Of a stretch of DNA of 64,000 bases, positions 1-64,000 are shown piece after piece (positions within the stretch are counted from its first letter, which is position 1; each line of letters starts with the position of its first letter). Under the pieces are notes generated by a model. The model saw nothing but the letters and a program-made list of their open reading frames with translations, did not search any database and was not told the origin of the DNA. This DNA comes from Terriglobia bacterium (lineage in GTDB: Bacteria; Acidobacteriota; Terriglobia; Terriglobales; Acidobacteriaceae). The stretch is from NCBI GenBank assembly GCA_021325035.1, contig JAJPHW010000100.1, positions 20,506 to 84,505 of the forward strand, in the 5' to 3' direction. The translations under genes were made by a program, and so were the position numbers.

Positions 1-474
1 GCGCGATCCAGTGCAGCGGATATTATTGTTCGTATAACTGCCGATTGTCCATTCGTTGATCCTGAATTGATTGACGAAACCATTGCTCTTCTACGACGTG
101 AAGAAGCCGATTATTCCGCGACAGATGTACCAGCGACGATTCCCCGTGGGACGGATGTCGAAGCTTTTACTTTTCCTGTGTTGGAGCGCGGTTGGTTGGA
201 ATCGTCTCAACCTCATGAGCGCGAGCATGTAACTCCATACTTTTATCAGCATCCGGAATTGTTCCGGCTGGCCACTCTTAAAAGCGAGTTAGACTGCCAG
301 AAGTATCGCTGGACGCTTGATACTCCTGACGACCTAACTCTGCTACGCGAAATTGCCCGCGAATTTAAGGGCAATTGCACTTTTACCTGGCGCGAGATCG
401 TCGCTTTGATGAAACACAGGCCAGATCTTATGACGTGGAATGCGCAAGTTGTTCAGAAGTCAGTTAAGTCATGA
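1..474 (+). CDS. spsF: SpsF-family cytidylyltransferase (CMP-sugar synthetase-like), 5'-truncated by window edge
   Basis: Frame 1 is open from base 1 (ARSSADIIVRITADCPFVDPELIDE..., PRGTDVEAF, EREHVTPYFY, RWTLDTPDDL), matching SpsF-type motifs. The ORF-track start at 67 (TTG) is internal. Adjacent to pseG/pseI. Confidence 0.85.
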   Translation, partial: ARSSAADIIVRITADCPFVDPELIDETIALLRREEADYSATDVPATIPRGTDVEAFTFPVLERGWLESSQPHEREHVTPYFYQHPELFRLATLKSELDCQKYRWTLDTPDDLTLLREIAREFKGNCTFTWREIVALMKHRPDLMTWNAQVVQKSVKS

Positions 475-1568
475 GGCCGGTCACGAAGACATTGCTTATA
501 CGCGCCGATGCGAGCGTTCCACGCGGCACGGGCCACGTAATGCGCTGCTTGGCTATTGCGCAGGCTTGGAAAGATGCCGGCGGTGAGGTGACGTATGCCA
601 TGGCTGAATCCACGCCATCAGTGGAAAGCAGACTCGATCAAGAGGGAATCAAAATTTTCTCCATACCGAGCACTCCGGGAAGTGCGCACGATGCTGAAAG
701 TCTTGTGGAATGTGCGCTTTCACAAAATGCAGATTGGTTGATCGTGGATGGTTATCATTTTGGCAAAGAGTATTGCCAGGCGCTTAAAGTTGCTGGGCTG
801 CGATTCCTCATCATCGCCGATCACAACACAAGCGTATGTGAGTCAGCTGACTTTCTCTTAAATCCGGATGTGTCGGACGAGCGAGAAGTGCGAGGTAATT
901 ATGGTCCACATGCCACACTACTGCTCGGCCCGCGGTACGCTCTTCTACGACGTGAATTCACATCCTGGAAATTTGCCGCCAGAGAGCCGGCGGATGGGCT
1001 ATTGAAAGTGCTGGTAACCATGGGCGGCAGCGATCCAGAAAATTTATCCCTACGCATAATGAATGCTTTGCAGAAATGTGGGCTGCAAGATTTAGAAGTG
1101 GCGGTGCTCGTTGGTGGCAGCAACCCGCACTTTGAAAAGTTGGATTATCTACAAAAGCATTCCGCCTCCAAATTTAAGCTCATCAAAGATGCTAGTAGTG
1201 TGCCGCAATGGATGGCATGGGCAGATGTTGCGGTAACCGCTGCTGGCAACTCTATATGGGAACTTATGTTCATGGGGTGCCCGGTCATTTGTTGTACTCG
1301 CGGCCCGGAAGACGAAAGATTACTGGCGCGCCTAGCGAAATGTCATGCCGCCATGGATATCGGTCCTTCATCCCATACTCAATTGGAGGAACGATTCCTT
1401 CGTGAATTCATGATTCTACGAGAGCACAAATTGCGTGAGGTAATGGCCAAGAACGGGCGTGCACTCGTCGATGGGTTAGGCGCTATGCGCGTCGTCGAGC
1501 AACTTTTGGCAGTGAAAGACCATACACAAAACAAAACTCAACATACAAGCGGAAGTATTCGTTCATGA
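471..1568 (+). CDS. pseG: UDP-2,4-diacetamido-2,4,6-trideoxy-beta-L-altropyranose hydrolase (PseG)
   Basis: N-terminus LLIRADASVPRGTGHVMRCLAIAQAW and C-terminal GNSIWELMFMGCPVICC typical of PseG; overlaps the upstream gene by 4 nt; near pseI. Confidence 0.9.
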   Translation: MRPVTKTLLIRADASVPRGTGHVMRCLAIAQAWKDAGGEVTYAMAESTPSVESRLDQEGIKIFSIPSTPGSAHDAESLVECALSQNADWLIVDGYHFGKEYCQALKVAGLRFLIIADHNTSVCESADFLLNPDVSDEREVRGNYGPHATLLLGPRYALLRREFTSWKFAAREPADGLLKVLVTMGGSDPENLSLRIMNALQKCGLQDLEVAVLVGGSNPHFEKLDYLQKHSASKFKLIKDASSVPQWMAWADVAVTAAGNSIWELMFMGCPVICCTRGPEDERLLARLAKCHAAMDIGPSSHTQLEERFLREFMILREHKLREVMAKNGRALVDGLGAMRVVEQLLAVKDHTQNKTQHTSGSIRS

Positions 1569-2308
1569 AAGTCGCGATTTCCCAACCAACGTATCTGCCT
1601 TGGATTGGTTATTTCGATTTGATGGATCAGGTGGACACGTTTGTTTTTCTTGATGATGTGCAGTTTGAGAAACAATCCTGGCAGCAGCGCAATCGAATTA
1701 AAACTCCGACAGGCTTGCAATGGCTTACTGTTCCAGTAATTTTTCGCGGACGCTTAGAACAAAAAATTCAGGATGTTGAAATCCGTGTACCCGATTTTTG
1801 GCGCGATCACTTACGCGCCATCGAACTGAATTATCGTCGTGCGCCGTTTTTCACCTCGTTTTTTGGGGAACTGATTTCTATCCTGGATTCTGCAGGATCT
1901 CAATTGGCTGATCTGAACATACGATTGATTGAGTGGTGCGCAAAGTTACTCGGCATTCGTTCCCGGTTGATCCGATCATCGCAGCTTCAGCAAGAAGGCA
2001 AACGCACCGAATTGTTGGCGAATATCTGCAATCACCTTGGCGCCGAAGAATACGTTTCTCCGATTGGGTCAGCCGCGTATCTATTGCTGGAACGGGAAGT
2101 ATTGCGCGAGCGTGGAATTCAATTGACCTTCCAAAACTATATGCATCCGGAATACCGTCAGATGTTTCCGCCATTTCTGCCCTATGCCTGCATTCTTGAC
2201 CTGTTCTTTAATGTCGGCCCGGATTCGCCGGGCGTCATGCGGGGAGGACACGGCGTGCCCCTCTCGCCGGAGGCGCTGGATTCCAGGGTTTCTGCAACGG
2301 ATGGTTAA
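1565..2308 (+). CDS. WbqC-like family protein
   Basis: MKVAISQPTYLPWIGYFDLMDQVDTFVFLDDVQFEKQSWQQRNRIKT is the WbqC signature; 4-nt overlap with pseG. Confidence 0.88.
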   Translation: MKVAISQPTYLPWIGYFDLMDQVDTFVFLDDVQFEKQSWQQRNRIKTPTGLQWLTVPVIFRGRLEQKIQDVEIRVPDFWRDHLRAIELNYRRAPFFTSFFGELISILDSAGSQLADLNIRLIEWCAKLLGIRSRLIRSSQLQQEGKRTELLANICNHLGAEEYVSPIGSAAYLLLEREVLRERGIQLTFQNYMHPEYRQMFPPFLPYACILDLFFNVGPDSPGVMRGGHGVPLSPEALDSRVSATDG

Positions 2309-2971
2309 TTATTTTTCAGCCGTGATCAACCAGTCAGAGTGGAGTTGAGTGCGTTGTCCCGTCGTAGTCTCCGTCTTTTCAAACACGACATTCCGAAAAG
2401 CACGAAAATAGTCGGGAACATCGTGAATTGCCAGAAAATGTTGAACTGTGCCCAGCTCATTGGTCTTGGATATTGTCAGACGAAAAGTGTTTGGCGCAAT
2501 ATATTCTCCTTTGCCATGGCGGAAATCTTGCGTAGTGCGCAGTACTGCGAATAATTTTCCCTTTGGCGTCAGCACGCGGTGAGCTTCCGCAATCCCTTTT
2601 TGCATATCTTCAGCAGTGCCGTAGTAGAAAACGCCAAAGCTCATCACGAGCTCGAAGCATTGATCAGGAAAAGGAAGAGCACGAAAAGACGATAGGGCAA
2701 GGCGCGATGGATCATGTGCTTCAAGTAAACGCTGCCGCGCATGGGTCAGGCCTGAAAAGGAAATATCGACCCCAAAAGCTGCAAACCCCAGTTCCGCAGC
2801 AAGCTTTACATGCCGGCCAGCGCCCAAGCCGATATCAAGAAATCGCACTTGAGTGGAACCTTCCAACATGCCACGGTTCGCCATCATAAATCGAACAGCA
2901 TGATCGCTCGGATAGATTGGGCGAAACCGGGGCTCGTTATGGAGGTGGTTCCAGTGCGTTGCAATGTCCAT
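2309..2971 (-). CDS. class I SAM-dependent methyltransferase
   Basis: VRFLDIGLGAGRHVKLAAELGFAAFGVDIS glycine-rich SAM motif; Methyltransf_11-like body. Stop codon abuts the WbqC stop. Confidence 0.85.
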   Translation of the reverse strand: MDIATHWNHLHNEPRFRPIYPSDHAVRFMMANRGMLEGSTQVRFLDIGLGAGRHVKLAAELGFAAFGVDISFSGLTHARQRLLEAHDPSRLALSSFRALPFPDQCFELVMSFGVFYYGTAEDMQKGIAEAHRVLTPKGKLFAVLRTTQDFRHGKGEYIAPNTFRLTISKTNELGTVQHFLAIHDVPDYFRAFRNVVFEKTETTTGQRTQLHSDWLITAEK

Positions 2972-3045
2972 GTTAGGGGTACTCTAACTGAAGCATAATC
3001 ATTCGGAAAGTTAACGCAGATGTATTAGTCGTCACGAGAAGGTAA

Positions 3046-4137
3046 ATGAAGGTAAACCCACCAAATTCCGTTGGCGCAACTCAGGCCATGCCTGAATTTG
3101 CAATCAACGCCAGGAAAATTGGGTCCGGCCATCCCGTTTACATCATTGCTGAACTGTCTGCCAATCATCATCAGGATTTTGAGCAGGCAGTACAAATCAT
3201 TCGCGCTGCTAGAGATGCGGGAGCCGACGCAGTCAAACTTCAGACCTACACGCCGGACACGATCACAATCCGCAGCGACCGTGAATATTTTCGCGTGAGC
3301 GGCGGAACCCTTTGGGACGGGAAGACGCTCTACGACCTTTACGGTGAAGCCTATACGCCGTGGGAATGGCAGCCTAAACTGAAGCAGGCTGCGAATGAAA
3401 TTGGGCTTGATCTCTTTTCATCACCGTTTGATCCGACTTCTGTGGATTTTCTTGAACAGATGAATGTACCTGCATACAAAGTAGCTTCGTTTGAGCTAGT
3501 GGATATTCCATTGATAGAAAAGATTGCCCGCACAGGAAAGCCGATCATCATGTCCACGGGTATGGCGACAACCGATGAAATTGACGAGGCGCTAGGAACC
3601 GCCCGCGGGGCGGGAGCAACACACGTTGCATTGCTCAAATGTACCAGTGCTTACCCTTCCCAGCCGGAGGACATGAACCTACGCACCATTCCGGAGATGA
3701 TTCGGCGTTTTAATGCTCCAGTAGGACTCTCCGATCATTCATCTGAGATTGCTGTGCCGGTTGCGGCGGTTTCTTTGGGTGCCTGCATCATCGAGAAGCA
3801 CTTAACTTTATCGAGAGCTGTTAAGGGCCCAGATAGTGCATTTTCTCTTGAACCAGATGAATTCAAGGCAATGGTGAGTGCAGTCCGAGTCGCCGAAAAG
3901 GCCTTAGGGCACGTGCATTTCGGCGCAGGCGCCCACGAAGAAAGCAGCCGTGTTTTTCGCAGGTCGTTGTTCATCGTCAAAGATGTGAAATGCGGAGAAG
4001 AGCTAACAACGATAAATGTTCGCTCGATTCGACCAGGGCATGGACTGCACACCCGCTATTTGAAGGACATTATTGGTAAACGGGTAAAGCGAGACATAGA
4101 GCAGGGAACTCCGTTAAGTTGGGACTTGGTGGAATAG
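3046..4137 (+). CDS. pseI: pseudaminic acid synthase (NeuB/PseI family)
   Basis: VYIIAELSANHHQDFEQAVQIIRAARDAGADAVKLQTYTPDTIT and C-terminal SAF domain (RSLFIVKDVKCGEELTTINVRSIRPGHGL). Confidence 0.93.
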   Translation: MKVNPPNSVGATQAMPEFAINARKIGSGHPVYIIAELSANHHQDFEQAVQIIRAARDAGADAVKLQTYTPDTITIRSDREYFRVSGGTLWDGKTLYDLYGEAYTPWEWQPKLKQAANEIGLDLFSSPFDPTSVDFLEQMNVPAYKVASFELVDIPLIEKIARTGKPIIMSTGMATTDEIDEALGTARGAGATHVALLKCTSAYPSQPEDMNLRTIPEMIRRFNAPVGLSDHSSEIAVPVAAVSLGACIIEKHLTLSRAVKGPDSAFSLEPDEFKAMVSAVRVAEKALGHVHFGAGAHEESSRVFRRSLFIVKDVKCGEELTTINVRSIRPGHGLHTRYLKDIIGKRVKRDIEQGTPLSWDLVE

Positions 4138-4139
4138 CT

Positions 4140-5228
4140 ATGCGACTGGCGTCCCCCATTTTGAAAAGATTTATTTATCCGGCGCTGGCAAAGACCGGTC
4201 AACTGCGCCATCGTTCCGGCGCGGGACCGGCAATCGTTACTTATCACGGCGTGCTTCCACGCGGATATGTCGTGCGGGACCGCAACGCCGATTGGAGCAT
4301 GGTGCGCCCGGAATCTTTGCGGCAGCAGCTCGGATTGTTGAAAAAGCATTATCGCATTATCACTCCCGGACAATTTCTTGCATGGTGCGAGGGCGAAACG
4401 GACCTTCCGCCGAATTCCGTCCTAATTACTTGTGACGACGGAATGCAAACCGCGGTGACAGAAATGATGCCGCTTCTAGCGGACATGAACCTTTCGGGGT
4501 TGTTTTTTGTAACAGAGCAGGCGCTTCTCAATCAGGCTTCGATGCTCTGGCATGAAGAGTTGTACTTGATGTTGCTAACGGCCCCAGAGCGAATTTCACT
4601 GCACCTGCCGTCATTAGGAATTGACGAGTATGCGTCAGGCCGCATGGAAAAACGCGACCTGTGGTGGAAATTAATCCACGAGCTATCAAAATTTGAATCA
4701 GTACAAAGAAGTAGGCTGATAGATATTGTAAGCTGGCAAATTCACGTTAAGCCAAACTGGAAAGATGCATACGCGGAAGACCCAGTTTTGCAGAGCCGTT
4801 TTTTCACTCTCAATCTTCAAGAAACGCGAGCTTTGTTAGAGGCAGGAATGAGTATTGGCGCGCATAGCCTGTCGCATCCGATCCTGTCGCAAGCCTCGTC
4901 GGACTTGGCTTGGCGTGAAATCGCCGAAAGCAAGCATCGCATTGAGCAAGCTTTACGAAGCCGGGTTTGGGCCATGGCCTATCCATTTGGCGACATAGGG
5001 TCAGTGGGACTGCGCGAAGTAGGGATGGTGGAGCGCGCCGGATATAGCTGTGCCTTTGTAAATTTTGGCGGCGGGTTCGGCGCTCCTCAAAATATTTTCG
5101 CTATGCAGCGGGTCCATGTGACGGGAGACATGAGTTTGAGTGAATTTGAAGCGCATGTTTCAGGTCTTCATCGTTCTTTACGGCAGAGATTCTTTCAAAA
5201 ACTTCCAACTTTGGCCGCAGCGGCATGA
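4140..5228 (+). CDS. polysaccharide deacetylase family protein
   Basis: VTYHGVLP...VLITCDDGMQTAV...IGAHSLSHPILS NodB-homology motifs. ATG at 4140 preferred over the ORF-track start at 4119. Confidence 0.85.
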   Translation: MRLASPILKRFIYPALAKTGQLRHRSGAGPAIVTYHGVLPRGYVVRDRNADWSMVRPESLRQQLGLLKKHYRIITPGQFLAWCEGETDLPPNSVLITCDDGMQTAVTEMMPLLADMNLSGLFFVTEQALLNQASMLWHEELYLMLLTAPERISLHLPSLGIDEYASGRMEKRDLWWKLIHELSKFESVQRSRLIDIVSWQIHVKPNWKDAYAEDPVLQSRFFTLNLQETRALLEAGMSIGAHSLSHPILSQASSDLAWREIAESKHRIEQALRSRVWAMAYPFGDIGSVGLREVGMVERAGYSCAFVNFGGGFGAPQNIFAMQRVHVTGDMSLSEFEAHVSGLHRSLRQRFFQKLPTLAAAA

Positions 5229-5244
5229 ATTGCCGCTGACAGTC

Positions 5245-6720
5245 ATGAATATCGTTGTCCATCGGGAAATTCCCGCCGCCCCAGTTCTTCAAAAAGACTG
5301 GAATCTCCTCGTAAGCAAGATGAAATCTCCAGAAGTTTTTTACACGTACGAGTGGGCGCTTGCAGTTGCGCGTTCCAAAGAAGGCTCGCGTGCTCCGCTA
5401 CTGTTGTTGGGATATTCGAGAGGGAATTTGGCGGGCGTCGCCGCGCTCGCAACATTGCAGGATGGCAGTGTGCAATTCTTATGTGCAAATACCGCTGATT
5501 ATTGTGATTTTGTCAGCAGCCCGGATGATCGGGGTGAGTTTGTACAGTCGGTATTTGCAGAACTCCGCAAAGAGAATTTTCGTTCGATTGCATTGGCGAA
5601 TATCCCCTCTACATCTGACACCTGCCATGCCTTGCGCGCATTGAAGAACCTGCCTGAATCCCATGTCTTTTCGCGGACCGCTTACCGGTGTGGCCAGGTT
5701 GTGCTCGGTTCACAAGAAAATCGGGAAGAGATGCGGCAATCATTATGGCGCAAAAAGAGCTTTCGGCACGATTCGGCTGCTCTTTCAAAACTCGGCAAAC
5801 TGCGGGTCGTACACAAAGTATCATCCCAGGAAATTTTAGATTTGCTGCCCAAGTTTTTCCAGGCGCATGTCGCTCGTTTTCTTGCCAAAGATCAAATCAG
5901 CAATATCGCTTTTCCGGAGCGCCGGGTCTTTCTTTTGGAACTGGCAAAGCTGCTTTCGCATGCGGGTTGGCTGAAATTCAGCTGCCTTATGGCGGGAGAT
6001 CGCACAATTGCATGGAACTATGGATTCGAGTTCTCAGGCAGTTGGTTCTGGTATCAGCCGACATTTGATACGGCGTTCAGCCGGCACTTTCCGGGGTTTT
6101 GCCTGTTGGCAATGATCGTCGCCGAAGCTAGTGAGCAAAGTGGGGTGCAACGGATAGATCTTGGCTTAGGGGATGAAAGCTACAAAGCTCGGCTGACCAC
6201 GGAGAGCAGAGAAACGGTTCACGTTACGATTTCGCGTACGTATGTTTCCCACGTTCGAACCGTATTGCGTTTTAAGGTGGGCCAGGTAGTTAAAAGATTC
6301 CCCAAGGTTGAGCGCGTGATACGTTACGGACTACATAAATTAAAGATATTGAAGCAAGGAAGATGGAGAGATAGAGAAGCGGATATACGTGAATGGGTGT
6401 TGGAACCTGAGAACAAAGTAAAGTATGGCGAGGCGACAACTCAACCTCTTACTCTCGATCTTCTCGCCCGTTTGGTTATGGATCACGTGAATGAGCCGCA
6501 CACAGTTGAATTTGCATTACATGCAGCTGCGAATTTAAAAGATACTAATCAGCAAGCGATTGCATTAGTTGATCAAAAGGGAGATCCGCTAAAGATTTTT
6601 TGCGCGCAACCGAATGGGGTCCATGCCATAAAGAAAAATTGCGTGGAAGGTGCGGGCTTGGTTGCTTCCGATATAGTGCATGCTGATTCTTCCCCGGTAG
6701 TCAATGAGGTCAAGATTTGA
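5245..6720 (+). CDS. GNAT/FemAB (CelD-like) acyltransferase with C-terminal extension
   Basis: Internal ATG at 5245 (MNIVVHREIPAAPVLQKDWNLLV...), YTYEWALAV, W.KKSFRHD, IDLGLGDESYKARLT typical of CelD/BcsL GNAT proteins. Confidence 0.75.
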   Translation: MNIVVHREIPAAPVLQKDWNLLVSKMKSPEVFYTYEWALAVARSKEGSRAPLLLLGYSRGNLAGVAALATLQDGSVQFLCANTADYCDFVSSPDDRGEFVQSVFAELRKENFRSIALANIPSTSDTCHALRALKNLPESHVFSRTAYRCGQVVLGSQENREEMRQSLWRKKSFRHDSAALSKLGKLRVVHKVSSQEILDLLPKFFQAHVARFLAKDQISNIAFPERRVFLLELAKLLSHAGWLKFSCLMAGDRTIAWNYGFEFSGSWFWYQPTFDTAFSRHFPGFCLLAMIVAEASEQSGVQRIDLGLGDESYKARLTTESRETVHVTISRTYVSHVRTVLRFKVGQVVKRFPKVERVIRYGLHKLKILKQGRWRDREADIREWVLEPENKVKYGEATTQPLTLDLLARLVMDHVNEPHTVEFALHAAANLKDTNQQAIALVDQKGDPLKIFCAQPNGVHAIKKNCVEGAGLVASDIVHADSSPVVNEVKI

Positions 6721-6917
6721 CGAATACAACGCGCACAGTTCATCTGCCGGAATCTCTCTGCGAAGCTATGGAGCAGAAGTTTGGGGAAAGATTCGGTTCG
6801 CTCGATCAATGCTTAATTTTTGTCATGCAAGAACTTACGCGCGACGATGCAGCGCAAATGGATCAAGCTGAGCAAAAAATCATCGAACAGCGATTGAAAG
6901 ACCTGGGCTATATCTGA
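6717..6917 (+). CDS. 66-aa protein resembling the small C-terminal domain of some AlkP-superfamily phosphodiesterases (ends RLKDLGYI)
   Basis: TTG start overlapping the upstream stop by 4 nt; TRTVHLPESLCEAMEQKFGERFGSLDQCLIFVMQELTRDD...IIEQRLKDLGYI; followed by a sulfatase-superfamily gene in the same operon. Confidence 0.65.
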   Translation: MTNTTRTVHLPESLCEAMEQKFGERFGSLDQCLIFVMQELTRDDAAQMDQAEQKIIEQRLKDLGYI

Positions 6918-6940
6918 CAGCGTGTCTCAGGAACTCACTT

Positions 6941-8089
6941 ATGTTGAGGCTCGCAAAAAAAGTCTGGGGTCGAGTCAGCCAACGGCGGCCTGTGCGCGGT
7001 TACTCTTTCAGCCGCCCATTGGTTGGGATTCAAAGCGACGATTGGGGCCGCGTAGGAGTGCGCGACCATCAAGGTGCACATCAGTTACGAGATTCCGGTG
7101 TCGAACTCGGCAGCCATCCTTATGATTCGTACACATTAGAAACAGCGAGTGATGTAAACGCGTTGCGCGAAGTATTGATGCGGCACCGCGATTCGACGGG
7201 ACGAGCGGCTTGCATTGTGATGAATTTTTTATCCGCAAATCTCGATTTTCCCAGGATGGCAGCCAGCGGGTACAAAGATGTCCACCTGCTTCCATTAAAA
7301 CAAGGGTTGCCGGGAAACTGGGAAAGACCGGGGCTTTTTTCGGCATATCAAGAAGGCGTGGCCGATGGGGTGTTCTTCCCTGCCCTGCATGGTTTGACCC
7401 ATTTCTGTCCTGTTGCGGTGGATCATGCGTTGACGAAAGGCGGAGAGCGCGCCGAGACTCTGCACGTATGTTGGCGTGCAGAAACCCCCTACATTTATTG
7501 GCGCATGCCGTGGGTAGGATATGAGTACAGGAATCCAGGGCAGCCCCGCGAAGGGTTTCTCGCGCCAGCTCAACAGGAAAAATTGATTGGACAGGCAGCG
7601 GGGTTTTTTCGAGATTTTTTTTCAACCCTTCCTGCTTCGGCCTGTGCCCCCGGGTATCGCGCCAATCATGAAACGCAGCGAGCTTGGAGCAAATATGGAG
7701 TTCGCGTAGCACAGAATGGCGCGAGTTTGGGAATGCCGCCGGCAATAGACGAATACGGCATGTTGAATTTGTACCGAACGCTGGATTTTGAGCCTTGCTA
7801 TCACGATGTGCCGCTTGAAGAGTCTATGAAGCTAGCCAGCGATAACATTGTTCGCGGGTTGCCAGTGATCATTTCGGTTCACTCGATTAACTTTCATTCT
7901 TCTTTGAGAGATTTTCGTAGTCGTACTCTGGTTTTGCTCGATAAATTTCTTACTGCGTTAGAGAAGAGATTTCCGAATCTTTTGTACGTGCACGATGCCA
8001 ATGTTTATGACCTTGTTCATCAAGGGAAATATAATTCCGCGCAGGATACGATTTCCGTGGTCGTGAGGGAGCAGGAGTTGAGCCGATGA
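6941..8089 (+). CDS. polysaccharide deacetylase-superfamily-like protein (function unknown)
   Basis: Continuous ORF in operon; VGIQSDDWGRVGV and SCAPGYRANHETQRAWSKYGVRVAQNG resemble NodB-like deacetylase motifs; 4-nt overlap with next gene. Confidence 0.55.
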   Translation: MLRLAKKVWGRVSQRRPVRGYSFSRPLVGIQSDDWGRVGVRDHQGAHQLRDSGVELGSHPYDSYTLETASDVNALREVLMRHRDSTGRAACIVMNFLSANLDFPRMAASGYKDVHLLPLKQGLPGNWERPGLFSAYQEGVADGVFFPALHGLTHFCPVAVDHALTKGGERAETLHVCWRAETPYIYWRMPWVGYEYRNPGQPREGFLAPAQQEKLIGQAAGFFRDFFSTLPASACAPGYRANHETQRAWSKYGVRVAQNGASLGMPPAIDEYGMLNLYRTLDFEPCYHDVPLEESMKLASDNIVRGLPVIISVHSINFHSSLRDFRSRTLVLLDKFLTALEKRFPNLLYVHDANVYDLVHQGKYNSAQDTISVVVREQELSR

Positions 8090-9573
8090 GCCAACGGTCC
8101 CTGATTTTAGTGACAGTTGACTGTTTGCGCGCCGATCATGCGGGATGGCTCGGCTACGACAAGCCAACCACGCCCTTTCTCGATTCTCTCGCCGCCGAAA
8201 GTGTTGCTTTCTCCAATGCGATTGTGGCTGGTTCCCCGACATATTATTCGTTTCCGGCTATTATGGCGTCTCGTTATCCGCTTGCGCTGGGCAGGGATGT
8301 AGCGGGTCTCGCGCCGGGTGAGCATACAATTGCCTCGGCTCTAAAAGAATATGGTTACGCGACCGCAGCTTTTGCGGCCGCTAATCCGTATCTTTCGGCC
8401 AGGTTTGGTTATAACAATGGATTCGATATCTTCGACGATTTCGGTCAAAAAAAATCAAGAGAGACTGCCCAGAAAAACGAAATAGATTCCCCAGACCTTC
8501 TTGGTGCTTTCAATCAATTGATCAATAAGCTCAGTCATAAATCGAAATGGATGGGGACGTTTTATGACGAACTTTATTTTCGCTATTGTCAGAATACTGC
8601 TTCCAGACAAGATTCATTGGATGAGGCAAGACCATATCCGACCGCGGACATCGTTGCTCAGAAAGCTATAGCGTGGCTAATGGCCAATGCTCATCGGCCA
8701 TTTTTTCTGTGGCTGCATTTTATGGATGCGCATAGCCCGTACTATCCTTCTATGGCTGCATGGGAGGCGATGGGGCATCAATCATTCGATACGGAGTATG
8801 CAAGATATTGGAATGCTTATTGGAACCGTTCGGACGTCGGCAAACGCCGTCTTGCCAGACACCAAGACAATGTGATTTCCCTCTATGATGCAGGAATTCG
8901 ATGGGTGGATATGCAACTCGGCAAGCTGGTAAGCCAGCTTCACGAACTGCAAGTATGGAACCGGTGTATCTTCGCGATAACTGCGGATCACGGAGAGGAA
9001 TTTCTGGATCACGGACAACGCTATCATTCACCATCGCAGACAGGAGAAGAGCTCACCCGAGTGCCATTACTAATTCATGTTCCTGGTGAAAGTCTGCCAA
9101 AATCGGTTCATTCTCCTTATAGCCTGATGCATCTTGGGCCGACGTTGCTCGATGCACTGGATGTTCCCGCTCCTGCAACCTTTCGGGGTAGAAGCGTCTG
9201 GTCTCACATAAAGAATAATCAGGCATGGGAAGATGTCGCAATTGTCGAGAATGTCGCGGGTTGTACGAACCCGTTCTATCGAAAGAATCGGTTGCATCCG
9301 CGGATTCTAATTGTCCGGGAGTCAAGGTACAAAATGGTGATTGATTTCAGCGTGCCCAAAATTCAGTTATTTGATTTGGCGCTAGATCCGCACGAAGCCT
9401 CCCCTCTGCCGGAAGAATCCGAAAAATCAGTGCATAAGCGGCTGCTGGAAAGAGCAAGCGAACATATCGCATCTTCAATGAAATCGCGGGATACGGAAAC
9501 ATCGTTTATGGCTCGTCTAAGCGAACTTCGGCTAGAATGTTCGCAATCCAGTGAGCAACAACAATCTGCTTAA
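8086..9573 (+). CDS. sulfatase / alkaline phosphatase superfamily hydrolase or transferase
   Basis: LILVTVDCLRADHAGWLGY, ITADHGEEFLDHG, PKIQLFDLALDPHE are sulfatase-fold motifs. Confidence 0.85.
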   Translation: MSQRSLILVTVDCLRADHAGWLGYDKPTTPFLDSLAAESVAFSNAIVAGSPTYYSFPAIMASRYPLALGRDVAGLAPGEHTIASALKEYGYATAAFAAANPYLSARFGYNNGFDIFDDFGQKKSRETAQKNEIDSPDLLGAFNQLINKLSHKSKWMGTFYDELYFRYCQNTASRQDSLDEARPYPTADIVAQKAIAWLMANAHRPFFLWLHFMDAHSPYYPSMAAWEAMGHQSFDTEYARYWNAYWNRSDVGKRRLARHQDNVISLYDAGIRWVDMQLGKLVSQLHELQVWNRCIFAITADHGEEFLDHGQRYHSPSQTGEELTRVPLLIHVPGESLPKSVHSPYSLMHLGPTLLDALDVPAPATFRGRSVWSHIKNNQAWEDVAIVENVAGCTNPFYRKNRLHPRILIVRESRYKMVIDFSVPKIQLFDLALDPHEASPLPEESEKSVHKRLLERASEHIASSMKSRDTETSFMARLSELRLECSQSSEQQQSA

Positions 9574-9627
9574 TCTACCGCCATATCGCCTACCTTGTGT
9601 GCAGCGGCGAGTGATTTTTAGTAGGTT

Positions 9628-10716
9628 GTGGGCATGAAACCCGTTCGGATTTTGGTTGACAGCCTGGCCGACGCTGATTTGCCTAATGCGCAAATGGGCA
9701 ACGCACGCGAGATTATCCAAAGGCTAAATCCCAATCAATTCCATGTCAGTGTTTTTTGCCTAAAGGATCCAGATCAGCGGATAGCCGAGCGTCCGAATAC
9801 GAAAATTATTTATCTGCCGGAGCGCCGGCGGACACTCAGAATTTTGCAGGAATATATTTGGGGATCACAAAAAATTTTGTTCTATTTAAAAAGCGCTCCC
9901 GCTAGCCGGTTTTATATGCGAATGCGGCAAGTTAAGAAAGATGGGCGTGTCACCATTGGTTCGGTGGAGTCACAATCAAACATTCAATGCGAGCTCACGG
10001 TTAAGAAAAAAGATATTCGCTTGTGGGAGCAGACAATTCTTAGTTGCGATTATTTGTTCAGTAATTCTCACGCCGTCCAGAAGAACCTTGCTCTTGAATA
10101 CGGCCTTCCCAGTGAAGTTGTTCCGACAGGAGTAGATACTCAATTTTTTACACCCGTTACGCGCGAGAAGAATGCGAGGCTGGAAGTATTATTCGTGGGT
10201 TCGCTACGTCCGTTCAAGCAACCCCGCACCTTGATGGAAGCGGGACAACGCTTTCCGTTCGCCGATTTTGTGCTTGCTGGGGAGGGCGCCATGCGTGCAG
10301 AGTTGGAAGCCCAGCTACGACGTGATCGCATTCCCAATGTTCAATTTGTCGGGCAGAAAACATCAGAACAGTTGCGTGAGTTATACCAACGGGCAGATGT
10401 CTTTCTGTTTCCTTCGCTATGGGAAGGATCCCCCAAAGTTATTTTGGAAGCTGCGGCGTGCGCATTGCCTGTAATCGCCCGGAAAAACTATCGCCCTGAA
10501 ACGGTGGTTGATGGGATTACGGGATACCTTGTTTCGTCCGATGAAGAGTTATTTCAAAGGTTGGGACAATTATTGCAAGATGCTGATTTGCGGCGACGAT
10601 TCGGGATCGCAGGGCGGGAGCATAGCGAAAAGTTCGACTGGAGCGTGATTACGGCGAAATGGGAGGAGATTTTCTCCTGCTTGTGTCGAGGCGACGATCA
10701 CGGTCAGGCATCATGA
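9628..10716 (+). CDS. GT4 family glycosyltransferase
   Basis: VGSLRPFKQPRTLMEA...FLFPSLWEGSPKVILEAAACALPVIARKNYRPE GT4 motif. GTG 9628 or ATG 9634 start. Confidence 0.85.
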   Translation: MGMKPVRILVDSLADADLPNAQMGNAREIIQRLNPNQFHVSVFCLKDPDQRIAERPNTKIIYLPERRRTLRILQEYIWGSQKILFYLKSAPASRFYMRMRQVKKDGRVTIGSVESQSNIQCELTVKKKDIRLWEQTILSCDYLFSNSHAVQKNLALEYGLPSEVVPTGVDTQFFTPVTREKNARLEVLFVGSLRPFKQPRTLMEAGQRFPFADFVLAGEGAMRAELEAQLRRDRIPNVQFVGQKTSEQLRELYQRADVFLFPSLWEGSPKVILEAAACALPVIARKNYRPETVVDGITGYLVSSDEELFQRLGQLLQDADLRRRFGIAGREHSEKFDWSVITAKWEEIFSCLCRGDDHGQAS

Positions 10717-11864
10717 GCAAAGATTCCCCCCATGTTCTGACGTTGACGCCTTTTTATCCCGTGTTAGGCGATGATGCACAAGGTTGTTTCGTCGCAGAAC
10801 CAATGCACAATCTGGAAGCTTTGGGTGTGCGGCAAACGATATTTGCAGTGCAGCCATTTTATCGGGGAGCGTTAATCCCCAATCCAACTGCGCCAAAAGC
10901 TCGCGGAGTGAGCTTTATTTCTTTACCTGGCGGGTTTGGTCTTCCTACGTCCGGGCTCTTTTTATTCGCAAGCATCATTCGCGAAGTGAGGCGAATTCAT
11001 ACGGCGAATCCGATTGATGTTATTCATGCACATGCGGCAATGCCATGCGGACATGCAGCAGTTCTCCTCAAACGGGAACTGGGCATTCCATTTGTCGTGT
11101 CAGTGCATGGGCTAGACGCTTATTCGACAAGACAGGTTACAGGGCTTTCAGGGCATGCATGTCGGCGCATCTCAAGCATGGTGTACCGGTCTGCCGACTG
11201 CATCATTTGTGTGAGTGAGAAAGTACGCGAGCAAGTCGTGCGAGGCTTAATTAGTGCGCGTACTGTCGTAGTTTATAACGGAGTTGATCCTGAAATATTT
11301 TCCCCCGAACAGAAAGATTGCGCCGACTTTGTGTTGAGCGTCGGTGGACTTATTCCGATTAAAGGTCATGAAGTATTGATCCGAGGGTTCGCGAAGATAA
11401 GCCAAGATTTCCCGGGATTTACCTGTGAAATTATTGGTGATGGGCCCGAGAGATCAAAACTGGAGAACATAGCAAGAGAGTTGGGGATAGCAAAGAAAGT
11501 ACGGTTTAGGGGCCGTTTGTCACGAGCCCAAGTGGCGGCACTTATGCGGCGCTGCGCAGTATTTGTATTGCCGAGTCGTTATGAGGCTTTAGGATGCGTC
11601 TATCTTGAAGCCATGGCTGCCGGTAAAGCCGTGATCGCGGGGAAAGATCAAGGCATTGAGGAAATCATCCAATCTGGTTACAACGGTTGCTTAGTTGCTC
11701 CCACTGATGTATCGCAACTTTCCGATGCACTCGCCGCTTTGTTAAGGGATGCAGCAAATCGGCGGCGGATAGGAATAGCGGCACGAGAGACGGTGCTTGC
11801 TGGGCTCACATTCGATCATCAGGCACGGGCATTGAAACTTGTATACGAGCAACGTGCGCAATGA
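10713..11864 (+). CDS. GT4 family glycosyltransferase
   Basis: PTKAR...VSVHGLDAYSTRQ...VLPSRYEALGCVYLEAMAAGKAVIAGKDQGIEEII; ATG 10713 overlaps upstream stop. Confidence 0.88.
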   Translation: MSKDSPHVLTLTPFYPVLGDDAQGCFVAEPMHNLEALGVRQTIFAVQPFYRGALIPNPTAPKARGVSFISLPGGFGLPTSGLFLFASIIREVRRIHTANPIDVIHAHAAMPCGHAAVLLKRELGIPFVVSVHGLDAYSTRQVTGLSGHACRRISSMVYRSADCIICVSEKVREQVVRGLISARTVVVYNGVDPEIFSPEQKDCADFVLSVGGLIPIKGHEVLIRGFAKISQDFPGFTCEIIGDGPERSKLENIARELGIAKKVRFRGRLSRAQVAALMRRCAVFVLPSRYEALGCVYLEAMAAGKAVIAGKDQGIEEIIQSGYNGCLVAPTDVSQLSDALAALLRDAANRRRIGIAARETVLAGLTFDHQARALKLVYEQRAQ

Positions 11865-13015
11865 CCAAGCGGCTTGTTGTCATCACAGAAATCATTGCTC
11901 CTTATCGGATCCCTGTTTTTAATGCTCTTGCCAAACAGCCGGGAATTGATCTCCACGTAATTTTTCTTGCTGAGACTGACCCGGCACTGCGGGAGTGGCT
12001 TGTTTACAAGGATGAACTCCAGTTCTCTTATCAGGTCTTGCGCTCATGGCGTATGAAGCTGGGAACACGCAAAATACTTTTGAATTGGGGGTTGAATTCG
12101 GCTTTACGTAAACTCTCTCCAGACGCAATCATTTGTGGCGGATACAACGATTTCGCGTATTGGAATGCACTCCGGTGGTCTCATCGTAAAAACGTGCCTT
12201 TTTTTGTATGGGTTGAAAGTAATGCCCAGGATCAGAGGGGCAAGACTAAATTAGTGCAATCCCTTAAGGGGCGTTTTTTGAGAGCAAGTAGGGGAGTTGT
12301 CGTTTCTGGAAAATCCTCAGCGAATTATGTCAAAACTTTTGGCGTTGCTGAAACAGTGATTTTTACAGCGCCCAATGCGGTTGATAATGTGCTATTCGCG
12401 AACGGTGCCTCACGTATCCGTATGCAAAAAACTACGAAACGGCACGAATTAGAATTGCCCGAACGATATTTTCTTTTCGTGGGACGTCTCGTCAGAGAAA
12501 AAGGAGTTTTTGATCTTCTCGAAGCGTATGCTTTGCTCAGTCCTGATCTCCGCCAACAAATGGGATTAGTTTTTGTTGGTGACGGATCTGAACGCGCTCT
12601 GCTCGAAGAACGCGCGAGCAAAATTGTGGCAGGCAGTATTATCTTCAGCGGTTTTGTGCATAGAGATGAGCTAATCGCGTATTACGCGATGTCTGATATT
12701 TTTATTTTTCCTACACATAGTGATCCCTGGGGGCTAGCCGTTAATGAAGCGATGGCATGTGGGTTGCCGATTGTGATTACACAAGTTGCGGGCTGCGCCG
12801 AAGATCTTGTGCTAGACCGATGGAATGGACGAGTGGTTTTACCCCGAAACCCCTCTCAGCTAGCGGAAGCGATGAAGGAAGTTGCCGGTGACTCCAACTT
12901 GCAGAGATTAATGGGACAAAGAAGCTTAGAACGGATAGGCAAATATTCTCCTGAACTATGTGCCAGCGGCATGGCACAGGCCATATATTCGTGTTGTGAT
13001 GACCATGACTCTTGA
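11861..13015 (+). CDS. GT4 family glycosyltransferase
   Basis: YFLFVGRLVREKGVFDLLEAYALL...FIFPTHSDPWGLAVNEAMACGLPIVITQVAGCAEDLV. Confidence 0.88.
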   Translation: MTKRLVVITEIIAPYRIPVFNALAKQPGIDLHVIFLAETDPALREWLVYKDELQFSYQVLRSWRMKLGTRKILLNWGLNSALRKLSPDAIICGGYNDFAYWNALRWSHRKNVPFFVWVESNAQDQRGKTKLVQSLKGRFLRASRGVVVSGKSSANYVKTFGVAETVIFTAPNAVDNVLFANGASRIRMQKTTKRHELELPERYFLFVGRLVREKGVFDLLEAYALLSPDLRQQMGLVFVGDGSERALLEERASKIVAGSIIFSGFVHRDELIAYYAMSDIFIFPTHSDPWGLAVNEAMACGLPIVITQVAGCAEDLVLDRWNGRVVLPRNPSQLAEAMKEVAGDSNLQRLMGQRSLERIGKYSPELCASGMAQAIYSCCDDHDS

Positions 13016-14435
13016 GCGGATCCCATTGCGCATACTGGGGTCGGCACTTTTAGTGATCTTGATTTCAGTAGTTTTGCTGCGCTTTTTCCCTGGATATCTC
13101 ACTAATACACAATTTCTAGCTGGAATCATCTTTTTGCAGGTACTGCTGGCAATCGTATGGAACTATCGCCAAAGACTCATGCCGGCACTGGCCCTTGCTT
13201 TCCTTGGGGCCGGGACATACACGCCTTTGCAGCCGGTGTTTAGTCCTATACGCTGGGTTTTGTTGGCCATAGGTGCATTGGGTGGACTGGCTCTATATCT
13301 ACGTGAACGTGGGCATTGGTTTGGATTGTTTCACGCAATTGCTCTATCTTGCATTCTGTCTTCGTTTGCTTCCGCTGTGGTCTCTACATACGCAGAAGTT
13401 TCTTTTCTAAAAGCAGCAAGTCTTCTACTTCTATTTCTTTACGGCATTTCCGGTGCCAGACTTGTAGTTTTATTCTCGTCGTGGAGTTTTTTAAGCAGTT
13501 TGCGGATTGGTCTCGAGGTTTTTACTTATATAACAGCCGTCTCTTATTTTGTTTTTCACTATTCTTTAATGGGAAACCCGAATTCTTTGGGTGCGATTAT
13601 GGGCGTGATCGTATTGCCATATTTACTCTGGTTCGCGTTGACCTCCGATGATGCAGGTGCCCGCCACAAGCGGCAATTGGCTCTAATTATTTCAATTTGT
13701 TTGTTGTTGAGCAGTTATTCGCGAGCGAGCATTGGAGCGGGATTCATTGCTGCGTTGTTGATATGTTTTGGATTGCGGCAGTATAAATTCTTCGTGAGAG
13801 GCTTGGCTGTGGCTCTCCTTTGCGCGGTCGTGGTTGCAGCGCTTGTCCCAATGAAATCTGAAACATCAGGTCAAGGGCAAACGCCGGTAGCAAAGTTTCT
13901 CTATAAGGGACACGAAAGCCAGAATGTTCTACAATCCCGCCTTTCCGTATGGGATCAGACAATCGATTCTATTCGCAGCCACCCATTTTTCGGCACAGGT
14001 TTTGGGACGAGCTTGGCGAATGAGAACGCCGGGTCATCCCGGTTACAGGGAATACGAGTATCATCCGATGTAGGCGTTCGTGAACATGGAAACAGTTATC
14101 TTGCCATCATGGAATGGCAAGGCCTTTTAGGTGTGATTCCGTTTTTCGCTCTAATTTCGCTGGTTGCTTTGTACGCAGTGCGTGTTTTTATACAAGTCAG
14201 GAACATACAGGACCTTTCTTCTCCTCTCATTGTTTTTGCAGCCGTGATGCTTGGAGGTTTATTCCATGCTGCGTTTGAAGATTGGCTATTTGCTGTTGGT
14301 TATTACCTCTGCGTGTATTTTTGGATTTTCGCTTTTATTTTCGTGGATTTACTTCATCGGGCCTCCGAGCCTTACCCAGAAGCCGAAACTACATTTACTC
14401 CCGTAGCACAAAGCGCTGCCGGAAGCGCAACCTGA
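12999..14435 (+). CDS. O-antigen ligase/polymerase-like polytopic membrane protein (Wzy/WaaL type)
   Basis: Many hydrophobic helices plus RLSVWDQTIDSIRSHPFFGTGFGTSLANENAG...VREHGNSYLAIMEWQGLLGVIPF, typical Wzy_C/O-antigen ligase loop. Confidence 0.8.
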   Translation: MTMTLERIPLRILGSALLVILISVVLLRFFPGYLTNTQFLAGIIFLQVLLAIVWNYRQRLMPALALAFLGAGTYTPLQPVFSPIRWVLLAIGALGGLALYLRERGHWFGLFHAIALSCILSSFASAVVSTYAEVSFLKAASLLLLFLYGISGARLVVLFSSWSFLSSLRIGLEVFTYITAVSYFVFHYSLMGNPNSLGAIMGVIVLPYLLWFALTSDDAGARHKRQLALIISICLLLSSYSRASIGAGFIAALLICFGLRQYKFFVRGLAVALLCAVVVAALVPMKSETSGQGQTPVAKFLYKGHESQNVLQSRLSVWDQTIDSIRSHPFFGTGFGTSLANENAGSSRLQGIRVSSDVGVREHGNSYLAIMEWQGLLGVIPFFALISLVALYAVRVFIQVRNIQDLSSPLIVFAAVMLGGLFHAAFEDWLFAVGYYLCVYFWIFAFIFVDLLHRASEPYPEAETTFTPVAQSAAGSAT

Positions 14436-14440
14436 CAGTA

Positions 14441-15616
14441 ATGAACATCTTTCTAAATGGCGCTGCCGCGAGTGCCGGTGGAGGCGTCACATACCTGCGC
14501 AATGTCATACCACAACTCAAACAACGATTAGATATTCACGTAACGGTTGCATTGCAACCTATTCTTCGGAGTGAGTTTCAAGAATCAGCAAATGTTTCCT
14601 TGCTGGATGTGCGTTTTTCTTCCAATGCTGCTTTCCGATTCTGGCAGGAACAGAGGCGGCTTCCCAGGCTCTTAAGGCAGCACAATGCCCATGTGCTGAT
14701 TTCGGCAGGCAACATTGCATTGCATAATTCTCCAGTCCCTCAAGTTTTGCTATCACGCAATGCTTTATATACTTCGACTGATTTTTATCGAGATCTCTAT
14801 AAACGCAGAGACTATCGGCTCATTCTCGATACTTGGGTGAAGGGTCTATTGGCGCAGCAGTCCATTCATTGGGCTGATTGTACGGTCGCGCCCAGTCGAT
14901 CGTTTGCCAACGATCTGGCCGCATGGACTAGTGAGGAAATCACGACAATTCCACATGGATTCGATGCAGAGGAGTTTCAGCGCGACAACACGCCCTTGTC
15001 ATTACATTTACAAAATATTCTTGAAAATAAGAATAGGGCATTGCGGCTTCTTTTTGTGAGCCACTACAACTACTATCGCAATTTCGAGACATTATCACGA
15101 GCAGTACCGATCTTGCGGGAAAGACTATCACCACGCAAAGTTGAAGTGGTCTTCACGTGCAGGTTCAGTTCCGATCATAACCCTGGCAATTACCACGCAG
15201 AAAGTGCTGCTCGCCTGGTAAGGGAACTAGGTATTGTTGAAAACGTAATTGAATTAGGCCCAATCCCATATTTCCATCTCCATCGGGTTTATCGTGCGTG
15301 CGATGTATATGTCAGTCCTGCTTACGCAGAATCCTTCGCGCATCCCCTCGTAGAGGCGATGTCATGTGGCTTGCCAATTGTTGCTTCCGATATCGCAGTT
15401 CATAGAGAGATATGCGGAGATGCCGCACTTTATTTTGCGCGTTTTTCACCCCATGAGCTCGCTGATGCCATTGTGAGGGCGAGTGAAGATACCGAACACG
15501 AATGCCTTTCAAAGGCGGGGCTCGAAAAGTCAACAACTTATTCGTGGAAATCCCATGTGGATCAGTTGATAGAACTGGCACAGCATCTAGTTACGAAAGA
15601 TAAAAGTTTGAGATGA
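14441..15616 (+). CDS. GT4 family glycosyltransferase
   Basis: ATG 14441 (MNIFLNGAAASAGGGVTYLRNVIPQL); CDVYVSPAYAESFAHPLVEAMSCGLPIVASDIAVHREICGDAALYF. Confidence 0.87.
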   Translation: MNIFLNGAAASAGGGVTYLRNVIPQLKQRLDIHVTVALQPILRSEFQESANVSLLDVRFSSNAAFRFWQEQRRLPRLLRQHNAHVLISAGNIALHNSPVPQVLLSRNALYTSTDFYRDLYKRRDYRLILDTWVKGLLAQQSIHWADCTVAPSRSFANDLAAWTSEEITTIPHGFDAEEFQRDNTPLSLHLQNILENKNRALRLLFVSHYNYYRNFETLSRAVPILRERLSPRKVEVVFTCRFSSDHNPGNYHAESAARLVRELGIVENVIELGPIPYFHLHRVYRACDVYVSPAYAESFAHPLVEAMSCGLPIVASDIAVHREICGDAALYFARFSPHELADAIVRASEDTEHECLSKAGLEKSTTYSWKSHVDQLIELAQHLVTKDKSLR

Positions 15617-15659
15617 TAACTTAAAGTGCGCGAGGGGTCGAAACGCAGAAGGGAGATTC

Positions 15660-16313
15660 TTGTTACACCAACGCTACAAGGATTTGTGTTTTTTATTGAT
15701 TGAAAAGGCGACATGGCCAAACTATTGGATATTGCGTTGGAGAAATAGTCTGAGAAGACCTCATCATCCTATTCATTTGCATTTGGGCTGCGGACCGAAA
15801 TATATGCCGGGCTTCGTTAATATTGATGCAAATCCATTTACAAAAACAGATATGTGGTTGGATGTTCGTTGCGGCATCCCTTTTGCCGACCGGACAGTAG
15901 ATTCCGTTTATGCAACACATATGTTTGAGCATTTTTATCCGGATGAACTTGGCCGCCTATTGCGCGAATGCAAACGAGTTCTAAAGCCGGGAGGCGGCAT
16001 GCGCGTAATTGTTCCAAGTTTGCGAAGCGCCATAGCCGCATACCAACAAGATCGTAAGGAATGGTTCGACGATTTTCCCCGAAAGTTTGATTCTGTGGGC
16101 GGCCGTTTTTCTAATTTTATTTTCTGCGATGGACAGCATCGCGCAGGTCTCGATTTCAGCTATTTGCGAGAGGCCATGCAGCAAGCAGGGTTCCAAGAAA
16201 TCGAAGAATCAGCGGAGGGTACGAGCCGCTTATACGGATCGAATGTGCCTCCTTATACTCCCGGTGACAGCCGCGATCTACCGCATTCTTTATATGTAGA
16301 AGCTTTCAAGTAA
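15660..16313 (+). CDS. SAM-dependent methyltransferase
   Basis: IHLHLGCGPKYMPGFVNIDANP...VYATHMFEHFYPDELGRLLRECKRVLKPGGGMRVIVPSL. Confidence 0.85.
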   Translation: MLHQRYKDLCFLLIEKATWPNYWILRWRNSLRRPHHPIHLHLGCGPKYMPGFVNIDANPFTKTDMWLDVRCGIPFADRTVDSVYATHMFEHFYPDELGRLLRECKRVLKPGGGMRVIVPSLRSAIAAYQQDRKEWFDDFPRKFDSVGGRFSNFIFCDGQHRAGLDFSYLREAMQQAGFQEIEESAEGTSRLYGSNVPPYTPGDSRDLPHSLYVEAFK

Positions 16314-16364
16314 CTACGACGTTGAAGGCGTCGCTAGTACTTTCTATTTTTGAGCACAATGTAA

Positions 16365-18260
16365 ATGTGTGGAATCGTTGGCATCGCGGCAACTAGATCT
16401 AACGTGGATCGCGCCCTGCTCGATTCTGCGACATATTCACTTGCTCACCGCGGACCCGATGACTCCGGCACGATCGTTATCCACGATGGTGAAAATGAGA
16501 TTGGTCTCGGGAATCGCCGCTTAGCGATACTCGATCTGTCGCCGCTCGGTCACCAGCCGATGGAAGATCCAAAAACCGGGAATTGGATTGTTTATAACGG
16601 CGAGATATTTAATTTCCGCGAATTACGGCACGAACTGAGCAAAGCAGGGTTTGAATTTCGGAGCAACTCGGACACGGAAGTTCTACTAAAGGCCTATGCA
16701 TTTTGGGGAGAACAAAGCCTAACTCGACTGCGAGGCATGTTTGCCTTTGCGCTTTGGGATGCATCGAAACGCCATTTGTTTATCGCTCGTGATCCCATGG
16801 GAGTGAAGCCGCTCTATTTCGGCTCTTTTGGCCCATATTTCATTTTTGCATCGGAAGTCCGCACGTTATTGGGCACAGGCATGGTTCCTCGCCGCGTTGA
16901 TCGCGCCGGATTATCAAACTATATAACCTTCGGCTCACTTTACGATCCCATCACATTGATCGACAGAGTGTCATCTTTGTGCCCGGGGCATTATTTGATA
17001 TGGAAAAATGGGCGAATTCAAGAAACTTGCTATTGGGACTTGGTGGACTCCACTTCCACAAGACTGGATTATTCAGCTGAATCACGCCAACGAATGGAAC
17101 AAGATTTACATGTTGAAATTTATGACGCTGTACAGAAACAGATGATTAGTGATGTGCCGGTGGGCGTGTTTCTTTCAGGAGGGATAGATTCAAGCGCGCT
17201 GGTTGGGATTCTGAGTCAAAACGGAATTAGACCCGATACTTTTTCTATCGTATTTCGCGAGTCTGATTACAACGAAGCTGCATATTCTCAAATAGTAGCT
17301 AAGCATTTCGAAACGAGCCATCATGAAATCTGTGCTTCGCAAGGTGAGGCGCTTGAGCTTATTCCAGAAGCAATCGCATCCATGGACTTGCCAACTATCG
17401 ATGGCGTCAACACCTATTTCGTCTCACGAAAGACCCGGGAAGCGGGCCTCAAAGTTGCTTTATCCGGCCTCGGAGGTGATGAGCTTTTTGCAGGCTATTC
17501 AACCTTTGTGGATGTCCCCAAAATGCAGAAATTCTCAGATTTCTGGAAATATACCCCCGGCAAAAGCGCCCTTGCCGCCCTTTTTTCAGTCTTGACACCT
17601 GAAAATGACCGTAATCGTAAATTGGCGGCTTTGTTGTTAGATCAAGATAGCTTGTCGCTTCCATACTTTTTGGCGCGGATGTTATTTACTCCAAGTCTCC
17701 GCCATTCATTGATTACTCATATTTCGGAAGAGGATAGCAACAGAGCGGCGACTGAGCTCTTGAAGAATTTGAATCGTGTAAAAAAATTGGACGAGATCAA
17801 CCAAATTTCCTATTTGGAATCTCGTTGTTACATGCTAAATACTCTTCTGCGCGATTCTGATGCTTTAAGCATGGCTAATGGGCTAGAGGTCCGGGTGCCT
17901 CTTACTGATCATCAACTGGCACGAAGGGCAATCTCGATTCCGGGAGCTTGGAAGATCAAGCGCGGTGAACCAAAGCATTTGTTGGTTGATGCGCTGAAAG
18001 GTTCCTTACCCAGCGAAATTGTCCATCGCCGGAAACGGGGTTTTACTTTGCCCTTTGAGCATTGGTTGAAGGATGATTTACGACGAGATTTAGAAAAGTC
18101 TTTCCGAGACATGGCCGATGGCCCGCTAGGCGGTGTTATCAATCAGGAGGCAGTGTGGAAGGTATGGCAGGACTTCCAAGAAGGGAAAACCTCCTGGTCA
18201 CGCCCTTGGTCTCTTCATGTGTTGCACCAATGGTGCACGCGCCATGCGGTTACCGTTTAG
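16365..18260 (+). CDS. asnB: asparagine synthase (glutamine-hydrolysing)-type amidotransferase, copy 1
   Basis: MCGIVGIAA N-terminal Cys nucleophile, YNGEIFNFRELR, FLSGGIDSSALVG PP-loop, LSGLGGDELFAGY. Confidence 0.92.
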   Translation: MCGIVGIAATRSNVDRALLDSATYSLAHRGPDDSGTIVIHDGENEIGLGNRRLAILDLSPLGHQPMEDPKTGNWIVYNGEIFNFRELRHELSKAGFEFRSNSDTEVLLKAYAFWGEQSLTRLRGMFAFALWDASKRHLFIARDPMGVKPLYFGSFGPYFIFASEVRTLLGTGMVPRRVDRAGLSNYITFGSLYDPITLIDRVSSLCPGHYLIWKNGRIQETCYWDLVDSTSTRLDYSAESRQRMEQDLHVEIYDAVQKQMISDVPVGVFLSGGIDSSALVGILSQNGIRPDTFSIVFRESDYNEAAYSQIVAKHFETSHHEICASQGEALELIPEAIASMDLPTIDGVNTYFVSRKTREAGLKVALSGLGGDELFAGYSTFVDVPKMQKFSDFWKYTPGKSALAALFSVLTPENDRNRKLAALLLDQDSLSLPYFLARMLFTPSLRHSLITHISEEDSNRAATELLKNLNRVKKLDEINQISYLESRCYMLNTLLRDSDALSMANGLEVRVPLTDHQLARRAISIPGAWKIKRGEPKHLLVDALKGSLPSEIVHRRKRGFTLPFEHWLKDDLRRDLEKSFRDMADGPLGGVINQEAVWKVWQDFQEGKTSWSRPWSLHVLHQWCTRHAVTV

Positions 18261-18311
18261 TGTTCCAGTTCGCCAATTGCTTTCGATTCACGATAAGATG
18301 GCGGAAGTAGA

Positions 18312-19217
18312 GTGAGTTCCGCGATAACAAGCCCCGAGGATTCTGTGAATACGCCTTCTCCTGGCGTAGCACCTCTTCCTGTAAGCGTAATCATCGCTAC
18401 ACGGAATGAAGAAAAAAACTTACCTCGGTGCCTGGAATCTTTGAATTGCGTTGAAGAAGTTTATGTTGTTGATTCGCAGAGTAGCGATGCAACAGTTGCA
18501 ATTGCCGAGGCATATCATGCAAAGGTCGTGCAATTTCACTACAAAGGTGGATGGCCAAAAAAGCGGCAATGGGCACTTGATCATCTTCCGGTTGTAGCCG
18601 ATTGGGTTTTACTTCTCGATGCCGATGAGGCATTGACACCCGAGATTCGAAGAGAAATAGAATGCGCAATTTCAAAGCATGACTTCAACGGGTATTACAT
18701 TGCGTTGCAGATGCATTTCTTAGGGAAAGAATTGCGCCACTGTGGTGCGAATTTCTATAAGCTTTCACTTTTTCGCAAGGGCAAAGGCAGATTTGAGTGC
18801 AGGTTGCAGGACCAGGATCCCTCGATGGCCGACATGGAAGTTCATGAGCACGTTGTCGTCGAAGGGCCGACAGCAAAACTCAAGAACCCCATAACCCACC
18901 ATAATGTTGATTCGCTTGCGAAGTATATTCAAAAGCACAATGAATACTCGAACTGGGATGCGGCGGTGTGGGTTGAAGGGAAATCTGCTGATCTGCCACC
19001 AACTTTATTTGGCAATCAAGCGCAACGTCGTCGTTGGCTCAAACAAAGGTTTTTCGCGGTACCTGGCTCGCCTGTTGTTCTGTTTCTTTACCGGTATTTT
19101 TTTCGACTGGGCTTTTTGGATGGAATTCCAGGGTTCGTCTACTGCGCATTTCAGGCAATTCAACTGTTCCATGTAAAAGCCAAGGTTTATGAGATGAAAT
19201 TGGCACAACGGGTTTGA
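18312..19217 (+). CDS. GT2 family glycosyltransferase (WaaE/KdtX-like)
   Basis: VSVIIATRNEEKNLPRCLESLNCVEEVYVVDSQSSDATV...WVLLLDADEALTPE. Confidence 0.85.
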   Translation: MSSAITSPEDSVNTPSPGVAPLPVSVIIATRNEEKNLPRCLESLNCVEEVYVVDSQSSDATVAIAEAYHAKVVQFHYKGGWPKKRQWALDHLPVVADWVLLLDADEALTPEIRREIECAISKHDFNGYYIALQMHFLGKELRHCGANFYKLSLFRKGKGRFECRLQDQDPSMADMEVHEHVVVEGPTAKLKNPITHHNVDSLAKYIQKHNEYSNWDAAVWVEGKSADLPPTLFGNQAQRRRWLKQRFFAVPGSPVVLFLYRYFFRLGFLDGIPGFVYCAFQAIQLFHVKAKVYEMKLAQRV

Positions 19218-19223
19218 ACCTTC

Positions 19224-21224
19224 ATGTGCGGCATTAGCGGCCTACTCAATTGCGGTGACCGACCCACCATCGAGCGCATGACCTCAATTCAATCGCACCG
19301 CGGACCCGATGATTCTGGAATATGGGAACAGCATTTTCCAGATGGTGGCTATATTGGCTTCGGAAGCCGCCGTCTGGCCATTCTTGATCTTTCGCCAAGC
19401 GGCCACATGCCGATGTGCAATGAAGATCGCACCGTTTGGATTACGTACAACGGCGAAATTTATAACTACCTGGATCTGCGCGAAGAACTCCGTCAAAAGG
19501 GGCATCATTTTTTCTCGGAAACTGACACAGAAGTCGTCTTACGACTGTATGAGCAGGACGGGCCTGATTGTGTAAAAAAACTCAATGGCATGTTTGCGTT
19601 TGCCATCTGCGACCTGCGTGGCGGCCGCCGGACATTATTTCTTGCTCGCGATCACTTCGGAATTAAGCCCTTGTATTACGTACACCAAGGGCAACGGTTT
19701 GCCTTTGCTTCAGAAATCAAAGCACTACTGCAGGTTCCGGGAATTGAGCCTGAACTTGATGCGCAATCATTGCATCAGTATTTAACTTTTTTGTGGGTCC
19801 CCGAACCCAACACAATGTTCAAGGGGATTTTCAAGCTGCCGCCTGGGCACACCGCGATTTTCCGCGAAAGCAATCTGGAACTTCATCAATATTGGGATCT
19901 TACTTTTCCTCCAAAGGAACATAACTACGGTTCTCGCACAGAAGCAGAATTGTCGGAAGAATTGCGCGGCCGCTTTCAGCAAGTTGTTAAGCGGCAAATG
20001 GTGAGCGACGTGCCTATCGGGGCATTTCTCAGCGCCGGATTGGATTCTTCCAGCATCGTGGCGGCAATGGCGCATGCCGGAACTGGGCGAACGATACGAA
20101 CTTACACGATTACATTTCCGTCGAAATATCGTATCGGCGAAACTGCATTAGATGATCCGGCCGTACCTGCACGGTTTGCCAAGAGTCTTGGATTAGAAAA
20201 TCGTCAAATTATGGTCGAACCGGATGTGGCTGATATGCTTCCGCGTATTGCATGGCATATGGATGAGCCTGTCGCAGATCCCGCAATCATTACGGCTTAT
20301 CTAGTATGCAGGGAAGCGCGTAAAGATTCCACGGTTTTGCTCTCTGGCGTGGGCGGGGATGAATTATTTGCAGGATACCGCAAATATATCGCGCATTATT
20401 GGGCAAATGCCTATGGCAGGATCCCATCGCCGCTCCGCAATTTGGCCAGCAGATCGGTATCTAGTCTGCCGGGTATGCGCGGAACTCATGTGAAGGGAAT
20501 TTTGCGTTTTGCCAAAAAGATGGTTCGCAGTGCTTCTCTGCCTCCAATCGAGCGTTTTGTGATGAATTGTACGTACCTCGACAGCAATCAGAAAGAACAG
20601 CTATACACCAATGATTTTGGCCGCCGAATAAATTTGGATAATCCTGCAGATGGCCGGCATCGCGAAGCATTTGCTCAAGTGAAGGATTCTGACTTTTTAA
20701 ATCAGATGTTGTATGTGGATAGCAAAATTTTCATGCCTTCCTTGAATCTGGCATATAACGACAGGATGAGCATGGCAAATTCTGTGGAAGTGCGGGTGCC
20801 TTTTCTGGATCGCGAACTTGCTGAATTTGCAGCTTGGGATATAGCTCCAGAGTTCAAATTGAAAGGTTTTTATCATCCGGTCACAAAATATATTTTCCGC
20901 AAAGCGATGGCGCCACTGCTACCCAAAGAAGTCTTGCGCCAGCCAAAAGCAGGATTTGCAGCCCCGGTGGATTATTGGCTCGCCCACGATTTGCGAGAGA
21001 TGGTGGATGACTTACTTTCTGAATCCCGAATTATGCAGCGCGGAATATTTGAGCCCAAGGTTGTGCAAAAATTTGTGGACGAGCAGCGCAAAGGCATTCA
21101 AGATTGGTCTATGCAAATTTGGCAATTCTTGACGCTGGAAATATGGATGCAGACTTTTCTTGACATTGGTAAACAACAATTTGCAGATAAGCACGGGGCT
21201 CATCCTCAAGCAGCATTGGCATGA
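19224..21224 (+). CDS. asnB: asparagine synthase (glutamine-hydrolysing)-type amidotransferase, copy 2
   Basis: MCGISGLLNCGDRPTIERMTSIQSHRGPDDSGIW, FLSAGLDSSSIVAAMA, LSGVGGDELFAGYRKY. Confidence 0.92.
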   Translation: MCGISGLLNCGDRPTIERMTSIQSHRGPDDSGIWEQHFPDGGYIGFGSRRLAILDLSPSGHMPMCNEDRTVWITYNGEIYNYLDLREELRQKGHHFFSETDTEVVLRLYEQDGPDCVKKLNGMFAFAICDLRGGRRTLFLARDHFGIKPLYYVHQGQRFAFASEIKALLQVPGIEPELDAQSLHQYLTFLWVPEPNTMFKGIFKLPPGHTAIFRESNLELHQYWDLTFPPKEHNYGSRTEAELSEELRGRFQQVVKRQMVSDVPIGAFLSAGLDSSSIVAAMAHAGTGRTIRTYTITFPSKYRIGETALDDPAVPARFAKSLGLENRQIMVEPDVADMLPRIAWHMDEPVADPAIITAYLVCREARKDSTVLLSGVGGDELFAGYRKYIAHYWANAYGRIPSPLRNLASRSVSSLPGMRGTHVKGILRFAKKMVRSASLPPIERFVMNCTYLDSNQKEQLYTNDFGRRINLDNPADGRHREAFAQVKDSDFLNQMLYVDSKIFMPSLNLAYNDRMSMANSVEVRVPFLDRELAEFAAWDIAPEFKLKGFYHPVTKYIFRKAMAPLLPKEVLRQPKAGFAAPVDYWLAHDLREMVDDLLSESRIMQRGIFEPKVVQKFVDEQRKGIQDWSMQIWQFLTLEIWMQTFLDIGKQQFADKHGAHPQAALA

Positions 21225-23443
21225 AACAAGTCTTACAAGACGCTCGTAGTGGAGAGATCAAGGTAGTGGAAGTTCCGTCACCCCGATTGCTGCCGGGGTG
21301 CGTTCTGGTGCGGATTGCAGCGTCCCTGGTTTCTGCCGGTACCGAAAGGGCCTCCACAGAGTTTGCTGAAAAAAACTTACTGCAAAAAGCTCAAGCAAGG
21401 CCTGATTTAGTGAGAGATGTTCTGAACAAGGTGCGGCGCGACGGCGTCGTTTCCACCTTGTCGTCTGTACGGAGCCGGTTGGATCTGCCGAGTGCACTTG
21501 GCTACAGCAGTGCAGGAACGGTGATCGCTACAGCGGATGAAATAAATGATATTCGGCCCGGTGACCGGGTCGCATGTGCTGGTGCCGGTTATGCGGTTCA
21601 CGCTCAAGTCGCGTGTATTCCGCGGTTGCTGACAACGAAAATTCCAGAAGCTTCCGTCAGCCTGGAAGAAGCTGCGTTCACAACTGTAGGCACAGTTGCG
21701 TTACATGGCATTCGAGTGGCTGATATCAGATTGGGTGACGTCGTTGCAGTGATTGGATTGGGTTTACTCGGGCAATTGACTGTGCAACTTCTGAAAGCTG
21801 CCGGTTGTCGTGTAGTCGGGATGGACATCAATACGGCGCGCGCGATTCTCGCCAAGACGCTCGGAGCAGATGCAGTTTCAACCTCTCCCGCTGAGTTTCG
21901 CGATTTGTGTTTGCAGTACTCCTCCGGACATCTGGCAGATGCAGTCTTAGTTACTGCGGAAACGGTTAGCAGCGGTCCAGTAAATTTGGCGGGAGAAGTT
22001 GCTCGCGATCGAGCCATTGTCGTTGCTGTGGGCACCGTGGGCATGGATATTCAGCGCAAGACGTTTTATGAGAAGGAGTTGGATTTCCGTATTTCGCGTT
22101 CCTATGGCCCTGGCCGCTATGACAGTGCCTACGAGCAAAAAGGCCGCGATTATCCTATTGGATACGTGCGCTGGACGGAAACCCGGAACATGGAAGCTTT
22201 CTTGAGAATGGTTGCCGACGGTAAATTAAATTTGCAATCGCTCATTACGCACCGTTTTCAGGTAGAACAAGCGCCACGTGCTTATGAATTGATTACAGGT
22301 TCTACTGGCTCTCCATTCCTAGGAGTGCTAATCAAGTATCCGGATTTTCCCGAAGAAAAACTGATTGTTGAATCGCGTGTTGCTGTGAGCAAGGCAAGGC
22401 CAGAAAGCGCGGTGCGGATCGGCCTTATCGGGGCGGGGGCGTTTGCAACCGGGACTCTACTTCCCGCGATCAAACAGATTCAAGGAATTGACTTAATCGG
22501 GGTTTGTGCGGCTAACGGATCTCATTCGGAAAAGGCCGCAGGAAAATTTGGTTTTCAATATTCCACATCGGATGAAGATCGAGTTCTTCGCGATCCCAAT
22601 GTCAACGCGGTTGTCATTTCGACCCGGCATAATCTGCATGCGCGACAAGTCATGGCCGCAATTAGATCCCGTAAACACGTCTTCTGCGAGAAGCCTCTGT
22701 GTTTGACTGAGGATGAACTTGCCGCAATTGTGCAATGTCACGCACAATACGCGATGCCTCATGGATTGCAACTAATGGTTGGTTTCAACCGACGTTTTTC
22801 TCCCATGATGAGAAAAATGAAAGACTTTCTTGGACAAATCCATGAACCATTTGCCTTAAATTACCGGGTGAATGCGGGCATGCTAGCCGCTGACCATTGG
22901 ACGAATGACCCAGAGCAGGGAGGCGGCCGAATTCGTGGGGAAGTTTGTCATTTTGTTGACCTATTGACATTTCTGGCTGGCCCACCAACTGAAGTACACA
23001 CACGCGCACTTGCGAATCCTGGTCAATATTCTGACGACAACGTTTTAATTACTCTTCAATTTGCTAATGGTTCTCAAGGCAACATAACGTATGTGGCCAA
23101 TGGAGATCGAGCCTACTCCAAGGAACGGCTCGAAGTATTTGGAGGCGGCGTGGTCGCCGTGATGGAAGATTTTCGCACACTCGAACTGGTGCGCAATGGC
23201 CGCAAGCAACAAGTTAGTGCACGAATCAGACAAGACAAAGGTCACAGTGCTGAATTGCAGGCATTTGCTAATTCGATTCGGGAAGGAAGTTCGAGTCCAA
23301 TCCCATTCGCAGAAATCGTCGCATCCACACTAGCAACTTTAGGAGCAATGGATTCCCTTCACTATGGACAACCATTTACGGTTGATGCCATGAATTTTAT
23401 AGCGTTACATTCATCCTCTTTACGGCTCAGCGCCAACCCATGA
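21221..23443 (+). CDS. bi-domain oxidoreductase: zinc-type alcohol dehydrogenase fused to Gfo/Idh/MocA dehydrogenase
   Basis: N-half: LGYSSAGTVIATADEINDIRPGDRVACAGAGYAVHAQ, VIGLGLLGQLTVQLLKAAGCRVVGMDI; C-half: VRIGLIGAGAFATGTLLPAIKQI, HVFCEKPLCLTEDEL. Confidence 0.9.
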   Translation: MKQVLQDARSGEIKVVEVPSPRLLPGCVLVRIAASLVSAGTERASTEFAEKNLLQKAQARPDLVRDVLNKVRRDGVVSTLSSVRSRLDLPSALGYSSAGTVIATADEINDIRPGDRVACAGAGYAVHAQVACIPRLLTTKIPEASVSLEEAAFTTVGTVALHGIRVADIRLGDVVAVIGLGLLGQLTVQLLKAAGCRVVGMDINTARAILAKTLGADAVSTSPAEFRDLCLQYSSGHLADAVLVTAETVSSGPVNLAGEVARDRAIVVAVGTVGMDIQRKTFYEKELDFRISRSYGPGRYDSAYEQKGRDYPIGYVRWTETRNMEAFLRMVADGKLNLQSLITHRFQVEQAPRAYELITGSTGSPFLGVLIKYPDFPEEKLIVESRVAVSKARPESAVRIGLIGAGAFATGTLLPAIKQIQGIDLIGVCAANGSHSEKAAGKFGFQYSTSDEDRVLRDPNVNAVVISTRHNLHARQVMAAIRSRKHVFCEKPLCLTEDELAAIVQCHAQYAMPHGLQLMVGFNRRFSPMMRKMKDFLGQIHEPFALNYRVNAGMLAADHWTNDPEQGGGRIRGEVCHFVDLLTFLAGPPTEVHTRALANPGQYSDDNVLITLQFANGSQGNITYVANGDRAYSKERLEVFGGGVVAVMEDFRTLELVRNGRKQQVSARIRQDKGHSAELQAFANSIREGSSSPIPFAEIVASTLATLGAMDSLHYGQPFTVDAMNFIALHSSSLRLSANP

Positions 23444-23486
23444 TCAGCACAAAAATCGATTTTCAATCCGGGGAAATATTTGCCCG

Positions 23487-25223
23487 ATGCTGATCTTGGG
23501 TCTCAACATGTTTCACGCCGACGCTTCCGCTGCAATTGTGCAGGATGGGGAAGTGATCTTTGCCATAGCGGAAGAGCGCCTCAATCGAGTGAAGCATTAT
23601 GCGGGGTTCCCTGCACTGGCTGTGCGTGCATGTTTGGATGCTGCCGGTGCAAAACCTTCCGATCTTGATCATGTTGCGATTGGCCATGACAGCAGCGCGA
23701 ATCTTGCACAGAAAATGCAGTACGCCATATCCAATCCGGCCAAGATCATGAATTTCCTGCGTTTACGCCAGCGCAAAGAAGCCATGCGTGATGTGCGTAC
23801 ACTACTGGCGTGTGCCATGGATGTTGACATCGCCGCTTTACGTTTCCACCAGCACAATCTCGAGCATCACATTGCGCATATCGCGAGCGCATATTATTGC
23901 TCGCCCTGGGAAAAGGCAGCTGGTTTCAGCTATGACGGCTCCGGAGATTTTGTGTCTGCGATGATGGCTCGTTGCGAGGGCTCTGAAATTGAGATCCTCA
24001 GTCGCGTTTATCTGCCGCATTCCCTAGGTAGTTTCTACACCATGATTTGTGAGTTCATCGGATACAAAGAATATGGAGATGAAGGCAAAGTCATGGGCCT
24101 CGCGCCCTATGGAAAAGAGACTTACTGTGAGCGCATCAAGGATCTCATTTCGATCAAACAAGATGGGGGCTATGCCCTAAACTTGAGTTACTTCCAGCCT
24201 TTGGGAAGCAATCAGGGTATGCAGATTCGCGAGGATGGGACAGTTAGTCTCGCGCCGCACTTTTCCACGCGCATGAGCGACGAGTTTGGTGTTCCTCGTG
24301 AACCACATACAGAAATCACCCAACGCGATATGGATCTGGCGTTTGCCATGCAACACCGTTTCGAAGAAGTTTTCTTTCATATGCTGAATAACCTGCATCA
24401 GAAAGTGGCTCTGGATGACCTTGTGATGGCGGGAGGCTGTGCACTCAATAGTGTTGCGAACGGCAAACTATTTGACGCCACCCCTTTTCGGCGTACTTGG
24501 TTGCAGCCGGCTGCAGGGGACGAAGGCCTTGCCATCGGGGCAGCTCTTCATGTGCATTACTCGATCCTGAAACAAAAGCAGCGTTTTGCGATGACACATT
24601 CTTACCTTGGTCCGCAGTTTTCCGACGAACGCATCGAATCCGACTTAAAAGCTGCGGGTTTGCGCTATCGAAAGTTTGGGCGAGAGCCCTTACTCGAAAC
24701 GATAGCTTCGCACATTGCAGAAGGTTATGTTATTGGCTGGTTTCAGGGCCGAATGGAGTGGGGGCCGCGGGCCCTTGGAAATCGCTCGATTCTGGCCCAC
24801 CCCGGGCGCCCTGATATGAAAGACATCCTGAATGCGCGCATCAAACGCCGGGAGTGGTTCCGTCCTTTTGCCCCTTCAATTTTGGTTGAGCGGCAGGCAG
24901 AGTATTTTGAGCACGATCACCCGTCTCCATTTATGTTGCATGTTTATAAGATTCGCCCCCAAAAGCGGCAAGAACTTTGTGCAGTGAACCATGTGGACAA
25001 TACTGGCCGCCTGCAAACTGTGAGTCGGGAAGAGAACCCGCTCTACTACGATTTGATCAAGGCTTTTGAGCGGAAGACAGGCATCCCGCTGGTTTTGAAC
25101 ACCAGTTTTAATGAGAATGAGCCGATCGTCTGCCAGCCCTCCGAAGCGATTGATTGCTTCAAGCGAACCCGTATGGATGTTCTTGCTATCGGATCGTTCG
25201 TCGCGATGAAAGCAGAAAACTAG
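23487..25223 (+). CDS. carbamoyltransferase, NodU/CmcH family
   Basis: MLILGLNMFHADASAAIVQDGEVIFAIAEERLNRVKH; GDEGKVMGLAPYG; WFQGRMEWGPRALGNRSILAHP; LNTSFNENEPIV. Confidence 0.93.
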   Translation: MLILGLNMFHADASAAIVQDGEVIFAIAEERLNRVKHYAGFPALAVRACLDAAGAKPSDLDHVAIGHDSSANLAQKMQYAISNPAKIMNFLRLRQRKEAMRDVRTLLACAMDVDIAALRFHQHNLEHHIAHIASAYYCSPWEKAAGFSYDGSGDFVSAMMARCEGSEIEILSRVYLPHSLGSFYTMICEFIGYKEYGDEGKVMGLAPYGKETYCERIKDLISIKQDGGYALNLSYFQPLGSNQGMQIREDGTVSLAPHFSTRMSDEFGVPREPHTEITQRDMDLAFAMQHRFEEVFFHMLNNLHQKVALDDLVMAGGCALNSVANGKLFDATPFRRTWLQPAAGDEGLAIGAALHVHYSILKQKQRFAMTHSYLGPQFSDERIESDLKAAGLRYRKFGREPLLETIASHIAEGYVIGWFQGRMEWGPRALGNRSILAHPGRPDMKDILNARIKRREWFRPFAPSILVERQAEYFEHDHPSPFMLHVYKIRPQKRQELCAVNHVDNTGRLQTVSREENPLYYDLIKAFERKTGIPLVLNTSFNENEPIVCQPSEAIDCFKRTRMDVLAIGSFVAMKAEN

Positions 25224-25293
25224 AATCCCAGCAAACGAGGAGCATACGGCGAATCTCGATAAAAGCAAGAGTCAAAGTTCAAGTGGACGGTTA

Positions 25294-26319
25294 ATGCATG
25301 TTGCTACTTTCCCACGGATGCGGGCACTGGCATGGTCGGGAGAAACTCTCTACGCGTCGCGGGGATATACCTTGCTGTCCGCCAAGATTGAAAATCAATC
25401 CATTCGATGGCAAGAGGTTGGACGTTACGATCCATCGATATGGCGTAACCTGACGGCTTCGATGCTATTAACTTTTCGGCTTGTGCGCGATGGGTTTCAC
25501 GCTTTGTCCGTCTTGCCGTCGGGCGCGCTTATCGCGACGGTTCCCGGCGCAATCATTACGTTGGCAGCGGGTGATACCAAATTTCACGTAACACATAGGG
25601 TTAAGAGAGGAACGCGTCCTCTCCATATTTGCTCGACTTCGGGCGGCTCGGTTCTTTTCGGCGAGTACTTTGATAATCCCGAAAGAGAAGAAGTACACAT
25701 CTATGCTTCGGGCGACCATGGCGAAACGTGGGGCATCGCACACACTTTCCCGAAAGGCGCGATCCGTCACGTTCACAACATCGTCTATGACGCGTGGGAT
25801 GAATGCCTGTGGATTCTCACAGGGGATAATGGCCCCGAATGCCGCATTATGCGTGCTTCTTGCGACTTGAAGCATATTGAAACTGTCATGGAAGGAAATC
25901 AGCAGGCGAGATCTGTGGCTTTGGTTCCAACAAAAAACGGGGTGTATTTTTCGTCGGATACGCCGTCGGAAAGCAATCATGTCTATTTCTTAGATCGGTC
26001 GGGAAAGTTAAGCGTTCTTGCAGATTTGCCCAGTTCTTCGATTTACGGTTGCCGAGTTGGAAAAGCTGTATTTTTTTCGACCATGGTCGAGCCGAGCGCA
26101 GTGAATCAGGAAACCGAGGCATGTCTGTATGGAGCGTTCGATGGTATTTCCTGGCGGCGTGAAATGTCGTGGCAGAAAGACGCTTGGCATTTTCGCTTGT
26201 TTCAATATGGCAACGTTCTTTTGCCTGATGGTGAGAACGGGACTAATTTTCTTGCAATCTCAACAGTAGCGGTCAAAGCGGGAGATTCACAAACTTCGGT
26301 TTGGAAGATCGTGCGCTAA
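25294..26319 (+). CDS. beta-propeller/BNR-like hypothetical protein in polysaccharide locus
   Basis: Long ORF with repeated strand-rich segments and HVTHRVKRGTRPLHICSTSGGSVLFGEYFDN...IYASGDHGETWGIAHTF (BNR Asp-box-like). Confidence 0.6.
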   Translation: MHVATFPRMRALAWSGETLYASRGYTLLSAKIENQSIRWQEVGRYDPSIWRNLTASMLLTFRLVRDGFHALSVLPSGALIATVPGAIITLAAGDTKFHVTHRVKRGTRPLHICSTSGGSVLFGEYFDNPEREEVHIYASGDHGETWGIAHTFPKGAIRHVHNIVYDAWDECLWILTGDNGPECRIMRASCDLKHIETVMEGNQQARSVALVPTKNGVYFSSDTPSESNHVYFLDRSGKLSVLADLPSSSIYGCRVGKAVFFSTMVEPSAVNQETEACLYGAFDGISWRREMSWQKDAWHFRLFQYGNVLLPDGENGTNFLAISTVAVKAGDSQTSVWKIVR

Positions 26320-26378
26320 TTGCCACTGACTGCTAAACAAGGTTTTCTTCGCCCACGTGCTATAGTTCGACAAAAATC

Positions 26379-27359
26379 ATGCCTATCGCGCAGCGCTTAC
26401 AGTACTATCGTCGTATTTTCAGCGCCTATTTATCGCCGCGCGAAAGTCAGCTTACTTTCTGGCATGATCAACCACAGGAAAATTCTCACGCTGGCCCCAA
26501 TCAGCTTGGCGAATATTACATGCTGTTTGCCGAAAAGGCTGACTATTCCGGTGTGCATGATTCCGTGGGAATTCCAATGCTTGATTATCACGGGCAAATT
26601 GGTGCGCAATACAACCCCATTGCCATTGCGCAATGGGGATTAGGAAATCATGATCTATTCCGGCGTACGGCAGAATTAAAACGCCGAGAGCAATTTATCA
26701 AGGCGGCAGATTGGCTCAGAATGCGGTTGGAGAAAAATTCATTTGGAATCTCGGTTTGGAACCATAATTTCGATTGGGAGTACCGCACAACCCTGAAGGC
26801 GCCTTGGTTTTCCGCGCTGGCCCAGGGGCAGGGAATATCCTTGCTGGTACGCGCGTTCGCGGAAACGCAACAAGCCGTCTATATGGAAGCTGCGCACCTT
26901 GCGATGGAAAGTTTCTGGTCTTCCGTCCGCGAAGGCGGGGTTACGTTTATTGACGAACTCAATAACTACTGGTTCGAAGAATACGTCGTATTTCCACCGA
27001 CCCATATTTTGAATGGCTTCATTTGGGCAGCATGGGGAGTCTATGACTATTTCGTTGCGACGCAAGATAAGCGGGCGCATGGCCTGTTTCAGAAGGCAGT
27101 AGTTACCCTGAAATCCAATCTTCAAAACTACGACTTAGGTTTTTGGTCGCTCTATGAACAATCGGGAACTCGCTTACCGATGATAGCCAGCGCTTTCTAT
27201 CATCGTTTGCACATTGTTCAACTGCGAGTGATGCATCGCTTAACGCAAGACAAGATATTTTTGGAGTATGCGGACCGTTGGGATACTTACACGCGCAGCC
27301 CCGCGAGGCGAATAAGGGCGCTGGCTTACAAAGCGGCGTTCAAGCTTCTCTACTACTAA
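26379..27359 (+). CDS. D-glucuronyl C5-epimerase family protein
   Basis: DSVGIPMLDYHGQIGAQYNPIAIAQWGLGNHDLF...APWFSALAQGQGISLLVRAF...THILNGFIWAAWGVYDY...GFWSLYEQSGTRLPMIASAFYHRLHIVQL match the GLCE C-terminal catalytic domain pattern. Confidence 0.85.
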   Translation: MPIAQRLQYYRRIFSAYLSPRESQLTFWHDQPQENSHAGPNQLGEYYMLFAEKADYSGVHDSVGIPMLDYHGQIGAQYNPIAIAQWGLGNHDLFRRTAELKRREQFIKAADWLRMRLEKNSFGISVWNHNFDWEYRTTLKAPWFSALAQGQGISLLVRAFAETQQAVYMEAAHLAMESFWSSVREGGVTFIDELNNYWFEEYVVFPPTHILNGFIWAAWGVYDYFVATQDKRAHGLFQKAVVTLKSNLQNYDLGFWSLYEQSGTRLPMIASAFYHRLHIVQLRVMHRLTQDKIFLEYADRWDTYTRSPARRIRALAYKAAFKLLYY

Positions 27360-27363
27360 ATTT

Positions 27364-28614
27364 GTGAAAATTCTCTACGTCTCACAGTATTTTCCGCCAG
27401 AGATGGGTGCTCCTGCAGCGCGCGTGGCTGAGTTGTCGAGCCACTGGGCGTCCGCTGGTCATGAGGTTACGGTGCTGACCGGATTTCCCAATCATCCCAC
27501 GGGAGTCTTGGCCCAAGAATATCGCGGAAAATTGCATCATCTGATTCTCCACGAAGAGTTTCACGGAGTTAAGGTAGTTCGGACATGGCTCCTGCCATTC
27601 CCCAACCGGAAGTCAATCGAACGCATTTTGAACTACAGTTCTTTCTGTTTTTCATCGGCGCTGACTGGCAGCTTTCTTCCTCGCCCCGATGTCGTCATTG
27701 CCACATCGCCTCAACTGCTAGCGGGGCTATCGGGCTGGTGGCTTTCTCGAAAGCATAGTATCCCTTTCATTTTTGAGGTGCGGGACTTATGGCCGGAGTC
27801 GCTGGTTGCTGTCGGAGTTGGCAATGAAAATTCATTGCTCCATCGTTTGTTGTCAAAGCTTGCGGGATTCTTGTATCAAAAAAGCCATCGCATTGTTGTG
27901 GTTACGCCGGCATTCAAAACCCATTTGATGCAAAAGTGGGGCGTGCCTGAAGAAAAAATCACTATTGTAGAAAATGGGGTCGAAACCGATCTGTTTCAAC
28001 CAAGAGCAAATGATGATTTAACTGCGGAATTACGCCGGTCATGGAACGCAAAGGATAAGTTTGTGGTTTGCTATATCGGTACGATGGGCATGGCGCATGG
28101 GCTGGAAACGTTGCTTGATGTTGCATCACAACTGCAAAGTTCACGTCCAGATATCTTGTTTGTGCTTGTCGGTGAGGGCGCTGAGAAAGAACGCATCTTA
28201 ACGATGGCCCGCGGACGCAACCTAGGGAATGTACGTTTCATTGATCAACAGCCGCGAGAAATCATTCCTGCGTATATCAACGCGACCGATGTTTGCCTGG
28301 TACTACTTAAAAAGACAGATGTTTTCAAAACCGTTATACCCACCAAAATGCTCGAGTACATGGCTTGTGGGCGTCCAGTAATTCTGGGTGTTGACGGTCA
28401 AGCTCGCACCATTCTTGAAGAAGCTCAGGCAGGTATTTTCGTTGAGCCGGAAAATGTAGATGCGCTGCGCCATGCAATTCTGAAACTGGCGGCGAGTGTG
28501 CCATTGCGCGCTGAACTCAGTCAAAATGGCCGCGACTACATCGTAAAAAATGCTTCGCGGGAAAGCACAGCCAGGACCTATATAGGAGCTTTGGAAACTA
28601 TTGCACCGCGATGA
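27364..28614 (+). CDS. GT4 glycosyltransferase (WcaI/WbuB-like)
   Basis: MKILYVSQYFPPEMGAPAARVAELSSHWASAGHEVTVLTGFPNHPTG; GTG start; IFEVRDLWPESLVAVG. Confidence 0.9.
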   Translation: MKILYVSQYFPPEMGAPAARVAELSSHWASAGHEVTVLTGFPNHPTGVLAQEYRGKLHHLILHEEFHGVKVVRTWLLPFPNRKSIERILNYSSFCFSSALTGSFLPRPDVVIATSPQLLAGLSGWWLSRKHSIPFIFEVRDLWPESLVAVGVGNENSLLHRLLSKLAGFLYQKSHRIVVVTPAFKTHLMQKWGVPEEKITIVENGVETDLFQPRANDDLTAELRRSWNAKDKFVVCYIGTMGMAHGLETLLDVASQLQSSRPDILFVLVGEGAEKERILTMARGRNLGNVRFIDQQPREIIPAYINATDVCLVLLKKTDVFKTVIPTKMLEYMACGRPVILGVDGQARTILEEAQAGIFVEPENVDALRHAILKLAASVPLRAELSQNGRDYIVKNASRESTARTYIGALETIAPR

Positions 28615-29575
28615 TACTGACGGCAGTGGCAGCTTGCATGGCTGCTTCCATGCTACGTCCGGCAATGGCTTTGGCGGTGCTGGTGGGAACAAACAAAATG
28701 TCGTCCGCTTGCATGGGAATATCAGGCGCTTTTGCGGAAAGAATTTTCTGGAGCTTAACGCTCGTCTCGGTCAAGCCGTCTGGCCCCTTGCGGATCAGTT
28801 TGGCCCCGCCCAGTTTTGCTGTGTGAGTCGTTCCACCGGCCAGGGCGATCGCCTGAAGCACAGTCAAGTGTCCGCTTTCCATTAAGAAGCCACTCGGACG
28901 TCCAACATCGCCGACCACGTAAACGATATCTGCTTTGCGGATGACAATCGTGTCTCCGGGAGCGATCGTGATGTTGCTCTCCGGTTTATCTTCCAGGTTG
29001 CGGGCAAGTTCTACGACTTGTGGCTTGTCAGGTTGGTCGCGATGGGTGATGCTCGCGCTGCGTCCAGCTTTATCGGTTAATCCGCCAGAGGCGGAAATCA
29101 GATCAAACAAATGCGCTGAACCCGATACTGGGTAAATCCCTGGCCTGTTTACCTGACCGAGGACGCTGGCACCCTGCGCCCCTTGTTGCGTTACCAGAAC
29201 AGAAACGTGAGGGTTGTTGACAAAACCTCCCTCTGACAGCCTTTTTTCGATGAGAGTTTGCGCTTGGTCGGGTGTAAGTCCTCCGACCATCACGTAACCA
29301 ATCAGAGGCAAATATAGATCGCCGCTCGCGTTGATGCGGGTTTTGGTGGTCAGTTCAGGAACGTTGTAGACGCTGACTTCCACCATATCGTCGGGGCCGA
29401 GCTTATCAACATTCTGGACTATCGAGGACGGCGTTGCAGTCAAACCCGTGTTTGAGGGAAGTGATGTTTGCGCAGAGCCTCGCCAAGAGGTTGTCACAAC
29501 GATAGCGATCAAAATGTATAAGCGCCGGTTAAACCACCGGCTCAACTCGACCGGCCTGATGAAACTTGGTGACAT
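28598..29575 (-). CDS. polysaccharide export protein, Wza-like with SLBB domains
   Basis: LGPDDMVEVSVYNVPELTTKTRINASGDLYLPLIGYVMVGGLTPDQAQTLIEKRL Poly_export motif; SLBB repeats; N-terminal signal-like segment. 3' end overlaps the convergent glycosyltransferase by 17 nt. Confidence 0.9.
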   Translation of the reverse strand: MSPSFIRPVELSRWFNRRLYILIAIVVTTSWRGSAQTSLPSNTGLTATPSSIVQNVDKLGPDDMVEVSVYNVPELTTKTRINASGDLYLPLIGYVMVGGLTPDQAQTLIEKRLSEGGFVNNPHVSVLVTQQGAQGASVLGQVNRPGIYPVSGSAHLFDLISASGGLTDKAGRSASITHRDQPDKPQVVELARNLEDKPESNITIAPGDTIVIRKADIVYVVGDVGRPSGFLMESGHLTVLQAIALAGGTTHTAKLGGAKLIRKGPDGLTETSVKLQKILSAKAPDIPMQADDILFVPTSTAKAIAGRSMEAAMQAATAVSIIAVQ

Positions 29576-29721
29576 GGTTAGGAAAATTTGAGTCTAGCAC
29601 ACGGAAAGCGCCAGCAATCGCGGAGATGATCCCGAGTAACTATCGTAACTATGGGAATCAAAATAGGAATTGTGCAGATTTTTCCCAAAAAGGTATTCTG
29701 CTAGAGGAAGAACGCTTGAAC

Positions 29722-29739
29722 CTCACGCAATAGCGTGAG
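29722..29739 (+). promoter_or_regulatory. Leader hairpin CTCACGC-AATA-GCGTGAG just upstream of the WecA-like start
   Basis: Perfect 7-bp stem with 4-nt loop, about 8 nt before a GGAGG ribosome-binding site. Confidence 0.45.
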
Positions 29740-29760
29740 CACACTGTGGAGGGGGGCGGG

Positions 29761-31335
29761 TTGACGGCATTTTTCCTGGGGATCTTCGGGGCTTCACTTT
29801 TATCCTCCTTCATTCTCACTAAATTTGTAAGAGATTCTGCTATGGCGCGCGGGTGGGTTGCGGCGCCCGGCAGCAGTCGCCACTTGCACAATAAGCCCCT
29901 GCCTCGCCTTGGTGGTGTCGCGATTTACCTGGCATTTTGCGGCAGCGTTCTAACGTCATTTCTCGCAGCGTGGCTACACCCCGAGTGGCAGGTTGGATTT
30001 CCCGCTAAAGCCGGACTCACCATTTTGGCCCCCGCAACACTGATCTTTCTTCTGGGCGTTTACGACGACATTCGTTCGTTGGGCCCGTGGGTCAAGTTTG
30101 CGGTGCAGGCTGCAGCTGCGACGATGCTTTTCGCCAGCGGATTAAGAATCCTCGACCTCAGGGTGCTCTTTGGAGGGCATCATTTTTCCTCCTTCGTAAG
30201 CTTGCCACTTACCATTCTTTGGGTCATCGGCGTTACAAACGCATTCAACTTGATAGATGGACTGGATGGCCTGGCGGCTGGATCTGCTTTGTTTTCGACT
30301 CTTGTCGTCTTCGTGGTTGCGCTATTGGGCCATTCCATGCTGGTTGCATTGATGACCCTGGCCTTGGCCGGCGCCATTCTTGGTTTTCTTCGTTTCAACT
30401 TTAACCCTGCAACAATTTTTCTAGGTGATTGCGGCAGTTTATTTATTGGATTTATTCTCAGCGCCCTTGCTCTGCAAGGCGCAGAGAAGGCGCCGACGAC
30501 TGTCGCGATTGCCATTCCAGTGGTTTCGTTTGGGCTTCCAATACTTGAAACGGCACTTTCTATTGCGAGGCGCTTCATCAGTGGACGTCCGGTGTTTACG
30601 GCCGACCGCGAGCACATTCACCACAAATTGTTGCAATTGGGACTTTCGCATCGCCAGGTCGTCATCGTACTTTACGGGGCTTCGGGCATATTTGCTTTAT
30701 TAAGCCTATTTTTACTGTGGCCGGCAGGTAGTACATTGGGGCTGGTTCTGGCTGTCTTGGGCAGCGGAATCTGGCTCGGTGTTCAACATTTGGGCTATCT
30801 GGAATTCGGAGAACTTCGGCGCGTTGCCCAACGGACGATTGAGCAGCGTCAAATCGTTATTAACAACCTGGCCATTCGCCGGGCTGTTGAAGAATTAAAG
30901 GTCGCGCAAGACAGCGATCAGTTGTTTTCAATTCTTATTGCTGCGTTTGGCGGGAATGATTTCGACGCTTTCGATTTGAATCTGCAAATCCCTTTGCCGA
31001 TCTTCTCTCCGTCAGACGCATTGCAGGTTTTGCAGAGCGACGATCACCAGCCTTACGTGCGTTGGTCAAAATCAGGCATGAAGTTCCATCAATTGGTGAC
31101 TTCCTGGAGTTTATGTCTGGATTTAGTCAGCATTAATGACCGTCGAATCGGGACGATGACTGTCCATCGTCTCTATAGCGAACGCGATCTTCAACTGGAT
31201 ATCAACCTGCTGATTTCCGTTTTTCCGTTAGCGTTAGCCGATGCATTACAAAAAATTTCTGTTAATCAAACCGAAGTCGTTCCTCGCCTGCACGCAATTC
31301 CCGCCGTTCTTGGCGCTAGCGCTGGCGCCGATTAA
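29761..31335 (+). CDS. MraY/WecA-family undecaprenyl-phosphate sugar-1-phosphate transferase with C-terminal cytoplasmic extension
   Basis: RLGGVAIYLAF, GVYDDIRSLGPWVKF, NAFNLIDGLDGLAAG, FLGDCGSLFIGF, DREHIHHKLLQLGLSHRQ. GGAGG at 29748-29752 supports TTG 29761 over GTG 29746. Confidence 0.9.
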   Translation: MTAFFLGIFGASLLSSFILTKFVRDSAMARGWVAAPGSSRHLHNKPLPRLGGVAIYLAFCGSVLTSFLAAWLHPEWQVGFPAKAGLTILAPATLIFLLGVYDDIRSLGPWVKFAVQAAAATMLFASGLRILDLRVLFGGHHFSSFVSLPLTILWVIGVTNAFNLIDGLDGLAAGSALFSTLVVFVVALLGHSMLVALMTLALAGAILGFLRFNFNPATIFLGDCGSLFIGFILSALALQGAEKAPTTVAIAIPVVSFGLPILETALSIARRFISGRPVFTADREHIHHKLLQLGLSHRQVVIVLYGASGIFALLSLFLLWPAGSTLGLVLAVLGSGIWLGVQHLGYLEFGELRRVAQRTIEQRQIVINNLAIRRAVEELKVAQDSDQLFSILIAAFGGNDFDAFDLNLQIPLPIFSPSDALQVLQSDDHQPYVRWSKSGMKFHQLVTSWSLCLDLVSINDRRIGTMTVHRLYSERDLQLDINLLISVFPLALADALQKISVNQTEVVPRLHAIPAVLGASAGAD

Positions 31336-31445
31336 TTCCTTCTCTTTATCCACAGCCAGAACCAACTGCGCTACTTTCTGATCAGTCTGCGTCCATTTAG
31401 CTTGGACGCTCATGTTTGCGTAAGCGTACGGAGGAAGTCAGAACG

Positions 31446-32267
31446 ATGGAGTCGTTGACCGGGCAAGACATTCATTTTGTCTCATTGCAAACAGCTGTAT
31501 TCTGCGTTTCCTGCGAAATTATCAGCAAGAACAATACACCGTACTGTATGGCTTGTGGCAGCCAGGCGGTTTTGAGCTTATCGCGTGTTCTTGGCGGATC
31601 TTTGCGTGGACAGCAGACTGCGCACGTCATCGAAGATGCGGAGCTTGATCGTTTAGTCCGCGATCTATTGCGTACGGTACCAGCTATTGCCGAGAATCAC
31701 GTGCCGGCTTCTTTTGCCAATCTTGCGCCGTCGCGCCATCATGCCCGCTCTTTGGGGCCGCAACTCGTGCGGCAGAAGGGGAATGTCATTCCGGATTCTG
31801 AAATCAGGCCTGCCGAGCTCGACCTGGAACCTGCAATTAGTGTAATTGCGGAGCGGGCACAAGCGCTGACTGGCGCCACGGGAGCCGCTATTGCGTTACG
31901 TCATGGCGATGAAATTATTTGCCGGGCTCGCACAGGGCGCACTGCGCCGGATTTGGGCGTAAGGCTGCAAACCGATACGGGAATTTCAGCAGATTGTGTT
32001 CGCACCGGGGAAGTGATGCTCTGTCACGATGCAGAGAGAAATCCGTTAGTGGATTTGGCCAGCTGCCGTCGTCTTGGCGTCCGCTCAATTCTGGTGGCTC
32101 CCTTGCGGCACTTCCGGCGCACGCTAGGAGTTTTTGAGGTGCTCTCCGGCGCGCCGCACGCATTTGACCAACACGATATTGCGACCATGCAATTGCTCTC
32201 GAGCATGATGGTCGCTGCCATGGCTCGTCTTTCGAACATACGTCCGGCGGAACGTAAAAGCGCGTGA
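31446..32267 (+). CDS. zinc-ribbon plus GAF domain protein
   Basis: FCVSCEIISKNNTPYCMACGSQAV (CxxC...CxxC) followed by ALTGATGAAIALRHGDEIICRARTGRTAPDLGVRLQTDTGISADCVRTGEVMLCHDAERNPLVD GAF pattern. Confidence 0.8.
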   Translation: MESLTGQDIHFVSLQTAVFCVSCEIISKNNTPYCMACGSQAVLSLSRVLGGSLRGQQTAHVIEDAELDRLVRDLLRTVPAIAENHVPASFANLAPSRHHARSLGPQLVRQKGNVIPDSEIRPAELDLEPAISVIAERAQALTGATGAAIALRHGDEIICRARTGRTAPDLGVRLQTDTGISADCVRTGEVMLCHDAERNPLVDLASCRRLGVRSILVAPLRHFRRTLGVFEVLSGAPHAFDQHDIATMQLLSSMMVAAMARLSNIRPAERKSA

Positions 32268-32282
32268 GCTTACGGTAAGAAG

Positions 32283-33740
32283 CTAAGTTTGCACGGCAAG
32301 CGTCCTTGGGGTGCCTTGCAATTCTGGGCTTACGGGCAGCAAAACTGACATTTTCGTTCCTTTCCCTACTGTGCTTTCAGCAGAAATTGTGCCCCCGTAG
32401 GCTTCCGTCATAGCTTTCACAATAGCCAGACCTAATCCGAAGCCACCTGTGGCGCGGGTGCGAGAAGGGTCGCCACGATAGAAACGTTCAAATATGTGCG
32501 GCAAGTCTTCAGGCGGAATCCCGGCTCCTTGATCGGAAAAAGCGATTTGCACTTGATTCGCCGCTGGTTGGGATATGGCAATCTCCACCGAGCTGCCTTC
32601 TGCCCCGTAGCGCACAGCGTTCTCCAGCAAATTTGTCCAGATGAGTTGCAGGTCATCGGGATCGGCCCGCAGATGTACCTGCGCGTTGTTGGTCAAGTGC
32701 ATTTTTATCTGGCGGGTTTGAGCGAGCGGCTGAAGGCGCTCAATCGCCGCGTCGCACGTTGTGGCCAGCTCGATGACCGGCAGGTCGCGCCGCAACGCGC
32801 CATGCGCCCATTGCTCCGCGCGCGCTAAACGCAACATCCATTCCAACAATTTCTCCAAACGCTTCATATCATCGAGCGATTCCTCGATGCCCATGCGGTA
32901 TTCTTCGGAACTCCGCGGACGATGGAGCAAGGATTGCAGCGTGGATTTCAATACGGCGACTGGAGTTTTCAACTCATGCGTGGCATTGCCCAGAAACTCA
33001 CGTTGCTGTTTGAATGAGCGCTCCAACCTCGCCAGCATCTCTGTCATGGATTCTGTTAATGGGCGCAACTCGGCAATCTGACGAGATGTATCGGGAAGGT
33101 TCATCTTCCAATTGTTGGCAGAAACTTGGCCTGCTTCGCTTGCAAGTTGTTGCAAAGGCAATAGACCTCGCTGGATACCCCACAACGCAAGCGCCGTCGT
33201 CAAGCACATCAAAACCAGGCTCGCGAAGGCGATAAAAATTCCGGCATCCAGCACCTGTTTGTGAACACGATGTAGGGGCGCCGCATACACGACGGTCAAC
33301 CATTGCGGCTGGAATGATGCGCCTTCCTCGCGATCGAGGATAGGGACCTCTGAAATTCGCAGGCCATGATAGCGAATACCAGCCCATTTCAAGTCAAAAT
33401 GATGCCGCGCCGTGGTATCAACTTGCAGTCCAACCGGCCAGTTGGGAGATTTGACGAGCAATCCAGATTTTTCAGTCCAAACTGCGTATATATCAGGATG
33501 GTCCGGATCAAGGGATGGAGGAACCAGCGAATCATCAAAATAAACATGCCCGCCACTTTCATCGCTGTAACGGACCAATGCAGCGATGCTGGTGGCGCGG
33601 CCCTGAAGGCTGGTATCAAGCGCAGCGATCAAACGCTTGTGGGTATAGAAAACCCCAGTGGATAAGAGCCCAACAGCGAGCAGAGCTTGCGAGAGAACGA
33701 AGATTACGATAAGGCGCCGTTTGATGGAAGGTTGAGGCAT
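32283..33740 (-). CDS. sensor histidine kinase (HAMP-HisKA-HATPase)
   Basis: FLGNATHELKTPVAVLKSTLQSLLHRPRS H-box; DQGAGIPPEDLPHIFERFYRGDPSRTRATGGFGLGLAIVKAMTEAYGG; ATG at 33740. Confidence 0.92.
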   Translation of the reverse strand: MPQPSIKRRLIVIFVLSQALLAVGLLSTGVFYTHKRLIAALDTSLQGRATSIAALVRYSDESGGHVYFDDSLVPPSLDPDHPDIYAVWTEKSGLLVKSPNWPVGLQVDTTARHHFDLKWAGIRYHGLRISEVPILDREEGASFQPQWLTVVYAAPLHRVHKQVLDAGIFIAFASLVLMCLTTALALWGIQRGLLPLQQLASEAGQVSANNWKMNLPDTSRQIAELRPLTESMTEMLARLERSFKQQREFLGNATHELKTPVAVLKSTLQSLLHRPRSSEEYRMGIEESLDDMKRLEKLLEWMLRLARAEQWAHGALRRDLPVIELATTCDAAIERLQPLAQTRQIKMHLTNNAQVHLRADPDDLQLIWTNLLENAVRYGAEGSSVEIAISQPAANQVQIAFSDQGAGIPPEDLPHIFERFYRGDPSRTRATGGFGLGLAIVKAMTEAYGGTISAESTVGKGTKMSVLLPVSPELQGTPRTLAVQT

Positions 33741-33750
33741 GCAGTTGTTC

Positions 33751-34422
33751 TTAATCGTGCAAGATATACCCTTGGCCACGGCTGGTGTGAATCAACTGCT
33801 TGGAAGAGCCTTCGTTTAACTTCCGGCGCAGACCGGATATATAAACTTCAATCACATTGCTGAATTTTTCCCAGTTGTAATCGTAAAGATGTTCAAGCAA
33901 TTCCGTTTTTGACACGACGGCGCGCGGGCGATGAGCCAGGTATTCAAGTACGCGGTATTCCATTGCAGTCAGCGTAATTGCGCGATCTCCGCGTTTCACG
34001 GTGCGATTGACCGTATTTAATTCGAGATCCGCGATGGTTAGCACTGGGGATGGCTGCCCTTTGCCGCGCCGTATGAGTGCTTTCGTGCGGGCCAACAATT
34101 CGCCCAAATCAAACGGCTTGGTTACGTAGTCGTCCGCACCGGCGTTAAGGAGCGCGACCACAGACTCTTTATCATCCCGGGCGGTGACTACCAGCACAGG
34201 GGTTTGCTTGCCCAGCGCACGGATCTTCTTCAAGACCTGCATGCCATCCATTTGCGGAAGCATAAGATCCAGGAGCACGACATCATAAGGTTCATCCTCC
34301 GCTAAGAAGCAACCTTCCTGACCATCGGGAGCAATATCTACCGCGTATCCGGCGCTTTCTCGCAGGCTACGGGCAATATTTTCTGCCAGCCTAGGCTCGT
34401 CTTCAATGATCAGAACACGCAT
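33751..34422 (-). CDS. OmpR-family response regulator
   Basis: MRVLIIEDEPRLAENIARSL...VVLLDLMLPQMDGMQVLKKIR...ADDYVTKPFDLGELLART; winged helix VIEVYISGLRRKLNEGSSKQLIHTSRGQGYIL. Confidence 0.95.
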   Translation of the reverse strand: MRVLIIEDEPRLAENIARSLRESAGYAVDIAPDGQEGCFLAEDEPYDVVLLDLMLPQMDGMQVLKKIRALGKQTPVLVVTARDDKESVVALLNAGADDYVTKPFDLGELLARTKALIRRGKGQPSPVLTIADLELNTVNRTVKRGDRAITLTAMEYRVLEYLAHRPRAVVSKTELLEHLYDYNWEKFSNVIEVYISGLRRKLNEGSSKQLIHTSRGQGYILHD

Positions 34423-34548
34423 CAGAATATCCCACGCACCTGCCTAATCATATCTTGAAGGCAAATACTCCCATCAGCTTAGCAATTTGTATATGAGGGT
34501 ACGCTTAACGCTTGATTGCCCAATCCTGGCGGATATTGGGAGACAAAG

Positions 34549-34998
34549 CTACATAGTGATCGCAGAAGTTGAGGATGCTGACGTGCCCGGCGTACCGGGT
34601 TGTGCCGGCGCATATTTCGAAGCACATTTTGCTTGTAATTGTTTGGCATGGAAAACGCCATCGCGTCCAAAACTGCCGTCAGCTAAGGCCTGGGAATTAT
34701 CTTTCAACGTGTCAGGCGGAGCTTCTGTTCCGTTATAAACAACCGGCAAAATTTGGTCTTGCTCCACCAGTACGAACTCGACGTTCAGCCCGGTGCGCTT
34801 AATCGACCCCGGCTGAACATTGCCAGCCACGCGCAACCTCTTGGCGTATGCCGTATTGCCCATGCCATGCAGTTCTTTGATGGTGACGTAGTAGCTCTTG
34901 CTTTGTTGAACCCCGGTATAGGCGAGGTAGGCCAGCGATAAAAGGATTGCAACCGTGGCTCCTCCGAACTGCAAATACTTCTTTGCTTCATTGGACAT
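34549..34998 (-). CDS. ccmE: CcmE-like cytochrome c maturation heme chaperone (Cys-type)
   Basis: N-terminal TM, YYVTIKEL..., RLRVAGNVQPGSIKR...FVLVEQDQILPVVYNGTEAPPDTLKDNSQALADGSFGRDGVFHAKQLQAKCASKY. Confidence 0.82.
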   Translation of the reverse strand: MSNEAKKYLQFGGATVAILLSLAYLAYTGVQQSKSYYVTIKELHGMGNTAYAKRLRVAGNVQPGSIKRTGLNVEFVLVEQDQILPVVYNGTEAPPDTLKDNSQALADGSFGRDGVFHAKQLQAKCASKYAPAQPGTPGTSASSTSAITM

Positions 34999-35116
34999 GG
35001 CTTTTTTTGTTCAGATGCGACTAAATCAAACTTTACTCGTGCCAAGGGCAAGGGTCAAGCAGCTATCCGATAGAATAGTAAAGTCTTAATTCTGTTTCGA
35101 GGTCTTTGAATTTTTT

Positions 35117-35677
35117 ATGATTCATCCCTGGCACGACGTTACTCCTGGCCACAAGCTGCCGCAGGAATTCCAGACGGTGGTCGAAATCCCCTTTGGATCC
35201 AGCGTTAAATATGAGTTGGACAAGACCAGCGGTCTTATCAAGCTCGATCGTGTTTTGTATTCCGCTGTGTACTACCCCGCAAACTATGGATTCATCCCTC
35301 AGACCCTCGCCGAGGACGACGATCCTTTAGACGTGCTTGTGCTCTGTCAGGAAACGGTTGTTCCTTTGACCATCATCAATGCGCGCGCAATCGGGTTGAT
35401 GACCATGATTGACGCAGGTAAACAGGACCACAAAATTATTGCCGTTGCTACGGAAGATCCGGAATTCAACAGCTATCACGAGGCTGACGAGATGCCTGCG
35501 CACCGCATGCTCATGCTGCGGCGGTTCTTTCAGGATTACAAACAACTAGAAGGCAAGGCGGTGGAAGTGGATGAAATTCGTCCGGCCAGCGAGGCATTTC
35601 CGGTGATTTCGGCGGCGCTACATCGTTATAGCGAGCAACGGCGCCGGGGATTTCACGAGCTGGCTTCAAAGCACTAA
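35117..35677 (+). CDS. ppa: inorganic pyrophosphatase
   Basis: [59 protein letters not shown]. Confidence 0.95.
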
Positions 35678-35694
35678 TTTTCTCTATTTCAATA

Positions 35695-35727
35695 AAAATG
35701 GCCGCTCCATCTACGAGCGGCCATTTT
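35695..35727. terminator. Bidirectional-type intrinsic terminator between ppa and the convergent M13 peptidase
   Basis: Perfect 13-bp inverted repeat AAAATGGCCGCTC-catctac-GAGCGGCCATTTT with T-rich flank on both strands. Confidence 0.85.
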
Positions 35728-35745
35728 CTTGTAACCGTTATGTGA

Positions 35746-37761
35746 TTACCAGACGCGGCAAGCGTTGGCGCTAACCATCGCATCTCCCGCCTTGCAGGAC
35801 CATGCCTTTTCAAACTCAGACATGTTCTGCACTACGCCATCCACACGCCATTTACCCGGTGAATGTGGATCGGTTAGGACGAGCATCCGCGCAATTTCCG
35901 GACGCTGCTTCATGCACCATACCCGGCCGAAGCCGAGGAAATAGCGCTGTGCCGGAGTATAGCCGTCAATCTTTGCATCGGCTTGGGTTGGCGTCATGGT
36001 CTCGTTCAACGCTCGAAACGCAATGCGGGCGCCGCCATTGTCGGCTGTGTTTTCGCCGAGAGTCAACTTGCCATTCAGTTTGAGATCGTCCACCGAGATG
36101 AAATTGCTGTATTCGTTGGAGATGCAGCTTGCCCGTTCATCAAACTTCTTGCCATCTTCGGCAGTCCACCAATCGCGCAAGTTGCCTTGTGGATCGAATT
36201 GCCGCCCCTGATCGTCGAAGCCGTGCGTCAATTCGTGCCCAATGACGAGCCCGATTCCGCCGAAGTTCACGGCATCATCCATTTTCTTGTCGAAAAATGG
36301 CGGCTGTAAAATGCCGGCAGGGAAGACAATCTCATTGTTCGACGGGTTGTAATAAGCATTGACCGTGGGCGGCGACATTCCCCACTCTTTCTTGTCCACC
36401 GGCTTGCCAATCTTTGCTATCTGCCGTTTGGATTCAAATTCGTTGGCCCGTTCGAAGTTGCCGAGCAAATCTCCGCGAACAATGGTCAGGGAACTATAGT
36501 CGCGCCATTGATCAGGGTAGCCAATTTTGTTGGTAATGGCTGCGAGCTTCTTTTGCGCTTCAACCTTCGTGGTGTCGGACATCCAGTCGAGGCTTTGAAT
36601 GTCTTCGCCTAAAGATTTTTCCAGCGCAGAGACCATCTTCAGCATGCGGGCTTTGCCGTCAGCCCCGAAAGTGAGTTCAACATAGCGCTGGCCAAGAGCT
36701 TCACCCAAAGCGGTGTCCGTTGCCGCTACGCAGCGCTTCCATCGTGCCTGGATTTCTTTTTGGCCAGTTAACGCCTTGCGGTATTCAAAATTTGCATCTA
36801 CAAAAGGCTTGGACAGCCAGGGCGATGCCACCGTCATGACGTGCAAGCTGGCATATGTCTTGAGTGAATCGAGCGACTCGGATGCCAGAATAGCGTTTAC
36901 ATCTTTGAAGAAATCCGGATTTGTGACATTCAGGTCAGTAAAGGCCGGCGCACCAATTGCAGTGAAATAGCGATTGAAGGCAAAATCCGGTGCCAGGGCC
37001 ACTGTGGCATCGAGGCTCATCTTATGGTCGAGCTTTTTCGGGTCGCGGCGCTCGGTACGGTCCATCGAGGCTTTCGCCAATGCCGTTTCAATACGAAGGA
37101 CTGTTTGCGCCGATTCTGCGGCCTGTGCGCCGGATTGACCGTTTAGCTTGAATAACGCGGTCGCGTAATCCACCAAACTCTTGCGCAACTCGAGATTATG
37201 CGGAGTGTCTTTCAGGTATTGGTCGCGGTCGGGAAGGGTGAGTCCGCTCTGGTCAATTTCGGCAATGTCCATGCTGGCGTTGTGGAGATCAGCATCGGCG
37301 CCAAAATCGAAAAATGTATTGGTGCCCATGAGGTGGTCGTGGGCGATGACCTCCATCAATCCAGCTTTATCTTTTGCTGCCGCAATGCGGTCAAGGGCCG
37401 GTTTCAAGGGAGCGGCGCCCTTGGCATCTACGGCTTTTTCATCCATGCAGGCGTCGTAGAAGTCGCCAATTTTTTGATCAATGGCGTCGCGGCCTGGTTT
37501 ATCGGCGGAAGCTTTTTCAAGAATTCCCTTTAAAATCATGCGGTTTCTTTCGGCCAGTTCGCTGAATGATCCCCAGCGCGACTGGTCGGCAGGAATTTCA
37601 GTGTTTTTGAGCCAGGTTCCGCAGGCGTATTGGTAGAAGTCGCTACATGGATTTTCACTCTTATCAACTGTGCTGGTGATGGAGTCGTAATTGGTTGGAG
37701 TTTGCGCGGCGCACAATAGCGCCAGCAGAGGTAGGCAGAGCAACAAAAAGTATTTACGCAT
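35746..37761 (-). CDS. M13 family metallopeptidase (neprilysin/PepO-like), secreted
   Basis: VIGHELTHGFDDQGRQFD HExxH motif, ENTADNGG, terminal CRVW; signal peptide MRKYFLLLCLPLLALLCAAQ from ATG 37761. Confidence 0.93.
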   Translation of the reverse strand: MRKYFLLLCLPLLALLCAAQTPTNYDSITSTVDKSENPCSDFYQYACGTWLKNTEIPADQSRWGSFSELAERNRMILKGILEKASADKPGRDAIDQKIGDFYDACMDEKAVDAKGAAPLKPALDRIAAAKDKAGLMEVIAHDHLMGTNTFFDFGADADLHNASMDIAEIDQSGLTLPDRDQYLKDTPHNLELRKSLVDYATALFKLNGQSGAQAAESAQTVLRIETALAKASMDRTERRDPKKLDHKMSLDATVALAPDFAFNRYFTAIGAPAFTDLNVTNPDFFKDVNAILASESLDSLKTYASLHVMTVASPWLSKPFVDANFEYRKALTGQKEIQARWKRCVAATDTALGEALGQRYVELTFGADGKARMLKMVSALEKSLGEDIQSLDWMSDTTKVEAQKKLAAITNKIGYPDQWRDYSSLTIVRGDLLGNFERANEFESKRQIAKIGKPVDKKEWGMSPPTVNAYYNPSNNEIVFPAGILQPPFFDKKMDDAVNFGGIGLVIGHELTHGFDDQGRQFDPQGNLRDWWTAEDGKKFDERASCISNEYSNFISVDDLKLNGKLTLGENTADNGGARIAFRALNETMTPTQADAKIDGYTPAQRYFLGFGRVWCMKQRPEIARMLVLTDPHSPGKWRVDGVVQNMSEFEKAWSCKAGDAMVSANACRVW

Positions 37762-37879
37762 GAATGATCCTCTTGGTTTTTGGCGAACCCGCGATTTTAA
37801 GCCGATTTCGCTGGACGAGCAAGCGGCGATGTCAATTAGTACGCGGTTTTCCCGTGTAAAGTTCATAAATTGCGCGGCG

Positions 37880-37885
37880 TATAAT
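37880..37885 (+). promoter_or_regulatory. Possible -10 element (TATAAT) upstream of thiC
   Basis: Exact TATAAT 24 nt upstream of the GTG start; -35 not convincing. Confidence 0.3.
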
Positions 37886-37900
37886 CGAGTTTCATCTTAA

Positions 37901-39391
<1,491 letters not shown>

Positions 39392-39394
39392 TGG

Positions 39395-40042
39395 TCAACC
39401 CTTAAAATCCGCCACGCCGTCCCACACCAACTGCACCGCTATCGCCAGAATCAGGAAGCCGAAGATGCGATTAATTGCGCCCATTGCGCCCGGCCCCAAA
39501 CGGCGCTCCAAGGGCGCACCCAACATAAGAAATAAATAGCAAGAAAGCGCGACTGCGGCGATGCCTACGATCATGCCTATATACGCAACCCAGTGGTCGG
39601 CATGCGCGGCCAATCCCATGACCACGCCAATAGCTCCGGGGCCGGAAAGCAGCGGCATCGCGAGCGGAGTAAAGGAAACGTCTTCTTTCGTAGCAGCTTC
39701 GTCACTTTCTGCGGGTGTAATGCGACTGGAGGAAGTCACCATGCCCCAGGCAGTGTTGGCGACGATCAATCCTCCGGCGATTTTCAAAACGGGTAGGGAA
39801 ATTCCGAAGAAGCTGAGAACGAAACGTCCGAAAAATAAAAACACCACCAGAATTCCGAAAACATACAAAGAAGTCTTGATGGCGACCCAACTGCGTTCCC
39901 ATCGGGTGAGGCGCCCCGTCAATGTGTAGAAAACGGGGATTCCGCCAAAAGGATCGACAATCGGAAAGAGCGCTAAAAATGTCGCGGCCGCAGCCAAGGG
40001 CACGTCATGTAGGAAATGCTCAACTGCGTTGCTGGCAACCAT
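39395..40042 (-). CDS. MarC family integral membrane protein
   Basis: FLALFPIVDPFGGIPVFYTLTG...LSFFGISLPVLKIAGGLIVANTAWGMV; internal ATG at 40042 preferred. Confidence 0.85.
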   Translation of the reverse strand: MVASNAVEHFLHDVPLAAAATFLALFPIVDPFGGIPVFYTLTGRLTRWERSWVAIKTSLYVFGILVVFLFFGRFVLSFFGISLPVLKIAGGLIVANTAWGMVTSSSRITPAESDEAATKEDVSFTPLAMPLLSGPGAIGVVMGLAAHADHWVAYIGMIVGIAAVALSCYLFLMLGAPLERRLGPGAMGAINRIFGFLILAIAVQLVWDGVADFKG

Positions 40043-40152
40043 ACGAATTACGGTACTACGCAAAAAGCGTCCGACGCCAGTTCCTAACTCGACAATTCGC
40101 CGTAAGCTCTGCCGTGGAAGGCCAGTGTAAAATCGCGCCAACGGGGAAATGG

Positions 40153-41868
40153 GTGAGAATTTTACTGCTGCACCCTGACGATTCAGTTCACTCAGGGCCA
40201 TGGTCGGGGGAGCGATGGGATCTCGTTATTGATCTTGCCTGGGCAGGCCGCTGCGCTTATGCCGATATTTCACGAAAATTAGGATGCCCCGTTCGCAGTA
40301 TTCAGGAGCTTGCTGATCCGAAAGCGCATGCATCCAAGTTGCGGGAAGTGCTTGCCATTGGGAACGGCTGCTTCGTAGATCGTTACGGGATTGATTGGTG
40401 GGAATTCGCGAATCCTTATCGCTTTCCAATCCTGGACCAGATTCTATTCGTTTCGCAGCTCAACGCGGATTTCCCATCGCATGCCGACATCATTGCTACA
40501 AAACCGCACCTGCTGGTGCGGATTTTGTCTCAGATTCGCTCACAGGAAATTAAAGCGTTTCTGCCCGATCCTCACACCGGCAGTATGTATGCCCTCAAAA
40601 GATATGCCAGGATTTTGCGAACATTCGAGCCGGCGAGTTTACTTCAGATAGCTTTCGATAAATGGGACACGCATTATGCGCTTCGCCGTTGGTTTGCCAG
40701 AGTTGGATCTTCGAACGGATCCAGCAAAGTATTGCAGCCTTCAGCCTATCGCAACGTCACGCGAACACAAGCAGAATTTGCACGCCTATTGCCGCACAAA
40801 GAATTCCTGTCCGTCGTAACGCGCCGCGATGGCCGGTTGGCAGGCTTACCTCCAAATGTGGAGGTGCGTTCACTCGCGGGATACGCACCTAAATCAATCT
40901 CATCTGGTACCGAGCAAGAGATTCGACAACTGCAGCAGACGTGGACAAAAAGCACATTCATCAAAGACAGCATGGAGTTGCAACTCGCGGAAAAGTTGGG
41001 AGCGTTTAAGAACTTCCCACAATTTCTGGAATCCGGTTTGCGGGTTCGTGATGCCTGGTGGGCAGTTTTAGAAAAAGAGCGGATCAGTGCGGTGCTATCT
41101 GCTGATGAAAACAATCCTTTTACGCGGATGCCGATCTCTCTCGCGCGTCAAAGGAACATTCCGACGGTTTATGTGGAACACGGCGCCCTGAATTTCAATC
41201 TTGGTTTTCGCGAACCATGTTCACATCGCTATTTAGCCCATGGCGAAATGCTCAAAGATTACTGGTTGCGATGGTGCCATCTTCCGGAAAAGAAAATTAC
41301 ATTAGGCGCAAACGTGCCCGAGCAAAGTCCTGAGCCTGTCAAAACACAGCGCGATCTTATTGTGTTTTTTTCCTCTGAGTATGAATCAGCAGCAGGCCGG
41401 ATACAGGATTTCTATCGGGAGGCTTTGCCGCGGTTATGCGCGTTGGCACAAAAATATGAGCGCAAAGTCGTCGTCAAGCTGCATCCTTTCGAAAGCATGT
41501 CGGCCCGGCGGCAGCTGATAAAAGAGACACTTTCAAGTGCTCAACTGGAATATCTTGATATTCGCGGCGGCCCGCTTACAAATGATTTACTGGATGATAC
41601 GTGGGTAGCGTTAACCGTTGAGTCCAGCGCAGCAGTCGAATGTGCCATGGCCGGCATTCCCGTATTTTTATGCAATTGGTTTGACGCCTCGTGGTGGGGG
41701 TATTGTGAGCAATTTATCCGTTTTTCGGTGGCCCAAGCATTAAACTCACCGGACGAAATTGCGGGTATTCCGAATCGAATGCCGAGTCGGGAAAAGATGC
41801 TCGCAGTTAGGCAAATGCTCGCGACTCCCATGACTTCTCAACAATTCGAAGCAACTCTAAGACTTTAA
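40153..41868 (+). CDS. putative surface carbohydrate biosynthesis protein (GT-B-like)
   Basis: GTG 40153 (VRILLLHPDDSVHSGPWSGERWDLVIDLAWAGRCAY...); IPTVYVEHGALNFNLGF, KVVVKLHPFES, VALTVESSAAVECAMAGIPVFLCNW. Confidence 0.65.
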   Translation: MRILLLHPDDSVHSGPWSGERWDLVIDLAWAGRCAYADISRKLGCPVRSIQELADPKAHASKLREVLAIGNGCFVDRYGIDWWEFANPYRFPILDQILFVSQLNADFPSHADIIATKPHLLVRILSQIRSQEIKAFLPDPHTGSMYALKRYARILRTFEPASLLQIAFDKWDTHYALRRWFARVGSSNGSSKVLQPSAYRNVTRTQAEFARLLPHKEFLSVVTRRDGRLAGLPPNVEVRSLAGYAPKSISSGTEQEIRQLQQTWTKSTFIKDSMELQLAEKLGAFKNFPQFLESGLRVRDAWWAVLEKERISAVLSADENNPFTRMPISLARQRNIPTVYVEHGALNFNLGFREPCSHRYLAHGEMLKDYWLRWCHLPEKKITLGANVPEQSPEPVKTQRDLIVFFSSEYESAAGRIQDFYREALPRLCALAQKYERKVVVKLHPFESMSARRQLIKETLSSAQLEYLDIRGGPLTNDLLDDTWVALTVESSAAVECAMAGIPVFLCNWFDASWWGYCEQFIRFSVAQALNSPDEIAGIPNRMPSREKMLAVRQMLATPMTSQQFEATLRL

Positions 41869-44048
41869 CGCGTTCCTTCAAGAGCTTTCGAAGCGCGATT
41901 TAGGGCTGCTGCCAGCTTGCTTAATTCATGCTGCGTTCGTTGAAGGTCATGCTGATCAATGGCTTCGTTCACACCCGGAATGACCACCGCAGCATAGCCT
42001 GTATATTCTCCGGGGGCGTAAATCGAATGCTTGAACCAGCTACGCCGAGGCAATCCCTCGGGCGAAAGTAACGCTCGTTCGGCATCAACTAACTGGGCAT
42101 TTAGAGCATTTGCATCGTGGCTTGTTTTCCTTTGCTTTGCCAGAATTTTGCTTCCAGCCTCTTCAAAATGCCGGGCGGCATCCGTCGCTTCCCCAAAGCT
42201 CGGAGCTTTATCGCCGAATTCTAACTGCGCTTTTTTACTAGCGGCGTCCAGATAGGCCAGAATTTCTTTTCCATATTCTTCGTAGTCGTAGGGCAGTACG
42301 TCCGAGTCGGCCATCCGGATAACTTCAAGCCCAAAAACTCGCGCCATCTCCTGCTCATAGACAAAGTCGGGATCGCCAAATTTTTTAAACCAATTGAAGT
42401 TATCGAACGCCGAATGGTAAACCCCATACGGTCCCGTTGAACCAACATCTGTCGAGGGAACCCCGAGGTGTTGAAGAAACGCGGTGTAATCGGAACCACT
42501 CCCCAAATCGCCAACGGGTACGTCTGGCTTTGCTTGGGCGGCCGGAGGACGGAATCCATTCGTGGTGCTTCCGCGATTTGTATTAGTAGCGTCAGGCTGG
42601 TTCGCTTTTTGCCATACATCGTAAACTGTGCCGCCTTGGGGACTTGAAACCGTCATGGATATATCACGAATAAATTGCTTCAAACTCGGTACGGAAGATG
42701 CGCCGAATTTCGACCCTGAAACGGCGACATCCATATTGAAATAAGCTGCCGCTTTGCTAAGTTCAGCTTCATGCTGTTCTGCCCATTCGGTGGATCCGAT
42801 AAGCCCAAATTCTTCCCCATCCCAGCTTCCGAAAATAATGGTCCGTTTGGGCCTCCAACCGGCCTTGAGCAATTCGCCAATTCCGTGAACAGATTCAAGC
42901 ATCGCAGCGGTGCCGCTGTTGGGATCAACGGCTCCGTAAACCCAGGCGTCGCGATGATTGCCCGCAACAACCCAGGCATCGGGCGATTCGCTTCCTGGAA
43001 TTTTTCCAGTGACATCCCAGATTGTGCGGTACTGATAATCCTGTTTGAGATGCATTTTTACTTTTACTGACCCTGGTCCAACGTGGTAAGTGAATGGCAA
43101 AGCGCCTTGCCATGATCTTGGTGTGGTCGGGCCAGACAAATGCTCAAGAATTGGCGTCGCGTCGGCGTATGAAAGCGGTGTAACTGGAATTGTCGGCATG
43201 GCCGCCGATTGCGCGGGTGGGGTACGTTTGGCATCTGGCAAGTCGGGTGTCGAGGCAATTCCTGGCGTCGTTGGGTCGCCAGCGAATTCAAAAATATATC
43301 CGACGGAGCCACGCTGCACTCCAGTATCAGGACGCCATGGTCCTTTGGGATATTTATCCCCTTGTTGCCAGCCGTCATCCATGGGATCGCTGTAGATAAT
43401 GACGCCCGCAGCCCCGTGTTGCTGCGCAATAAAAGCCTTCACGCCGCGAAAGTTTTGCCCGTAGCGGCACAGAACAATTTTTCCCCGGACATCAATTTTC
43501 AAGTTGTCCAATGTTTTGAAATCATCCGGAGTGCCATAATTGGCATAAACCACATCGGCTTCCACGTCTGCGGAAGGAGACAGGCCGTTAAACGGCATCA
43601 CCACGCGAGGATCATCCTGAAATGGATCTCCGTCCACGTGCTCCCGTGTTGGCCCATGCATGTGAACATCGGGAGGTGCGGTAATATCCACGCTGATTTC
43701 TGACGGATAGTTGAGCCACACCCGATATTCCTCAATTTTTGTTTCCAGCCCAGCCTCCCGAAATTTCCTCGCTACGTATTCTGCGGTAGCCTTGTCCTCC
43801 GGAGTCCCAGCCATGTGCGGAGCCTGCGTGAGGATGCGTAAATGTTCTTCTGCGTGCTTGGGGTCAGGCACAGCGAGAAAACGTCGTTCCCAATCTTGTT
43901 CCTGAGAGGAATTCGCGAAGCCAAAAATTGGCGCGGATGTCTTGGAACCATCACCGGATGCCGGCCGAACATATCCGCTGGTGGATGGAAGCAGGAAGGG
44001 GAAAATCAACAAAAATGCGATTGCTTTGCCGCCAAGCGCTTTAATCAT
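41865..44048 (-). CDS. M28 family peptidase, glutamate carboxypeptidase II/PSMA-like, secreted
   Basis: VVAGNHRDAWVYGAVDPNSGTAAMLESVHGIGEL...TIIFGSWDGEEFGLIGSTEWAE; PA domain; TFR-dimer-like C-terminus. Confidence 0.9.
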   Translation of the reverse strand: MIKALGGKAIAFLLIFPFLLPSTSGYVRPASGDGSKTSAPIFGFANSSQEQDWERRFLAVPDPKHAEEHLRILTQAPHMAGTPEDKATAEYVARKFREAGLETKIEEYRVWLNYPSEISVDITAPPDVHMHGPTREHVDGDPFQDDPRVVMPFNGLSPSADVEADVVYANYGTPDDFKTLDNLKIDVRGKIVLCRYGQNFRGVKAFIAQQHGAAGVIIYSDPMDDGWQQGDKYPKGPWRPDTGVQRGSVGYIFEFAGDPTTPGIASTPDLPDAKRTPPAQSAAMPTIPVTPLSYADATPILEHLSGPTTPRSWQGALPFTYHVGPGSVKVKMHLKQDYQYRTIWDVTGKIPGSESPDAWVVAGNHRDAWVYGAVDPNSGTAAMLESVHGIGELLKAGWRPKRTIIFGSWDGEEFGLIGSTEWAEQHEAELSKAAAYFNMDVAVSGSKFGASSVPSLKQFIRDISMTVSSPQGGTVYDVWQKANQPDATNTNRGSTTNGFRPPAAQAKPDVPVGDLGSGSDYTAFLQHLGVPSTDVGSTGPYGVYHSAFDNFNWFKKFGDPDFVYEQEMARVFGLEVIRMADSDVLPYDYEEYGKEILAYLDAASKKAQLEFGDKAPSFGEATDAARHFEEAGSKILAKQRKTSHDANALNAQLVDAERALLSPEGLPRRSWFKHSIYAPGEYTGYAAVVIPGVNEAIDQHDLQRTQHELSKLAAALNRASKALEGTR

Positions 44049-44078
44049 AGGAATGAGGATTCTACTATTTTGACGTGA

Positions 44079-45332
44079 ATGATAGGAATGACTGTTGTTC
44101 CACAAGACCAAAAGGCCCATCTCAATGATTTACTATCAAAATTGGTCATGATGCTTCACTCTCGGCTACAGTCCCTCGGACGTCGCCGTACTCTTGTGTT
44201 CGCGGTCTTGTCAGTTCTTGCAATTGTTTCTTTTTTAGCCGTCTCGAAGCTCGTAAAGCGCTACAGCGAACAAGAACGAGCTCTCGCACGGCACATGTAC
44301 GCGCAAGGCCAAGCGGATCAACAGACGGGCCGGCCTGATCTTGCTCTTGAAGATTACAGGGCCGCGCTTCTGTACGACCGGGACAATTCTCAATATCAAC
44401 TGAGTCTGGCGCGCGCGTTACGTGATTCGGGCCGCACCGAAGAAGCGGAAACGTATCTGCTCAAATTATGGGAGGCCAACCCACAGGACGGCGCGGTGAA
44501 TCTTGCTTTAGGCCGCCTGTACGCGCGTAGAGGATCGATCGAAAACGCTCTGCACTATTACCACAATGCAATCTACGGAACATGGCCGGGCAATGCTGAC
44601 AAGGTTCGAAACGATGCCGAGTTTGAACTCGTTGAATTTCTTTTGAAGGCTAACGCAGCGCCGCAAGCTCAAGCAGAACTCATCTCATTCGCTGCTGCAC
44701 GGCCAGCAGATACAGCCATCCAGCTTCGTATCGCAAACTTGTTCATGCAAGCTCAGGATTATGAGCACGCACTTGTCCGATTTCGTGAAGTGCTCAGTCA
44801 GGATCCACGAAATGCTTTAGCTGCCGCGGGCGCGGGTGAAGCGGCCTTTGCGCTCGGGCGCTATCGCCATGCGGAATCTTATCTCCGTATTGCCGCCATT
44901 CTGAATCCGCAGGATGAACAAATCCGTGAGTTACTGCAAACGACTGGCATGATGCTCGAATCTGATCCGTTTATGCGGGGTATTTCTGACGCAGAACGTA
45001 CGCGGCGCATTCGAGCGGCATATACGCAGGCCGGTTCGAGACTTGATTCCTGTGCAAAGCAGCAGGGTATTGATCTTCAGCAAGCTTCCGCATCACCGGC
45101 GCCAGCCTCTGATCTGGTTTCTTTGCATAATCGTTGGATTGATATCAAGCCGAAGATGAAAAACCCGGCTGTAGCCGCAGTTGAAGAGGAAAACGGGAAT
45201 TCTGTCATAAGTTTAGTTGGATCCATTGAACAAGAAACCGCAACGCTCTGTGGCCCTCCGACAGGGATGGATAAGGTACTGCTTTTAATTTCACAAGAGC
45301 CGGCTTCTTCCGATACCGGAGCTGATAAGTGA
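44079..45332 (+). CDS. TPR-repeat protein with N-terminal TM segment
   Basis: VFAVLSVLAIVSFLAVSKL TM followed by repeated TPR-like units (RPDLALEDYRAALLYDRDNSQYQ..., GSIENALHYYHNAI). Confidence 0.75.
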   Translation: MIGMTVVPQDQKAHLNDLLSKLVMMLHSRLQSLGRRRTLVFAVLSVLAIVSFLAVSKLVKRYSEQERALARHMYAQGQADQQTGRPDLALEDYRAALLYDRDNSQYQLSLARALRDSGRTEEAETYLLKLWEANPQDGAVNLALGRLYARRGSIENALHYYHNAIYGTWPGNADKVRNDAEFELVEFLLKANAAPQAQAELISFAAARPADTAIQLRIANLFMQAQDYEHALVRFREVLSQDPRNALAAAGAGEAAFALGRYRHAESYLRIAAILNPQDEQIRELLQTTGMMLESDPFMRGISDAERTRRIRAAYTQAGSRLDSCAKQQGIDLQQASASPAPASDLVSLHNRWIDIKPKMKNPAVAAVEEENGNSVISLVGSIEQETATLCGPPTGMDKVLLLISQEPASSDTGADK

Positions 45333-47038
45333 TTGATACTCCGATGCAGGAGTCTATTCAAAATAACGAGTCAACGTACGAGGAGAGATTTTTCCTCGTT
45401 TTGGCAGTTTTCATCGGGATTTTTTCCGGTCTTGCTGTAGTTTGTTTTCGTCTTGCCATCGATTGGACCCGCGTCGGACTTCTCGGGCCAGCTCCCCAAG
45501 CGCATGACTGGCGTCTACTGTTTGTTCCAGCTGTTGTTAGTTTGTTTCTGGCTGCACTGGTGATTCATGTTTTTCCCGCCGCGCGGGACAGTGGGGTTAG
45601 TCAGACCAAGTCTGCGCTCTATATCTACAACGGCTTTATTCCCTTTCGTACTGCCATCGGCAAATTCATATGCGCTGCAGTAGCGATTGGCGCGGGACAT
45701 TCGCTTGGCCCCGAGGACCCATCATTGCAAATTGGCGCAGCCATCGCCTCAGGCCTAGGACGCCGCATGCAACTTTCGCGAGATAAACTGCGCTTGCTGG
45801 CTCCGGTCGGCGCAGCAGCCGGCTTGGCCGCTGCCTTCAATGCTCCCATTTCCGCCGTTCTTTTTGTGATTGAAGAAGTCATCGGGCGATGGAGCGCAGG
45901 CGTGCTCGGTTCGGTGGTGTTGTCAGCAATTTCCAGCGTGGTCGTAATGCGGTGGTTTCTTGGTTCGCAACCGCTGTTTCGTATTCCTCCAGTTGCATTT
46001 GAAGGCCCGGTGGAATTGATCGCTTACGCTCTTCTTGGTTTCGCAGGAGGCTTGGCTGCGGTAATTTTCGCCAAATCCATCGGCTATTTCCGTCCTCGTT
46101 TACGTGCTTTGCCGGGATGGACTCAATATCTTCAACCTGCTGTTGCCGGACTGCTCATTGGATTGATCGGCTATTTTGGCGCTCCGCAAGTCATGGGGGC
46201 AGGCTATCAATACATGGACGAAGCCATGCACGGCCAGTTCACCTGGCAATTCTTGGCGATTCTTGCCGGGCTAAAAATTATCGCTACGGTCTTGTCTTTT
46301 ATTAGCCGGACTCCAGGCGGAATGTTTGCCCCAACTTTGTTTATCGGCGCAATGCTCGGAGGCGCTGTGGGTGGCATTGAGCACCATTTCTATCCCCATC
46401 TCACCGGCTCGGTGGCGACATATGCATTGGTCGGCATGGGCGTATTGTTCGCGGGATTTCTTCGTGTCCCTTTGACCTCTGTTTTCATGGTGCTGGAAGT
46501 GAGCGGCAATTATTCGATTATCGTGCCAGTAATCGTGGCGAATACGATCGCATATGTTCTCTCTCGCAGCTTGCAGCCAGTGCCCATATTCGATTTGTTG
46601 GCACGGCAGGACGGATTGGCATTGCCTAATCTGGAAGAACAGCGTGATGAAAGCGTCTTACGGGTGGAAGATGCCATGCAGTCTCCGGATGATGTAGTCC
46701 TCAATGCCGAAGAAACTGTCGCGGCCGCAAACCTCATGCTTGAAAAGTCCTCGGCGGATGTGTTTCTCGTTCGCTTGAGTCCGACGGGTTGGAGCAGCGT
46801 ATCTCGCAAGCTCCTCATGCAATGGATGGGCGAAGGAAAAGGTGAAATGACACTGGGGTCGGCGCTTCCTACAGGCCGATTGCCGCACTTGCACCCTGAC
46901 TATCCGCTGGAGATGGCGTTGCGCTACGTCTATCAGACGCCATTGGTTCCTGTGGTGAATCGTGCCGATTTTCGGAAACTGGAAGGCGTGATTTCAAGTG
47001 AAGCCGTTCTTGCCAAATACCACGTCGTAAGTCGCTAA
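45329..47038 (+). CDS. ClC-family chloride channel/transporter with C-terminal CBS-like region
   Basis: GLAAAFNAPISAVLFVIEEVIG, RTPGGMFAPTLFIGAMLGG, GMGVLFAGFLRVPLTSVFMVLEVSGNYSIIVPV. Confidence 0.88.
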   Translation: MIDTPMQESIQNNESTYEERFFLVLAVFIGIFSGLAVVCFRLAIDWTRVGLLGPAPQAHDWRLLFVPAVVSLFLAALVIHVFPAARDSGVSQTKSALYIYNGFIPFRTAIGKFICAAVAIGAGHSLGPEDPSLQIGAAIASGLGRRMQLSRDKLRLLAPVGAAAGLAAAFNAPISAVLFVIEEVIGRWSAGVLGSVVLSAISSVVVMRWFLGSQPLFRIPPVAFEGPVELIAYALLGFAGGLAAVIFAKSIGYFRPRLRALPGWTQYLQPAVAGLLIGLIGYFGAPQVMGAGYQYMDEAMHGQFTWQFLAILAGLKIIATVLSFISRTPGGMFAPTLFIGAMLGGAVGGIEHHFYPHLTGSVATYALVGMGVLFAGFLRVPLTSVFMVLEVSGNYSIIVPVIVANTIAYVLSRSLQPVPIFDLLARQDGLALPNLEEQRDESVLRVEDAMQSPDDVVLNAEETVAAANLMLEKSSADVFLVRLSPTGWSSVSRKLLMQWMGEGKGEMTLGSALPTGRLPHLHPDYPLEMALRYVYQTPLVPVVNRADFRKLEGVISSEAVLAKYHVVSR

Positions 47039-47547
47039 CGCTTGCTGCCCTGTACGACGATAGTTTCCGCAATCCGATCATGCACGCAGCGGTGATTGCG
47101 ATGGATGAAATATTGAATAAAACCAAAACCTCCCTCCAGCATGGATGCGCCATAACCCAGCGCTCGTTCCGTGGCCTGCCAGAGAGTAATGCCTTCGTGT
47201 CCAAGAGAGACTACCCGAATGCCAACGACGCGTTTTCCGGGCGTTTGACCTTTGCCGAAATAGAGTAATAGCCCAAAATACAGCTCTGCAAAAATCAAGC
47301 TGGAATAATTATGAAAGTCGAAATGAATATCGAGATGAATGTTTGAGTTACGCCCAGTGCCTACCCATTGAATGAGCGTCATCGCTGGCACATAGAGCAA
47401 CAGCAGAAAAAATAAGTCCAGCAGGAAAGCCAGGGCACGCGCGCGAAAAGATGCCAAAGGAATGCCTGCTAATGATTCCATCCGCGCAGTTTCATGGGGA
47501 TCATAGAGCCTCAGGTCATCATTCGCTCGCCTGACAGAATTTTTCAT
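47035..47547 (-). CDS. RDD family membrane protein
   Basis: ASFRARALAFLLDLFFLLLLYVPAM...YFGKGQTPGKRVVGIRVVSLGHEGITLWQATERALGY; ATG at 47547. Confidence 0.82.
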   Translation of the reverse strand: MKNSVRRANDDLRLYDPHETARMESLAGIPLASFRARALAFLLDLFFLLLLYVPAMTLIQWVGTGRNSNIHLDIHFDFHNYSSLIFAELYFGLLLYFGKGQTPGKRVVGIRVVSLGHEGITLWQATERALGYGASMLEGGFGFIQYFIHRNHRCVHDRIAETIVVQGSKR

Positions 47548-47663
47548 GTCGGAATCATAACGCGGTTTGTTATGAGTATCGTTAAAGGCAAATTTTCCAG
47601 CTTTTTGTATCTTACGGGTAGGCCTTGCACTAAAATGGAAGTGTGCGGCCTCCCCCGCGCATA

Positions 47664-48572
47664 ATGTCACACGCAAAGCCCAAGCCTCGTCTCAATACCC
47701 CCGCGCTGCGCAAGCGTGCTGCGGGATTCGGGCGGCTGGTGCAACACTCCGTCGTTACTCCCCGTACCGGCCAGACTTACAAGCCTCGCCTCGTGACCAA
47801 CGGCGAACTCGGGCTGACGTTCATTGGCCATTCTTCCTTTTTTGTTCAGATGGGCGGGCAGAACGTCATTGTGGATCCAAACTTCGCCCGATGGCTGTTT
47901 GTTTTGAAGCGACTGCGCCAACCCGGTATGCAGATCAAAGATCTTCCGCCGATTGATTTGGTTCTGGTCACTCACGCGCACTTTGATCATCTTCATCGGC
48001 CGTCATTGCGGGCGATAGCGCACCATACGCGTTCGCGCAATGGCGCCGCGCCAACCATCGTGGTGCCGCGCCATGTCTTTGATCTCGTGGAGGATCTCGG
48101 ATTCAGCGAGATCATCGAACTTGATTGGTGGAACAGCTTGCGCCATTCCGGATTGACGATTACTCATGTGCCCTCTCGGCATTGGGGTGCTCGCGTCATT
48201 AAAGACGCTCATCGCGGCTACGGCGGATATGTTCTGCGCGACAGAAAACACTCGCTTTATCACGCCGGCGATACCGCGTATTTTTCAGGTTTTCGGGAAA
48301 TCGGCGAACGATTGCGGCCGGAACTTGCCCTGCTGCCCATCGGGGCGTACAGTCCCGATACATATCGCAACGTTCACACGAACCCCGCCGATGCGACCCG
48401 CGCCTTCCTCGATTTGAATGCTCGCTGGATGGTTCCCATGCACTACGGCAGCTTCCGCCTCTCGCATGAGCCCATTGATGAGCCCTTGCAATTGCTTGAG
48501 CAGGAAGCGCGCGCTGCCGGAATTGAAGATCGGGTTGTTGTGCTGGAAGAGGGAATCACGCGGTTATTCTAG
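47664..48572 (+). CDS. metallo-beta-lactamase-fold hydrolase (UlaG/NAPE-PLD-like)
   Basis: GLTFIGHSSFFVQMGGQNVIVDPNF...LVTHAHFDHLHRPSL...LYHAGDTAYFSGF...MVPMHYGSF. Confidence 0.88.
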   Translation: MSHAKPKPRLNTPALRKRAAGFGRLVQHSVVTPRTGQTYKPRLVTNGELGLTFIGHSSFFVQMGGQNVIVDPNFARWLFVLKRLRQPGMQIKDLPPIDLVLVTHAHFDHLHRPSLRAIAHHTRSRNGAAPTIVVPRHVFDLVEDLGFSEIIELDWWNSLRHSGLTITHVPSRHWGARVIKDAHRGYGGYVLRDRKHSLYHAGDTAYFSGFREIGERLRPELALLPIGAYSPDTYRNVHTNPADATRAFLDLNARWMVPMHYGSFRLSHEPIDEPLQLLEQEARAAGIEDRVVVLEEGITRLF

Positions 48573-48630
48573 TTGCGCAAAGCTCATTTGAATCTGCTAA
48601 CATCCGTCGTCATCTAAACTCCAAATTGCA

Positions 48631-49773
48631 ATGCTGATTCTTTCTACCATTGCCGGCGTAGTCGTCATTTTCTCTGTGCTGCTGGACGCCTTCGAGACGG
48701 TCGTTTTGCCGCGGCGAGTCAACCGGAGGTATCGGCTTACCTCGCTGTTTTACCGATACACCTGGATCCCGTTTTCCACCTGCGTTCGCAAAATCCCCCT
48801 GCCGTCGCGGCGGGAGAATTTTCTCGGCTATTATGGCCCGCTTTCGCTGATCTTTCTTTTGGCGGTATGGGCCTTTGGTTTGATTTTTGGTTATGCATTG
48901 CTGCAATACGGAGCAGGCGAACATGTTCAACTAAGCAACGAGCCCATCACCTTTGGGACTTTGCTTTATCACAGTGGTGAGACGTTTTTCACCCTGGGTT
49001 ATGGTGACATCGTTCCAAAGTCTGGCATCGCGCGAGCGCTGGCCGTGTTCGAAGCTGGGATGGGATTTGGTTTTCTCGGGCTTGTTCTGGGTTATCTGCC
49101 CACAATCTATTCACGATTCTCGACCCGCGAGATTGAAATTTCTCTCCTCGATGCTCGCGCTGGTTCACCCCCCACTGCCATGGAATTGCTTGCCCGCTTT
49201 GGCAACTGCCCGGAGCAGGAAGTGCTGGACAAAATTTTCCGCGACTGGGAGCGATGGTCGGCGGAAGTGCTGGAAAGCCATATTTCTTATCCCGTGTTGA
49301 ACTTCTTTCGCTCACAACACAACAACCAGTCCTGGCTCGGAGCCCTGACCGCAATTTTGGATGCGACGTCTCTCGTGATTGCTGGCGTGGATGGCATTCG
49401 CAACGAGCAAGCCAAAATCACATTTGCTATTGCCCGTCATGCGATGGTGGATCTTACTCAAACCGTCAATGCCCGGTACATTCCCGATTTTCCCAACCGC
49501 CTGCCGCGTGAAGAACTGTTACGCCTGCGCGAGACGTTGGCGGCACGCGGCGTCAAGGTACGCAGTACAGAAGCCGCCGAGGACAAATTGGCCTCATTGC
49601 GTTCACGCTATGAGCCTTATGCGCAATCGCTCGCGCAGCGCTTGCTGATTAATCTGCCGCCGTGGATGCACCCCGAAAAGAAAAAGGACAATTGGGAGGC
49701 CGGCCCGTGGGACCGAGCTATTCAAGCCAAAGGACTAAGCGAACGCATCCAGGTTTTCGACGATCACTTCTAG
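48631..49773 (+). CDS. potassium channel family protein (Ion_trans_2-like)
   Basis: Selectivity filter in YHSGETFFTLGYGDIVPKSGIARALAVFEAGMGFGFLGLVLGYLPTIYSRF. Confidence 0.82.
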   Translation: MLILSTIAGVVVIFSVLLDAFETVVLPRRVNRRYRLTSLFYRYTWIPFSTCVRKIPLPSRRENFLGYYGPLSLIFLLAVWAFGLIFGYALLQYGAGEHVQLSNEPITFGTLLYHSGETFFTLGYGDIVPKSGIARALAVFEAGMGFGFLGLVLGYLPTIYSRFSTREIEISLLDARAGSPPTAMELLARFGNCPEQEVLDKIFRDWERWSAEVLESHISYPVLNFFRSQHNNQSWLGALTAILDATSLVIAGVDGIRNEQAKITFAIARHAMVDLTQTVNARYIPDFPNRLPREELLRLRETLAARGVKVRSTEAAEDKLASLRSRYEPYAQSLAQRLLINLPPWMHPEKKKDNWEAGPWDRAIQAKGLSERIQVFDDHF

Positions 49774-49813
49774 ACGCGTAGTTTTGCTGCCGCATGCTAA
49801 CATCCTTTCTTTC

Positions 49814-50800
49814 ATGAAAAATACTGGAGAAAACGTTGTCCGCATTGAAGCGGAAGCTTTGCGTGCATTGGCAGACCGGATCGCTGGGCCAATGGCAGAG
49901 GCTTTCAATCGTGCCTTGGATTTGCTTTATGAGTGCAAGGGCCGTGTTGTTGTTACCGGCATGGGCAAGAGCGGCATCATCGCGCGAAAAATTGCTGCCA
50001 CATTAAGCTCTACAGGAACGCCGGCGTTATATCTACATCCGGTCGAAGCGCTGCACGGGGACTTAGGCATGGTTGTCCGCGGAGATGTGGTTGTTGCGCT
50101 CTCCGCCAGTGGCGAAACGGAAGAAATCCTGCGCCTGCTCGCGACTATCAAGCGATTGCAAATACCTTTGATTTCCATGACGGGAGACGAGCTTTGCGCG
50201 CCTGCCTCGCGAGTCTCAACATTGGCGGAAGCCGCCGATGTTGCCTTGGACTGCTCCGTCGCCAAAGAGGCATGTTCGCTGGGCCTTGCTCCAACGGCTT
50301 CCACGACAGCTATGCTCGCACTTGGCGATGCCCTCGCTGTTTCTCTTTCCGAAAGACGTGGATTCAAAGAAGAAGACTTTGCCGATCTTCATCCCGGTGG
50401 CAAGTTGGGCAAACGCCTGGCCCGAGTCGAAGCACTGATGCATTCTGGCGACGCACTGCCGCGGGTAACTCCAAAAACGAAAATGCCTGATGTGATCTAC
50501 GAAATGTCTCGCAAGAAATTGGGCGTTACCGCAGTTGTCGAGGGAGAGAAGCTCATCGGTATCATCAGCGACGGCGACTTGCGTCGTCTGCTCGAAAAAC
50601 GCGGGAAAGATGTGCTGGACTTAACTGCAGCCGATTGTATGACACGGACTCCCCGTACCATCGCTGCGCATGAGTTCGCAGCGACCGCTTTGGCCCTGAT
50701 GGAAGAAAAGAAAATTACTTCGCTAATGGTCGTCAATGGCAGCGGTAAGCTCGAAGGTATCGTCCATCTTCACGATTTGTGGAGCACGGAATTGGTGTAG
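49814..50800 (+). CDS. kdsD: D-arabinose 5-phosphate isomerase (KpsF/GutQ, SIS + 2 CBS)
   Basis: RVVVTGMGKSGIIARKIAATLSSTGTPALYLHPVEALHGDLGMV...ALSASGETEEIL; two CBS domains; ATG 49814. Confidence 0.93.
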   Translation: MKNTGENVVRIEAEALRALADRIAGPMAEAFNRALDLLYECKGRVVVTGMGKSGIIARKIAATLSSTGTPALYLHPVEALHGDLGMVVRGDVVVALSASGETEEILRLLATIKRLQIPLISMTGDELCAPASRVSTLAEAADVALDCSVAKEACSLGLAPTASTTAMLALGDALAVSLSERRGFKEEDFADLHPGGKLGKRLARVEALMHSGDALPRVTPKTKMPDVIYEMSRKKLGVTAVVEGEKLIGIISDGDLRRLLEKRGKDVLDLTAADCMTRTPRTIAAHEFAATALALMEEKKITSLMVVNGSGKLEGIVHLHDLWSTELV

Positions 50801-50817
50801 GAATGAGGCGCTTATCT

Positions 50818-51240
50818 TCAGATGGGTACGCGTTCGAGAGACACAATGAACTGGACGCCAGGTATTTGTTTATTCTGTAACCTTGTGTCGTTGGTTACGA
50901 ATAGATCAGTAGCGGCGCTGGCGGCTGTGGCAAGCTGAATGGCGTCGGGTGCTTTCAGGCCACGATCACGGCGTATTGAAGCATAAATCTTCGCGACGGC
51001 CGCGTCCAGGGGAATTAGCAATGCTGTACTTGCAATAGCGTGCTCGTATCTCTTACAAAGGTCAGTATCGCCAGCCACAGTCGGTTTTACCAGAAGTTCT
51101 CCCAGCGTAAAAGTGGATGTGAGAAGCTGGTCTCCTCGACGAAGCATCTTCATGCGCAGATCGCTGACGGCTTGCGATAACATCCCGTAATCTTCCCACA
51201 GGTAAATGAACAGATTCGTGTCCCAAAAGATGCGGCTCAT
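50818..51240 (-). CDS. PIN-domain (VapC-like) ribonuclease toxin
   Basis: MSRIFWDTNLFIYLWED...GELLVKP...RDRGLKAPDAIQLATAASAATDLFVTNDTRL acidic PIN motifs. Confidence 0.85.
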   Translation of the reverse strand: MSRIFWDTNLFIYLWEDYGMLSQAVSDLRMKMLRRGDQLLTSTFTLGELLVKPTVAGDTDLCKRYEHAIASTALLIPLDAAVAKIYASIRRDRGLKAPDAIQLATAASAATDLFVTNDTRLQNKQIPGVQFIVSLERVPI

Positions 51241-51734
51241 TCCCAGCCTTCACGGAGCCTGCGCACGTACTGGTCGGCGTGTTCGTCGGCCCATAGTTCT
51301 TTCCCGGAGCCACGCAAGGCTAACAACGGGTCATTCTTAATTCTCTCTTCCACCCTATCTTTCCCCCACTCGTAATACCAGTTCAGCAACTCGCGATATT
51401 TGAGCGGGATGTCTCCTCTTTCGGGTGTTATCTTCGATTCTTCTCGTGCTGCATCGTATGCGTCGCCCACGCGGTAGAGACGCCGCCGCCCAGGAGATGT
51501 TTCTACAAGCATGCGGTAGCGGCCGGGGCTCGGCGCCCGATTCGCAACGCAATGTTGAACAATGTGAACGTAAACGCCTGGTCGTAATTGCTTTCTGCCA
51601 GCCTCTTTAGCTGCTCTTTCCACAATTTCTTCAATAGTGAAATCCGATTGCTCCGGATGTTCCCGATGAAGAAGCGCTGTGGCAATCCAAACTTCGTCGG
51701 CGACTTTGAGTTGCGTTTCCGAGGCGACAGCCAT
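51237..51734 (-). CDS. conserved-looking protein of unknown family, translationally coupled to PIN toxin (candidate antitoxin)
   Basis: Stop overlaps PIN gene start by 4 nt; SETQLKVADEVWIATALLHREHPEQSDFTIEEIVERAAKEAGRKQLRPGVYVHIVQHCVAN suggests a winged-helix-like fold. No recognised VapB signature. Confidence 0.6.
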   Translation of the reverse strand: MAVASETQLKVADEVWIATALLHREHPEQSDFTIEEIVERAAKEAGRKQLRPGVYVHIVQHCVANRAPSPGRYRMLVETSPGRRRLYRVGDAYDAAREESKITPERGDIPLKYRELLNWYYEWGKDRVEERIKNDPLLALRGSGKELWADEHADQYVRRLREGWE

Positions 51735-51927
51735 GAAGTTGCTCCTTGAAATGCGAAAACCCGAAAACAAGCGGCAAGCTTTCCGTCATCGTTGACGAAG
51801 AAATAATATCAAGTTAACTTAAATAATTCAATACTTAGTATTTTAGTTTATACAATTTCGGAAAAAGGGGCGTCTTGTTGGCTGCTACAATGTTCAATTC
51901 CAGAACTTAATTTTGGACTCTTAACTT

Positions 51928-53697
51928 ATGCATCGCTGGTCTGAACTGTTTATCCCCACGCTGCGCGAGGCTCCCGCTGACGCCGAGGTAGCCAGCCACA
52001 AATTTCTTGTCCGGGCGGGGTATATCCGCCAACTGGCAGCCGGGCTTTATTCCTATCTCTTTCTAGGGCAACGCTCTTTCAACAAGATCACAGCTATCGT
52101 CCGCGAAGAAATGGACAAAATAGGCCAGGAGTTTTACCTTCCCGCCCTTCACCCCAAAGAACTTTGGGAAGCCAGCGGCCGCTGGTCGGTTATGGGCGAG
52201 AATATGTTTCGCCTGAGAGACCGCAAAGGCACCGATCTCGGTCTCGGCATGACCCACGAAGAGGTCATGACGGACATCGCGCGCAAAGAACTACGTAGCT
52301 ACAAGCAGTTGCCGCAGATCTGGTATCAGATTCAGTCGAAGTTCCGCGACGAGCCCCGGCCAAGGTCAGGCTTGCTCCGCGTGCGTCAATTCATGATGAA
52401 GGATTCGTACTCGTTTGACATTGATGCCGCCGGGCTCGACCTTTCCTACAACAAGCATCGGGACGCTTATCGGCGAATTTTCGACCGTTGCGGATTGAAG
52501 TACATGATCATTCAGGCCGACTCAGGAGCCATGGGCGGCTCCGGTTCCGAAGAGTTCATGGTGCGCACGCCGGCTGGAGAAGATCAGGTCGTTAGCTGCG
52601 ATGCCTGCAACTACGCCGCGAACGTGGAAAAAGCTACCTCAAAACTTGATCATGTAGAAGATTTGCAGCCCGAAGGCGATGGCAAACCATTCGAGGTACA
52701 CACGCCCGGGCAAAAAACGATCGAAGAGGTTGCTCGCTTTCTTGGCGTCTCGCCCAAGAACAAAATTAAGACGCTGGCTTTGATGACGGAAGAAACCGAC
52801 GCGAAAACTGGCAAGAAAAAATCACGCGCGGTCATTCTGCTGATGCGCGGCGATCACCAGATGAATGAAGCCAAGTTGTCGGCGGCACTGGGTAGCAAAG
52901 CCACGCGTCCCATGGAAGAAGCGGAAATCACCCAACTCTTTCATTCTCCGGCTGGATTTTTAGGTCCTTTGGGAATTGAGTGGGCAAAGAGTCTTAATGA
53001 CGGCGATAAGGCTGTTCTTCTGGTGGACAAAGCTCTCGAAGGCCGCAGGGACCTAATCTCCGGGGCGAACAAAGAAGATTTCCACGTCAAGAACATTACG
53101 CCCGGCGTAACCTTCGTGCCCACGGCCTACGCCGATCTCCGCCGCGTGACCGCCGGCGAAGCATGTCCGAATTGCGGAGCGGTTCTGCGAATAGATACCG
53201 CCGTCGAAATTGGCCACATTTTCAAGCTCGGCTACAAATACTCCGAGTCCATGGGTGCCCGTGTGCTCGACCAGAACGGCAAAGAAGTCATGCCAATCAT
53301 GGGCTGTTATGGCATTGGCATTGAGCGCATCCTGACCGCTGCGGTCGAGCAGGCGAATGATGAGAATGGTTTTGCCCTGCCTTCTTCGATTTCGCCTTTT
53401 GATGTCGTTATTACGCCCACCAACGTAAAGGACGAGGTTCTACTCAATACGGCTAAAGACATCGCCAAACGCCTGGAAACCGCTGGATTCGACGTTTTGC
53501 TCGATGATCGTGACGAACGGCCAGGGGTCAAGTTCAAAGACGCTGACCTAGTGGGCATACCCTTTCGTGTAAATGTCGGGAAGAAGGTTACCGAAGGTAC
53601 TGTCGAAATCGTAGAACGCTCGACTCGCCAAATGCAGGATGCTAGCATCGTAGGCATAGAGCAGTATTTTCAAAAAGTTCTGCGTCCTGCGCGCTGA
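51928..53697 (+). CDS. proS: prolyl-tRNA synthetase (bacterial type with editing insertion)
   Basis: [78 protein letters not shown] domain; [11 protein letters not shown]. Confidence 0.97.
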
Positions 53698-53724
53698 AAT
53701 TGATCGCGCGGGTCAGGGGATCGC

Positions 53725-54075
53725 GTGATGAAAATGTTGGTTGGCATTCTGGTGCTGGTGGTGGCGGGTTACTTGGGCGTGGTGCTCGTGCCCGTTTACT
53801 ACGAAAACTACCAGTTCAAAGACGTTGTAACCACTGAAGCAACGCTTGAGACCTACACGACCAAACCCGAGGCTGATATCCGGGACGCTGTGTATAAGAA
53901 AGCGCAAGAGTTGGAAATCCCCATTGAGAAGGAAAAGATCAAAGTTCAGCGTACCGGAACCACGGGTACCGGTGCTTTGCTCATTGCTGCGCCTTATACC
54001 GTCCACGTGGATTTCCCCGGATATCCGATGGATCTGCGCTTCGATGTCTCCAGCGACAACAAGAGCCCGTTTTAA
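53725..54075 (+). CDS. small membrane-anchored protein, DUF4845-like
   Basis: GTG/ATG start; single N-terminal TM (MLVGILVLVVAGYLGVVLVPVYYENYQFKDVV) and short periplasmic-type domain. Confidence 0.6.
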   Translation: MMKMLVGILVLVVAGYLGVVLVPVYYENYQFKDVVTTEATLETYTTKPEADIRDAVYKKAQELEIPIEKEKIKVQRTGTTGTGALLIAAPYTVHVDFPGYPMDLRFDVSSDNKSPF

Positions 54076-54230
54076 CCGCTAAATGTCCTGCCGGTTAATC
54101 ATCTGGCTTCAATCCTCATTACTTGAATTGCGCCTGATTTAGAATAGCCCGATACTTGGATAACGAATCCATGGGCTTTCTCATCTCACTAACAGACCGG
54201 GGCATCGTCACCTCGCTGCGCTAATTCACT

Positions 54231-56825
54231 GTGGCCATCAAGATCAAGATTCCGCGGAGAACCGGCGAAGGGGGAAAAGCGATACTCTCATCTGACCCAG
54301 TGATTAAAGCCGCATTCATTATTTTCCTCGTACTTGCCATCGCCATTACAGGTTCGTTCTCTTACTTTTACATCAAATACGACCGCATTATTGAGCAGCG
54401 CTTCCGTGGGCCAGTTTTTGCCAGTACGGCGACCATCTACGCCATTCCGCAAGTTGTGCGCGTTGGTGAAAAGATTGACGCACAGCAAGTTGCCGCCCAC
54501 CTCAAGCAGGCAGGCTATGGCAAAGATATTTCCACCCCGATGGGGAGCTATAAGCTGATTAATGGCGGTATTGAAATTACGCCCGGCCCGGATTCTTACC
54601 ACAGCCCCGAGCCAGCAACGATTCATTTCGATACCGGAGCGGTGACCAGCATCAGCGGTAAGGCGGGTGATCTTCAGGCCTATGAACTTGAGCCAGAACC
54701 CGTTACGGCGATGTTTGATGTTGGGCAGCGTTCCAAGCGTCAAGTGGTCAAGTACAACGATATTCCGCCGGTGATGGTAAATGCGGTGCTGGCTATCGAA
54801 GACCGGCGCTTCTTCCAGCATGGTGGAGTGAACTTCTTCCGGATGGCGGAAGCCACCTGGATTGACCTCACTCATCAACGCCATGAGCAAGGTGGCTCAA
54901 CGCTCACGATGCAGCTCTCTCGCGGATTCTTTCTCACTCCAGAAAAAACCGTAAAGCGGAAGCTAATAGAAATTCTTATCGCGCTGGAACTCGAACATAA
55001 GTTCAACAAACAACAGATATTCGAGTTTTATGCCAACTGGGTTGACCTTGGCCAGCGTGGTTCATTCACGATTAGCGGTTTCGCCGAAGCCTCGAAGGCG
55101 TATTTCAATAAGGACTTAAAAGACATTACGTTGCCCGAAGCTGCGTTGCTGGCAGGCATTATTCAGCGTCCCAGCTATCTGTCGCCCTATCGCCATCCTG
55201 ACCGAGCACTGGAGCGCCGCAATCTGGTATTGGACAGCATGGTCGAGACGCACGCAATCACGCCGGAAGATGCTAAGAAGGCCAAGGCTACGCCGTTAAA
55301 GCTGGCTCCGCCCAACGTGGAAGCCAGCGATGCGCCATATTTTGTTGATCTCGTTAGAGATACGCTGATCAACAAATTGGATGAGCGGCAGATGAATGAA
55401 CAGTCTTACCGCATTTACACCACGCTTGATCCAGATTTGCAAAAAGCTGCCGCACAGGCGGTAGAAACAGGCATCAAGCTGGTGGATGACCAGGTCAACA
55501 AACGCCGCACAAAGAGAGTTAAAGTCGCGCCGGGAAAATATGAAACCACGGTCGAACCCGGTCCACAAGCGCAGGTAGCCGTCGTTGTGATGGATCCGCA
55601 TACCGGGCAGGTTCTGGCGCTCGTTGGTGGTCGCAATTACGGCATTAGCCAGCTCGATCACGCGGTCGCCAAACGCCCTACCGGTTCAATTTTCAAGCCG
55701 TTTGTCTATGCGGCCGCGATGAATACAGCGATTGATGGTTCCAATCCGGTATTTACGCAGGTTTCGATGGTGCAAGACCAGCCGGGGACATTCGCCTACG
55801 GCGATCAAATTTATGAGCCGCGAAATTACAAAGAGGAATACCACGGCGATGTCACTGCGCGTTACGCGCTCGCTTTATCGCTAAATAATGCCACCGTGCA
55901 GCTTGCCCAGGAAGTCGGATATGACAAAGTTGCTGATTTGGCGCGAAACGCCGGAATAACCTCGGTAAAACCCACTCCCGCAATGGCTCTGGGTGCTTAC
56001 GATGCCAGCCCGCTCGACATGACTGCCGCGTACACGGTATTTGCGAACAGCGGTCTGAGAGTCTCGCCCGTTTTGATTGATTCCGTGCGCAATGCAAAAG
56101 GCGATGTCGTACTTGATTTTAAGCCCGACAAGCGTCAGGTTCTCGACCCACGCGTTGCCGCTGTGATGACAAGCATGATGGAAGGCGTGATGAATTTCGG
56201 CTACGGTTTTGTGGTGCGGCAGCGTGGTTTTATGGCGCCAGCCGCTGGCAAAACCGGCACTTCACACGATGGCTGGTTTGCCGCTTACACGACCAATCTT
56301 CTTTGCATTGTGTGGGTTGGGTTTGACGATTACAGCGACATCCACCTGAGCGGGGCACAAACCGCCGCCCCCATTTGGGCGGAATTCATGAAAAAAGCGG
56401 TTGCCCTGCCGCAATATTCTGATTTCAAAACATTTCCCCAGCCTTCGGGGGTGGTGGATGTGCAACTGGATAAGGCCACCAATCTTTTGGCAACTCCTTC
56501 CTGCGCGGAAACTTATACCGCCGTGTTTATTGCGGGAACTGAGCCAACCCAAACTTGCGACCAGCCGACCGGGGTGAAAGGTTTCTTTTCCCGCATTCTA
56601 GGTCTGGGAGGAGATAAGCCCCTACCGCCTCCATCGCAGCCGGGTACACCCGCGTCCCCCAGCCAACCTTCTGCCCAAGCGGGCGCATCTCCGTCTGTGA
56701 ACGGCGAAGCGCAGGCCAAGAAGAAAAAAGGCTTCTTCGGAAAAATCGCCGGTATCTTCCAGGACGATAAATCGTCCAACCCTCCGCCCAAACAACCGGA
56801 GCCGAAGGGGAACCCTCCGCAATAG
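54231..56825 (+). CDS. bifunctional penicillin-binding protein 1 (transglycosylase/transpeptidase)
   Basis: AIEDRRFFQHGGVNFFRMAEA, EQGGSTLTMQLSRGFFLTPEKTVKRKLIEI, RPTGSIFKPFVYAAAM, AGKTGTSHDGWFAAYT. Confidence 0.95.
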   Translation: MAIKIKIPRRTGEGGKAILSSDPVIKAAFIIFLVLAIAITGSFSYFYIKYDRIIEQRFRGPVFASTATIYAIPQVVRVGEKIDAQQVAAHLKQAGYGKDISTPMGSYKLINGGIEITPGPDSYHSPEPATIHFDTGAVTSISGKAGDLQAYELEPEPVTAMFDVGQRSKRQVVKYNDIPPVMVNAVLAIEDRRFFQHGGVNFFRMAEATWIDLTHQRHEQGGSTLTMQLSRGFFLTPEKTVKRKLIEILIALELEHKFNKQQIFEFYANWVDLGQRGSFTISGFAEASKAYFNKDLKDITLPEAALLAGIIQRPSYLSPYRHPDRALERRNLVLDSMVETHAITPEDAKKAKATPLKLAPPNVEASDAPYFVDLVRDTLINKLDERQMNEQSYRIYTTLDPDLQKAAAQAVETGIKLVDDQVNKRRTKRVKVAPGKYETTVEPGPQAQVAVVVMDPHTGQVLALVGGRNYGISQLDHAVAKRPTGSIFKPFVYAAAMNTAIDGSNPVFTQVSMVQDQPGTFAYGDQIYEPRNYKEEYHGDVTARYALALSLNNATVQLAQEVGYDKVADLARNAGITSVKPTPAMALGAYDASPLDMTAAYTVFANSGLRVSPVLIDSVRNAKGDVVLDFKPDKRQVLDPRVAAVMTSMMEGVMNFGYGFVVRQRGFMAPAAGKTGTSHDGWFAAYTTNLLCIVWVGFDDYSDIHLSGAQTAAPIWAEFMKKAVALPQYSDFKTFPQPSGVVDVQLDKATNLLATPSCAETYTAVFIAGTEPTQTCDQPTGVKGFFSRILGLGGDKPLPPPSQPGTPASPSQPSAQAGASPSVNGEAQAKKKKGFFGKIAGIFQDDKSSNPPPKQPEPKGNPPQ

Positions 56826-56853
56826 GATGGGTACATAGCGTCAATCGAGGTGA

Positions 56854-57681
56854 GTGATGAATCGAACTTGGGGCGTTCGCGTTCTATGCTCAGCGGCTCT
56901 TCTAGCAGTTTTCGTCAACGTGCCGTGCAAATCATCAGCTCAGACATCATCGGAACAGGTGCAGGTCAGTTTGCCCCTGCCATCCCAGTCTGAACCGCCA
57001 AATCCTACTCAAACCGTAGCCCAACTGGAGCAGCGCGGCGATGAGTTACGCGGGAATAAAGCCTATTACGACGCGCTGGATTTTTATCGCGAAGCCTTGA
57101 AAAAGGCTCCGAAGACCGCTTCTTTGCACAACAAGGCGGGAATTTGCCTTTTGCAAACCCAGCGCTATCCAGAAGCAGGCAAGGAGTTTGCTTTGGCGAT
57201 ACGTGCCGATAAAACTTATGCCGATGCTTACAACAACTTCGGCGTCGTGCAATACGAAGCGAAAAAATACGGGAAGGCACTCAGTTACTACGCACGCGCA
57301 ATCCGATTACAGCCGGAAACAGCTTCGTTTTACAACAATCAGGGCGCGGCTTACTTTGCCAAGAAGCAATTTGATAAAGCGAGCGACGCCTATATGAAAG
57401 CGATGCAGCTCGATCCAGACATCTTTGAACGCAAGTCCCATAATGGCATCACCGCCCAATTGCCCTCACCGGAGGATCGTGCCCACTATGACTACGCCAT
57501 CGCGCGGCTATACGCGCGCTTGAATGAGCCTGATCGGTCCCTGGGATACCTGCGGCGGGCAATGGAAGAGGGCTATAAAGGAATTAACGACGTTTACAAG
57601 GATGACGAATTCAGCAATCTGCGTAAAGATCCACGCTTTAGCGATCTGATGAAGCAGCGACCTGTAGCTATTTCGGATTAA
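56854..57681 (+). CDS. secreted TPR-repeat protein
   Basis: Signal peptide followed by TPRs (YYDALDFYREALKKAPKTASLHNKAGICLLQTQRYPEAGKEFALAIRADKTYADAYNNFGVV). Confidence 0.82.
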   Translation: MMNRTWGVRVLCSAALLAVFVNVPCKSSAQTSSEQVQVSLPLPSQSEPPNPTQTVAQLEQRGDELRGNKAYYDALDFYREALKKAPKTASLHNKAGICLLQTQRYPEAGKEFALAIRADKTYADAYNNFGVVQYEAKKYGKALSYYARAIRLQPETASFYNNQGAAYFAKKQFDKASDAYMKAMQLDPDIFERKSHNGITAQLPSPEDRAHYDYAIARLYARLNEPDRSLGYLRRAMEEGYKGINDVYKDDEFSNLRKDPRFSDLMKQRPVAISD

Positions 57682-57858
57682 TTCATAGAACTGATAACGC
57701 GTTACAAATCTTTACCTTACTTTACCCTTTGCTGTGCGACTTTCCTCGACAGTGCGTGTTCTAATTCAACAACGCTCCTGAAAGCAAACAGGGTGAGTAA
57801 GGAGAGACGTACCCCACCGGCAGCTCTCGACACGCCCCAAGCAAGTTGCCGGTGGTTC

Positions 57859-58485
57859 CTAATTCCGCTTCTTTTTGGGGCTTCTCTCACAAACGTATTC
57901 ATCCACGACTTTTTTCCATTTTCCCTGCGCTTTCAAGATGTACTCGATGGCGTCACGAGCTGCACCGTTTCCACCTGAGTTTGGAGTGACGAAATGAGCT
58001 TCTCTTTTGACCTCATTGCGCGCATTCGCGACGGCAATGGCTAGTCCGGACATCCTCATGGCTGGAAGATCAATCACGTCATCTCCTACAAACGCCACCT
58101 CTGCTGGTTTGAGCCCGTCCTGCTGCATGATCTGCTCCATGCAGGTGAGTTTGTCCTGGATGCCCTGATAAACGAAATCGAGTTTCAGGTCGCGGGCGCG
58201 AAGGGCGACGGTTTCTGAAATTCTCTTTGTGATGAGGCCGGTCTTGATGCCGCCTAGTCGTGCCAAAGAGATGCCCGCTCCGTCATGGGCGTGAAAGCCT
58301 TTGACCTCGATGACAGTCGAGCTGGCAAGCCCAAACCCTCCCTGTCCACCGTGCTTGGAAGCATGTTGAAGAGTGGCCTGTTGCAAACCTGGGGGCGCGG
58401 GAATAAAGAAAAGCTTGCCGTCGGTAAGAGTGCCATCCACATCGAAAAGAATGAGTTTGATTTTTTTAGCGCGCTTTTTGGACAT
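57859..58485 (-). CDS. kdsC: 3-deoxy-D-manno-octulosonate 8-phosphate phosphatase (KdsC, HAD family)
   Basis: KLILFDVDGTLTDGKLFF...VKGFHAHDGAGISLARLGGIKTGLITKRIS...VAFVGDDVIDLPAMRMSGLAIAVANA. Confidence 0.88.
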   Translation of the reverse strand: MSKKRAKKIKLILFDVDGTLTDGKLFFIPAPPGLQQATLQHASKHGGQGGFGLASSTVIEVKGFHAHDGAGISLARLGGIKTGLITKRISETVALRARDLKLDFVYQGIQDKLTCMEQIMQQDGLKPAEVAFVGDDVIDLPAMRMSGLAIAVANARNEVKREAHFVTPNSGGNGAARDAIEYILKAQGKWKKVVDEYVCERSPKKKRN

Positions 58486-58520
58486 GGGAGGAGTCTAACA
58501 TTTGGGCAGCTATGCCGATG

Positions 58521-58922
58521 TCAGGAGAGCCAGAGGATGGGGAAGTTGCGCCCGAGTTTTGCAAAGTCATCATCGGATGTCACCAAAGTGGCATTGCGTA
58601 GCGTGGTCAGCGATGCGGCGATGCAATCTACGTAAGGGATTTTATGCCGAACCTTAATTTCGCCGGCTTTCAAAGATTGTTCGAGATCAACTGCGGTTGG
58701 AAGAAGAGGCAATTGAGTGATTCCCGCAAGCGTTTTCCGCGCTGCTATTTCGTCCAAGTCCTGCCAGATACGGTAGAACACTTCCCCAAGGTTTACGACG
58801 GACATGAGTAAGGTGACATATCCGCGTCGCGAATCTTCCAGCAAGCGTTCAACCCGGTCCGCGCCGGGTTCGAGTTGGAAATAACGCAGCAGAGCACTGG
58901 CGTCCAGAACATAGGTTTTCAC
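58521..58922 (-). CDS. vapC: PIN-domain toxin (VapC-like)
   Basis: MKTYVLDASALLRYFQLEPGADRVERLL...VPYVDCIAASLTTLRNATLVTSDDDFAKLG; overlaps upstream AbrB-type gene by 4 nt. Confidence 0.88.
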   Translation of the reverse strand: MKTYVLDASALLRYFQLEPGADRVERLLEDSRRGYVTLLMSVVNLGEVFYRIWQDLDEIAARKTLAGITQLPLLPTAVDLEQSLKAGEIKVRHKIPYVDCIAASLTTLRNATLVTSDDDFAKLGRNFPILWLS

Positions 58923-59152
58923 CGGTCTTCCGTTCTGCGGTCACGAATGAGGGAGGCGACCATGTCGGGGCCGCCTTTTAAGCATCCTTTCATGCTCTTG
59001 ATAAAGTTTGCGGTGATTGGCTGCAAGATAAGTTGATTGTCGCGCTCTTCAATGGCAATACGCGTACCGGTTTCGATGCCGAGTTTCTGGCGTAATTCTG
59101 CGGGGATGACAATCTGGCCCTTCGAACTGACAACGGCAAAAATGTTCTCCAT
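58919..59152 (-). CDS. vapB: AbrB/SpoVT-type antitoxin (VapB-like)
   Basis: VVSSKGQIVIPAELRQKLGIETGTRIAIEERDNQLILQPI SpoVT-AbrB motif. Confidence 0.9.
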   Translation of the reverse strand: MENIFAVVSSKGQIVIPAELRQKLGIETGTRIAIEERDNQLILQPITANFIKSMKGCLKGGPDMVASLIRDRRTEDR

Positions 59153-59167
59153 GGCTTATATTTTAAT

Positions 59168-59219
59168 ATAAGTAAGCCATTAAATAATAGGCTTACTACA
59201 GGTAATATCGCTTACTTAT
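59168..59219. promoter_or_regulatory. Candidate VapB operator: repeated half-sites of ATAAGTAAGCC
   Basis: ATAAGTAAGC (59168-59177), inverted GGCTTACT (59190-59197) and GCTTACTTAT (59210-59219), just upstream of vapB and divergent from lhr. Confidence 0.6.
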
Positions 59220-59269
59220 CGCATGGGCGAATATTTTACGAAAGTTCACGGCGGCGATAGAATACTCAA

Positions 59270-62200
59270 ATGCAGTCTGTTCCTTCCTCACTGGCGTGGG
59301 CCCATCCGCTGGTGGCCGAGTGGTTTGTCAGCAAGTTCGGCACGCCTACCGAGCCGCAGGAGCAGGGATGGCCTCATATTCTCGCCGGTCATACCACTCT
59401 GATTTCTGCCCCGACAGGTTCTGGTAAAACTCTGGCTGCATTTCTTGCCTGTATTGACAGGCTCGTCCGAAAAGCTTTGGCTGGGGAACTTACCGACCGC
59501 ACGGAAGTGCTCTATGTTTCGCCATTGAAGGCTCTGGGGAATGACATTCAGAAGAACCTCGAAGGGCCGTTAAGCGAGATTCTTGCGCTTGCTGGCGAGC
59601 ACGGTATGCTCATGCCGCAAATCCGCACCGCCGTGCGCACCGGCGATACGCTGATGACCGAACGCCGGGCGATGCTCAAAAATCCCCCGCACATTTTGGT
59701 CACCACGCCAGAATCTCTCTACATTTTGCTCACCGCCGAAAAAAGCCGCGCGATTTTACGGGATGTTGAAACGGTAATCGTGGATGAAATTCATGCCGTT
59801 GCCGACGACAAGCGCGGCGTTCATCTCACGCTGTCTCTGGAACGGTTGGAAGCGCTCACTTATCGCCAACCAGTCCGCATCGGGCTCTCGGCGACCCAAA
59901 AACCGATCGAACAAGTTGCGCGTTTTCTCACTGGAAAACGGGCTGATCCGGTGGTTGTGAATATAGGCCATCGCCGCGAACTTGATCTTGCCGTCGAAGT
60001 TCCAGCGAGCGAGCTCAGTGCGATAGCGACCAACGAAATGTGGGAAGAAATCTACAACCACTTGGTCGAATTGGTCGAACAGCACCGCTCCACGTTGGTG
60101 TTTGTAAATACACGTCGGATGTCGGAAAGACTCTCCCATCACTTGGGCGAGCGTTTGGGAGAAGAAAATGTAGCTGCCCATCATGGAAGCTTGTCGCGTA
60201 AGCTGCGTTTGACGGCCGAGACCAAACTGAAAGAAGGCAAAGTCAAAGTATTGGTCGCGACAGCTTCGTTAGAACTTGGAATTGACGTTGGCACAGTGGA
60301 TTTGGCGGTTGAAATTGGTTCTCCCCGGGCGATTGCGGTTGCGTTGCAGCGCGTGGGGCGTTCCGGTCACTGGCGGGGCGCGATTCCTAAAGGACGCTTC
60401 TTCGCAACCACACGCGATGAATTATTGGAGTGTGCCGCACTGGTGCGGGCCATCCGGCAAGGCGATCTGGATCGTTTAATTATTCCCGAGGCATCGCTGG
60501 ATATTTTGGCGCAGCAAATTGTGGCCATGTGCTCCGCTGAAGAGTGGGACGAAGATGACCTGTTCAAAGTGATTCAGCGCGCTTATCCCTACCGAAATCT
60601 GACACGGGAAACCTATGATTCAGTCCTCGAAATGTTGGCGGAAGGAATTGCATCGCGCCGGGGACGTTACGGAGCTTATCTGCACCGTGACCGCGTAAAT
60701 CGCAAACTACGGGCGCGTCGCGGAAGCCGTTTAGCTGCAATTACAAGCGGAGGCGCAATTCCGGAGACGGCTCTATTTACGGTTGTGGCCGAGCCGGAAG
60801 GCGTTGTGGTCGGCACGCTTGATGAAGACTTTGCTGTGGAAAGCATGGCTGGCGACATCATGCTTCTCGGTAATAGTTCATGGCGCATTCGCCGCGTGGA
60901 AGGCAAGTCTGGAAGAGTATTGGTGGAAGACGCGCATGGCGCTGCGCCGAACGTTCCTTTTTGGCGTGGCGAAGCGCCGGCACGGACCGAAGAACTGTCG
61001 TTGCAGGTCGCCGCTTTGCGGCAGGGAATCAGCGATCGGCTTCCCCATACTTCGCCGATTGGCGTTTCACAAAGCCAGCCAGCTGTGGCGGAAGCCGCTG
61101 CATGGCTCAAAGAAGAATGTGGCTTGGACGATGCGGGCGCAGAACAGGCGATTGAATACGTACTGCAAGGCCGCGCCGTGCTTGGCGCGGTTCCCACACA
61201 GGATACGATCATCGCGGAGCGCTTCTTCGATGAAGCCGGTGGAATGCAACTGGTGATTCATGCGCCTTTCGGAGGGCGCATCAATAAAGCGTGGGGGCTT
61301 GCGTTGCGCAAGCGCTTCTGCCGCAGCTTTAACTTCGAGTTGCAGGCGGCGGCCACGGAAAATGGCATTAACATCGCGCTTGCCGAACAACACAGTTTTC
61401 CACTCGGCGATGTTTTTCATTTTTTGAGCGCAGAGACAGTGCAGCCGGTGCTTGAGCAAGCTGCGCTGGCTTCGCCCATCTTTGGCACGCGCTGGCGCTG
61501 GGACGCTAACCGTTCCCTGGCGTTGCTGCGCTTTCAAGGCGGGAAAAAGGTTCCTCCGCAAATTCAACGCATGCGTTCGGACGATCTGCTGGCCTCAGTT
61601 TTTCCCGATGTAGCCGCCTGCCAGGAGAACATCGAAGGCGACATCAAAATTCCCGACCATCCTCTGGTGAATGAAGTCATGAAAGATGTGCTCACTGAGG
61701 CGATGGATATTGACGGTTTAAAACTGCTCCTGCAAAAAATCGCCGATGGGCGCATTCGCTGTCTTGCTGTGGATACGCCTGTCCCTTCGCAGTTTTCCCA
61801 TGAAATCTTGAATGCAAACCCTTATGCCTATCTTGACGACGCTCCGCTCGAAGAGCGACGGGCGAGAGCAGTCGAGATGCGCCGGATTCTACCGGAGTCG
61901 GTTCTTGAAGAGGTCGGCAAACTTGATCCAGCAGCGGTAGAACAAGTCAGGGAAGAGGCGTGGCCGGACGTTCGCGATGCGGATGAATTGCACGATGTTC
62001 TACATACATTGATTGCCCTGCCGATTAATGAGAACAATAACCGCTTTGTCGAACGCTCGACTTTCGCCTGGAATGCGTTATTCGAGCAACTGCTGCAACA
62101 AGGCCGGGCAGCAATTGCGACTGTAGGCAATCGTATTTTCTGGGTTGCCGCAGAGCGCGCCAAAATCTTTTCGTTGCTCTATCCGAATGTGCGATTGGAT

Positions 62201-63556
62201 CGTTCCATCGTTGATTTGCAGGAACCGATTACCCAAGTTGACGATGCTTTATTGGTGATGGTCACTGGATGGATGACTCATATAGGACCGGCAACTTCGG
62301 AGCACCTTGGAAGCCTGCTCAGCATTTCTTCTTCTGAGATTGATAAAGCGCTTCTGCGGATGGAGGCATCGGGGGCCATTCTTCGCGGCAAGTTTACAGA
62401 AGCTGCCACGGTAGAAATTACAGAATGGTGCGAGCGCCGCTTGCTCGCGCGCATTCATCGCCTGACTGTCGCATCGTTGCGGAAACAAGTTCAGCCGATT
62501 CACGCCGCACAATTTATGCGCTGGTTGTTGCGCTGGCAGCATGTTGCGCCGGGTGCGCAAGTTGCGGGTGAACGGGCAACCTTGGATGTTATTCGGCAGC
62601 TGCAAGGTTTTGAAATCCCAGCCAACGCCTGGGAGCGTCAGGTGCTTGCGCGCCGGATTGCTGATTATGATCCCAAATGGCTGGATCAACTTCGTTTGAC
62701 GGGAGCCGTCGGGTGGGGACGGCTTTCCCCGCATCCAGCAACGCTGGAAGATTCTGCTGCGGGCAAGCGACGTGTTATTCCGACCAGCGTTGCTCCCATC
62801 ACCCTTTTTGTCCGCGAAGAGGCTGATTGGATGACATCACATCGAATGACCGGCGACGCTTCCGAATCTCGCGGTTTAAGCGAAGGCGCGCGGCAGGTAA
62901 TGGAGTTCTTGCGGCAGCGGGGCGCGTCATTTTTTGCGGATATCGTTCGCGCCACAGGCAAATTAAAAGCTGAAATCGAAGCTGCTCTGTGGGAGTTGGT
63001 CGCCGCCGGAATCGTGACTGCGGATGGTTTCGACAATCTTCGTTCTTTGATTGACCCAAAGCGGCGGGCTGGTCAGGGAAATGGCCGCACTACACGCCCT
63101 CGCCATAGTTCCGGGCGTTGGGTGTTGCTTTATACGGATCAGGCTGCTGAGCGCAATCGTGCAGTCGAGGCCACTTGCTGGATGTTGCTTAAGCGATATG
63201 GCGTGGTCTTTCGCGATCTACTTGCGCGCGAAACGAACCTGCCGAAATGGCGTGATATGCAGTTGGCGTTTCGCCGCTTGGAAGACCGCGGAGAAATTCG
63301 CGGCGGACGCTTTGTGGATGGATTTGTCGGAGAACAATTTGCTTTGCCGGTCGCAGTTGAATCCCTCCGAAGCACGCGCTCCTTGCCGCTCACGGGTGAG
63401 GTTGTTACTTTGTCCGCTGCCGACCCGCTTAACTTAATAGGAATTCTGGTTCCAGGTGAACGTGTCCCGGCTATTTCTGGAAGAACAGTATCTTTCCGTG
63501 ATGGAGTAGCTACTGGCGATCAGGACGTGACTTTACCGATACGGGCGGTGCAATAA
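59270..63556 (+). CDS. lhr: Lhr-type large DEAD/DEAH-box helicase
   Basis: TLISAPTGSGKTLAAFLACIDRL, VIVDEIHAVADDKRGVHLTLSLERL, HHGSLSRKLRLTAETKLKEGKVKVLVATASLELGIDVG, ALQRVGRSGH; long C-terminal extension characteristic of Lhr. Confidence 0.92.
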   Translation: MQSVPSSLAWAHPLVAEWFVSKFGTPTEPQEQGWPHILAGHTTLISAPTGSGKTLAAFLACIDRLVRKALAGELTDRTEVLYVSPLKALGNDIQKNLEGPLSEILALAGEHGMLMPQIRTAVRTGDTLMTERRAMLKNPPHILVTTPESLYILLTAEKSRAILRDVETVIVDEIHAVADDKRGVHLTLSLERLEALTYRQPVRIGLSATQKPIEQVARFLTGKRADPVVVNIGHRRELDLAVEVPASELSAIATNEMWEEIYNHLVELVEQHRSTLVFVNTRRMSERLSHHLGERLGEENVAAHHGSLSRKLRLTAETKLKEGKVKVLVATASLELGIDVGTVDLAVEIGSPRAIAVALQRVGRSGHWRGAIPKGRFFATTRDELLECAALVRAIRQGDLDRLIIPEASLDILAQQIVAMCSAEEWDEDDLFKVIQRAYPYRNLTRETYDSVLEMLAEGIASRRGRYGAYLHRDRVNRKLRARRGSRLAAITSGGAIPETALFTVVAEPEGVVVGTLDEDFAVESMAGDIMLLGNSSWRIRRVEGKSGRVLVEDAHGAAPNVPFWRGEAPARTEELSLQVAALRQGISDRLPHTSPIGVSQSQPAVAEAAAWLKEECGLDDAGAEQAIEYVLQGRAVLGAVPTQDTIIAERFFDEAGGMQLVIHAPFGGRINKAWGLALRKRFCRSFNFELQAAATENGINIALAEQHSFPLGDVFHFLSAETVQPVLEQAALASPIFGTRWRWDANRSLALLRFQGGKKVPPQIQRMRSDDLLASVFPDVAACQENIEGDIKIPDHPLVNEVMKDVLTEAMDIDGLKLLLQKIADGRIRCLAVDTPVPSQFSHEILNANPYAYLDDAPLEERRARAVEMRRILPESVLEEVGKLDPAAVEQVREEAWPDVRDADELHDVLHTLIALPINENNNRFVERSTFAWNALFEQLLQQGRAAIATVGNRIFWVAAERAKIFSLLYPNVRLDRSIVDLQEPITQVDDALLVMVTGWMTHIGPATSEHLGSLLSISSSEIDKALLRMEASGAILRGKFTEAATVEITEWCERRLLARIHRLTVASLRKQVQPIHAAQFMRWLLRWQHVAPGAQVAGERATLDVIRQLQGFEIPANAWERQVLARRIADYDPKWLDQLRLTGAVGWGRLSPHPATLEDSAAGKRRVIPTSVAPITLFVREEADWMTSHRMTGDASESRGLSEGARQVMEFLRQRGASFFADIVRATGKLKAEIEAALWELVAAGIVTADGFDNLRSLIDPKRRAGQGNGRTTRPRHSSGRWVLLYTDQAAERNRAVEATCWMLLKRYGVVFRDLLARETNLPKWRDMQLAFRRLEDRGEIRGGRFVDGFVGEQFALPVAVESLRSTRSLPLTGEVVTLSAADPLNLIGILVPGERVPAISGRTVSFRDGVATGDQDVTLPIRAVQ

Positions 63557-63559
63557 AAA

Positions 63560-63602
63560 ACGATCAGGAACCAGTGAGGGGGTGCCCCTAATCCCTGATC
63601 GT
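63560..63602. repeat. Nested inverted repeat downstream of lhr
   Basis: ACGATCAGG (63560-63568)/CCTGATCGT (63594-63602) enclosing AGGGG-gtg-CCCCT. Confidence 0.6.
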
Positions 63603-63792
63603 GATGTTTCGGCGAAACTGCTGAAAGCGCTTCCCCCGTCGCTTTTGCCGACCACCACCCGCGTGACATGCACGCGTATGACCATGCTTAGATAGTTGCT
63701 CTGGCAAGATTGTTCTTTCGTTAAAGTGAACATGAGCTTATGTTTAGTCTTGGTCTTGGGACGCAGGAATAGAAGGCTTAAGTGGCCGCGCG

Positions 63793-63828
63793 CTATCCGA
63801 TTGGATAGTCGCTATCTTTTCAGATAGC
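63793..63828. repeat. Tandem short hairpins CTATCC-gatt-GGATAG and GCTATC-ttttca-GATAGC upstream of FHA gene
   Basis: Read directly; two adjacent 6-bp stems sharing a CTATC/GATAG core. Confidence 0.6.
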
Positions 63829-63883
63829 CCGATGAATTGAAATTGATGCATTCAAAACGTAGATGTGTTAAACAAGAGTGCGT

Positions 63884-64000
63884 ATGGGTGGCAAGATGAA
63901 CCCTAAAAGACTCGTCTTCATTTCCGGACCTTCCAAGGACCACACCTTCATTCTTTCGAACGACGAGATTTCCATTGGACGCGACTCCGCCAATGTCATT
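63884..64000 (+). CDS. FHA-domain protein, 3'-truncated by window edge
   Basis: ATG 63884: MGGKMNPKRLVFISGPSKDHTFILSNDEISIGRDSANVI, canonical FHA start (ISIGRDSAN). Confidence 0.8.
   Translation, partial: MGGKMNPKRLVFISGPSKDHTFILSNDEISIGRDSANVI

Follow-up and report, generated by a model that had tools for sequence, protein, structure and literature searches.

The 64,000-nucleotide stretch of DNA analysed here (the window) carries, at positions 26379 to 27359 of its forward strand, a reading frame of 326 codons that runs from an ATG to a stop codon and belongs, by its translation, to the C5-epimerase family PF06662. It lies among genes of polysaccharide synthesis, modification and export:

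471 to 1568, forward strand: PseG, over the cut-off of its model
3046 to 4137, forward strand: pseudaminic acid synthase PseI, over the cut-off of its model
12960 to 14435, forward strand: Wzy_C / O-antigen-ligase-type membrane protein (PF04932), a candidate polymerase
16365 to 18260, forward strand: second AsnB-type amidotransferase
18312 to 19217, forward strand: GT2 glycosyltransferase
19224 to 21224, forward strand: AsnB-type amidotransferase, similar to the XrtA/PEP-CTERM amidotransferase but under that model's cut-off
21221 to 23443, forward strand: bi-domain oxidoreductase (zinc-ADH and Gfo/Idh/MocA)
23487 to 25223, forward strand: NodU-like carbamoyltransferase (PF02543/PF16861)
25294 to 26319, forward strand: beta-propeller protein with no evident signal peptide, adjoining the C5-epimerase upstream
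26379 to 27359, forward strand: C5-epimerase (PF06662), 326 aa, with predicted catalytic residues E201, Y202, N212, Y259 and Y274
27364 to 28614, forward strand: WcaI-like GT4 glycosyltransferase, 4 bp downstream of the C5-epimerase
28598 to 29575, reverse strand: Wza/EpsE-like polysaccharide export protein (Poly_export, SLBB)
29746 to 31335, forward strand: WecA-like polyprenyl-phosphate sugar-1-phosphate transferase (PF00953)

The arrangement given in the original prediction, with a beta-propeller gene upstream of the epimerase and a GT4 gene downstream of it, was recovered, and its placement of the gene in a polysaccharide operon is borne out by the surrounding glycosyltransferases, export gene and WecA-like starter. 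Upstream of the window, the same contig encodes PseB and PseC, both above curated cut-offs, as well as another Wzy_C protein and one that is Wzz/tyrosine-kinase-like. No Wzx flippase (PF01943) was detected on this contig, and five matches lie elsewhere in the genome. Judging from its WecA-like, Wzy_C, Wzz/kinase and Wza-like genes, the locus looks Wzy-dependent in outline.

Several other components of the cluster are worth recording in their own right. The pseudaminic acid pathway (window positions 471 to 4137 and L002:17274-19572) sits in an acidobacterial polysaccharide cluster, and a cytidylyltransferase is also present. The beta-propeller protein has no match in Pfam; its predicted model consists of 28 strands and two short helices, and Foldseek returned many propellers among its matches, all of them generic. 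Across 19 homologues, 76 columns of this protein are invariant, several Arg, His and Glu among them, and it is possibly an unrecognised enzyme. The operon further encodes a 382-amino-acid protein (6941 to 8089) that matched nothing significantly in Pfam or NCBIfam and a sulfatase-family (PF00884) protein (8086 to 9573). Because the latter is without the C/S-x-P-x-R motif that active sulfatases carry, it gives no evidence for a sulfated sugar; it is perhaps a phosphoethanolamine-transferase-like enzyme.

The assignment of the epimerase gene was examined by the profile search that the original prediction had proposed. The match to Pfam C5-epim_C (PF06662) is significant (E = 1e-48, 165.8 bits, where the curated cut-off is 23.3), pairs protein residues 126 to 302 with positions 6 to 187 of the 188 in the profile, and is the protein's only Pfam match. 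No second PF06662 gene was found in the 3.86-Mb genome. A phmmer search of the PDB gave significant matches to GLCE alone, human (6hzz, E = 5.3e-27) and zebrafish (4pw2, E = 3.7e-24); with a profile of 30 homologues, the match to human GLCE rose to E = 2.7e-53. No PDB relative other than GLCE fell below E = 1e-20. A homologue of D-glucuronyl C5-epimerase (GLCE), which in animals forms the iduronic acid of heparin, at this position, as originally claimed, is therefore upheld by both the Pfam and the PDB matches.

The AlphaFold2 model computed from the 30-homologue alignment (pLDDT 90.7, pTM 0.90) is almost wholly helical, with just two strands of at least three residues. When this model was compared with the PDB by Foldseek, the top eight matches were human and zebrafish GLCE chains (E = 3e-13 to 1.3e-12), which superpose with an rmsd of 2.0 to 2.1 Å over about 213 columns at 28 to 30% identity, and the next were cellobiose 2-epimerases (E = 3e-4). 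In the profile alignment, the main match joins query residues 99 to 307 with residues 308 to 521 of the human GLCE chain, and a weak N-terminal match joins residues 24 to 97 with 61 to 138. Since query residues 97 to 99 span chain residues 138 to 308, a gap of about 170 residues, the beta-sandwich insert of animal GLCE is missing. The animal-type architecture (a dimer with an N-terminal beta-hairpin and a central beta-sandwich) was accordingly not seen in the profile alignment or the model, and the protein is, as predicted from both, the alpha-helical catalytic part of GLCE alone, in a single domain.

The key catalytic residues of GLCE are E499, Y500, N510, Y560 and Y578 in human numbering (PMC13308652). 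Chain and protein numbering were taken to differ by 90, the sole offset of three tried that fits all five human residues; on this basis, the residues align with E201, Y202, N212, Y259 and Y274, and all five are identical. E201, Y259 and Y274 are invariant in the alignment of 30 sequences, and the core homologues keep all five residues, except for one contig-truncated sequence at Y259 and Y274; in two divergent homologues (L063 and L064), Y202 is lost and N212 is replaced by D. The structural comparison with GLCE that had been suggested for the catalytic Tyr and Glu residues thus came out in favour of the assignment, as the predicted model superposes and every one of the five is kept. By alignment and model, the protein is a PF06662-family member with a GLCE-like predicted fold and an intact catalytic pentad.

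The gene recurs in a consistent setting. PF06662 was found in 32 of 150 sampled genomes of the same family, mostly within one syntenic block that comprises genes for the GT2, AsnB, bi-domain oxidoreductase, carbamoyltransferase, beta-propeller, C5-epimerase, WcaI-like GT4, Wza-like exporter and WecA-like transferase. Phylum-wide, it occurs in 6 of 297 sampled genomes, two of these six being from the same family. The protein of one close relative, Acidobacteria bacterium gp1 (L033), is 63% identical. All 26 core loci carry the WcaI-like GT4, which stands directly downstream of the epimerase (within about 100 bp) in 22, while the beta-propeller gene stands directly upstream in 20; the exporter was found in 20 of these loci, the GT2 in 19, the bi-domain oxidoreductase and the carbamoyltransferase in 18 each, and the WecA-like gene in 17. 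Counting GT2 orthologues genome-wide at a threshold of at least 60% identity, PF06662 occurs in 27 of the 29 genomes with an orthologue versus 5 of the 121 without (Fisher p = 1.7e-22, uncorrected for phylogeny). Three genomes (G081, G142 and G092) have the GT2 orthologue and the PF06662 gene on separate large contigs, and the PF06662 gene of G092 is divergent. The epimerase gene is part of a functional block and no stray.

No hydrophobic N-terminus was detected in the protein (maximum 11-residue hydropathy of -0.04 in the first 40 residues), and most close relatives likewise lack such a stretch. Because it has no signal peptide, which is the sole basis for the assignment, the enzyme is probably cytoplasmic. 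Its N- and C-terminal helices are cationic (charges +3 and +5), and membrane binding by them was considered and rejected, since their hydrophobic moments of 0.39 and 0.36 are no higher than those of the protein's other helices. A divergent homologue (L034:9360-10565), which scores above the window protein against both PF06662 and human GLCE, has a hydrophobic N-terminus (2.72) and a bacterial Ig-like domain C-terminal to its epimerase domain; secreted-looking versions therefore occur in the same bacterial family.

We consider it likely that this single-domain, predicted cytoplasmic protein inverts C5 of a uronic acid residue within the surface polysaccharide of the operon. By analogy with GLCE, the C5 proton beside the carboxylate would be removed by one conserved Glu or Tyr residue, and re-protonation from the opposite face would be carried out by another. 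The substrate would be a lipid-linked oligosaccharide repeat on the inner side of the membrane, since the protein lacks a signal peptide and the locus has WecA-like starter, Wzy_C and Wza-like export genes. Given the Wzy-type genes, the polymer would occur only outside the cytoplasm, and a cytoplasmic epimerase would therefore meet repeat units alone. The adjoining WcaI-like GT4 would add the flanking or the target sugar; amidation or carbamoylation of the repeat unit may fall to the AsnB and NodU-like enzymes.

Other readings of the same evidence have to be weighed. Related toroid folds are common to lyases, GH76, GH88 and 2-epimerases, all weaker Foldseek matches here, so the GLCE fold might have been retained in a protein that is no epimerase, for example a lyase or a structural protein; this is improbable, as the core clade conserves the full set of five GLCE catalytic residues and the GLCE E-values are about nine orders of magnitude better than those of any other fold relative. 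The polymer itself had originally been pictured as glycosaminoglycan-like, containing L-iduronate or another C5-inverted uronate, with no sulfotransferase recognised in the window. The last point is confirmed for the window's open reading frames that were scanned, none of which encoded one, and PF13469 is likewise absent from the whole contig. The product could be either of these uronates, but the glycosaminoglycan-like character is only partly supported: none of the 31 PF06662 genomes has PF13469 within 40 kb of PF06662 on the same contig (some contigs are short, and longer-range linkage could escape), seven of the 31 have no PF13469 match at all, and the cluster encodes decorations that animal glycosaminoglycans do not have. 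Read from their sequences, the two AsnB-type amidotransferases, the NodU-like carbamoyltransferase and the pseudaminic acid pathway point to a bacterial heteropolysaccharide and not to an animal-like glycosaminoglycan. It is thus very improbable that the operon makes a true sulfated glycosaminoglycan-like polymer, with the enzyme working in animal style on a long GlcA/GlcNAc chain. Family identity with GLCE, the WecA-like starter and the PF13469 sulfotransferases on other contigs of this genome would fit such a polymer, but the glycosyltransferases of the locus are mostly GT4 with one GT2, no heparosan-synthase-type arrangement was recognised among them, and the amidotransferase, carbamoyltransferase and pseudaminic acid genes indicate other chemistry.

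The identity of the uronate is a closer question. To our knowledge, every biochemically characterised PF06662 enzyme converts D-GlcA to L-IdoA, and for this reason the same conversion is somewhat favoured here; D-glucuronyl C5-epimerase as an enzyme class (EC 5.1.3.12) makes it within a chain. Several nucleotide-sugar dehydrogenases are encoded in the genome, among them a TuaD-like UDP-glucose dehydrogenase on contig C116 (511.8 bits, below the model cut-off of 700), which would provide UDP-GlcA. The dehydrogenase on the epimerase contig scores 267.5 bits with UDP-ManNAc dehydrogenase models versus 166.2 with AglM, and its PDB match to 4r16 (E = 8e-58) is better than that to the UDP-glucose dehydrogenase 3vtf (E = 2.6e-34), the closest entries being named UDP-ManNAcA dehydrogenase and Cap5O. 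Since the nearest dehydrogenases resemble UDP-ManNAc-type enzymes, L-GulNAcA may be the product in place of L-IdoA, the same enzyme and chemistry then acting on a 2-acetamido-2-deoxy uronate such as D-ManNAcA. The evidence for this comes from three loci, namely the present contig, G122 contig C17 (8 kb from a divergent PF06662 gene) and a Priestia megaterium plasmid locus with PF06662, whose dehydrogenases are nearer to UDP-ManNAc/HexNAc than to UDP-glucose dehydrogenase and score best, among substrate-specific models, against those for UDP-ManNAc; in addition, a WecB-type UDP-GlcNAc 2-epimerase lies within 6.5 kb of the PF06662 gene in 10 of 32 loci and also beside the Priestia gene. We nevertheless hold an acetamido uronate, the chief alternative to GlcA, to be a rather unlikely substrate: all three dehydrogenases score under curated equivalog cut-offs, the one on the epimerase contig is about 37 kb upstream on the opposite strand, WecB can serve other sugars and was not found on this contig, and the genome also encodes the UDP-glucose dehydrogenase on C116. 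In G013 and G031, by contrast, the dehydrogenases found at 17 kb and 30 kb from the PF06662 gene fall into the higher-scoring PF03721 group. The fuller proposal, in which a cut-down GLCE in the cytoplasm would invert C5 of a non-GlcA uronate (for example ManNAcA to L-GulNAcA) on a lipid-linked repeat that adjacent AsnB-type enzymes then amidate, is more doubtful still; our literature search found no GLCE-family member with non-GlcA specificity and a cytoplasmic, lipid-linked site of action.

Bacterial GLCE-family enzymes are already known, since Bermanella marisrubri RED65_08024 has been characterised as a D-glucuronyl C5-epimerase (Raedts et al. 2013, cited by PMC4432689 and PMC13308652) and plasmid records already bear the product name 'D-glucuronyl C5-epimerase family protein'. 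Only one bacterial enzyme with this activity has been biochemically identified (PMC13308652). As far as the published descriptions go, RED65_08024 resembles the window protein as a bacterial family member with a reportedly GLCE-like catalytic mechanism and a native polysaccharide that is not known (PMC4432689); it is biochemically proven, whereas the window protein is predicted from sequence. The human and zebrafish enzymes (PDB 6HZZ, 6I01, 6I02, 4PW2 and 4PXQ) share with the window protein the alpha-helical catalytic domain (2.0 Å over 213 columns) and the five catalytic residues, at 33% identity over 202 aligned residues; unlike them, it has neither the beta-sandwich insert nor a heparan sulfate or sulfation setting. 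The AlgG and AlgE mannuronan C5-epimerases are of a different fold family (beta-helix). As is proposed for the window protein, these bacterial enzymes epimerise uronates at C5 inside a polysaccharide, but AlgG is periplasmic and AlgE1-7 extracellular, both acting on alginate (PMC4432689), and the window protein matches PF06662 only. Agl32 of Halobacterium salinarum has a similar proposed role, the epimerisation at C5 of a uronate on a lipid-linked oligosaccharide prior to its export; however, Agl32 is AGE-type-epimerase-like and retains no GLCE catalytic residue (PMC13308652), whereas the window protein retains all five.

No paper found in our literature search combined a C5-epimerase, Acidobacteria and exopolysaccharide. 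The present analysis contributes the conserved block together with a single-domain, probably cytoplasmic form of the enzyme with an intact active site. A conserved locus that recurs across one bacterial family links the C5-epimerase to named partner genes and offers a tractable route to the target sugar and the stage of action of bacterial GLCEs, and small enzymes free of the beta-sandwich may help to make iduronate-containing glycans.

Heparinase II/III was also considered as a partner linked to the epimerase and was rejected, as the copy in this genome lies on contig C130 and the matches in relatives are not near PF06662. Contig C130 (L079:8037-14063 and L080:2813-3583) encodes a heparinase II/III-like protein, an AsnB, a nucleotide-sugar dehydrogenase and a PF13469 sulfotransferase; with this gene content it holds a candidate locus for a sulfated glycan, distinct from that of the epimerase. 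Of the 19 genomes of the family with PF16889, 12 have a PF13469 match no more than about 20 kb away from it. On contig C17 of G092, the GT2 orthologue (4954 to 5832) has a heparinase II/III-like gene (PF16889 match at 10499 to 11023) about 5 kb away, and the sole, divergent PF06662 gene of that genome is on another contig; possibly, a heparinase-like protein replaces the epimerase there.
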